Position numbers and translations under genes: made by a program
Notes under the pieces: generated by a model
The model's input: the letters and a program-made list of their open reading frames with translations, nothing else
The model's database searches: none
Told to the model about the DNA's origin: nothing
Shown here: positions 1 to 41,306 of the stretch, piece after piece
Layout: every line of letters begins with the position of its first letter
How positions within the stretch are numbered: the stretch's first letter is position 1
Source: Candidatus Poribacteria bacterium
Lineage (GTDB): Bacteria; Poribacteria; WGA-4E; WGA-3G
Reading direction: 5' to 3'
Length of the DNA: 41,306 bases
Assembly: GCA_022825665.1 (NCBI GenBank)
Contig: JAJDWI010000014.1
Coordinates: 1-41,306, forward strand

Positions 1-354
1 GGCACTTTCAAGCGAAAGGTCTAATCCACCACAACGATGTACAAATAGTATATCATAAATCATAATTACTTTCAAGCGTTTTGTGGCGTTGTTTCATCCC
101 AAAGCTAAAGCATTGGGCTTTCACACCGCAACGTTTGGTAAAAAACAGCGTTCTTTACTGAATTTTTATTAGGTGTATTCGTTATTGACAACAAATGATT
201 TAACGATTGAGGTTAGAGTTTCTGAAGTGATACTATTGTACTACACGCTATATTTCAATGTCAACAGAAATGGCTCTGATAATCCGCTATAAATAACTTG
301 ACGATAAACATCCACCGTGTATAATGTCATTATGCTTTTTCTAAGGGAGTAAGA
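1..354. other. Gene-free left edge with promoter
   Basis: No reading frame here is supported. A short palindrome around 100-121 (CCCAA ... TTGGG around an AAAGC-rich core) could be a REP-like hairpin, but it is only 5 bp long. The right end carries the sulfatase promoter, listed separately. Confidence 0.5.
298..325 (+). promoter_or_regulatory. Sigma-70-type promoter of the sulfatase gene
   Basis: TTGACG at 298-303 and TATAAT at 320-325 are separated by 16 bp, close to the housekeeping consensus. The -10 box lies about 30 bp before the sulfatase start. A GGGAG ribosome binding site follows at 345-349. Confidence 0.7.
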
Positions 355-1812
355 ATGCAAAATCAACAACCAAATTTACTATATATCCATTCTGATCAAC
401 ATAATCCTTACGTAACCGGATGTTATGGAGACCAATTGGTGCAAACGCCAAATTTGGATAGACTTGCAGCCGAAGGTATCGTATTTGAAAATACCTACTG
501 TCCTTCCCCAATCTGTGTACCATCTCGGATGTCTATGTTGAGTGGACGATACCCGTATGAAAACGAAGTTTGGACAAATAGTCATATTCTTGACTCCGGT
601 ATTCCAACATTTGCACATGCTATGGGTGCTGCTGGGTATGATCCAGTTCTCATTGGCAGAATGCATGCATTAGGACCGGATCAATTACACGGTTATACCG
701 AACGGCTTGTGGGTGATCACGGACCGAACCATCCTGGTGGAGGTGGTGTTGACCACGGTGAATTAAGTGGTACAGCAGGTCCCGCACGAGTAAGTCTACA
801 GAAGTCCGGTGCAGGACAGAGTGCATACCAAGTTCACGATGAGGATGTGACTGCTGCGACTGTTGATTATCTTAACCGTCTCGGTGTTCAGAAACGAGCA
901 GGTTTGCTTGATAAACCATTTTCTATTTCAGTTGGTTTTATGCTTCCGCACCAACCTTTTGTAGCACGTGATATAGATTATCAACTCTATGATGGTCGTA
1001 TGACAATGCCAAAAATCAACGAACCTTTTTCTGATGAATTGCATCCTTATTTTCATTGGTGGCGTGAAAAATGTGGAATAACTGAAGTATCAGAAGATGA
1101 AATTCTTCGCGCACGCACAGCATATTGGGCTTTGGTCACACGGATGGATATTATGATTGGTGACATACTTTCTGCACTCAAGGAAAACGATTTAGATCAG
1201 AATACAATCATACTCTATAGTTCTGATCATGGAGAGCAGGTTGGTGAACATGGACTTTGGTGGAAACAGACATTCTATGAGCACTCCGTGAAAGTTCCAG
1301 CAATTCTCTCGTGGCGCGGTAACTTACCTGAAGGGATCAGGTGTGATAATGTAATCAGTTCACTTGATCTGAACGCAACGATGCTTGATGTACTTGGAGC
1401 ACAACCATTACCAAATTCCCGCGGGAGAAGTGTTTTACCGTTATTGAATGATGAGGATACAGAATGGGATGATATTGCATTTTCTGAATATTGTACTTAT
1501 GATGGATGTTTTCATAGAATGATTAGGTACGAGGATTGGAAGTTAAACTACTATCATGGACAACCATCACAGCTATTTAATCTAAAGGTTGATCCAGATG
1601 AATTACATGACAGATCAAACGATTCAGCCTGTAGAGATGTCTTGGTTGAATTGACTGATATGGTATTGGATGGGTGGAATCCGAATACAATTGCACAACA
1701 GATGGAAGCAAAACAGAAGGATACGCAAGTTCTCGGTAAATGGGCAAGAAACACACAACCTATTGACCTATTTCGATGGAATTTATTACCTGAAATGGAT
1801 TATTTGGATTGA
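355..1812 (+). CDS. Sulfatase (formylglycine-dependent, alkaline phosphatase superfamily)
   Basis: A type I sulfatase of 485 aa that would hydrolyse a sulfate ester on an unknown substrate. Seen: N-terminal metal-site Asp14-Gln15 in HSDQH, the Cys-type maturation motif C54-V-P-S-R58 followed by MSMLSGR, and the second metal-site block SSDHGEQVGEHGLW around residues 289-302 with a following Lys. In this family Cys54 is converted to formylglycine by a sulfatase-modifying enzyme, which is not encoded here. No signal peptide is visible, so a cytoplasmic location is likely, as for choline-sulfatase-like members. The start fits the GGGAG site 5 nt upstream. Downstream lies a MITE, so it is probably monocistronic. 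The substrate cannot be read from sequence. Confidence 0.92.
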   Translation: MQNQQPNLLYIHSDQHNPYVTGCYGDQLVQTPNLDRLAAEGIVFENTYCPSPICVPSRMSMLSGRYPYENEVWTNSHILDSGIPTFAHAMGAAGYDPVLIGRMHALGPDQLHGYTERLVGDHGPNHPGGGGVDHGELSGTAGPARVSLQKSGAGQSAYQVHDEDVTAATVDYLNRLGVQKRAGLLDKPFSISVGFMLPHQPFVARDIDYQLYDGRMTMPKINEPFSDELHPYFHWWREKCGITEVSEDEILRARTAYWALVTRMDIMIGDILSALKENDLDQNTIILYSSDHGEQVGEHGLWWKQTFYEHSVKVPAILSWRGNLPEGIRCDNVISSLDLNATMLDVLGAQPLPNSRGRSVLPLLNDEDTEWDDIAFSEYCTYDGCFHRMIRYEDWKLNYYHGQPSQLFNLKVDPDELHDRSNDSACRDVLVELTDMVLDGWNPNTIAQQMEAKQKDTQVLGKWARNTQPIDLFRWNLLPEMDYLD

Positions 1813-1858
1813 AATAAAAAAGATACTTTAGCATATTTAGGAGCATAATTGTTATAGG

Positions 1859-2148
1859 AACGTGAGTTCGGAATAAGTAACTTACGGAATCGGTTGAATC
1901 CACATCCTAAATTCCGTTGATACTGTTTTATGTAGAACCATCCGAATTTTCAGAGTCATTCTTGACTAAATAGGTCGTAATAGTCCTGTAATACCTTATT
2001 GAATATAAGTTCGTGGCACATGAGAAAATTGTGAAAAATTTCCTCTGACTCTGAAAACTCTGAATCTTTAGAACGTAAGTAATGTAAATATTATCATTTC
2101 AAAGGGTTCCTACTGGCATACAATACTATCATTAATCGAACTCACGTT
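1859..2148. mobile_element. MITE copy A (290 bp, AACGTGAGTTCG terminal repeats)
   Basis: The element starts AACGTGAGTTCG (1859-1870) and ends with its exact reverse complement CGAACTCACGTT (2137-2148). It has no coding capacity. An internal 12-bp inverted repeat, TTTTCAGAGTCA (1947-1958) and TGACTCTGAAAA (2046-2057), lets it fold on itself. A second copy lies in the opposite orientation at 21344-21636 with high similarity over most of its length. The same terminus opens the IS-like element at 41171, so it is probably a non-autonomous derivative. No clear target duplication is visible. The gene fragment to its right begins homology to sigma-WD40 fusions immediately after the element. Confidence 0.85.
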
Positions 2149-2193
2149 ATTGTAAATTCGGTGATGATGATAGATATTGTGGAGGTATTTATT

Positions 2194-5100
2194 ATGAAAA
2201 ATATTGCATTGAAGTCGGATAAACGAAAACAACTTGGAAGTGCTAAGGCACAGAGTAAGAAACCGATTCCTGAACAACCTAATGCCGCGCCACCTCCCGT
2301 TGAAGATGACCCTGCAGAGGGAACAGTGGAAAATTATCCACAATGGGAACTACCGAATGATGTAAAAATGCGCTTGGGAAAAGGTGGTATGAGTGAAATT
2401 CAGTTTTCTCCCGATGGCTCTCAACTCGCAGTACGCAGCACTATCGGTGTGTGGTTATACAATGTGGAAACCTGCAATGAAATTTCCTTATTCCCAGAAA
2501 TAAAGGGAGCATTTGTGTTTTCCGCTGATGGTCGTTTTCTCACAAATGAGGAAGGGGTGTGGGAAATAGCTACAAGACGAAGGGTTTCAAAGCAGAATCC
2601 CCTACTAGATGTTGAAACGGCGTGGTTTTTGAAAGACCGCAAAACATTGGTCAGTTTGGGTGAAGCCAAAGACACAATTAGTATACTGAATATTGAGACC
2701 AGACAGGTGACTACCACTAAAATTGGAGAAAGACCTGGTTATGCGCATCTTGAAGACTATGCCCTAACAGAAGATAAAATCGCCATAGGAAGCAGGAACG
2801 GGTTGCTTGAGTTGTGGGACATCAGCACTGGTAAGAAATTATCTACGCTCAGAAATCCAACGAATAAGAGAGTTCATTTCCGATTGGGAGTAACCCCAGA
2901 TAACCACTCAACATCACTGGCTTTTTCACCTGATGGGACAATACTTGCCAGTGGAAATCTGGATGGAACCGTTCAAATCTGGGATGCTATCACTGGTGAC
3001 GAACTGATTTTATTAAACAAGAAAATGGATAAAATGAAAGGGTTATTCCATTCTCCAGATGGACAATTACACACGCATGAACCATGGGAAAAAGACAATA
3101 TCAGTAGACCAACAACATTAGAATTCTCGCCAGATGGGAAATTACTCGTTATTGGAAATATGAACAGTTCTATTCAAGTGTGGAATGTTACTACAAGTGA
3201 ATTGGTTACTTCTTTTACGGGGCACACCAGTAATGTTAACAGATTAGCTTTTTCACCAGATGGCAACATACTCGCAAGCGGGAGTACAGATGGTACCGTC
3301 CGGTTTTGGAACATTAAGACGAAAGAACCTTATCAAAACGGGATTGCTGGACACGCGTGGGTAAGTAAAGCATCATTCATAAAAAATAATTCCAAACTTG
3401 CAAGTGTTTCGTCGGAGGGAATAGTCACCGTTTGGGATTTGAAAACTTCGCAAAAAACCACTAACAAAACTAAAAAGACTCTGGAAGTTCCGAGGTTTTG
3501 GAATATGTACGTGTCTCTTGAGTTTTCACCCGATGGAACTAATCTCCTCACACAAGGTTTAGAGGATGATTCCTCAAAACCTAACTTTGATAATTTTGTG
3601 CTTAGATTTACTGATGTTAATACGGGTCTTGATGTGAAAACTTTTCCTGAAAGCGATGGTCGGATTTTTTCACCGGATGGAAAAACTGTAGCTGGAAGAG
3701 GCGGGAATAAAATTTACTTATTGAATACGGAAACGGGTGAAAAAAAACAAATAATTACATCAGACCACGATGAAGATTCCGATGAACGTATGCCTCATGT
3801 CAGAGCTATAATATTCTCACCAGATGGGAAACAAATTGTCAGTGGAACAATGGGTGGACATGTACAGATATGGGATGTAGAAACTGGAGATGAGCTAAGT
3901 TCTTACTTTGAAGAGCAGCCTCCGGAAGGTAGTAGTTACCGAGAACCCATCTTAAATCTTGCTTTCTCTTCTGATGGTTCTCTACTTGCTGTGGGAAGTA
4001 CGAAACGGATCCGTTTTATAGGAAGATCGGAACATAAACAGTTTAAGGAAATCACCTATAGTAAAAAAGGATCAGGTGTTGCATTCATCTTCTCCCCTGA
4101 TAATACCACTTTGATTGTTGGCTTACGGGGCGGTAAAATGGAACTATGGAACATATCTACTGGAGATAAACTCACTACGTTTGATAGACACTCTGTATCC
4201 GTTCAAAACTTGATGTTTTCCCCTGATAACAAAACACTTATGAGTGTTGGTATTGGTACAATTCTCCTTTGGGACTGGGAAAAAGTTATTACCAATGCGA
4301 GTAAAGAAGAACAAGATCATGTGTCTGATGGAGATCTTTTGACAAAAGAACAAACTACAGATAATGTGTTGAAATTTGTCGAACATTCATCACCTATAGT
4401 GAAAAGTTCAAGTCATGCTTTGACATTAGCGGAAGTATATCTGGCAAACGAATGGTATGATGAGGCATTAGAACGGTACAAGAGAAACCTATATATTACT
4501 ACCTCAGAAACTTTTCCAACACCGAAAGGGGAATTTAATGTTACATCCTCTCCAAGTTTAGAACGTAAGTTATTCACAGAGATTAACAGAGCCAGAAAAA
4601 ACGTCAAAGATAAAGACGGTTTTGCCAATATGATGAATAAATTGATTGACATTGCACCTGATAGAATGAATATCCAGTTGAATTCACACATAATATTGGC
4701 TAAATTTTATGGTGCAAATGGTATACTTGAGAAGGCAGAGGAGCATATTCAGAAATCTGAATCCATTATTGACAACATTCCCTCCGAAAATATTGAAATC
4801 CGTATATATGGCAACATTGGCGTTGCTGAGTACTATCGCGAAATTGGTATGTTTGAGAAAGTAGAAACTTATATACAAGAAACTGAATCAGTAATAGAAC
4901 ACCTTCCTTCTGACATGCTGCGGACTTATATAAGAGCAAACTTTGCATTAGCTGAATACTATCGGGAGTTTGAGCAGTTTGATAAATCAGAAGTGCATAT
5001 TCGGAAAACTGGGTTTATTACTGAAGACGCTTGGATGGTTCTCGGTCCTTTTGATAATGCAGATGGAATTGGACACGATACGGCATACATTCCTGAAGAC

Positions 5101-5511
5101 ATAACGGAGATTGATTTGGCAACAAAATATGATGGTCTAAATGGAAAAGTGCGTTGGAAACAGCACACTGATACGGAATTAGATGGTTATATCCATCTTG
5201 GAGAGGATAATGTAAATTGGCATGTCTCTTATGCATTCACCACTGTAACCTCTCCCGATGAACGTGAAGTTGAAATCCGATTTGATAGTGACGACCAAGG
5301 AAAAGTATGGTTAAATGGGGAAGAAGTATTTTCACATACCAAAACCTTTATGGCAATAGTTGATACGTACACAATTCCTGTCACCCTCAAACAGGGTAAA
5401 AACAGTATCCTCACTAAGGTGTGTAATGAAAAGGGTGGATGGGCATTTTTTATGCGTATTACTGACTCAGACGGTAACCCCTTTTCTGATTTGAAATTTG
5501 GAAATCCGTAA
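2194..5511 (+). CDS. Double-propeller WD40 protein with TPR-like and C-terminal sandwich domains (beheaded sigma-WD40 fusion)
   Basis: The protein is 1105 aa. The start at 2194 is chosen because GGAGGT (2181-2186) lies 7 nt upstream; the frame is open back to a GTG at 2161. Residues 1-45 match, without gaps, the post-membrane linker of the two sigma-WD40 fusions at 21760 and 24869 (LGSAKAQ versus VGSANAQ), and the similarity runs upstream of the start to the MITE edge. About 14 WD40 blades follow (residues 50-700), then a helical TPR-like region (740-940, YDEAL, KAEEH, AEYYRE) and a beta-sandwich-like end opening with WMVLGPFDN (945-1105) that resembles carbohydrate-binding or PA14-like modules. 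There is no signal peptide or membrane span, unlike its relatives, so it should be cytoplasmic if made. The role is unknown; the frame is intact. Confidence 0.85.
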   Translation: MKNIALKSDKRKQLGSAKAQSKKPIPEQPNAAPPPVEDDPAEGTVENYPQWELPNDVKMRLGKGGMSEIQFSPDGSQLAVRSTIGVWLYNVETCNEISLFPEIKGAFVFSADGRFLTNEEGVWEIATRRRVSKQNPLLDVETAWFLKDRKTLVSLGEAKDTISILNIETRQVTTTKIGERPGYAHLEDYALTEDKIAIGSRNGLLELWDISTGKKLSTLRNPTNKRVHFRLGVTPDNHSTSLAFSPDGTILASGNLDGTVQIWDAITGDELILLNKKMDKMKGLFHSPDGQLHTHEPWEKDNISRPTTLEFSPDGKLLVIGNMNSSIQVWNVTTSELVTSFTGHTSNVNRLAFSPDGNILASGSTDGTVRFWNIKTKEPYQNGIAGHAWVSKASFIKNNSKLASVSSEGIVTVWDLKTSQKTTNKTKKTLEVPRFWNMYVSLEFSPDGTNLLTQGLEDDSSKPNFDNFVLRFTDVNTGLDVKTFPESDGRIFSPDGKTVAGRGGNKIYLLNTETGEKKQIITSDHDEDSDERMPHVRAIIFSPDGKQIVSGTMGGHVQIWDVETGDELSSYFEEQPPEGSSYREPILNLAFSSDGSLLAVGSTKRIRFIGRSEHKQFKEITYSKKGSGVAFIFSPDNTTLIVGLRGGKMELWNISTGDKLTTFDRHSVSVQNLMFSPDNKTLMSVGIGTILLWDWEKVITNASKEEQDHVSDGDLLTKEQTTDNVLKFVEHSSPIVKSSSHALTLAEVYLANEWYDEALERYKRNLYITTSETFPTPKGEFNVTSSPSLERKLFTEINRARKNVKDKDGFANMMNKLIDIAPDRMNIQLNSHIILAKFYGANGILEKAEEHIQKSESIIDNIPSENIEIRIYGNIGVAEYYREIGMFEKVETYIQETESVIEHLPSDMLRTYIRANFALAEYYREFEQFDKSEVHIRKTGFITEDAWMVLGPFDNADGIGHDTAYIPEDITEIDLATKYDGLNGKVRWKQHTDTELDGYIHLGEDNVNWHVSYAFTTVTSPDEREVEIRFDSDDQGKVWLNGEEVFSHTKTFMAIVDTYTIPVTLKQGKNSILTKVCNEKGGWAFFMRITDSDGNPFSDLKFGNP

Positions 5512-5573
5512 GGAATTCGCTTGATGATATTCCTCAACGACATAAAGAAATTTGACAAAATAGGAGATATAGT

Positions 5574-6431
5574 ATGGCAAACAGTCCGATTTTAAGCGGT
5601 GAACCTTTTAGTCAAGAGAAAACACATGAACTTGCTGAGCAGTTTTTCCGTGATGGGTTTGTATATATACCGGGGGTGCTGACTCCTGAAGAGGTTACAG
5701 CACTACGAGACAAAACGGATGCGTTTTTTGATGATCCAGAACTTGCAGAAAGAACTAACCCTCACCTTGCAGATGTACGCTATATTCAAATGGGTTCACA
5801 TGCTAATTCTGGAGAAACACTTCCTTTTATTCTTCGGAATACCATTGAACTTGATCCAATCTTTCGGGATATGCTGCTTCGTGAACCGATATTGAGTTTA
5901 GCTGAAGCTATAGTAGGTGAGAATTGCAAGTTTTGTGGTCAAAATGTCCTCCGTAATCTACCGGGCTTATCCATAAGTAGTTGGCATGTGGATGGTTCAA
6001 TACACTTTCCGGTAAGCGATGAAATGCCACGACATGACCCGCGTCTAAGAATGCCTGTGATGTGGTTTACTGTGCAGATGGCACTCAGCGATATTGACAC
6101 ACTTGAAGAAGGACCGACACAATATGTCCGCGGTAGCCATTATTCTGGTAGAGGACCAAACACACAGGAAAACCCAGAATTTGAAGGGAATAAACCTGTT
6201 TCTATCTTCTGTAAAGCAGGGGATATATACCTGCAAGACCCACAGTGTTGGCATCGTGGTGCTCCTAACGTGTCAAACAAAACACGTTATATCTTACAAT
6301 CTCAGTATGCAGCATATTGGGCATACTGGCGGTTCAACTTGTGTAATGGTGTTCCTGTTCCAGAGGATGCCCTCCAAACAGCAGATGACCGCTTACTAAG
6401 TCTCTTAGGACGCAGCCGTCCAAGCGAATAA
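5574..6431 (+). CDS. Phytanoyl-CoA dioxygenase (PhyH) family protein
   Basis: A 285-aa Fe(II)/2-oxoglutarate-dependent oxygenase of the PhyH family. Seen: the iron triad candidates His138-x-Asp140 (SSWHVDGS) and distal His227 (CWHRGAPN), with Arg228 and Arg238 near the expected 2-oxoglutarate carboxylate position. The family hydroxylates varied substrates, so the acceptor is unknown. The start follows AGGAG in ATAGGAGATATAGT. It lies 62 bp after the WD40 gene and 23 bp before the amidase, so PhyH and amidase probably share a transcript and may act in one degradation route. It is one of three divergent PhyH paralogues in the window. Confidence 0.9.
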   Translation: MANSPILSGEPFSQEKTHELAEQFFRDGFVYIPGVLTPEEVTALRDKTDAFFDDPELAERTNPHLADVRYIQMGSHANSGETLPFILRNTIELDPIFRDMLLREPILSLAEAIVGENCKFCGQNVLRNLPGLSISSWHVDGSIHFPVSDEMPRHDPRLRMPVMWFTVQMALSDIDTLEEGPTQYVRGSHYSGRGPNTQENPEFEGNKPVSIFCKAGDIYLQDPQCWHRGAPNVSNKTRYILQSQYAAYWAYWRFNLCNGVPVPEDALQTADDRLLSLLGRSRPSE

Positions 6432-6454
6432 AAGCGAATCAAAGGATGTACAAC

Positions 6455-7855
6455 ATGTCAGATAAACCACTACACTACAAGACAATTACAGGAATCTCAG
6501 AACTTCTATCTTCAAAGAAGTTGTCTCCAGTTGAATTAACGCAGACCATGCTCGACCGTATTGAACAACTTGATGGTAGACTAAAGAGTTATGCCACAGT
6601 CACTGCAGAGCATGCAATGGCATCTGCTCAAAAAGCAGAACAGGAAATAATAGCCGGAAACTATCGCGGTCTACTGCACGGTGTGCCTATTGGTATCAAG
6701 GATCTATGCTTTACAAAAGGCATACGCACTATGGGTGGATCAAGAGTCATGCAATGCCACATCCCCGAATATGATGGTACGGTTGTCAAAAGACTTGATG
6801 CAGCTGGTGCGGTGATGCTTGGCAAACTCAATCTGACAGAAGGTGCAATGGGTGGCTACCATCCTGATTTTAATATACCGATAAACCCCTGGAATCCTGA
6901 CAGATGGACAGGTTCATCATCAAGCGGATCCGGTGTTGCAACGGCTGCGGGTCTATGTTCCGGTTCAATTGGAAGTGACACAGGTGGATCAATCCGATTT
7001 CCATCGGCAGCATGCGGTATTGTTGGACTAAAACCCACATTTGGACGAGTCAGTAAATACGGTGTGTTGATGCTTGCTCCATCAATGGATCATGTCGGAC
7101 CGATGACCCGTAGCGTAGCAGATGCAGCAATCATGCTTGAAGTAATCGCAGGTTCTGATCCAGATGATTTCAGTACCCTGTCTGATCCTGTGCCTAACAT
7201 GTTAGAGAACATCAATAATGGTATAAAAGGTCTTCGTATCGGGTTTGATGAAAACTACGCAACGAAGGATGTCGACTCTGAACTTGCTGATGCAGTTTCC
7301 GATGGTGTGAAATTGATCCAAGAATTAGGTGCTGAAATCGTTGATGTGCAATTACCTGATATGGATGAATATGTATTATCGTGGCCAACAATATGTTCAT
7401 TTGAAGCAGTGAAATCACATTCGAAAATATATCCAGAATATCGTGATGATTACGGTCCTTGGTTCAAAGATTGGCTTGACATGGGAGCACAATTTACTTC
7501 TGATGATTATATCAAAGCGCATGAATTACGCAAAGAATGCACAGATCATCTTGAGCGAATATTTCAGGATATTAATATATTGGTATGTCCGTCAATGTCA
7601 GCACCACCTCACGAAGTTACGCCAGAAATGTTATACGGACCTAAAGAAACAAGACCCGCACGATTTCAACGATTCACTGCACCCTTTAACTATAACGGTG
7701 CCCCGACTCTTTCAGTACCTTGTGGTTTTAACAGCGAAGGATTACCATTGAGCATTCAATTTGTTGGAAAGGATTTATCAGAACCGTTGTTATGTCAAGT
7801 TGGTTACGCTTATGAAAGTGCAACGGAATGGCATACTATGCATCCAGAGATATAA
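6455..7855 (+). CDS. Amidase signature family hydrolase
   Basis: 466 aa from ATG 6455, preferred over ATG 6446 because AAAGGA (6438-6443) is well spaced only for the later start. Seen: the Ser-cisSer-Lys triad region with Lys82 in GVPIGIKDLCF, the serine-rich TGSSSSGSG around 152-160 (cis-Ser near 155) and the nucleophile Ser179 in SDTGGSIR, followed by GIVGLKPTFGRVS. The family hydrolyses amides and includes GatA. There is no gatB or gatC neighbour, and the C-terminus lacks obvious GatA landmarks, so a catabolic amidase is more likely than a glutamyl-tRNA amidotransferase subunit. It is probably co-transcribed with the upstream PhyH gene. Confidence 0.9.
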   Translation: MSDKPLHYKTITGISELLSSKKLSPVELTQTMLDRIEQLDGRLKSYATVTAEHAMASAQKAEQEIIAGNYRGLLHGVPIGIKDLCFTKGIRTMGGSRVMQCHIPEYDGTVVKRLDAAGAVMLGKLNLTEGAMGGYHPDFNIPINPWNPDRWTGSSSSGSGVATAAGLCSGSIGSDTGGSIRFPSAACGIVGLKPTFGRVSKYGVLMLAPSMDHVGPMTRSVADAAIMLEVIAGSDPDDFSTLSDPVPNMLENINNGIKGLRIGFDENYATKDVDSELADAVSDGVKLIQELGAEIVDVQLPDMDEYVLSWPTICSFEAVKSHSKIYPEYRDDYGPWFKDWLDMGAQFTSDDYIKAHELRKECTDHLERIFQDINILVCPSMSAPPHEVTPEMLYGPKETRPARFQRFTAPFNYNGAPTLSVPCGFNSEGLPLSIQFVGKDLSEPLLCQVGYAYESATEWHTMHPEI

Positions 7856-7868
7856 CTAAAAATGGATG

Positions 7869-8831
7869 TTATTTCTGTGGGAGATGGTAGCCATCTATTG
7901 ACACACGAATTCTAAGGAGACTTCCTCCAGCAGTGATATAGAGTGTTTTACTTGCATCTCCACGACCAAAAGCAACATTTGTTGGTAATTCTGGTGTCGG
8001 GATAAATGCCAATTCCTTTCCATGAGGAGAATATATACCGATGCCGAATCGTGTCTTGTCACGAACAGCAACGTAGAGATTACCTTCTACATCTACCTCA
8101 AAACCATCAGGACCATGTTCTGGTGCATAGTCTACAAGTGTTTCACGGAAAGTTGCTGTGCCATCAGCTGAAAGATCGTAAGCAAGGAGTGCCATGCGTC
8201 CTGTATAAGTTGGTGTATCCTCTGGTAACTCACGTAACGAACCACTGTCGTTGCTACCGACATAAAGTATTTTCTGATCTGGTGAGACAGCAATCCCGTT
8301 TGGTTTTCCTGAATCTGCTATGACAAGGTGAACTGACCCATCAGAATCAATACGATAGACACCCATTACTGGTTGTTCGACCGGTTCATTCCCAACATAG
8401 CGTGGATCGGTGAAATAGATTCTTCCGTTTTCATCAATTGTTAGGTCGTTTGGTGAATTGAAGGGTTTCCCCTCATATAGACCACCGATAATATCGCTTT
8501 TACCCGTTTTCATGTCGGTTCGGGTAATTCGACGACCACCAAAATCTGCACCTTCTGCGACAACTAAACGACCTTGTGCATCAAATTTCATTCCGTTTGA
8601 CATACCACTTGGCGATCTAAACACCGATGTTTCGCCAGATTCTGGATCGAATTTCATTATATGTCCAGCTTGCATATCTGCTTGGTGTGTAAAGGTGATG
8701 TCACTAAAATATACTGTGTTATCTGGTGCGACAGTTGGTCCTTCTGTGAAGTGTGCGTCACCGAACACTTCCTCTAATACAGAGTCATGTGGAAGTATTT
8801 CTTCTACCTCTTTTTCTATCGTATTTGACAT
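7869..8831 (-). CDS. SMP-30/gluconolactonase/LRE family protein
   Basis: A 320-aa six-bladed propeller lactonase. Metal-site candidates expected for the family are visible: Glu30 in FTEGPTV, Asn128 in FNSPNDLTI, Asn178 in GKPNGIAV and Asp242 in GPDGFEVD. Such enzymes open sugar lactones (gluconolactone and relatives) with a divalent cation. No signal peptide is seen, so it is cytoplasmic. The start has AAGGAG 5 nt upstream. It converges with the amidase, leaving only 13 bp between the two stops. The Gfo/Idh gene upstream on the same strand could produce a lactone or sugar acid, but this pairing is inference. Confidence 0.9.
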   Translation of the reverse strand: MSNTIEKEVEEILPHDSVLEEVFGDAHFTEGPTVAPDNTVYFSDITFTHQADMQAGHIMKFDPESGETSVFRSPSGMSNGMKFDAQGRLVVAEGADFGGRRITRTDMKTGKSDIIGGLYEGKPFNSPNDLTIDENGRIYFTDPRYVGNEPVEQPVMGVYRIDSDGSVHLVIADSGKPNGIAVSPDQKILYVGSNDSGSLRELPEDTPTYTGRMALLAYDLSADGTATFRETLVDYAPEHGPDGFEVDVEGNLYVAVRDKTRFGIGIYSPHGKELAFIPTPELPTNVAFGRGDASKTLYITAGGSLLRIRVSIDGYHLPQK

Positions 8832-8969
8832 AATTTCTCCTTCCTGTTGTAATTATTTTTTAAACATGAGAATGATAAGATTTTGGATTCAGTGCGGTTA
8901 GGAAACCGTACCTTCCGGGTTTATGAGAATGAGATTTTATGGAAAATGAAGTTAATATTTCTATTATCA

Positions 8970-8979
8970 AACTCACGTT
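8970..8979. repeat. Single terminal-repeat relic of the MITE family
   Basis: ATCAAACTCACGTTA at 8967-8981 differs from the right end of MITE copy A (ATCGAACTCACGTTA) by one base. No partner end is visible in the 162-bp gap between the two flanking genes. It may be the remnant of an excised or deleted copy, or chance. Confidence 0.35.
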
Positions 8980-8993
8980 AGAATAGAATTCTA

Positions 8994-10031
8994 TTATTTG
9001 CATATATCGGCATTGTATCCCATTGGATGAGGACCATTGGAAATTACATTCTGTCTTGCATGTGCATATACTGCATCCTGAATTTCAAGAATCCGCACTG
9101 CATCAGTAACAGTCGGTTCAAAAGATGCTCCCTCTCTAATTGCGTCAAATGCACTGTCCATTACACATCGAATTCTTGCACCGTGTGAAATATCCTCGCT
9201 AAACTGAACACCATCGGTTGTGTGAACTTCAATCAACGGTTCACCGTTTTTGCCATATTGTTCAAAAACGGATGCTTTTGTTCCAATAAATCTGAAGAAG
9301 TGATCACCACCTCTCTTACCAGCAGGATAGGTGTAACCTGACTCTATAATTCCAGTACAACCGTTCTCAGACCTTAGCACACCGATTCCGCTATCCTCAA
9401 TTACACGTCCATACATAGCGTTGGACATTACAGCACCGACCACCGTAATTTCCTGATCACCAACAAACTGAAGGAATGTGTCAATACCGTGGGCTGCTTC
9501 AACTGCCCAGCATCCACCACCAGATATGCTCGGATCGTTGTGCCAATATGAGGGGGTTGGATCGTAACGAGATGGTGGTCCGTTATTCAATCTACTGTTA
9601 TAGAGGACAAGTTCACCTAAGCTACCATCATCAAGCATCTCTTGGACAAGATTCACAATTTTGCTTGATCGGTTTGGCAGTACAAGTGCACTGAATACAT
9701 CATGTTTTACAGATGCTTCTGCAGCAGGACGTAGTCTATCTGCACAATCTGCGAATGGTTTGTCAAGTAGATACGGAATACGTCTGTCAACACATGCTTG
9801 AACATGAGATGGAATTTCTGTGTGTTTTCCAGCGATGAGTGCTACGTCTGGTTGAGTTGCATCAAGGCAGTTTTCAGCAGTATCATAAGCTGGAGATTGG
9901 AAGTAATTTGCTAACTGTTCGCGTGGTGAATGCTCTGCATCCATCACACCAACGATTTCGTGTCCGAGTGCTTGTGCTGTATTTGCCATACTCCGTCCGT
10001 GATGGCTATAGGAAAGAACTACTATTTTCAT
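8994..10031 (-). CDS. Gfo/Idh/MocA family oxidoreductase
   Basis: A 345-aa NAD(P)-dependent dehydrogenase of the sugar/inositol family. The N-terminal Rossmann strand is atypical (VVLSYSHHGRSM in place of GxGxxG). The conserved EKP is DKP (Asp90-Lys91-Pro92), with Lys91 the likely catalytic or nicotinamide-contacting residue, and GGGCWAVEAAHGIDTFLQF supplies the family's active-site His region. Substrate unknown. The start ATG is preceded by only a weak GGAT. It lies 162 bp upstream of the SMP-30 gene on the same strand; co-transcription is possible but not evident. Confidence 0.85.
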   Translation of the reverse strand: MKIVVLSYSHHGRSMANTAQALGHEIVGVMDAEHSPREQLANYFQSPAYDTAENCLDATQPDVALIAGKHTEIPSHVQACVDRRIPYLLDKPFADCADRLRPAAEASVKHDVFSALVLPNRSSKIVNLVQEMLDDGSLGELVLYNSRLNNGPPSRYDPTPSYWHNDPSISGGGCWAVEAAHGIDTFLQFVGDQEITVVGAVMSNAMYGRVIEDSGIGVLRSENGCTGIIESGYTYPAGKRGGDHFFRFIGTKASVFEQYGKNGEPLIEVHTTDGVQFSEDISHGARIRCVMDSAFDAIREGASFEPTVTDAVRILEIQDAVYAHARQNVISNGPHPMGYNADICK

Positions 10032-10099
10032 TTTTTATCCAACGCTAAAGATTGTTGTATATGATTTACCCAATTGTATCTAATTATTGATAGATGAAT

Positions 10100-11224
10100 T
10101 TAAGAAGACTTCTGGTATCCTAGTTTTCCCTCGGCTTTATCTGATTTCCACTTATTAACGTATTCAAGATCATGTTTTTCCAATCTATTCAAACAATTCT
10201 TTTCTACAATACTCATTTCACTTGTTACGTGCTTTGCAAGAATCTCTTTGATAGAATCTGGTTCACCTAATTTATCAAAATAAACAGCGAGTTTACTTAA
10301 TAAATTTGATTCTCGGTGTGTAACTACAAAAACAGGTAATGCCATCTTTAGTAGTGATAAAGAATCAGACAATTCCAATTTAAGACTCATGTCCGCGAGT
10401 GAAAGAGCAGTATAGGTTAGGAACCAAGTCTTACATTTTGGATCCTCTTTAAGTAGGCGGTTAAGGAATTTTTTGAGTCCTTGATATGCTTCTTGTTTAT
10501 ATGTTTCTCCAATAAGATAAATAAAATCACGTCCATTAGATATCACCTCAGATCTACTTTCAAAGGCAACAAGTTTATTTATAAATTCTAACAAAATTGA
10601 GATTATATCAGGATAGTCCCTATCCAGTAGTAAAAATGCTGCCTTATATCGAAGTTCAAGAGGTAGGAATTCGTCATTAAATACTTCAAAAAGGACATCA
10701 TCTGATAATATCTCGGTTTGTTTACTTGAAGAAGGATTATATAGTAATTCAAAGTGATCAAAATGCTTTAGAAAAGTTGTGGCATGACCTTTATGTAACA
10801 ACTTTATCTGGTTTTTTATTTCATCTAACTGAGCTACTGCCTCTTTAAACCCGTTCAAGTTTTTTTCAACTCTATCTGCTATCAGTGATTTAACCACAAA
10901 CCACAAAGCCAATCCAATAACCGCAAATATTACTCCAAAAAATCCAACCCATCCCCACATCCATTTCTGATTTGAATCCCTTAATTCCCTTTCAAACCTA
11001 CCAAAATCGGCATTTAAAAGTTTAGTATTTGCCTCAGCGAGTTTTGTTATTAACTCCATTTTCTCAATATTTTCTACAGTCTTAAGTTTGGATTGGAGAT
11101 CCGAGAACTGTTTCTTGAGAGACTTAATTTCCTGCTCTTGCGTGTTTTGATTCTGCTGTGCAAATACTGGAGAAACAATAATTGAGATTACTGTTATTAG
11201 AAAGAAGGCAGTATATTTACTCAT
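10100..11224 (-). CDS. Membrane-anchored coiled-coil/helical protein coupled to hicAB
   Basis: An unrecognised protein of 374 aa. The start is ATG 11224, whose A overlaps the hicB stop (TGATG), so translation is probably coupled; a TTG codon lies just before. Seen: an N-terminal signal-like segment (FFLITVISIIVSPVFAQ), a Gln/Lys-rich coiled coil (residues about 25-85), a second strong membrane span (WMWGWVGFFGVIFAVIGLALWFVV, about 88-111) and a long helical C-terminal half resembling HEAT or TPR-like helices without clear repeats. Position as a third gene of a toxin-antitoxin operon is unusual. It may be an unrelated passenger or a membrane partner of the system. No function is assigned. Confidence 0.8.
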   Translation of the reverse strand: MSKYTAFFLITVISIIVSPVFAQQNQNTQEQEIKSLKKQFSDLQSKLKTVENIEKMELITKLAEANTKLLNADFGRFERELRDSNQKWMWGWVGFFGVIFAVIGLALWFVVKSLIADRVEKNLNGFKEAVAQLDEIKNQIKLLHKGHATTFLKHFDHFELLYNPSSSKQTEILSDDVLFEVFNDEFLPLELRYKAAFLLLDRDYPDIISILLEFINKLVAFESRSEVISNGRDFIYLIGETYKQEAYQGLKKFLNRLLKEDPKCKTWFLTYTALSLADMSLKLELSDSLSLLKMALPVFVVTHRESNLLSKLAVYFDKLGEPDSIKEILAKHVTSEMSIVEKNCLNRLEKHDLEYVNKWKSDKAEGKLGYQKSS

Positions 11225-11592
11225 CAATTTGTATCTTCTTTAATAATAGGTATAGAAGGTTTTAACTTCTGGGCAACAAGTGCAAAAAGACTTATTCCAG
11301 TTTTCGCCGCTTCGTCTGTCAGTGCATGATAAATATTTTCATCAACAGGTACATTGTAAGGTCCTGAATATCCTTGTCGAGAAGATGCTTTAGGGATTGG
11401 TTCACCATCCTTCTGGTAACATTCTTTCATCAATTCCCATGCAGTTTTTAACTCGGACAATGCTTCGGCAGGTGTTGGTCCAAAAGCCGAAACATTAGGG
11501 AGTTCCACAAGATGTGCAAGATAGTCGCCATCTTCATCATAAAATACATTGATCATGAAACCATCAAAATCGTCGTGGTTATTCTTCTTCAT
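11224..11592 (-). CDS. hicB: HicB-family antitoxin
   Basis: 122 aa from ATG 11592; a longer frame exists upstream but it runs through hicA. The N-terminal half (FMINVFYDEDGDYLAHLVELPN, then SAFGPTPAEALSELKTAWELM) is the HicB partial RNase-H-like fold. The C-terminus (PVDENIYHALTDEAAKTGIS) looks like a ribbon-helix-helix DNA-binding segment. HicB binds and inhibits the mRNA-cleaving HicA and usually represses its own operon. It overlaps the end of hicA by 14 bp, and its stop overlaps the start of the next gene by one base, giving a tight three-gene unit. Confidence 0.88.
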   Translation of the reverse strand: MKKNNHDDFDGFMINVFYDEDGDYLAHLVELPNVSAFGPTPAEALSELKTAWELMKECYQKDGEPIPKASSRQGYSGPYNVPVDENIYHALTDEAAKTGISLFALVAQKLKPSIPIIKEDTN

Positions 11593-11827
11593 CTGCTTCC
11601 TCCTGATTATACTGTTTGAGAAATTGTCGAACTTGATAACCCTTTGCCATAGATCGGTCTGGTTGTATGATAAGACGGTATCCGATAGGTGAGTACCAAG
11701 TTCTATGGCTACCTCGCTGACGAAGCTGCATCCAACCGCATTGTCGTAATAGTTGTTCAAAATCTCTAAATTTCAATCCATTTGCATTTCGTCGTGCTTT
11801 ACCAAGCAAGACATCTCTTCGATTCAT
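11579..11827 (-). CDS. hicA: HicA-family mRNA interferase toxin
   Basis: 82 aa from ATG 11827; TTG 11839 in the same frame is an alternative start, and neither has a strong ribosome binding site. The fold is a small double-stranded-RNA-binding-like domain: KFRDFEQLLRQCGWMQLRQRGSHR with the catalytic-type His41 in GSH. HicA proteins cleave mRNA independently of ribosomes until bound by HicB. Gene order toxin-antitoxin and the 14-bp overlap are typical. The C-terminus is acidic (EEADEEE) and slightly longer than the minimal family. Confidence 0.88.
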   Translation of the reverse strand: MNRRDVLLGKARRNANGLKFRDFEQLLRQCGWMQLRQRGSHRTWYSPIGYRLIIQPDRSMAKGYQVRQFLKQYNQEEADEEE

Positions 11828-11933
11828 ATTTTTATTCAAATGATTGACGTAAATGACCCAATTGCCCAGAAAAAATTCTACTTTTTGATTTTAGGTTAAA
11901 TTCATTGTCTTTTCAAACTATATAAATCCCAGA

Positions 11934-12848
11934 CTATCCAACTGCATAATCGTCAGGATTGTTTTTACGCCAATTTGGGAGGTAGCCCTCTGAGTGACCA
12001 AATCCGTAGGAAGGTCCAATCTGGTTTGGACTGGACCAGGGCCAAGCTTGTCCTCCAATGAGACGAAACTCATCACTCTTTCCACATAACCAATAGAACA
12101 TGTGTGCCACATACCGTGCTACACCGTGTCCACCATAAGATGCAGTCTGAAAATCAAAATCCGGTTCTTGTATCCAGTCCCTCACCGGAGGAACTGTTCG
12201 CCAATAACTGTATTTCAACATGTGTCGCAAACCAGTTGCTGTCGATTCCCCACGTCGATGCATGATGCTCTGGGAATGTATCACGAATGAACCTGCTGGA
12301 CCATCGCTTGAAAACCCTTTCTCAGATATGTCTCGACTTTTAGGTGAGACATGTGAACTGGGTAGAAGCTCTGTGGGTCCCATTTCCAACGGTGTGTCTT
12401 GTGGAAAGTAGAATACCTCAACGAAATTGGTTTCAGGACCAAAAACGTGATCAGCATCGTAATGCCAAGGTTGTGGTTCCATTGGACATTCAACCCGATG
12501 ATTGCTAACCAAAACAGGTAGACCAACATTTTTCCCTAACAGTGAACGCAACGCGCCAGCGAGTTCTCGATTGAGTAGCACCTGCTCAATATACCAGTCC
12601 TCAAGCATAATGGAACTCGGTTCGTGTGTATCACGCATACGTTCTAAATCAGCATGTGTCATACCTTCAGGAATATATACAGGATTAATAGGAAGTTCTC
12701 CGTTTAGATATTGACATGTGCGTTGGTTAATTTCGTCTGGAACAACGCCCTGAAGTTGTAGGAATCCATCATGGCAATACGTTAATATCTGTAAATCGGT
12801 TAGCGTAGGTTCACAATCAAACGTTCTATTTGTTTTATCGTATTTCAT
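11934..12848 (-). CDS. Phytanoyl-CoA dioxygenase (PhyH) family protein
   Basis: A 304-aa Fe(II)/2-oxoglutarate oxygenase. Iron ligands are visible as His129-x-Asp131 (QPWHYDADHVFG) and His197 (SIMHRRGES), with Arg198 or a later Arg for 2-oxoglutarate. The C-terminal stretch after residue 230 is Trp/Tyr/Gly-rich and longer than in the other two PhyH proteins here. The start has GAGGT 8 nt upstream. It lies 25 bp after glcD on the same strand, so the two oxidative enzymes probably share a transcript. Substrate unknown. Confidence 0.88.
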   Translation of the reverse strand: MKYDKTNRTFDCEPTLTDLQILTYCHDGFLQLQGVVPDEINQRTCQYLNGELPINPVYIPEGMTHADLERMRDTHEPSSIMLEDWYIEQVLLNRELAGALRSLLGKNVGLPVLVSNHRVECPMEPQPWHYDADHVFGPETNFVEVFYFPQDTPLEMGPTELLPSSHVSPKSRDISEKGFSSDGPAGSFVIHSQSIMHRRGESTATGLRHMLKYSYWRTVPPVRDWIQEPDFDFQTASYGGHGVARYVAHMFYWLCGKSDEFRLIGGQAWPWSSPNQIGPSYGFGHSEGYLPNWRKNNPDDYAVG

Positions 12849-12873
12849 ACTGATAACCTCAGTTCAATTGGAA

Positions 12874-14307
12874 TTAGTCGTTGCTCATAGAGGGTGGTTG
12901 CATTCCGAGTTTTTCGTATGATTCTGCTGTTGGGAAGATTTTTCCGGGATTGCATAGTCCTGTTGGATTGAAGATGTCTTTGACATTAGCCATTACCTTC
13001 ATATCTTCAGGACTAAAGATAAGGGGCATATAATCCATTTTTTCAACACCGATGCCATGCTCTCCAGTGATTGTCCCGCCGACTTCTGCACACACCGTTA
13101 AGATTTCTTTGTTTACATGTTCTACGCGTTCACACTGATCTGCATCACGTTCATCAAATAGGACTATAGGATGTATATTTCCGTCACCTGCATGGAATAC
13201 ATTTGCAATGGCGATCTGATATTTTTCTGATATTTCAGAGATACGGCGTAATACTCTTGGTAACCGAGTTCGCGGAACTACTCCGTCTTGTGTGATATAA
13301 TTTGGTGCAAGTCTACCGAAAGAACCGAAGGCACTTTTGCGTGCTTTCCATAATTCTTGTCGTTCTGCATCATCTTTAGCATAATTTACTTCACGCGCAT
13401 TGTGCTGTTTGAAGATTTCGAGTATCTTATCTGTTTGGTTTTGCATGCCCGCTTCAATTCCGTCAAGTTCGACGATAAGTATTGCTTCGGCATCAAGAGG
13501 AAAACCGAATTGGAACGCATCCTCCAGGGCACGGATGACAAGTGTATCCATCATTTCAAGTGCAGCAGGTATAATACCTGCTCCTATAATTGTTGACACA
13601 GCATTTGATGCATCGTCCATTTTGTCAAAAACTGCGAGTGCGGTCTGATATGCTTGTGGATTTCGGGTTAATCGGACGGTGGCTTTTGTTACGATCCCGA
13701 ATGTGCCTTCAGAACCGATTAGAACGCCACGTAGATCGTAACCCAGGACTTCCTCAACTTCTCCACCGAATTCAATAATTTCACCATCTGGCATAACGAC
13801 TTCTAAACCTAACACATGATCCGAAGTGACTCCATATTTTAGTGTGTGAGGACCACCAGAGTTTTCTGCGATATTTCCACCGATTGTGCATGCTTTCTGA
13901 CTTGATGGGTCAGGGGCATAGTGGTATCCTTGACTCTGCACTGCTTGAGATAAAAGAAGATTGACGACCCCAGGTTCTACTACTGCACGCTCGTTTTCAA
14001 TGTCTATTTCAAGGATACGATCCATACGGTTAAGTGCGATGATAATTCCACCTTGTACTGAAAGCATCCCTCCGCTCAATCCAGTTCCCCCACCACGAGC
14101 GATAAACGGTGTATTATATCTGTTTGCTAATTTGACAATATCAGAAACTTGTTGTGTGGTGTCAGCAAACACAACAACGTCTGGTAATGCTTTAAATGAC
14201 GGAGCTGCATCGCATTCGTATACAGACAATGCTGTTGGGTCTGTTAGGACATTTCTTGAACCAAGTAGTTCTGAGAGTTCTGCAATGAGTTCTTCTTTCT
14301 TGTCCAT
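12874..14307 (-). CDS. FAD-linked oxidase, GlcD/D-lactate dehydrogenase type
   Basis: 477 aa from ATG 14307, chosen because AAGGAA lies 7 nt upstream; an ATG at 14325 would place that site inside the gene. N-terminal PCMH-type FAD-binding domain: VVVFADTTQQVSDIV, then the FAD loop IARGGGTGLSGGM and the Val/Ile-rich VEPGVVN. The C-terminal vanillyl-alcohol-oxidase-like half contains GDGNIHP and GEHGIGVEKM, which line the 2-hydroxyacid site. The family oxidises glycolate, D-lactate or related 2-hydroxyacids. No glcE or glcF is adjacent, so D-lactate or D-2-hydroxyglutarate are as plausible as glycolate. Likely operon with the following phyH. Confidence 0.9.
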   Translation of the reverse strand: MDKKEELIAELSELLGSRNVLTDPTALSVYECDAAPSFKALPDVVVFADTTQQVSDIVKLANRYNTPFIARGGGTGLSGGMLSVQGGIIIALNRMDRILEIDIENERAVVEPGVVNLLLSQAVQSQGYHYAPDPSSQKACTIGGNIAENSGGPHTLKYGVTSDHVLGLEVVMPDGEIIEFGGEVEEVLGYDLRGVLIGSEGTFGIVTKATVRLTRNPQAYQTALAVFDKMDDASNAVSTIIGAGIIPAALEMMDTLVIRALEDAFQFGFPLDAEAILIVELDGIEAGMQNQTDKILEIFKQHNAREVNYAKDDAERQELWKARKSAFGSFGRLAPNYITQDGVVPRTRLPRVLRRISEISEKYQIAIANVFHAGDGNIHPIVLFDERDADQCERVEHVNKEILTVCAEVGGTITGEHGIGVEKMDYMPLIFSPEDMKVMANVKDIFNPTGLCNPGKIFPTAESYEKLGMQPPSMSND

Positions 14308-14571
14308 TATGTATTTCCTTAGCATTCTCTTAATGATGATATAAAAAATACCACATTTTTGTTTGTTTGTCCAATTAGAAATAAAGTTATATGATGAAAA
14401 AAGCAGGCTGTACTTTATTTTACCCGAACAAATAACGTATAGATTAGTCTAATCGTGCGGAATTATGGAACAATTTAAGACATAAAGTGTATATATAAAT
14501 GCTATCCTCGTCAAAGTAATGTAAACCAACCTTGAGTTAACACCACATTTACCTCAATATGGAGACTAAGA

Positions 14572-15213
14572 ATGCCAGCAACAAATAAGAATTTGGAGTT
14601 AATATCTGCCGATGAATTAGAATTAATTGATGACTATGATTTGGTAAGTCGTTTTCAAAATGGTGATACAGAAGCGTTTAATACCCTCGTACTAAAATAT
14701 CAGAACCGTATTGCGAAACTAATTTACAGACATATACATGACGCAGAAACCACAAAAGATCTATGCCAAGAAGTTTTCTTGAAAGTCTACAAATCTTTAT
14801 CAAAATTTAAAGGAAATTCTGCCTTTTATAGTTGGTTATACAGGATTGCAATGAATTCATGCATTGACTATATTCGTCAACAAAACAGAAGAAAAACTGT
14901 CGGAATAGATGATTTAGAGGGAAGTACGGAGGAGTTTTTACTGATTAGCAAGCAGCCATCTCCATCTCACCTAATTGAGATGGAGGAACTTGGTGACATA
15001 ATTGATAAAGCGGTAAATCAACTGCCTCCAAAGCAACAACAAGTATTCAGACTTCGTTATGAAAAGAAACTACAGATTAAAGAGGTTGCAGTTCTCATCA
15101 ATCGGTCAGAAGGAACAGTAAAAACACATTTGCATCATGCACATCGACGTTTACGTGAATTGTTACGTCCATATTTAGAGAATCGTCCGTTAGATTGGGA
15201 TGATGAAATCTAA
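14572..15213 (+). CDS. ECF-type RNA polymerase sigma factor
   Basis: 213 aa. Sigma2 spans about residues 25-100 (FNTLVLKYQNRIAKLIYRH, DLCQEVFLKVYKSL, FYSWLYRIAMNSCIDYIRQ) and sigma4 about 145-205 (LPPKQQQVFRLRY, IKEVAVLINRSEGTVKTHL). It has no sigma3, as expected for ECF factors. GGAG lies ahead of the start. No anti-sigma gene is adjacent; the next gene on the strand is an exported WD40 protein whose relatives downstream are fused to ECF sigma domains, so that protein is a candidate partner. A strong terminator separates the two, so they are not simply one transcript. Confidence 0.95.
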   Translation: MPATNKNLELISADELELIDDYDLVSRFQNGDTEAFNTLVLKYQNRIAKLIYRHIHDAETTKDLCQEVFLKVYKSLSKFKGNSAFYSWLYRIAMNSCIDYIRQQNRRKTVGIDDLEGSTEEFLLISKQPSPSHLIEMEELGDIIDKAVNQLPPKQQQVFRLRYEKKLQIKEVAVLINRSEGTVKTHLHHAHRRLRELLRPYLENRPLDWDDEI

Positions 15214-15244
15214 ATGATTTGTTAGGTAACTAATTTATCAGAAC

Positions 15245-15272
15245 AAGCGGGTCTCTGTGACCCGCTTTTTTT
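15245..15272 (+). terminator. Rho-independent terminator after the ECF sigma gene
   Basis: A perfect 9-bp stem, AAGCGGGTC (15245-15253) and GACCCGCTT (15259-15267), closes a 5-nt loop and runs into a T tract ending at 15272. It lies 31 bp after the sigma factor stop. Confidence 0.92.
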
Positions 15273-15470
15273 GTTCGGAATTTACAGGATAACGGTCTAT
15301 TGTATTTCAATTAATTCCCGCATATACTTTTAATGCAACCATATTACCCGATTCTATGTCATAATATAATGTAGATAGTACTTTCATAATAGATCCATGA
15401 TATAAATTTATAGGATAAACAGACACATTATAAAATAGTACCAATGACTGCAGAACTTCAGGAGTCAGAT

Positions 15471-17429
15471 ATGCATAAAAGACAATATTTAATATTTACA
15501 ATCATGTTATTGACCTGCATATTTTCATCAAACAGTATTGCTCAGGAATATACTCAATGGCATCTACCAGAGGGTGCGACTGTGCGTCTTGGAAAAGGGA
15601 GTATAAATGACATTAAGTTTTCATCTGATGATACACGCTTTGCAGTAGCAACCACGATTGGTGTGTGGATATATGATGCACAGACTGGAGAGGAAATATC
15701 ACTCATTAAAGTTAACTTTCGTAGTCCGTTAACTATCCACAGAGTAGCCTTTTCTCCAGATAGCAAAATACTGGCTACAGGTAATTGGGTTTTAGGTGGA
15801 GATATTGAATTGTGGGATGTGAAGTCGGGAGAAAAAATCCGTACGTTAAGAGAAAAAATCGGTAGAGTATATCATTTAAGATTTTCACATGATGGAAGGA
15901 TATTATCCTGCGGAAGTTGGAATAGAAGTGTCCAATTTCATGTATGGGAAGTTGATACGGGACGTGAGATAGCCTTTTTTACTGGAGAACAAAACGGATA
16001 TAGCAATTTTCAGGTTTCACAAGATTCCAGTTTAATTGCAACTGATGGAGAAAGAAAGATTTTGATCTGGGATACATTTGAGGGAAAACTTCGACACGCT
16101 ATTGATTTTCCGATTGGTTTTGTCTCAGGATTTGCATTTTCTCCTGATAACAAAATGCTTGTAAGTAGTGGGAGAAGTTCCACAATTTGGGATACAGAAA
16201 CTGGTAGTAAAATATTAAAGTTGTATGATAATGAATATAGAGCCAGTGAAATGACCTTTTCTCCTAACGGTGAAATCCTTGCTGGAGGAGGTAGTGATGG
16301 AAGTATTATATTGTGGGATATTAATCGAATTCTTGAAAAACATAAGGAGCAAAAGACCTCACTTTCATCATTATTAGATAAAATCACCAATAAAGAATCT
16401 TCAAATAAAGAGCATAAAACCTTTCCTGGACATACAAGTGTTGTTAATACAATAATATATAACAGTAATGGGAATACGCTTGCAAGTGGAAGCAGGGACG
16501 GGACAATTATAGTATGGGACGTTGCAACCATGCAGAAGCGATTTACTATACACGGACATACAGGTCCAATGACGATTTTGCGTTATGATGAAATTGGACA
16601 GAAACTATTCAGTGGATCTGCTAACGAATCAGTGTGGGTATGGGATAAAGATTCTATGACTTCGCAATTAATAAAACCAAACTGGAATACATACCCTATT
16701 GTCTTCTCGCATGATGGAAAAACAGCGGCTAACAGAAGTCGAAAAAATGAACTACAGATATGGGACATTGAAACAGATCAACGTCTTTTTACCATCAGGA
16801 ATGAAAAACAGGAGATATTTTCAAAATTAGCATTATCCCCAGACAGCAAACTCCTTGCGAGTGGCAGTCGAGATGGATCATTGGAAATGTGGGATATTGT
16901 TAACCGTAAACATTTTATGACCCTTGATAAACATACAAATCGGGTCAACGCTATACTTTTCTCTCCTGATGGAACACTGTTGGCAAGTGCAAGCGAGGAT
17001 GGTACAGTTCAATTGTGGCAGATTCAGACAGGAGAAAAGAAAGTACTGCAGACTGAACCAAATAGAGGTGTCAGAGCATTGACATTTTCCCCTGACAGTA
17101 AAACACTTGTTAGTGGTCGCTGGGACGGACCTATTCAGAATTGGGATACGGTAACTTTTCAACACCTTGGGGATTATATTAACGCGGCTGGTACTGTTGA
17201 CTCATTAGAATTCTCACCGGATGGAAAAATACTTGCCAATGGATTATACGGTTTGATCCGTCTATGGGATGTGGAAACCAAGACGAAGATTAAGGAAATA
17301 TATAGGGCACATAACAATAGCGTGACGAAATTCGTCTTTTCTTCTGATAGTAAAACACTTGTTAGTGGAAGTAGTGATGGAACATCACTTATTTGGGATT
17401 TAGAGAAAATGGGAATTGGAAATAGGTAA
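15471..17429 (+). CDS. Exported double-propeller WD40 protein
   Basis: 652 aa from ATG 15471, with AGGAG 6 nt upstream; an earlier ATG at 15444 lacks a site and would spoil the signal peptide. Residues 1-24 form a signal peptide (QYLIFTIMLLTCIFSSNSIAQ), followed at once by the entry module YTQWHLP...VRLGKG...IGVWIYD shared with the sigma-WD40 fusions. I count 14 SPDG-type blades to the C-terminus, i.e. two seven-bladed propellers and nothing else. Being exported, it supports an extracytoplasmic location for the propellers of the fusions. It follows an ECF sigma gene; a role as a soluble or periplasmic sensing partner is inference. Confidence 0.88.
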   Translation: MHKRQYLIFTIMLLTCIFSSNSIAQEYTQWHLPEGATVRLGKGSINDIKFSSDDTRFAVATTIGVWIYDAQTGEEISLIKVNFRSPLTIHRVAFSPDSKILATGNWVLGGDIELWDVKSGEKIRTLREKIGRVYHLRFSHDGRILSCGSWNRSVQFHVWEVDTGREIAFFTGEQNGYSNFQVSQDSSLIATDGERKILIWDTFEGKLRHAIDFPIGFVSGFAFSPDNKMLVSSGRSSTIWDTETGSKILKLYDNEYRASEMTFSPNGEILAGGGSDGSIILWDINRILEKHKEQKTSLSSLLDKITNKESSNKEHKTFPGHTSVVNTIIYNSNGNTLASGSRDGTIIVWDVATMQKRFTIHGHTGPMTILRYDEIGQKLFSGSANESVWVWDKDSMTSQLIKPNWNTYPIVFSHDGKTAANRSRKNELQIWDIETDQRLFTIRNEKQEIFSKLALSPDSKLLASGSRDGSLEMWDIVNRKHFMTLDKHTNRVNAILFSPDGTLLASASEDGTVQLWQIQTGEKKVLQTEPNRGVRALTFSPDSKTLVSGRWDGPIQNWDTVTFQHLGDYINAAGTVDSLEFSPDGKILANGLYGLIRLWDVETKTKIKEIYRAHNNSVTKFVFSSDSKTLVSGSSDGTSLIWDLEKMGIGNR

Positions 17430-17479
17430 TAGTAAATATGCTTATCTGAAATTAAATTGAAAACAGATAATAAAAATAT

Positions 17480-17508
17480 TTGCAATTACACTCATATTAT
17501 GATATTAT
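17480..17508 (+). promoter_or_regulatory. Promoter of the his/trp attenuated operon
   Basis: TTGCAA (17480-17485) and TATTAT (17503-17508) are 17 bp apart and sit about 45 bp before the leader peptide start. Both boxes are one or two bases off consensus, in AT-rich DNA, so confidence is moderate. Confidence 0.5.
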
Positions 17509-17553
17509 AAAATTCATAAAGACATAAGAAAGACATTTCTGATGAAGGAAATT

Positions 17554-17649
17554 ATGAAACTTCACCGTTCACACTCCACTCTATATAGCATTTCAAACCA
17601 TTGGCATTGGTGGCGTTCCGATTCCAACATAGGAGTGTGTGCGCACTAA
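17554..17649 (+). CDS. trpL: Trp/His leader peptide of the attenuator
   Basis: A 31-codon frame with AAGGA 4 nt upstream of ATG 17554 and TAA at 17647. It contains the cluster NHWHWW: Trp codons 17, 19 and 20 (TGG at 17602, 17608 and 17611) alternate with His codons 16 and 18. His codons also occur at 4, 7 and 31, so five of 31 codons are His and three are Trp. Ribosome stalling here during starvation for charged tRNA would leave the downstream segment at 17632-17641 free. The position directly before the attenuator stems and before hisI-trpE-trpG supports a regulatory role. Confidence 0.85.
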   Translation: MKLHRSHSTLYSISNHWHWWRSDSNIGVCAH

Positions 17650-17724
17650 GAATTTTTATATTATAGTTGATTTTCATTTGTAAGCCTTATGCACACTCAA
17701 GACCAGTGGCATAAGGTTTTTTGT
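17570..17724 (+). promoter_or_regulatory. Ribosome-mediated transcription attenuator (stems 1:2, 2:3, 3:4)
   Basis: Segment 1 CACACTCC (17570-17577, inside the leader frame) pairs with segment 2 GGAGTGTG (17632-17639). Segment 2 also pairs with segment 3 CACACTC (17692-17698), extended by G-U pairs, forming an antiterminator. Segment 3 with its 5' part AAGCCTTATGC (17682-17692) pairs with segment 4 GCATAAGGTTT (17709-17719), continued by CAC/GTG after a one-base bulge, and is followed by a T-run: a terminator ending about 25 bp before hisI. A ribosome that finishes the leader (stop at 17647) covers segment 2 and permits termination; a stalled one leaves 2:3 free to form. Confidence 0.88.
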
Positions 17725-17748
17725 TTTTAATTTGATTAAGGAGATACC

Positions 17749-18129
17749 ATGAAGATTCTATCAGAACTGAAATATGACCGTGATGGTTTAGTAACAGCAG
17801 TTATTCAGGATCGTACGAATGATGAAGTGCTTATGGTCGGTTATATGAACGCTGAAGCGGTTAAGCACACCTTATCAACGGGTCGTGTTTGCTTCTGGAG
17901 CCGTTCCCGTCAAAAGTTGTGGATAAAGGGGGAAACTTCAGGGCACACACAGACAGTCGAGTCAGTAGCAGTAGATTGTGATGGAGATGCCTTGCTTATT
18001 AAAGTTGAGCAGAAGGTAGCAGCATGCCATACAGGCTTTCGATCTTGCTTTTTTCGCGAAGTTTCCTCCGACGGTGAGTCAACACGAGAGATTGGTGAAA
18101 AGATATTTGATGCTGATACAGTATATTAG
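17749..18129 (+). CDS. hisI: Phosphoribosyl-AMP cyclohydrolase
   Basis: 126 aa, the single-domain HisI form without a HisE fusion. It opens the purine ring of phosphoribosyl-AMP in the third step of histidine synthesis. Visible metal ligands: the acidic motif D76-C77-D78-G-D80 for Mg and cysteines C77, C93 (AACHTGFRSC) and C100 for Zn; WSRSRQKLWIKGETSG is the characteristic substrate loop. The start has AAGGAG 5 nt upstream. It is the first gene after the His/Trp-codon attenuator and is followed by trpE and trpG, so a histidine gene appears to sit under the same control as the anthranilate synthase genes. No other his genes are in the window. Confidence 0.94.
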   Translation: MKILSELKYDRDGLVTAVIQDRTNDEVLMVGYMNAEAVKHTLSTGRVCFWSRSRQKLWIKGETSGHTQTVESVAVDCDGDALLIKVEQKVAACHTGFRSCFFREVSSDGESTREIGEKIFDADTVY

Positions 18130-18181
18130 GATTGTTTATAATACGACTATCATATCAATGTATCAGTCATTGAATTGCCAT

Positions 18182-18234
18182 TTCACATTTCTCATTATAT
18201 AACTACAGAATAATTGTTTTTTACAAAATGTGAA
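18182..18234 (+). repeat. Perfect 9-bp inverted repeat between hisI and trpE
   Basis: TTCACATTT (18182-18190) and AAATGTGAA (18226-18234) flank a 35-nt AT-rich loop. There is no T-run after it, so it is not a terminator. It could be an RNA stem that protects or processes the hisI-trpE transcript, or a protein-binding palindrome; chance is possible. Confidence 0.4.
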
Positions 18235-18278
18235 CTAATGAAGTGATTTGATACTAAAGATATGAATAGGAGTTACAA

Positions 18279-19781
18279 ATGTATTATCCAACGTTGGAAG
18301 AATTTCGGGAGAAAGCGAAAATAGGGAACACAATTCCTGTATATCGACCGATTCTGGCAGATATGGAAACACCAGTGTCTGCTTTCTATAAGTTGTTGCC
18401 AAATGATTATGCGTTCCTGTTAGAGAGTGTTGAAGGTGGTGAAAAGGTTGCACGATACTCATTTATAGGTAGTCAACCATCTGTTCTTTTCCAGAGCAAA
18501 GGACACAAAGTTACCATTGAATATGTGGCAAAGAATGAAAAGGTGTCTATGGAATATGAAGATCCATTGACAGCCTTAGAAGAAATAATGAATAAATACC
18601 AACCTGCCAGTATTGAAGGATTACCAGAATTCCACGGTGGTGCTGTTGGTTTTATGAGTTATGATATGGTGCGTTTCGTAGAAGAATTACCTGACGATAC
18701 CGAAGATGAACTGCAACTACCCGATTGCTTTTTCATGATAGCTGAAACAATTTTGATTTTTGATCATGTTAATCATCAGATAAAAGTTGTTGCTAACGCT
18801 CATATTGATGGAGATGTTGACGCTGCTTATGCTGATGCTATTCAACAAATTGATACGTTGGTAGAACAATTGACATCAAGTATTGAAGCAACCAAATTAA
18901 TACAGAAAGGTGACGGATCAGGTAATCTACCGGAAACGGTACCAGATCCGCCTTCAAATTTCACCAAATCTGGATATGAAAACGCAGTAAAACGTGCCAA
19001 AGAATACATTGCTGCAGGAGACATCATACAAGTTGTGCCTTCACAACGATTCAGCCGTCCAGTATCCGTAGACTCGTTTGATATATATAGATCATTACGT
19101 GTTGTCAACCCGTCCCCATATATGTATTTTCTCAAATGCAATGCTTTTGACATTGTTGGTGCATCACCAGAGATGATGGTCCGGGTAGAGAACGGAATAG
19201 TTCAGACTCGTCCCATTGCTGGAACACTTCCTCGTGGTAAAACCGAAGAAGAAGATCGTGAATTTGAACAGAAGCTCCTTGCTGATCCGAAGGAACGTGC
19301 AGAACACGTTATGCTTGTTGATTTAGGGAGGAACGATCTTGGACGAGTGTGTGAATATCATTCCGTTGAGGTTACTGATCTGATGATAGTAGAAAGGTTT
19401 TCACATGTAATGCACATTGTTTCTCATGTTATTGGGAAGTTGCGCGAAGACCTTACAGCATTTGATGTCATCCGTGCATGCTTACCAGCAGGAACACTCT
19501 CTGGTGCTCCCAAAATACGTGCGATGGAGATAATTGAGGAACTTGAACCGACACGACGTGGGACTTACGGGGGGACAGTTGGGTATTTCAGTTTCTCTGG
19601 TAGTGCTGATACAGCAATTACCATCCGAACTGCAGTAATCAAAGATGGAACTGCTTATGTGCAAGCAGGTGGTGGTGTCGTGGCTGATTCTGTTCCAGAA
19701 AATGAGTATTACGAAACCGTAAGTAAGGCATGGGCGATGCTCACTGCTATTGAGATGGCACAACAAGGTCTGTTGTTATAG
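18279..19781 (+). CDS. trpE: Anthranilate synthase component I
   Basis: 500 aa. It converts chorismate and ammonia to anthranilate, the first committed step of tryptophan synthesis. Seen: the tryptophan feedback-binding element [18 protein letters not shown] (residues 48-64), the chorismate-binding catalytic half with [36 protein letters not shown], and the signature [22 protein letters not shown] near 404-425. AGGAG precedes the start. It lies 149 bp after hisI and 10 bp before trpG. The intact LLES element indicates allosteric control by Trp in addition to attenuation. Confidence 0.96.
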
Positions 19782-19791
19782 GAGGTGTAAG

Positions 19792-20355
19792 ATGGTTTTG
19801 ATGATTGACAATTACGATTCATTTACATACAATTTAGTTCAGTATCTTGGTGAACTCGGTGCGGAATTAGAGGTACATCGCAGTCGAAAAATAGGGTTAG
19901 ATGAATTGGATAGATTGAATCCTGAACGGATTGTGATTTCTCCCGGTCCATGCACGCCTCGCGAGGCAGGTATATCCAACGATGTCATAAAATCCTTTGC
20001 TGGAAAAGTACCGATTTTAGGGGTTTGTCTTGGACACCAGTGTGTTGGTGATGTGTTTGGTGGTGAAGTGGTACGTGCGGATCGGTTAATGCATGGAAAA
20101 ACATCAATGATACATCATAATAATAAAGAACTGTTTGAGGGTTTGGATAATCCCTTTGAAGCGACGCGTTACCATTCACTTATTGTCAAAAATGAGACGT
20201 TACCAGATTGCCTTGAAATCACTGCTTGGACAGATCAGGACGAAATAATGGGAATCCGTCATAAAACATTACCAGTCTGGGGTGTTCAGTTTCACCCAGA
20301 ATCTATTTTGACCTCTGCAGGAAAAAGTCTATTGGCTAACTTTTTGGCACTTTAA
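19792..20355 (+). CDS. trpG: Anthranilate synthase component II (glutamine amidotransferase)
   Basis: 187 aa from ATG 19792, with GGAGGT overlapping the trpE stop 5 nt upstream. Class I glutamine amidotransferase: nucleophile Cys79 in GVCLGHQ, His168 and Glu170 in QFHPES, and the opening [20 protein letters not shown] typical of TrpG/PabA. It delivers ammonia to TrpE. Some genomes use one such protein for both anthranilate and aminodeoxychorismate; linkage to trpE favours TrpG. The remaining trp genes are not in the window. Confidence 0.95.
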
Positions 20356-20403
20356 TATCTTCTATCTAATGTTCTCGTGTATGAAACACTGATTGTCTGA
20401 ACC

Positions 20404-20435
20404 AGGATTTTCAGGATTATAGGATTTCCAGGATT
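20404..20435. repeat. Short AGGATT array
   Basis: AGGATT occurs four times at 20404, 20413, 20421 and 20430, spaced 9, 8 and 9 bp apart, in the 222-bp gap between trpG and the PP-loop gene. Nothing else in that gap is recognisable. The spacing is too short for CRISPR. Confidence 0.7.
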
Positions 20436-20577
20436 AGTCTTTGCAATGTTATTGATTTTTTATAAGTTTTAGTATTTGTTCGAATCAAATGAAGGTAATG
20501 ATACTGAACAGGATATTCTGACTTTGAAATCACCAATTCCGATAATCTTGGGTTCCTAAAAAAAGAAAAGTATAAAT

Positions 20578-21342
20578 ATGTCGAAAGAAATAAATATTAC
20601 AAAACCTATACCCGTATTGGTATCTTGGTCATCAGGGAAAGATTCGGCGTGGGCACTTCACAACTTGCGTCAACAGCCAGAAAAATACGATGTACGTGGG
20701 ATTTTTACCACCGTCACGAAGACATTTGAACGTGTCTCTATCCATTCCACACCTGCTTGGGTATTGAAAAAGCAAGCTGAGAGACTCGGTGTGCCTTTAT
20801 ATCAGATACCGATACCGTATCCTTGTTCAAATGAAATATATGAAGAAGCGATGCGTAAGTTTCTGACAGAGGTAAAAGCCTTACCAGATGATTTGTCCGC
20901 TTCGCATTTTGCGTTTGGGGATCTATTCTTGGAGGATATTCGTGCCTACCGAGAGGAGAAACTGACGGGAACAGGATTTACACCGATTTTTCCTGTCTGG
21001 GGAGAGAATACCACACAACTTGCACAAGAAATGATAGACTCTGGTCTGCGTGCGATTATCACAGCTCTCAACCCTACAAAAGTACCCGCGGACTTTGCAG
21101 GACGTTGGTTTGATGCAGAACTCCTTGCAGACCTACCTGAAGATGTTGACCCACTCGGTGAAAACGGAGAATTCCATACTTGTGTAATTGATGGTCCGAT
21201 GTTTAGTTCTCCTGTTGCAGCGAAACCGGGTGAAATCGTTCATAGAGAAATCGTTTCTGCATCAAAAGACGATGATGATAAAATACACAGCAGCAATACC
21301 GTTCCTCCGACTTATGTGTATGCTGACGTTGTGCCTATATAA
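20578..21342 (+). CDS. Dph6-like PP-loop ATPase (DUF71 / diphthine-ammonia ligase family)
   Basis: 254 aa with the adenine-nucleotide alpha-hydrolase PP-loop SWSSGKDSAWALHNL (residues 17-31) close to the N-terminus and the family block FGDLFLEDIRAYREEKL in the middle, then GENGEFHTCVIDGPMF towards the end. Archaeal and eukaryotic relatives amidate diphthine on EF-2, a modification absent from bacteria, so the bacterial members must activate another acid. Substrate unknown. There is only a weak purine-rich site before the start. A MITE copy begins 2 bp after its stop codon. Confidence 0.85.
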   Translation: MSKEINITKPIPVLVSWSSGKDSAWALHNLRQQPEKYDVRGIFTTVTKTFERVSIHSTPAWVLKKQAERLGVPLYQIPIPYPCSNEIYEEAMRKFLTEVKALPDDLSASHFAFGDLFLEDIRAYREEKLTGTGFTPIFPVWGENTTQLAQEMIDSGLRAIITALNPTKVPADFAGRWFDAELLADLPEDVDPLGENGEFHTCVIDGPMFSSPVAAKPGEIVHREIVSASKDDDDKIHSSNTVPPTYVYADVVPI

Positions 21343-21343
21343 T

Positions 21344-21637
21344 AACGTGAGTTCGATTGATGAGTAGTATTGTGTGACAGAATGAGAGCCCTTTTATTTT
21401 ATCATATTTACATTACTGCCGTTCTATGGATTCAGAGTTTTCAGAGTCAGAGGGAAATTTGCACATAATTTTCATGTGCCACAAATCTATATTTAGTAAG
21501 GCTTTACAGGGCTATTATGACCTATTTAGTCAAGAATGACTCTGAAAATTCGGATTATTTTACCAAAGACAATGACAACGGAATTTAGAATATGAATTCA
21601 ACCGATTCCAAAAGTTACTTATCCCGAATTCACGTTT
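21344..21637. mobile_element. MITE copy B (about 293 bp, inverted relative to copy A)
   Basis: The left end AACGTGAGTTCG (21344-21355) and right end CGAATTCACGTT (21625-21636, one mismatch) are terminal inverted repeats. TATAAT at 21338-21343 and again at 21638-21643 looks like a 6-bp target duplication. The internal inverted repeat TTTTCAGAGTCA (21438-21449) / TGACTCTGAAAA (21537-21548) matches copy A, as does most of the remaining sequence read on the opposite strand. It inserted directly behind the PP-loop gene stop. Confidence 0.88.
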
Positions 21638-21700
21638 TATAATACTACGATACGTGTTTGAATGACCATTCTCTTATCAGTAAGTATACATTTTACATAA

Positions 21701-21755
21701 TTTTGCACCCGATTTACACCTTCAAGTTGTCACTTATAGTGCAAAATCGGAGGTG
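21701..21755 (+). promoter_or_regulatory. Alternative hairpins over the ribosome binding site of the first sigma-WD40 gene
   Basis: TTTTGCAC (21701-21708) can pair with GTGCAAAA (21739-21746), and the adjoining CCGATTT (21709-21715) can pair with AAATCGG (21744-21750). The two pairings share bases and so exclude each other. AAATCGG runs straight into the GGAGGT ribosome binding site. A related arrangement precedes the second fusion gene. Control of translation or an operator are both possible. Confidence 0.45.
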
Positions 21756-21759
21756 AACT

Positions 21760-24744
21760 ATGAAAAACAATGACACGCAACTAATTCACAGTATACTTGA
21801 TGGCAATGATGCGGCTTTTGAGGAACTTGTGAAGAAATATCAGAAACAGGTTCATGCACTTGTGTGGCGTAAAATTGGTGATTTCCATATAGCTGAAGAA
21901 ATTACACAAGATACTTTTCTTAAGGCTTACCAAAAACTCGGAACGTTGAAGCAACCGCGGCGTTTTTCAAGCTGGCTTTATGTGATTGCAGCGAACCGAT
22001 GCAGGACGTGGATGCGTAATAAGTATTTGCGGAAAAAATTGATTGAGGACAAAGATGTTACACAACATGAAAAAGCAACATATTCCGAGTATGTGCATTC
22101 AGAAAACGAACGTATTACTGCAGAAACCCAACGGGATGTCGTAAAGAGATTACTTGAGAAACTTGAGGAGAGTGAACGCACTGTCATAACGTTGTATTAC
22201 TTTGGAGAGATGTCGTGTCCAGAAATAGGTGAATTCTTAGGTGTATCTTCCAATACTGTAAAAAGTCGACTTCACCGCGCAAAACAGCGACTACAAAAGG
22301 AAGAAGTCATTATAAGAGAGGCGTTAGACAATTTCCAAATTTCACCGTATCTGACAGAAAACATCATGCATGAGATTTCGCGTATGAATCCTGCAACACC
22401 GTCCAATGGAAAACCCGTAGTACCATGGGTAGCTACTGCTTCTACGTTAGTAGTTGTGATACTAATATTTGGATTTGGAAATAGCAGATATTTGACCCGT
22501 TTTCAAGAACCTTATAGTTTAGATGCCAATGCAGAGATGACGGTTGATATTATAGATGCCCCCATAGTTGCAAACTTTGAATCTAAACCAGATATACGAA
22601 CTCAAGTTGGAAGTGCAAATGCGCAGGATGTAATCAATAAACCTAAACAGTTACCTAATGATTCAGATGTAAAAGTTGGAGAGGTGCAATCTGATGAAAT
22701 AGCAAGTGATTATACACAATGGGAATTGCCTAAAGCAGCGAAAGCACGTCTTGGAAAAGGGGGAATTAATGTACTACAATATTCACCTGACGGTTCCAAA
22801 TTTGCAGTAGGGAGTAATATAGGTATGTGGATTTACGATGTGAAAACAGGAAAAGAAGTGACAATGTTCCCTGGTATGTGTCAATCCATAGCATTTTCTC
22901 ATGATGGACGATTCCTTGTTAATGGTGGTGGTAGGTATGGGTCAGGTGGTAAATTTAGAGGAACCGAACTTACACTTTGGGAAGTAGCTACTGGTCAGAG
23001 AGTGTCTCTCACTGGCGACTATCTACCTGCATCTGAATTGCTGTTTTCTAAAGACGGTAAAACCCTTATCAGTTTAGGAAATTGGGGTGACTCAATTAAC
23101 CAGTTGGATATTGAGACCAAAAATGGAAATATGAAGATGATCGAAGAACGATCTTGGGAAAAGATAAAGAGAAGAAGTCTTCCTGAACCCTATGCGCTGA
23201 CATACGATAAATTTGCAGTCGGTCTAAAAGGAGGAAAGATTGAGTTATGGGACACGGCTACCGGTGAAAACTTATCCACCCTCAACGGACAGATATATAA
23301 GCTTTCCACCTTCAGAAGACTCTCAAAACGACTGTTTGGTGATAAACAAGAACCCAGGCATTTGAGGGAGGAAGAACACATATTAGCTTTGGAATTTTCA
23401 CCTGATGGTGGACAACTTGCTATTGGGAGTAATGATACAATTGCATTATTATGGAATACCAACAGCAATGATGAACCAATCACACTCCGTAAGCATACAG
23501 GTTGGATTAACGCATTAGCATTTTCGCAAGATGGACAAATGCTTGCAAGCGGGAGTACTGATAAGACTATACAGTTATGGGATACTACCACAGGTGAGTA
23601 TATCAGAACTTTCACAGGACACAACAAAAGTATTAGTGCCTTAACTTTTTCACCGGATGGCACAACGCTTGCCAGTGGAAGTGCAGACGGTACGATAAAA
23701 TTCTGGAATGTAGAAACTGGTCATACATTACCAACTCATCTTACAGGACATACAGAATGGATGAAAGCAATAGCATTCATTGAAGATAACAACACACTTG
23801 CTTCTGTGTCAGTAAATGGTATTATTTTTTTATGGAATCTGAAAACAATGCTGAAATCTGAGATCCAAACGAAAAGAAATCAGGACTTTTTATCTGGATT
23901 AGCTTTTTCATCTGATGGAACTAAGCTTATAAGTTTAAGTGCAGATGGAGATATATTTTTTAATAAAAGTGTTGCAACCTATTTTGGCAATACAAGACCA
24001 GATGGGTTGTTACGTTTGACTGATGTTCAGACAAGACGTGAGTTGGCAAGCTTGGTGACAGGAGGTATGCTTGATGCCACTGCTTTTTCACCTGATGGTA
24101 AAACTGTAGCCTTCGGCAGTTTCGGAAAAGTTAGTGTTTGGAATACGGAAACAGGAGCAGTTATCAATAACCCACTATCAGATAAAGTTCAGTTAGATAA
24201 AAACGGTGTTTTGATATTTCCACCTGGAGTTATCCTCGACGACATACTTCCACTCCGTATGATACGTGCTTTGGTGTTCTCACCAGATGGAGAGAAACTT
24301 GTCAGTGGATCTGACCAAGGACATGTTGAGATGTGGTCAGTGGAAACTGGCACTGTGATAACTACGCTATCAGCTCAGACTCAGCGGGAATCTATTGCAG
24401 CATTGTCTTTCTCTTCAAATGGACTTCTTCTTGCCATAGGAAGTAATAAAGGAATACGAGTGATGGGAGGTAGTAAACTGACTCTCCTGAGAGAATTTAG
24501 CAGTAGTGTTGAATCATTAGTTTTTGCGCCAGATAGTACTGTCCTTGTTGCTGGAATAAGGAACGGTGGAATTGAAATATGGGATGTTGAATCTGGGGAC
24601 AAACTCACCACACTTGATGGACATTCAGAACCAGTTGAGACGTTAATATTCTCTCCCGATGGTAAAACACTTGTCAGTACGGGGCAAGATGGCACAATAC
24701 TTATATGGGATTGGAATGAAATTCTCAAGGATTCTGAACAATAG
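21760..24744 (+). CDS. ECF sigma factor - transmembrane - double WD40 propeller fusion (copy 1)
   Basis: 994 aa. Sigma2 about residues 15-90 (FEELVKKYQKQVHALVW, AEEITQDTFLKAYQKL, FSSWLYVIAANRCRTW); sigma4 about 130-185 (LEESERTVITLYYFGE, CPEIGEFLGVSSNTVKSRL). A conserved amphipathic stretch leads to one membrane span (VVPWVATASTLVVVILIFGFG, 220-240), then a linker to about 318 and the module YTQWELP...GKG with about 14 WD40 blades to the C-terminus. The predicted topology puts sigma in the cytoplasm and the propellers outside, so release by proteolysis or conformational change would be needed for transcription; this is inference. GGAGGT precedes the start. It is tandem with a paralogue 124 bp downstream. 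Confidence 0.9.
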   Translation: MKNNDTQLIHSILDGNDAAFEELVKKYQKQVHALVWRKIGDFHIAEEITQDTFLKAYQKLGTLKQPRRFSSWLYVIAANRCRTWMRNKYLRKKLIEDKDVTQHEKATYSEYVHSENERITAETQRDVVKRLLEKLEESERTVITLYYFGEMSCPEIGEFLGVSSNTVKSRLHRAKQRLQKEEVIIREALDNFQISPYLTENIMHEISRMNPATPSNGKPVVPWVATASTLVVVILIFGFGNSRYLTRFQEPYSLDANAEMTVDIIDAPIVANFESKPDIRTQVGSANAQDVINKPKQLPNDSDVKVGEVQSDEIASDYTQWELPKAAKARLGKGGINVLQYSPDGSKFAVGSNIGMWIYDVKTGKEVTMFPGMCQSIAFSHDGRFLVNGGGRYGSGGKFRGTELTLWEVATGQRVSLTGDYLPASELLFSKDGKTLISLGNWGDSINQLDIETKNGNMKMIEERSWEKIKRRSLPEPYALTYDKFAVGLKGGKIELWDTATGENLSTLNGQIYKLSTFRRLSKRLFGDKQEPRHLREEEHILALEFSPDGGQLAIGSNDTIALLWNTNSNDEPITLRKHTGWINALAFSQDGQMLASGSTDKTIQLWDTTTGEYIRTFTGHNKSISALTFSPDGTTLASGSADGTIKFWNVETGHTLPTHLTGHTEWMKAIAFIEDNNTLASVSVNGIIFLWNLKTMLKSEIQTKRNQDFLSGLAFSSDGTKLISLSADGDIFFNKSVATYFGNTRPDGLLRLTDVQTRRELASLVTGGMLDATAFSPDGKTVAFGSFGKVSVWNTETGAVINNPLSDKVQLDKNGVLIFPPGVILDDILPLRMIRALVFSPDGEKLVSGSDQGHVEMWSVETGTVITTLSAQTQRESIAALSFSSNGLLLAIGSNKGIRVMGGSKLTLLREFSSSVESLVFAPDSTVLVAGIRNGGIEIWDVESGDKLTTLDGHSEPVETLIFSPDGKTLVSTGQDGTILIWDWNEILKDSEQ

Positions 24745-24826
24745 GAGAAATCTTGTGAGTTGTTCAGAATATATCTAACCCAATTAACTACATCCTCCCT
24801 TATGTTTAGAAATATGCACCCATTTC

Positions 24827-24866
24827 ATCACCTCATGACATCATTATAGGTGAAATCGGAGGTGAT
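24827..24866 (+). promoter_or_regulatory. Hairpin sequestering the ribosome binding site of the second sigma-WD40 gene
   Basis: ATCACCTC (24827-24834) is fully complementary to GAGGTGAT (24859-24866), which contains the GGAGGTG ribosome binding site just before ATG 24869. The upstream strand GCACCC...ACCT resembles the equivalent segment before the first fusion gene, suggesting a conserved control element. Confidence 0.5.
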
Positions 24867-24868
24867 CC

Positions 24869-27661
24869 ATGAAAAACAACGACACAGAATTAATTCACCG
24901 TATTCTTGATGGTGATGATGCTGCTTTCTCGGATCTTGTGAGAAAATATCAGAAGCAGGTACACGCTCTCGTGTGGAAAAAAATCGGTGATTTTCACATT
25001 GCCGAAGAGATAACACAAGATACTTTTTTAACAGCGTATCAGAAATTAGATTCACTAAAGAATCCGCAGCGTTTTGAAAGTTGGTTATATGTGATTGCAT
25101 CTAACCGATGTAGAGAGTGGTTGCGTAAAAAGTCTTTACGTAAGCAGTTGCTGGATGAAAAGGATGTTGCACAGCATGACAAAACGACTTATTCTGAGTA
25201 TATTCTTGAAGAAAATGAACGAATCAGATTAGAAACACAACAGGATGTCGTTAAAAACTTGCTTGCAAAGCTTGAGGAAAGTGATCGCACTGTCATGACG
25301 TTGCATTATTTCGGAGATATGTCGAGTTCAGAGATCGGAGCATTTTTAGGTGTATCAACAAATACAATTAAGAGTCGACTACACCGCGCAAAACAGCGAC
25401 TACAAAAGGAAGAAGTAATTATAAGAGAGGCGTTAGATAATTTCAAAATTTCACCGTATCTGACAGAAAACATCATGCGCGAGATTTCACGTATGAAACC
25501 TGCTGCACCTTCCAACGGGAAGCCAGTAGTCCCATGGGCAGTCGCTGCTTCTACGTTGGTAGTTGTGTTACTAATGCTTGGATTTGGAAATAATAAGTTT
25601 TTAACTCGTTTCCAACAACCCTATAGTTTAGATGCAAATGCAGAGATGTTGGTTAAGATCGTTGACTCGCCAATAGTCGCTAACATGGAATCTAAACCAG
25701 ATATACGAACTCAAGTTAGGAGTGTCAATACACAAAATAAAAATAAAAACGCTGAACAGCAACCTAAAGGTGCTTCTGCAGCAGTTGAAGAGGTGAAAAA
25801 AGAGAAAATTATAAAAGATGTTACCCAATGGGAATTGCCCATAGGTGCAAAGGCACGGATCGGTAAAGGAGAGATAAACAGACTTATCTACTCTCCCGAT
25901 GGTACCAAACTTGCAGTTGCCAGTACAATTGGTATTTGGGTCTACAATTCACAGACAGGTGTAGAACTTAATTTATTCACAGGGCATTCGAGTGAGGTGC
26001 TCAGTGTGGCGTTTAGCCCGGATGGACGCATCATCGTAAGTGCAGGTGACGATACTATCCGTCTATGGGATGTGGACACGGGAAAACATATCCGCAAACT
26101 ATTGGAGCATAAGCATCGTCCCAGAAGTGTGGCGTTTAGCCCGGATGGTACAACAATCGTAAGTGGCGGTGCGGACGATACCATCTGTCTATGGGATGTG
26201 ACTACAGGTGAACAGTTCCGAACATTATTAGGACATACGCAGGATGTCTTATCCGTGGCATTCAGTCCAAATGGACGCATCATAGGTAGTGGCGGTGCGG
26301 ACGATACCATCTGTCTATGGGATGTGACTACAGGTGAACAGTTCCAAACATTATCAGGACATACGCAGGATGTCTTATGTGTGGCATTTAGTCCAGATGG
26401 ACGCATCATAGGTAGTGGCGGTGGTGACAACGACATACGTCTATGGAACACCCACGATGGCACACTACTCCACACACTAAAGGAGTATTCAGGTGATGTA
26501 AACAGTGTGGCATTTAGTCCAGATGGACACATCATTACAGGTTCCTGTAGGAATTTCAGTTACATCCGTTTGTGGCACGTACATACAGGAACACATCTTC
26601 GCAAACTATCAGGACATACGGGTGGAGTCTATTGTGTGGCGTTTAGTCCAGATAGCACTATAATTGCAAGTGCAAGTTCTGATAACACTATCCGTATGCA
26701 ACATGCCCACACTGGTGAAAATATACGTACAATATCCGGACATACACCCGGGGTAGGAAGCGTGTCCTTTAGTCCGGATGGAAACATCATCGCAAGTCCA
26801 AGTGGGGCTTGTAATACCCGCCTGTGGGACACACACACTGGCAAACACCTACGCACGCTTTCGGGAGGGCATGGAGGACTTGGGGATGGACATGGAAGTG
26901 ATGTTACCAGTGTCTCGTTTAGTCCAGATGGGAACACGATCGCAAGTGCCAGTGCTGTCGCAGACGGCATTAATAGATTCGATACCATCCGTCTGTGGAA
27001 CACTCACGATGGAACACACCTTCGCACACTTTCAGGGGATAACCCTATGGTCAAGAATAGGGCAACGGTCTATAGTGTGATGTTTAGTCCGAATGGAAAC
27101 ATCATCGCAAGTGGAACTGCAGACGAAACTATCCGTCTGTGGAAGGTGGAATCAGGCGAACACCTACTAACACTATCGGGACATACAGGTGATGTTTATA
27201 GCGTAGCGTTTAGTCCGGATGGAAACATCATCGCAAGTGGAAGCAGAGATGATACTATTCGTCTATGGGATGTGAAAACTGGAGAACATATCCGCACACT
27301 ATCAGGACACACAGATCAGGTCAATAGTGTAGCGTTTAGTCCGGATGGAAACATCATCGCAAGTGGAAGCAGAGATGATACAATCCGTCTATGGAACACA
27401 TATACAAGTACACATCTACTCACATTAACGGGACATACGAAGGATGTCTCGGGGGTGGCGTTTAGTCCAAACGGCATGACCATTGCAAGTGGCAGCAGAG
27501 ACGAAACCATCCGTCTGTGGGATGTGAAAACTGGAGAACATATCCGCACGCTTTCAGGACATGTAAAATCTGTTAGAAGTGTCTCGTTTAGTCCGGATGG
27601 AAACATCATCGCAAGTAGCAGTGCGGACGGTACTGTATTGTTATGGGAATTTGAAAAGTGA
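24869..27661 (+). CDS. ECF sigma factor - transmembrane - double WD40 propeller fusion (copy 2)
   Basis: 930 aa, clearly paralogous to the preceding gene over sigma2 (FSDLVRKYQKQVHALVWKK), sigma4 (LEESDRTVMTLHYFGD, SEIGAFLGVSTNTIKSRL), the membrane span (VPWAVAASTLVVVLLMLGFG, about 221-240) and the linker (SKPDIRTQ). The propeller part differs: from about residue 365 the blades are much more alike each other than in the other WD40 proteins, with canonical GH...SVAFSPDG...RLWD repeats. I count 14 including the divergent entry blade. At DNA level neighbouring blades are near copies with a 126-bp period, pointing to recent internal duplication. The role is inferred as a membrane-tethered sigma factor with an extracytoplasmic ligand-binding part. 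Confidence 0.9.
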   Translation: MKNNDTELIHRILDGDDAAFSDLVRKYQKQVHALVWKKIGDFHIAEEITQDTFLTAYQKLDSLKNPQRFESWLYVIASNRCREWLRKKSLRKQLLDEKDVAQHDKTTYSEYILEENERIRLETQQDVVKNLLAKLEESDRTVMTLHYFGDMSSSEIGAFLGVSTNTIKSRLHRAKQRLQKEEVIIREALDNFKISPYLTENIMREISRMKPAAPSNGKPVVPWAVAASTLVVVLLMLGFGNNKFLTRFQQPYSLDANAEMLVKIVDSPIVANMESKPDIRTQVRSVNTQNKNKNAEQQPKGASAAVEEVKKEKIIKDVTQWELPIGAKARIGKGEINRLIYSPDGTKLAVASTIGIWVYNSQTGVELNLFTGHSSEVLSVAFSPDGRIIVSAGDDTIRLWDVDTGKHIRKLLEHKHRPRSVAFSPDGTTIVSGGADDTICLWDVTTGEQFRTLLGHTQDVLSVAFSPNGRIIGSGGADDTICLWDVTTGEQFQTLSGHTQDVLCVAFSPDGRIIGSGGGDNDIRLWNTHDGTLLHTLKEYSGDVNSVAFSPDGHIITGSCRNFSYIRLWHVHTGTHLRKLSGHTGGVYCVAFSPDSTIIASASSDNTIRMQHAHTGENIRTISGHTPGVGSVSFSPDGNIIASPSGACNTRLWDTHTGKHLRTLSGGHGGLGDGHGSDVTSVSFSPDGNTIASASAVADGINRFDTIRLWNTHDGTHLRTLSGDNPMVKNRATVYSVMFSPNGNIIASGTADETIRLWKVESGEHLLTLSGHTGDVYSVAFSPDGNIIASGSRDDTIRLWDVKTGEHIRTLSGHTDQVNSVAFSPDGNIIASGSRDDTIRLWNTYTSTHLLTLTGHTKDVSGVAFSPNGMTIASGSRDETIRLWDVKTGEHIRTLSGHVKSVRSVSFSPDGNIIASSSADGTVLLWEFEK
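26163..26414 (+). repeat. Near-identical 126-bp WD40 blade duplication
   Basis: The block starting at 26163 is repeated at 26289 (offset 126 bp) with only about six base changes across it, including the shared run GTGCGGACGATACCATCTGT. It encodes two adjacent blades of the second fusion protein. Confidence 0.85.
27204..27565 (+). repeat. 126-bp-period WD40 blade repeats
   Basis: About 50 bp starting at 27204 recur without change at 27330 (offset 126). The stretch TGTGAAAACTGGAGAACATA at 27271 recurs at 27523 (offset 252, two periods). Such identity between blades implies recent unequal crossing-over or gene conversion within the gene. Confidence 0.85.
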
Positions 27662-27780
27662 ACGTGACGCATCTGGGTAAAACGTTTTGTACTCCAAACC
27701 AACGCAGAATACGCGCATGGTATTCATCTGGTTTCACATCCCACAGACAGACTTACGGTTTCATACATAAGAGTTGGGTA

Positions 27781-28611
27781 TCACCGTTCTGATTCTATCC
27801 ACTTATGAACACGCTTTAATTTATCAGTAGCGATGTGTACCACGTTAGCATCTGTTGGAAAACTGCCGTTTTCTACTTCTTGTTTGTATTCACAAATTGC
27901 CTGTAAGGTGAGTTGGTTGTAATCTTGATAACGTTTGGCGTGTTTGAAAGGTATCCCTAACCCTAAAATATCGTTGATAACGAGTACTTGTCCATCACAA
28001 AATCTACCAGCACCAATACCGATGGTTGGAATGTCAATCGTATCCGTAATGATTTGACTAATCTCCTCAGTGATTTTTTCAAGCACGATAAATTTCGCGC
28101 CTGCATCTGCGAGTGCCGATGCGGTTTGAATGAGTTCCTTGGCTTTGGACACCGTTTTGCCGTGCGTTGATGCTTTAGTGCCGTGGATTTGCGGATTGTG
28201 TCCAATGTGTGTACAAACTTCTATCCCTTGATCGGATAGAGCCGTAACAATCGGTACTTTTTCAATACCACCCTCCAGTTTTACCCCATCAGCACCGTTG
28301 TCTAAGAAGAGATTGGCATTGGCAACTGCTTGCTTTTCATTACGGTCAGATGCATAAGGCATGTCAATGAGGAGATAAGCATTCGTCACACCACGTCGGA
28401 CTGCTTTGAGATGATGTAGCATATCTGCCATCGTCACCTCCATCTCGCTTTTGTATCCGAGGATATTTGTTCCGACACTATCACCTACAAACACAATATC
28501 TATCCCTGCTTCGTCTTGCATACAAGCGGTAGGATAATCGTAGCAGGTTAACACTGTGATAGGTTGCTGTTTATCTTTCTTCTTGTAAAGATAGGTGATG
28601 TCTTTTTTCAT
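27781..28611 (-). CDS. panB: 3-methyl-2-oxobutanoate hydroxymethyltransferase
   Basis: 276 aa, normal family length. It transfers a hydroxymethyl group from 5,10-methylene-tetrahydrofolate to 2-oxoisovalerate to give ketopantoate for pantothenate and CoA synthesis. Seen: TCYDYPTACMQDEAGIDIVFVGDSVG with Mg-ligand Asp44, and PTIGIGAGRFCDGQVLVINDILGL near residues 195-218. It starts 3 nt after the sucD stop, so it is translated from the sucD message. No panC is adjacent. Confidence 0.95.
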   Translation of the reverse strand: MKKDITYLYKKKDKQQPITVLTCYDYPTACMQDEAGIDIVFVGDSVGTNILGYKSEMEVTMADMLHHLKAVRRGVTNAYLLIDMPYASDRNEKQAVANANLFLDNGADGVKLEGGIEKVPIVTALSDQGIEVCTHIGHNPQIHGTKASTHGKTVSKAKELIQTASALADAGAKFIVLEKITEEISQIITDTIDIPTIGIGAGRFCDGQVLVINDILGLGIPFKHAKRYQDYNQLTLQAICEYKQEVENGSFPTDANVVHIATDKLKRVHKWIESER

Positions 28612-28614
28612 TGT

Positions 28615-29487
28615 TTATGCCAATACTTCTGCTACGGTTTCCCCGATTGTGGTGAGATCGTCTGCAACAGCAATTCCTGCATCTTTGAGTGATGCTATTT
28701 TATCTGCAGCTGTACCTTTTCCGCCAGATATGATTGCTCCTGCATGTCCCATCCGTTTGCCAGGAGGTGCGGTTTGTCCAGCAATAAAACCGACCACAGG
28801 TTTCATCATTTCGTTTTTGACAAATTGAGCTGCTGTTTCTTCTGCTGTACCCCCAATTTCCCCAATTAAAACAACTGCATGCGTGTCATCGTCTTCCTCA
28901 AAAAGTTTGAGAACATCTACGAAGTTAGTTCCAATTACAGGGTCACCACCGATACCAACACAGGTGGATTGACCAATATTGAGTTGCTTGAGTTGATAGG
29001 CTGCTTCATAAGTTAGTGTTCCACTTCGAGAGACAATACCGACATTCCCAGGAGAATAGGCAAACGCTGGCATCACACCAATTTTACATTCACTGGGTGT
29101 GATGATTCCCGGACAGTTTGGTCCGATTAACCGAGTCTGTTTTTCCTTCACATAAGCTTTTGCTTTTACCATATCAAGCACAGGAATATGTTCGGAAATG
29201 CATATTATGAGTTCTATTCCAGCATCCGCAGCTTCCATAATTGAGTCTGCTGCGTTGAAACGCGCAGGAACAAAAATCAGTGAGGTATCAGCACCTGTTT
29301 CTTCTACTCCTTCTGATACGGTGTCAAATACAGGGATACCGTTGACATCAGTTCCACCTTTACCTGGGACAGCACCAGCAACAACTTGCGTCCCGTAATC
29401 CACACACTGTTCTGTGTGAAAACGTCCGGAGCGTCCTGTTATGCCTTGAACTATTACTTTTGTGTCTTTGTTTACAAGTATACTCAT
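28615..29487 (-). CDS. sucD: Succinate-CoA ligase, alpha subunit
   Basis: 290 aa. It carries the CoA-binding Rossmann domain ([17 protein letters not shown]) and the phosphohistidine site His248 in [14 protein letters not shown], forming with SucC the TCA-cycle enzyme that makes ATP or GTP from succinyl-CoA. AAGGA precedes the start. Gene order is unusual: sucD lies between a glycosidase-like gene (6 nt away) and panB (3 nt away), whereas sucC is about 8 kb off at 37083-38267 on the same strand, although sucCD are usually adjacent. Confidence 0.96.
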
Positions 29488-29493
29488 TTTTCC

Positions 29494-31533
29494 TTATTCA
29501 ATAACGAGATAACTAACACTTTTTGCTTCCATTTTAATTGGAATCTCAATGTTGTAGTATCGGTCAATATTGTACCTTTTAGGTTCTCCTTCTTTTTCAC
29601 GAATGTTGGCAGTATCAGACAATCCTGTATAATAAAGTGGTAATTTTAAAGTTGTCTCTTGTTTATTCTGTGTAGGATTATAGAGCATCGCGAGTCCACA
29701 AGGATTGAGTTGTGGGTTAACGTGAAGTATGCAATCAATGGATCGTCCATCTGGTCTTCGCACGTGGATTATGTCAGACTCCAATATTTCACGATACTTT
29801 TTGAAGAAGTCAACCCATTTCTTGACTACAGTTTTTGTTTCATCAGTATCATAAAGTCTGGGACCGCGATAGCATGCAATTACACCACTACCAAAGTTCT
29901 GTGCAAGGTGCGATTCGTAATCCTCAAGATGTTCACACAATGGTTCAAATGTTGCTGCTTGTCCACCACCATGGTATTCTACCAAAGGAACGAACATCCA
30001 TCCCATACTTGGTGTCTTTTCGTAGGTGGCATCGTAGATATTTTGTCGGGCAATAAGTATTTGTCGTTCACGAGGTAAGCTAAAATTTGTTTCTCGGTAA
30101 CCCATACCGCATTTATTTGAGCCGTTAAGATAATACCAATCTGGTGAATTGATATGAATTCCGCGTTTTCTACATTCGTGGTAGAAATTCACGCACACTT
30201 CCCACTGTCGCAGCTGCGAATCTTCCAATCCGTTATGGTGTTCATGTTTCGTTGAAGCACAGACATCACCGTGATATGGTCCATCAGTTTCAATGATATC
30301 CATACCCGTTGCATCCATGAAATTCAACACACGTTTGACATAACCATCACCCCAACTACTCGCAAGACAAGCACTTTGTCCGAACTTACTGCCGGGTTTA
30401 CCTGTTTCTGGGTCTATACAGTTAAACTCTTCACCCACACCCCGTGAAGCACACATCAATGTATAGCCACCGATTCGTATCCCTTTGCTGTGTGCATAAT
30501 CTGCTAATTTTTTCATTCTGGAGATGTACTCTGGGTCTTCACTCTCTATATTGAATCCACTCCCAAAGGTCATAATCACCATCTCAAATCCGACTTCCGA
30601 GCATTGATCAATCGCCAAACGGACAGCATCGGGTTCAGCACTACGAACATGCATAAAGATAGGATTTTCCGTGACCTGTGGTGCGACTGTGCGATACATC
30701 TTACGTCGAGCAAGTCCTTTTCTCTCACGTTCATCACTGTCATGAAGAATCTCAAAAGTGCGAAAACTTTTGAAAGTATCCCCCGGTTTTAGAAGTACAC
30801 CTGGACCCAGTGGATAATGACTTGTCATCAACAGCGGCATCTGATAACGGTAATCAATTTGCGTTAAGTATTCTTCATCTGGTCCCCATTGTGTTGTCTG
30901 CATTCCACTGAATGCATAGTCGCTCTCAACCTGTAGTCGATGTTGTTCCTGTTCGTTGACAGCAAGGATTTCACAGCTTAATGAATCCAGTTGAATTGGT
31001 TTTTGTCCCTCATTACTAATAGTAATCCGCTTGGAAAGGACTGGAATACCTTGATATAATTCATAATGCACACACACCTGAAGGGAGTCAATAGATGATG
31101 GTGGTGTGAATTCAACAGTCAGCGTCATGCCTTCTGGTGGATATGGTGATGCATTGGAACGTCTATGTTCCCATGGATACGGACTCTCAGGTTCCCCGAT
31201 ACGATATTTGTGAAATTGAAATGCATTCTCGTCACTGGTTAAGTCTGCAATCCACGCATCGTCAAGATATGCGTAATCTGGTTGTCCCTTTAAGCCACCT
31301 ACTTCAAATTCCTGCCTGTCAATCGTGAGAATAGCTTCTGGTTTGATACCGCGGAGAATACTTGTCTCGGAAATTAGATTGGTATAATCAACTGTTGCGA
31401 AATTTGGCGTAGTAACAAACCTTCGCTGAATAAGTCCGTTAGAGAGAATTAGTCCATTATCTGATTCTTGGACAGTAGCGGGTTGTGTGTATGGTTGGAC
31501 TAACCAATCATTTTTTTGTGATGTGTAGTGCAT
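29494..31533 (-). CDS. Clan GH-D-like glycoside hydrolase (alpha-galactosidase-type fold)
   Basis: 679 aa. The N-terminal 260 residues look like the beta-supersandwich of GH36-type enzymes (LILSNGLIQRRFVTTPNF, MLLTSHYPLGPG-like stretch). A (beta/alpha)8 barrel follows (ADYAHSKGIRIGGYTLM, then MDIIETDGPYHGD, where Asp417 sits where the nucleophile is expected), and a beta-rich C-terminus ends in SVSYLVIE. The family resemblance is distant, so the glycosidic substrate, or even catalysis, is uncertain. There is no signal peptide. It is the first gene of a tight run with sucD and panB, 6 nt ahead of sucD. Confidence 0.7.
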   Translation of the reverse strand: MHYTSQKNDWLVQPYTQPATVQESDNGLILSNGLIQRRFVTTPNFATVDYTNLISETSILRGIKPEAILTIDRQEFEVGGLKGQPDYAYLDDAWIADLTSDENAFQFHKYRIGEPESPYPWEHRRSNASPYPPEGMTLTVEFTPPSSIDSLQVCVHYELYQGIPVLSKRITISNEGQKPIQLDSLSCEILAVNEQEQHRLQVESDYAFSGMQTTQWGPDEEYLTQIDYRYQMPLLMTSHYPLGPGVLLKPGDTFKSFRTFEILHDSDERERKGLARRKMYRTVAPQVTENPIFMHVRSAEPDAVRLAIDQCSEVGFEMVIMTFGSGFNIESEDPEYISRMKKLADYAHSKGIRIGGYTLMCASRGVGEEFNCIDPETGKPGSKFGQSACLASSWGDGYVKRVLNFMDATGMDIIETDGPYHGDVCASTKHEHHNGLEDSQLRQWEVCVNFYHECRKRGIHINSPDWYYLNGSNKCGMGYRETNFSLPRERQILIARQNIYDATYEKTPSMGWMFVPLVEYHGGGQAATFEPLCEHLEDYESHLAQNFGSGVIACYRGPRLYDTDETKTVVKKWVDFFKKYREILESDIIHVRRPDGRSIDCILHVNPQLNPCGLAMLYNPTQNKQETTLKLPLYYTGLSDTANIREKEGEPKRYNIDRYYNIEIPIKMEAKSVSYLVIE

Positions 31534-31655
31534 GTTAAGTCTTTCTTATATATTATTGATCTGCGTATAGTCATAGTCTGATTATGCAACATCAAAATAT
31601 TCTGCTGCAAAGAAATAGACTCACAGGATTCCTTTACATTAGTCTTCAATTAGTA

Positions 31656-32429
31656 TCACATCTTTAAATGTGCCCATTTCGTAGTTAGCTTTCCATGCGC
31701 TTCGACATCGGCAAATTCTTCAACATAGTTCAGCAGATTCTCCATGAATAGTGCTGCCATATCTTTCGTATTGTCATCATTTCCAGCAATATGGTATTTA
31801 TCAGGGGCAATTGCCATCATAAGGAACTTACCTTTACCGTATTCTGCTTCCATAATTACAGGTTGATTCAAACTTTCCATCAGCACATCAAACCCGTTTT
31901 GAGAAGCGATGACTTCCCAAACAGTTGGCCAGTTTTGAAACCCCCAGTCTTTGAACGTATTGTCATCCATACGGTGTGGTTCGTTAAAAAGTTGATGGTC
32001 TTCAGCAAGTATTTTGAAGTCTTTGCTATCACGGTCACTTCGGACACAACTTAATTCAGGTGGCAACCAATCAACATTCGCTTCGTTCTGATCGGCTTGG
32101 GTCGGTTCCCAGACTATACCTCCATTTTCAACGAAATCTTGAATAGCTTGTGCATTCTTGTCAAGGTTTTGGTGAAGTACAGCATTGTTGGTGGTCATAC
32201 TACCGATTAAGAAGATTCTATCATCAGCATTAAATTGTAACTGTCCTCCTTCAAGGTCATTTGTAAGATCATCATATTCAACTTTGAATTCATCCAGTGT
32301 CTGACGCAATGCATCAACCTTTGTCCATTGGTCAGCAAAATCAACAACGACAATACCAGAGGCTTCTACAGCTATTACACTCATAACCAGTGTCAAAATA
32401 CAGCATCCCAAAAACAAACGGTATAACAT
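31656..32429 (-). CDS. Exported GATase-like/ThuA-like domain protein
   Basis: 257 aa from ATG 32429; GGAAGGAG 8 nt upstream decides the start over a TTG at 32447. Signal peptide: MLYRLFLGCCILTLVMSVIAVEAS. The mature part begins with a beta-strand/loop typical of class I GATase-like folds (GIVVVDFADQW, DDRIFLIGSM, IQDFVENGGIVW) and continues with VIMEAEYGKGKFLMMAIAPDKYH, a common feature of ThuA-like or DUF4159-like proteins in this type of organism. No catalytic Cys is evident, so binding rather than catalysis is plausible. Function unknown. It lies 122 bp upstream of the glycosidase-like gene; a link is possible. Confidence 0.75.
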   Translation of the reverse strand: MLYRLFLGCCILTLVMSVIAVEASGIVVVDFADQWTKVDALRQTLDEFKVEYDDLTNDLEGGQLQFNADDRIFLIGSMTTNNAVLHQNLDKNAQAIQDFVENGGIVWEPTQADQNEANVDWLPPELSCVRSDRDSKDFKILAEDHQLFNEPHRMDDNTFKDWGFQNWPTVWEVIASQNGFDVLMESLNQPVIMEAEYGKGKFLMMAIAPDKYHIAGNDDNTKDMAALFMENLLNYVEEFADVEAHGKLTTKWAHLKM

Positions 32430-32535
32430 GGGTTCATCTCCTTCCAAAATCTTTCAATGGTGAAGGTATATTCAGGTTCTATGTCTCTTCTGTGAGTATC
32501 CCTCCCAAATCCATAGGATTCACTTATGAGTTAAA

Positions 32536-32721
32536 TTACTTTTTCAAAATATTGATGAGTAAGATTATGCAGACTATCAGTAGCGTTGTATTGACACATA
32601 GAAATACCAAAATGGTGAACAGTAAAGGAGTATTATGTGAGCATCCACTAAAAAAGCAACCCAGCCAAACTACACTTAATACAGTCAGCACTACTTTGTC
32701 TATATATCTTATATTATTCAT
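32536..32721 (-). CDS. Possible small two-span membrane protein
   Basis: 61 aa from ATG 32721 with two hydrophobic segments (VVLTVLSVVWLGCFFSGC and LLFTILVFLCVNTTLLIVCIILLI). There is no ribosome binding site and no recognised family, and the AT-rich context makes a chance hydrophobic frame possible. It lies beyond the displaced proS end, so it may belong to the sequence that originally followed proS. Confidence 0.3.
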   Translation of the reverse strand: MNNIRYIDKVVLTVLSVVWLGCFFSGCSHNTPLLFTILVFLCVNTTLLIVCIILLINILKK

Positions 32722-32814
32722 GATAAACAATCTAAATTCTTTAGAATTAACACATAATCAATAGAAAAGATAGAATACGAGTATGTTATTCTTCGGGATA
32801 GAACTTGCGATATG

Positions 32815-32873
32815 TTAGTAAGCCCGAGCAAAAATTGTTATCTCTCTTGTTTATGTACCGCAGACAATACATG
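32815..32873 (-). pseudogene. Displaced remnant of the proS 3' end
   Basis: Over 59 positions this segment matches the 3' end of proS (33381-33439) with about 10 differences, including the shared run CCGCAGACAATACA and the terminal FARAY-stop codons. In the remnant a CAA codon has become TAA, so it cannot encode that domain. Similarity fades upstream of it. The coiled-coil gene lies between the two copies. Confidence 0.85.
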
Positions 32874-32948
32874 TCTGTCCACACTGTCACATCATTGGAA
32901 TACAATCAAAATCACGATGATCAGTAATGTTCCTGATTCACATTTATT

Positions 32949-33347
32949 TCAATCCATGAATCCCAACCGTATCGTTTTGCCATGTCTTGGGCAAATTTCT
33001 TTGTCTTTTCTGTGTATTTTTTCTATTATTTGTAAGATCATATACAGAGTTAAAGGAATAATTACAGCAAAAACTCCAATGTTACAGATTATAAGGAGAT
33101 TTGTCATTGTCCGTAAAGTATTTCTTATCTCTTTAATGTCATTTTTTAGGTTTATTCTGAAATTTCTGAAGCATTTTTTAAGATATGTTCTGACCTGCAT
33201 AATAACACCATTAGGATCCGATTTTACTTCTATAATCCGATTTTCAAGGCGCGACTCAATTTTAACTAATTCTCTATCAGTCCTTTCTTTTTGATCGGTC
33301 AAGTTTTTTAGAATGCTAAGAATTTCATTTTTGGTAACATCTACCAT
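32949..33347 (-). CDS. Coiled-coil, single-span membrane protein
   Basis: 132 aa from ATG 33347, preferred over ATG 33377 because AGGAAA lies 6-7 nt upstream. Residues 1-75 are charged and helical (NEILSILKNLTDQKERTDREL, then a basic stretch YLKKCFRNFRINLKNDIKE), suggesting a coiled coil. One membrane span follows (LLIICNIGVFAVIIPLTLYMIL, about 82-104) with a positively charged tail. No family recognised. It lies between intact proS and a displaced copy of the proS 3' end, so it is probably a later arrival at this site. Confidence 0.65.
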   Translation of the reverse strand: MVDVTKNEILSILKNLTDQKERTDRELVKIESRLENRIIEVKSDPNGVIMQVRTYLKKCFRNFRINLKNDIKEIRNTLRTMTNLLIICNIGVFAVIIPLTLYMILQIIEKIHRKDKEICPRHGKTIRLGFMD

Positions 33348-33380
33348 GACATTTTCCTGCCTTGTATGTTTTGACATACA

Positions 33381-34817
33381 TTAGTAAGCCCGTGCAAATA
33401 TAGTTATCTCTTCCGCTTGTGTGCCGCAGACAATACACGCACCATCCCCACCCGGCTGTTCCATCGGTATACATCGGATAGTTGCTTGTGTCTCTTCTTT
33501 GACTTTATCTTCACACGCCTCGTTTCCACACCACCATGCACGTGCAAACCCGATTTCAACAATCCCCTTAAATTCATCATAATCTGTCGGTTCAAAGGTG
33601 TTTGCATCTCGGAATTCTGTAGCACGTTTGAGCATATCCGATTGAATCGTTTCAAGCATCTGCGTTGCTGTTTCTGCTACATTGGCAATTGGGATAAATG
33701 ATTTACCTTCCTTACCCGGAATATCTCTTCTTGCAAAGACGACTTGCTCATTTTCAATATCGCGGGGACCGATTTCTATTCTCAATGGCACCCCTTTGAG
33801 TTCCCATTCATTGAAACGCCAACCGGGTGAATACTCATATCGGTCATCAACATGGTATCTGATATCGCCTAATGTTTCACAGATATCGGCAACATTTTGC
33901 GTCACGACCTGCCTTGCTTCATCGTTATTTTTTGGAATAATCGGTACTATAACAAGCTGTGTGGGGGCAAGTCTTGGTGGGAGAACTAATCCTTGGTCGT
34001 CCCCATGTGTCATGATAATTGCACCAATCATACGAGTGCTAACACCCCAACTGGTTGTCCAACAGTGCTGTTGTTTCTGGTTAGCATCAAGATATTGTAT
34101 ATCAAAGACTTTGGCAAAGTTTTGTCCGAGATCGTGCGATGTGCCTGCTTGAAGCGCGCGTTTATCACCCATCATTGCCTCAATTGTGTATGAGGTTAAG
34201 GCACCGGGAAACTTTTCGCTATCGCTCTTACGACCAGGGATAACCGGTATTGCTGCTTCGTTGACTGCAAAATCGGTGTAGATGTCAAGGATGCGGAGTG
34301 TTTCTTCCACTGCTTCTTCATGTGTTGCATGTGCAGTATGTCCCTCTTGCCAGAAAAACTCCATTGTTCTGAGGAAAAGACGCGGACGCAACTCCCAACG
34401 AACCACATTTGCCCATTGATTGATAAGCACGGGGAGATCACGATAGGATTGTATCCATTGACTATACATATAACCGATGATGGTTTCAGAGGTAGGACGG
34501 ACAACAAGCGGTTCTTCCAACTTTTTACCACCACCATGTGTTACGACTGCGAGTTCGGGTTTGAAACCCTCAACATGTTCCGCTTCTTTTTCAATGAAAC
34601 TCATCGGAATGAAAAGCGGAAAGGCAGCGTTTTGGTGTCCTGTTGCTTTGAAGCGGATATCCAGTTGTTCCTTCACGTTTTCCCAGAGTGCGTAGCCGTA
34701 AGGACGTACTACCATACATCCGCGAACGGGTGCATAGTCTGCCATCTCTGCTTGACGGATGACTTGTGTATACCATTTTGAGTAATCTTCACTACGAGGT
34801 GTTATTTTATCAAACAT
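33381..34817 (-). CDS. proS: Prolyl-tRNA synthetase, archaeal/eukaryotic-like type
   Basis: 478 aa, the short form without the bacterial editing insertion. Class II motifs are visible: VRPTSETIIGYMYSQWI, RLFLRTMEFFWQEGHTAH (motif 2) and GAIIMTHGDDQGLVLPPRLAP (motif 3 region), then an anticodon-binding domain. The C-terminal domain has four cysteines (CGNEAC, CIVCG) and ends with the family-typical Tyr. This architecture is found in archaea, eukaryotes and a subset of bacteria. It charges tRNA-Pro. It lies 13 bp downstream of pgk on the same strand. Its 3' end is duplicated downstream. Confidence 0.95.
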   Translation of the reverse strand: MFDKITPRSEDYSKWYTQVIRQAEMADYAPVRGCMVVRPYGYALWENVKEQLDIRFKATGHQNAAFPLFIPMSFIEKEAEHVEGFKPELAVVTHGGGKKLEEPLVVRPTSETIIGYMYSQWIQSYRDLPVLINQWANVVRWELRPRLFLRTMEFFWQEGHTAHATHEEAVEETLRILDIYTDFAVNEAAIPVIPGRKSDSEKFPGALTSYTIEAMMGDKRALQAGTSHDLGQNFAKVFDIQYLDANQKQQHCWTTSWGVSTRMIGAIIMTHGDDQGLVLPPRLAPTQLVIVPIIPKNNDEARQVVTQNVADICETLGDIRYHVDDRYEYSPGWRFNEWELKGVPLRIEIGPRDIENEQVVFARRDIPGKEGKSFIPIANVAETATQMLETIQSDMLKRATEFRDANTFEPTDYDEFKGIVEIGFARAWWCGNEACEDKVKEETQATIRCIPMEQPGGDGACIVCGTQAEEITIFARAY

Positions 34818-34830
34818 AATTATCTTTCAG

Positions 34831-36021
34831 TTATTTATCAGTTAATGCTGTGATACCGGGTAAGGGTTTGCCTTCTAAAAACTCCAATGATGCACCGCCA
34901 CCAGTAGACACATGTGTTATCCTATCCGCAACACCAGCTTGTTGTATTGCTGCAACACAATCACCACCACCGATGATACTTATCGCTTCGGAGGCAGCGA
35001 TCTGTTCGGCAACTGCAATTGTTCCTTGCGCAAACTTTTCAAACTCATACACTCCTAAAGGACCATTCCATACTACTGTTTTTGCTGAAGCGATCCGTTC
35101 ACCAAATGCTGCGACAGTTTTGGGTCCAATGTCTAATCCTTGCCAACCGTCTGGAACAGATACGCTATCAATTACTTGTGATTCTGTTTCAGGATCAAAC
35201 GACTCTCCAACAACATGATCCGCCGGGAGGAGAACGGTATCAGAAAATCCTTTTTTCTTAATAAGAGATGAAGCCACATCAAGTTTCTCGGTTTCAACAA
35301 GTGAGTTGCCTATTGAAACACCCATAGCAGAAAGGAACGTGTAAGCCATACCCCCACCGATGAGTAGATTGTCAACCTTCCCTAATAGGTTCTCAATCAA
35401 TGTGATTTTGTCTGAAATCTTTGCACCACCGAGGATTGCTATGTAAGGACGTGAAGGGTTTTCAAGTGTCATACTAAGGTAATGTATCTCACGTGCCATG
35501 AGTGTTCCAGCGACACAAGTCGCTAAGTGATGCGTTATTCCTTCTGTAGAGGCATGTGCACGATGTGCAGTACCGAAGGCATCATTGACATAAACATCTG
35601 CAATTGAGGCAAGCTGCTGGGCAAATTTTGGATCGTTGTTTGTTTCCTCAGCATAGAACCGAACGTTTTCCAATAGGAGTATTTCACCATCCTCCAATGA
35701 CTCCACAGCACTTTGTACATCATCACCAATACAATCGTTAACATGTGAAACGCGTATTCCAAGTTTTTGGCTTAAAGCTATAGCAATCGGTGCAGTTGAA
35801 AGTTTCTCACGATCAGTAGCTGAACCTACTGTTGGTCTACCTAAGTGAGTGATTAGGATTATCTTTGCATTTCGGTGAATAAGGTCTAATATAGTGGGCA
35901 AAGCAGCAGTGATGCGGGTTTCATCCGTAATCTTACCGTCCTGTAATGGGACATTAAAATCTACACGGACAAGAACCCGTTTTCCTGCAACATTTATATC
36001 TGCTAATTCAAACTTTTCCAT
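34831..36021 (-). CDS. pgk: Phosphoglycerate kinase
   Basis: 396 aa, normal length. It interconverts 1,3-bisphosphoglycerate and 3-phosphoglycerate with ADP/ATP in glycolysis. Seen: the N-terminal substrate site VRVDFNVPLQDG (Asp21, Asn23), ITHLGRP, the nucleotide site KTVVWNGPLGVYEF and the C-terminal GGGDCVAA with THVSTGGGASLEFLEG. There is only a weak ribosome binding site. No gap or other glycolytic gene is adjacent; proS follows after 13 bp. Confidence 0.97.
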   Translation of the reverse strand: MEKFELADINVAGKRVLVRVDFNVPLQDGKITDETRITAALPTILDLIHRNAKIILITHLGRPTVGSATDREKLSTAPIAIALSQKLGIRVSHVNDCIGDDVQSAVESLEDGEILLLENVRFYAEETNNDPKFAQQLASIADVYVNDAFGTAHRAHASTEGITHHLATCVAGTLMAREIHYLSMTLENPSRPYIAILGGAKISDKITLIENLLGKVDNLLIGGGMAYTFLSAMGVSIGNSLVETEKLDVASSLIKKKGFSDTVLLPADHVVGESFDPETESQVIDSVSVPDGWQGLDIGPKTVAAFGERIASAKTVVWNGPLGVYEFEKFAQGTIAVAEQIAASEAISIIGGGDCVAAIQQAGVADRITHVSTGGGASLEFLEGKPLPGITALTDK

Positions 36022-36083
36022 TTTAATATCTGTTAAAACTTATTTATAATTTTGTTGTGTAGTCGAAAATTCTTCACACAATA

Positions 36084-37073
36084 TTATTTCGCACCATTTT
36101 GTTTATTTTGAACCGAACGAATGAAATCTTCTAAGTGTTCAACATCTAATGCTTCTTCAAATAGTTGTTTGACTTGTTGTAAATCGTCTATAGTTTCAAG
36201 TAATGGTGTTAAAACAGGAGTAGTATTCATCTCAAAACGCTTATCAAGAAGCACCAAAATAGATTCAATTATTCCATCTTTTGTTCCTTGTTCAATACCT
36301 TGTTCCATGCCGCGTTCCATACCTTGTTCCATACCTTGTTCCATACCGCGTTCTATAATCATTTCATATACTGTTGAATTATTCACAATATCCTCCGATA
36401 GAGTTTGTAGTAAGTCTTGACGTTCATGTCTCAAACCACTCATAACCCATAACTCAACCAGCAGATTATTTCGGGTTGAAGTGTCAACTGCCAATGTCCT
36501 CGTCACATCAACACATTGTGTAGTCCATTCAATACTTGACATACCCACAGGGGATTTCATCAATGGAGTGAATGGCATCATACCTGGTTGTCTATTCTGA
36601 AGAAATGTTTCACCATCAATTTCATTCAAACGAATTACCTGGTACTCAACAATAAAACGGTGTCCAGGAATATCTTGGATATACCCTCCAGGATCTCTTA
36701 TACCAGCAGCTGACCGCAGGTATAGCACATAAGAATAAATTGGTAATCCATACCGTTCAAAGCATCTACCGAGATATCCAACATTACGTCGAACCATGTT
36801 AGGATTTACACTATCATCTGTCTGGATTTCACAATGGACTAATACAGGTTTCTCATCATGTCGCACCTTAATCAATATGTCCATGTTACGAATTTGAACA
36901 GTGGTTAAGTTGGTATCAACATGTTCAACAAACTCGAACTCTTTGCTACCCATAAGAAAACTGAGCATATCATCTGGAAAGTTATAAAAAGGATCTTTTG
37001 CTACGATGTCAAACCTTTGATGAGGTAAAGTAATCTGGTCAGATCGAGTTCGTGTATTGTCTTGTTTGTTCAA
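36084..37073 (-). CDS. Rpn/PD-(D/E)XK-type nuclease (transposase-like)
   Basis: 329 aa. The N-terminal domain (residues 20-190) resembles the Rpn recombination-promoting nuclease / PD-(D/E)XK group: DILIKV followed by VLVHCEIQTDD, which fits the Asp...Glu-x-Gln catalytic pattern (Q in place of K is common here), and MVRRNVGYLGRCFERYG. Near the C-terminus lies a four-residue repeat of the type (R/Q)GMEQ, about residues 241-264, encoded by a 12-bp tandem repeat. Such proteins are frequent in multi-copy families and are thought to promote recA-independent recombination. It sits 9 bp after sucC, where sucD would be expected. Confidence 0.75.
   Translation of the reverse strand: MNKQDNTRTRSDQITLPHQRFDIVAKDPFYNFPDDMLSFLMGSKEFEFVEHVDTNLTTVQIRNMDILIKVRHDEKPVLVHCEIQTDDSVNPNMVRRNVGYLGRCFERYGLPIYSYVLYLRSAAGIRDPGGYIQDIPGHRFIVEYQVIRLNEIDGETFLQNRQPGMMPFTPLMKSPVGMSSIEWTTQCVDVTRTLAVDTSTRNNLLVELWVMSGLRHERQDLLQTLSEDIVNNSTVYEMIIERGMEQGMEQGMERGMEQGIEQGTKDGIIESILVLLDKRFEMNTTPVLTPLLETIDDLQQVKQLFEEALDVEHLEDFIRSVQNKQNGAK
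36282..36353 (-). repeat. 12-bp tandem repeat in the Rpn-like gene
   Basis: Six consecutive 12-bp units of the form GAACAAGGTATG (minus strand) with a few substitutions encode the repeated Glu-(Gln/Arg)-Gly-Met. Twelve bases is a whole number of codons, so slippage would change length without breaking the frame. Confidence 0.85.
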
Positions 37074-37082
37074 GAGTGTCCT

Positions 37083-38267
37083 TTAAACTATGTTTGCTGC
37101 CTTCACTGCAAGTTCTGCCGCTTCAGAAAGTCCTTCTGCAAGTTGTAGGTTCAAGTCGGATTCAGCAATAATCTGTTTTCCAAGTTCAACATTTGTCCCT
37201 TCTAACCGAACAACAAGCGGAACATTGAGTTTGACCTGTTTTGCTGCTTCAACGATACCCGTCGCGATCGTATCACATTTCATGATCCCTCCGAATATAT
37301 TGACAAGAACTGCTTTTACATTTTCGTCAGCAAGAATAAGTCGGAAAGCGTGTGCGACCGCCTCAACTGATGCTCCACCCCCAACATCAAGGAAGTTAGC
37401 AGGTTCACCTCCTTTTTGCTTAATTATATCCATCGTTGCCATTGCAAGTCCTGCACCATTCACCATACAACCTATATTTCCATCAAGACGGATATAACTC
37501 AGTCCGGATTCACTTGCCTCTAATTCACTTGGGTCTTCTTCATGAGGATCGCGCATTTCAGCAATTTCAGAGTGTCGCCAGATGGAGTTGTCGTCGATGT
37601 TAACTTTAGAATCCAGTGCGACAATATCCAAGTTTTCTCCTTCTCCAACTATTGTCAATGGATTAATTTCTATCAATGAACAATCACATTCAACAAAGGC
37701 ATTGTATAGCGACATGATTAACGCTATTCCATTTGGTATGAGTTGACGGTATGAAGGATCAGTAATTAATTCGTAAGCAAATTCGCGTGCTTGAAATTCG
37801 GTTAAACCAAAAGCAGGATGAATCTGTGTTCTAATAATCTTTTCTGGTGTTTTTGCAGCAACTTCCTCAATATCCATACCTCCCTCTTCGCTGCCAATTA
37901 GCGTGAGTTGTGAAGTCTCCCTGTCAAGCAGAATTGCAAGGTAAAACTCTTTCTGAATATCTGCTGCTTCTACAATGAGAACTTTTCTGACAAGCTTTCC
38001 CTCCGAACCGGTCTGTGGTGTCACAAGTTGCATTCCAATCATAGATTCAGCAAGTTGCTTAACTTCTGAGATGGAGTTTGCAAGTTTGACTCCGCCTCCT
38101 TTTCCTCGTCCACCTGCATGGATTTGTGCTTTGACGACAAATTTTGAAGCATTAATTTCAGATGCGACAGTTGCAGCTTCTTCTGGAGTTTCTGCCACAC
38201 TTCCAGTTAATGTCTTAACTCCAAAAGATTCTAACATCTCTTTGGCTTGGTATTCATGTATATTCAT
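37083..38267 (-). CDS. sucC: Succinate-CoA ligase, beta subunit
   Basis: 394 aa. ATP-grasp domain at the N-terminus ([37 protein letters not shown]) and the C-terminal flavodoxin-like ligase domain ([42 protein letters not shown]). With SucD it forms the TCA-cycle succinyl-CoA synthetase. The partner sucD is encoded about 8 kb further along the same strand, separated by pgk, proS and others; an Rpn-like nuclease gene follows 9 bp after sucC. Confidence 0.96.
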
Positions 38268-38496
38268 TTGTTATATTATGATTGCAGTAAAATGCCTATT
38301 AGCATTTGAAAATCTGTAGGATAATATCTTATGAAATCTGTAAAATAGATTAAAATGATTATACTATACACACCTGATTATTGCAAGTCTTTTGATTCTG
38401 TTAATGGTTATATTGTAGACATCAATTTTTATTTATGATATTATGTCCAAACAACCCAGATCATACACCAATTAGAATAGAGAAGGAGTGTATTTC

Positions 38497-39312
38497 ATGG
38501 AATTCGTCCAGTTAACAGATACCCAACGGCAGGAATTTGAAGAAAATGGATTTTTCATTGTTCGGTCTGTACTTGATGAAGATATGATTACTCGGTTGAT
38601 AGAAGCAGGTGATCGTATTGTGGATTCACGTGATACGGATGCACAGTATGTACATATCAGGGATGGATTAGTTCAGGAATCTGCCTTTGCTGAATTAACT
38701 TCACAGACAAAAGCAATTCCTTTAGTCATTCAACTTCTCGGTACAAATCTACACATTACGAATACTGCCCTATTATACAAAAACCCACAGCCAAAAGAGT
38801 TACCTGAGAATCGCGGTTGGCACCGAGACGTTGGTTTACATTTAGATCTTGGACATAAAAATTGTCCACGCGTCGGACTTAAGGTCGCATACTGTCTAAC
38901 CGATTGCCATGTACCAGACTCAGGTGCAACTTTATTTGTTCCAAAAAGTCATGTATCGGGAAAACCGTTAGAAATACCCGAAGGAGAAATTGATCCCATA
39001 GAACCTTATGCTGAACCACTTCTTCGTGCAGGTGATGCATATTTCTTTGAAAACCGTATCTACCACGCCACTGGACAAAACTATACAGATCAGACTGCCA
39101 AACTTGTTATTTACGGTTATCACTACGCCTGGCTCAAACCGGAAGGTTATCTATTGTATTATAATGACAAACAACAACCTGACGATGATGTGCTTCAAAA
39201 TGTTGATGACCTTGGTAAACAATTTCTCGGTGGTGGAGGTGGTGCTGCAGCACAATGGGCAACAGAACACAACCTAAGTATAGAGCAAGAACCACAAGTC
39301 GTTACAATTTAG
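38497..39312 (+). CDS. Phytanoyl-CoA dioxygenase (PhyH) family protein
   Basis: 271 aa from ATG 38497, with GAAGGAG 8 nt upstream; a GTG at 38488 overlaps that site. Iron ligands: His109-x-Asp111 (GWHRDVGLH) and His190 (RIYHATGQN). The N-terminus LTDTQRQEFEENGFFIVRSVL is classic PhyH. The C-terminus has a Gly/Ala run (GGGGGAAAQW). It is followed 58 bp downstream by a Gfo/Idh oxidoreductase, a frequent PhyH neighbour in this kind of genome; a joint catabolic role is inference. Confidence 0.9.
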   Translation: MEFVQLTDTQRQEFEENGFFIVRSVLDEDMITRLIEAGDRIVDSRDTDAQYVHIRDGLVQESAFAELTSQTKAIPLVIQLLGTNLHITNTALLYKNPQPKELPENRGWHRDVGLHLDLGHKNCPRVGLKVAYCLTDCHVPDSGATLFVPKSHVSGKPLEIPEGEIDPIEPYAEPLLRAGDAYFFENRIYHATGQNYTDQTAKLVIYGYHYAWLKPEGYLLYYNDKQQPDDDVLQNVDDLGKQFLGGGGGAAAQWATEHNLSIEQEPQVVTI

Positions 39313-39334
39313 TCGTTGATGTTAGTCGTTGATG
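39309..39334 (+). repeat. 13-bp tandem duplication at the phyH stop
   Basis: TTAGTCGTTGATG occurs twice in a row (39309-39321, 39322-39334). The first copy contains the phyH stop TAG, so the duplication extended the intergenic spacer without changing the protein. Confidence 0.85.
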
Positions 39335-39370
39335 AAATAGGAAAAATTATGTCTGATGAAAGGAATAATA

Positions 39371-40399
39371 ATGAAAAAAATAAAAGTAGGCATTGTTGGA
39401 TGTGGTGGCATTGCAGGAGGAAAACATCTCCCTGGACATAATAGTGTAAAAGATGTCTCAATCATTGCTGCATGTGATATAGACAAATCTCGAGCAAAAG
39501 CTTTTGCTAAGAAACATGACATACCAAATGTCTTTACTGATTACGAAAAGATGGTGGAGATGGATGAACTTGATGCAGTCAGTGTATGCACACCCAACAA
39601 CTTCCATGCTGGACCGACAATTGCTGCACTGAATGCTGGAAAACATGTTATATGTGAGAAACCTATTGCAGCAAATGCCATAGACGGACAGGCAATGGTA
39701 GATGCACAAAAAGCAAGTGGGAAAGTGTTACAGATTGGGTTACAATCAAGATTCGGGGCTGGTGCACGGACACTCAGAAAACTCCACGATGAAGGTTTTT
39801 TTGGTGATGTATACTATGCACGTGCAATGGCAATGCGACGACGGGGGGTTCCAGCATCACCTTCTTTTCTAAGTAAAGCCATTGCTGGTGGTGGTCCACT
39901 TATTGATATCGGTGTACATATACTTGATGTCCTACTATGGATGATGGGCTGTCCTAATCCTATTGAAGCATTTGGAATGACTGCCAAGAAATTTGGTGAT
40001 AGAGCTGATGTTATTAATCCATGGGGTAAGTGGAATCCAGATGATTTTGAAGTGGAAGATTTTGCTATGGGTACTATTAAGTTTGAAGGTGAATTAACAG
40101 TAACCTTAGAAACGGCTTGGGCATCACATATTCAAAATATCGGCGGAACTTTTTTCATGGGAGACCAAGCAGGTGCAACTTATGAACCGCTTCAGATATA
40201 TCTTGATAAAAAGGACGAGATGGTTAATTATGAGCCTGAATTGCTCAAAGGATTACCTGGTGAGTTTGAGTCGTTTCATACTGCTATAAGAAAGGATTTA
40301 CCTTCTCCTGTTCCAGCAGAAGAGGTGTTGAAAGTTGCGAAGATTTTTGATGCTCTTTACGAATCTGCTCGAATTGGACGTTCAGTCCCAATTTTCTAA
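39371..40399 (+). CDS. Gfo/Idh/MocA family oxidoreductase
   Basis: 342 aa from ATG 39371, with AAAGGA 7-8 nt upstream; an ATG at 39356 would contain that site. The N-terminal Rossmann domain has a textbook KVGIVGCGGIAGGKHLPG, Asp36 in ACDIDKS selects the nucleotide, and CEKPIA (Glu96-Lys97-Pro98) holds the catalytic Lys. Asp179 and His183 in PLIDIGVHILDVLLW complete the site. It is a sugar or cyclitol dehydrogenase of unknown substrate and is more canonical than the paralogue at 8994. Probably co-transcribed with the preceding phyH. Confidence 0.92.
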   Translation: MKKIKVGIVGCGGIAGGKHLPGHNSVKDVSIIAACDIDKSRAKAFAKKHDIPNVFTDYEKMVEMDELDAVSVCTPNNFHAGPTIAALNAGKHVICEKPIAANAIDGQAMVDAQKASGKVLQIGLQSRFGAGARTLRKLHDEGFFGDVYYARAMAMRRRGVPASPSFLSKAIAGGGPLIDIGVHILDVLLWMMGCPNPIEAFGMTAKKFGDRADVINPWGKWNPDDFEVEDFAMGTIKFEGELTVTLETAWASHIQNIGGTFFMGDQAGATYEPLQIYLDKKDEMVNYEPELLKGLPGEFESFHTAIRKDLPSPVPAEEVLKVAKIFDALYESARIGRSVPIF

Positions 40400-40429
40400 A
40401 TTAAATTCCGAGAAAATTCTGTTTGTTTC

Positions 40430-40828
40430 TCAATTATTCTTCTCATATTTTGCACTTACGATTGTCTTCATTCCACCTCGAATGTTGAAATCACCTGTTA
40501 CTTCGGCAGATCTTGGTTGACATGCATTTATAAAATCCTCAAGAACTTTATTGACAACGTGTTCATGAAATATCCCAACATCCCTGAAGAATACAAAATA
40601 CTCCTTTAAAGACTTGAGTTCAACACAATGCATATCCGGAATATAAGTTATACAGATTGTAGCATAATCAGGTAACCCTGTTTTTGGACAGACAGCAGTA
40701 AATTCCAGATTGGTAATTTCAATTGTATAATTTCTATCGCTATATTTATTCTCCCAAGTCTCTATTGCAGGGGTTTTAAGTTCTCGGACATGAGTCTGTA
40801 ATTCGTCGTAACTTGAAGATTTTTTCAT
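40430..40828 (-). CDS. queF: NADPH-dependent 7-cyano-7-deazaguanine reductase
   Basis: 132 aa from ATG 40828, with AAAGGA 6-7 nt upstream; the frame is open to 40882 but that extension has no site and runs into a MITE. Single-domain (type I) QueF of the tunnelling-fold superfamily, reducing preQ0 to preQ1 for queuosine tRNA modification. Seen: nucleophile Cys47 in TAVCPKTG, Asp54 in GLPDYA, the QueF motif ELKSLKEY (70-77) and FHEH near 88-91. No other queuosine genes are in the window. Confidence 0.95.
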   Translation of the reverse strand: MKKSSSYDELQTHVRELKTPAIETWENKYSDRNYTIEITNLEFTAVCPKTGLPDYATICITYIPDMHCVELKSLKEYFVFFRDVGIFHEHVVNKVLEDFINACQPRSAEVTGDFNIRGGMKTIVSAKYEKNN

Positions 40829-41170
40829 ATTAGTCCTTTTTCTATATCTGGTATATTCATAAATTATGTAGGACTTACGCAATTCTCACGTTTCTTAAAA
40901 AATTATGCCTAAAATGTCGTGATTTTCAAGAGATTTGCGGGTTTCATGCGCGCTTACAAAGCGCGCCTACCGTTTGTGCGTAAGTCCTCATTATGTAAAA
41001 GTGTTTTTGCTGGATTTCGGTTGTGTTGAATTCTTTACATATTATATCTTAATCAATACCGTATGACAACAGTTCAACAGTCTAAATACTTGAAAACATG
41101 ATGGTACCATGATAATATTATTTGCATATCGAAATAGATATAAATTCAATTCCTATGAATATGTAAATTT
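40829..41170. other. Gap between queF and the IS end
   Basis: It contains the 119-bp MITE at 40871-40989. From 40998 to 41170 I see no gene, hairpin or clear promoter. Confidence 0.5.
40871..40989. mobile_element. 119-bp MITE with GGACTTACGCA ends
   Basis: Inverted ends GGACTTACGCA (40871-40881) and TGCGTAAGTCC (40977-40987) are flanked by the 8-bp direct repeat ATTATGTA at 40863-40870 and 40990-40997, a clear target duplication. Near the right end is a GC-rich palindrome, GCGCGCTT-ACA-AAGCGCGC, that contrasts with the AT-rich surroundings. It carries no gene and lies just upstream of queF, so it could influence its promoter. Confidence 0.88.
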
Positions 41171-41306
41171 AACGTGAGTTCGGAAATAAATAAGTGTATG
41201 ATTTAAGAGAACCCCTTTGATATAATGAAGTAATTACACCTTCAGTAAAAGGAGTTCTCCGATGGCTATTGTATCACTTTTCTGTGAAATTCACGACTTT
41301 TTTATT
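41171..41306 (+). mobile_element. Left end of an insertion sequence (cut by window edge)
   Basis: It begins AACGTGAGTTCGGAAATAA, the same terminus as the left end of MITE copy A (AACGTGAGTTCGGAATAAG). After about 90 bp comes a transposase-like start. The right end lies outside the window. It is a plausible autonomous parent of the two 290-bp MITEs. Confidence 0.75.
41262..41306 (+). CDS. Transposase, N-terminal fragment (truncated by window)
   Basis: ATG 41262 with AAAAGGAG (41247-41254) 7 nt upstream; a TATAAT -10-like box lies at 41221-41226. The 15 visible residues, MAIVSLFCEIHDFFI, resemble the start of DDE transposases of the IS982/IS4 type, but that is too short for firm assignment. 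The matching terminal repeat supports an IS transposase. Confidence 0.6.
   Translation, partial: MAIVSLFCEIHDFFI

Follow-up and report, generated by a model that had tools for sequence, protein, structure and literature searches.

We regard the gene at 2194-5511, with high confidence, as an old descendant of a sigma-TM-WD40-TPR fusion which was truncated at its 5' end and retained a decayed leader, and in front of which a MITE was inserted later, in this lineage only. The stretch of DNA analysed (the window, 41,306 nucleotides) is contig C111 of genome G000, which comprises 4.53 Mb and 170 contigs. Orthologues were searched for in 59 genomes of the family together with the named genomes, and every named relative that the protein search brought up was a Candidatus Poribacteria MAG. 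A previous, sequence-only reading had derived the gene from a membrane sigma-receptor fusion that had lost its sigma and membrane parts, and this derivation is supported by the results reported below; the same reading had held the MITE responsible for the loss. The features concerned are collected in Table 1. An Rfam search of the window returned 0 matches.

Table 1. Features of the window discussed in the text (positions count from the first nucleotide of the window).
Feature	Position	Strand	Remarks
Sulfatase-like gene, upstream of the MITE	355-1812	+	Almost adjacent to PhyH in seven related genomes, which lack a WD40 gene at this site
Short left flank of the MITE	1813-1858	+	Perhaps a remnant of decayed parental linker (suggestive only)
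MITE, 290 bp	1859-2148	+	12-bp terminal inverted repeats; not at the locus in 5/5 orthologues
Leader of former linker codons	2149-2193	+	Contains the GGAGGT ribosome-binding site
Headless WD40-TPR-sandwich gene, 1105 aa	2194-5511	+	Under purifying selection; without sigma domain, signal peptide or membrane helix
PhyH-like dioxygenase gene, downstream	5574-6431	+	Marks where the insertion between sulfatase and PhyH ends on the right
Paralogue with head: ECF sigma, membrane helix, linker, WD40	21760-24744	+	No TPR; outgroup
Second sigma-TM-linker-WD40 paralogue	24869-27661	+	Tandem to the 21760 gene

The reading frame at 2194-5511 is intact and stays open for 1105 codons downstream of its start, as had been claimed. 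In its product, numerous WD40 repeats are accompanied by a TPR region and, at the C-terminus, by a sandwich domain. The latter matched the sugar-binding domain of glycosyl hydrolase family 2 weakly (E 6e-4, below the curated cut-off), and no significant structural relative of it was found among solved structures. When the product and its five orthologues were submitted to domain search, sigma-70 regions 2 and 4 were absent, and hydropathy analysis revealed neither a hydrophobic helix nor a signal peptide in the six headless proteins, which agrees with the reported absence of the sigma and membrane parts. The WD40 part is 50-57% identical over its full length to sigma-bearing WD40-TPR relatives, with which it falls into one common tree. 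Pairwise dN/dS values among the headless genes ranged from 0.20 to 0.34 (six pairs), compared with 0.23-0.24 for a sigma-bearing pair; because of these values, the remnant is shown to be maintained by purifying selection. On the basis of its domain content, the headless protein would be a cytoplasmic WD40-TPR binding scaffold, presumably expressed with the sulfatase-PhyH-amidase array. In the comparison of 2194-5511 with its G014 counterpart (L043), dS was 0.53 in the second WD40 part and 0.13-0.16 in the TPR and sandwich regions, an unevenness which suggests recombination or gene conversion.

In order of decreasing protein identity to the window gene, the orthologues belong to G014 (84%), G012 (79%), G017 (75%), G018 (69%) and G010 (68%). 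The succession sulfatase, headless gene, PhyH, amidase and SMP30 was found in 6/6 loci, followed by Gfo in 5/6. No sigma domain was present at any of the six headless loci and no MITE at the locus in any of the five orthologues; the MITE insertion at this locus is confined to the window genome. Related loci with an intact sigma-TM head and no MITE had been anticipated, and the orthologous loci are instead all headless. Three of the five orthologues (G014, G012, G017) start at the same methionine as the window gene, and those of G010 and G018 start further downstream, at MENYPQW. Only in G000 and G014 is the MITE family itself abundant; G018 and G010 yielded a few weak or short matches, and no copy was detectable anywhere in the G012 and G017 genomes. 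The sister genome G014 is full of MITE copies, yet has none at the headless-gene locus.

The proposal that the MITE itself cut the sigma and membrane parts off a fusion resident in the window genome has become extremely improbable. It would account for the MITE ending 45 bp before the start codon, and for a linker homology that is readily visible only downstream of the element. However, the same truncation occurs in the same gene order in the MITE-free orthologues, two of which (G012 and G017) belong to the genomes lacking detectable copies, and the homology of the G014 leader to the linker extends beyond the MITE junction. Since MITE-free orthologues without sigma domains share the start methionine, the kind of orthologue named beforehand as evidence against it, beheading by the MITE is refuted. 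The truncation of a gene need not have been caused by the mobile element found at its apparent edge.

The DNA around the start codon bears on the origin of the leader. As previously noticed, this region aligns with the linker of the fusions: window positions ~2155-2252 are 71% identical over 98 nt to the linker DNA of a sigma-bearing G018 fusion (E 8e-14), 66% identical to the linker of the window's own 21760 fusion (E 5e-9) and 59% identical to that of the 24869 fusion (E 0.002). Against the same G018 linker DNA, the leaders of G014 and G012 gave 68% (E 1e-11) and 69% (E 1e-10), respectively. In G010 and G018, the relic of the linker starts within a few bases of the sulfatase stop and contains stop codons (E 3e-20 and 5e-16). 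The start methionine of the window gene aligns with a linker methionine of the sigma-bearing genes of G010, G018 and G019 (for G018, EAPVMANLALKSDERRQLG against EVFIMKNIALKSDKRKQLG). Upstream of it, the ribosome-binding site GGAGGT lies at 2182-2187, and its GGAGG is conserved in the window, G014, G012 and G017. The linker alignment confirms that this site falls in former coding codons (GTG GAG GTA), and it is supported that both the start codon and the ribosome-binding site correspond to re-used linker codons, as judged from the aligned sequences.

The linker homology had been thought to end exactly at the MITE, which was not confirmed. In G014 it extends upstream past the position that the MITE occupies in the window and crosses an in-frame stop (NTN*EMTIDIVEVFI against DANAEMTVDIIDAPI), and in G012 it reaches about -90. 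When the MITE was left out, the flanks in the window aligned continuously with the parental linker, and 0/2000 shuffles reached the score (L050 and L049 as parents). The left flank alone is no more than suggestive: 42/3000 shuffles and 3/1227 genomic 46-mers aligned as well. Because the flanks align as one run and the G014 homology passes the MITE point, the MITE probably inserted into a linker relic that had decayed before. The G017 leader (-60 to -1) showed no detectable homology to the parental linker (360/500 shuffles were as good), and the match became significant once the first codons were included. Nothing of the sigma or membrane coding part was recognised in the leaders. The DNA downstream of the stop did not lead to the donor copy either, as the window gene and its sigma-bearing relatives have no DNA in common 3' of the stop; in this comparison, short weak matches were obtained only in G012, G010 and G018.

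A tree of the WD40-TPR part united the six headless genes in one clade (support 100/100); by this topology, the headless state is a single older event common to the six genomes. The headless clade is sister to all other WD40-TPR members, a position which would also be expected if the headless protein were ancestral and the sigma-TM head had been gained later in other lineages. This order of events is improbable, as the outgroups (the 21760 and 24869 genes and one G012 gene) all possess sigma and helix, albeit on long branches, and as the stop-containing, linker-homologous DNA in front of the headless start fits a loss and not a gain.

The sulfatase and PhyH genes are separated by only 49-237 bp, with no WD40 gene, in G005, G011, G019, G006, G016, G020 and G008. 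In G015 (L098, G015:C75), the gap measures 714 bp and contains another short insert with two short frames, which by eye resemble a toxin-antitoxin pair. In the simplest reading of these sites, a 5'-truncated copy entered the sulfatase-PhyH array. Occupied and empty sites are interleaved in the locus tree (4 changes), and therefore a single gain would have to be followed by several losses or by transfer. Furthermore, G012 is placed with G017 by the headless tree and with G020 by the locus tree, a discordance that hints at transfer or conversion. We lean towards a copy that was already truncated when it came to the locus; that it came whole and lost its head in place is a serious, if tentative, possibility.

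In the account that we favour, that of an old loss followed by a late insertion, a 5'-truncated copy of a sigma-TM-linker-WD40-TPR-sandwich gene lay between sulfatase and PhyH, in an operon-like array, before the six genomes diverged. Translation would be initiated at the internal linker methionine and would use a ribosome-binding site that also consists of former linker codons; four genomes have conserved the two. What remained of the linker became a non-coding leader, decaying in each lineage in its own way by stop codons, indels, deletions or, here, a MITE. The latter, of the IS982 type, entered the leader only in the window lineage, after its split from G014. With sigma-bearing relatives, a decayed leader, a re-used start codon and empty sites, the locus offers an evolutionary series in which the repeated loss of a sigma output by a receptor-like family can be studied.

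The paralogues within the window illustrate the arrangement with a head. The sigma domains PF04542 and PF08281 were recognised in 21760-24744 and an ECF model matched 24869-27661; in each of the two, an ECF sigma part is accompanied by a helix at about residue 220. At 14572-17429, in addition, the window has an ECF sigma gene that stands alone and, after it, a WD40 gene (15444) with a signal-peptide-like start, a pair which has the form of a split sigma-WD40 arrangement.

Loss of the head was also observed outside the six genomes. At L052 (G016:C61, reverse-complement 10858-13779), a sigma stub that ends after about 60 residues is followed by a redoxin/thioredoxin-type gene of 830 aa and then by a headless WD40-TPR gene, whose sister in the tree is a sigma-bearing gene of G006, so that this loss is independent. 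Two further clades, identified by tree and hydropathy, have kept the helix and lost sigma. In two sigma-less members, L051 (G012) and L038 (G020), the retained helix is followed by NAFAQ or DAFAQ, which by eye look like signal-peptidase sites; in these, the helix may act as a cleavable signal peptide and the WD40 part may be exported. We give even chances to the general reading that the head was lost repeatedly (in the six-genome clade, independently in G016, and in at least two clades which lost sigma but kept the helix), with WD40-TPR as the functional core and sigma as a detachable output.

ECF57 sigma factors, with an example from Singulisphaera, carry WD40-like C-terminal extensions, and WD40 extensions of ECF sigma factors have been described as putative protein-interaction regulators (PMC8999054). 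ECF57 proper is marked by a sigma sequence particular to the group and by paired cysteines. By comparison with the description of ECF57 (PMC8999054), the 21760 and 24869 genes and the relatives in G010, G018 and G019 likewise consist of an ECF sigma part followed by WD40. Unlike ECF57, they have a membrane helix between sigma and WD40, some members add TPR and sandwich, and the 2194-5511 gene is without any sigma part. WD40 and TPR proteins are abundant in sponge-associated Poribacteria (PMC3909097); the main text of that survey mentions neither sigma factors nor a link to truncated sigma fusions. No paper that treats Poribacteria together with ECF sigma factors came up in a search of the literature.

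The MITE is real, as had been proposed. It spans exactly 1859-2148, with ends AACGTGAGTTCG/CGAACTCACGTT, and has 41 matches in its own genome, the best other copies being 90-96% identical. Its 12-bp end AACGTGARTTCG (one ambiguous base) occurs 60 times in the genome, compared with 0 for the reversed control. In its make-up it is a MITE: short, non-coding, multi-copy (about 40 copies) and bounded by terminal inverted repeats. The same 12-bp ends flank a 1-kb element (G000:C128:6026-7037) with a 299-aa transposase between them, which matched the IS982 model NF033520 with an E value of 4e-71, above the curated cut-off. Because these shared ends enclose an IS982-model transposase, the MITE very probably derives from, and is moved by, the C128 IS982-family element. 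Candidate target repeats of 5-6 bp were seen at some copies (ATATTT at L090, ATAGT at L005), and inspection of the flanks showed no clean target-site duplication at the 1859-2148 copy. A MITE in the genome of a Cardinium endosymbiont, which surfaced in the IS982/MITE literature (PMC9769881), would likewise be a short non-coding repeat with terminal inverted repeats. The likeness is one of description and the host is another; the window MITE has its terminal inverted repeats in common with an IS982-family transposase element of the same genome, and the absence of a clean target-site duplication belongs to the window copy.

Compatible with the favoured account of an old truncation and a late insertion, the MITE might separate the gene from the sulfatase and now supply a new promoter. 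It lies between two co-oriented genes and contains a promoter-like site (TTTAGA, 16 nt, TATTAT) at 2067-2094. However, the number of promoter-like sites, five, does not differ significantly from the 2.4 (sd 1.6) expected by shuffling, and a promoter function seems rather unlikely.

A second MITE copy was observed at 21344-21636 of the window, 83% identical and on the opposite strand, about 120 bp upstream of the 21760 gene. Finally, the contig ends inside a copy of an IS982-type element (41171-41306), of which the end AACGTGAGTTCGG and the very start of the transposase gene are present. Since several other contigs also stop 120-185 bp from the end of such an element, the IS982-type repeat probably broke the assembly.
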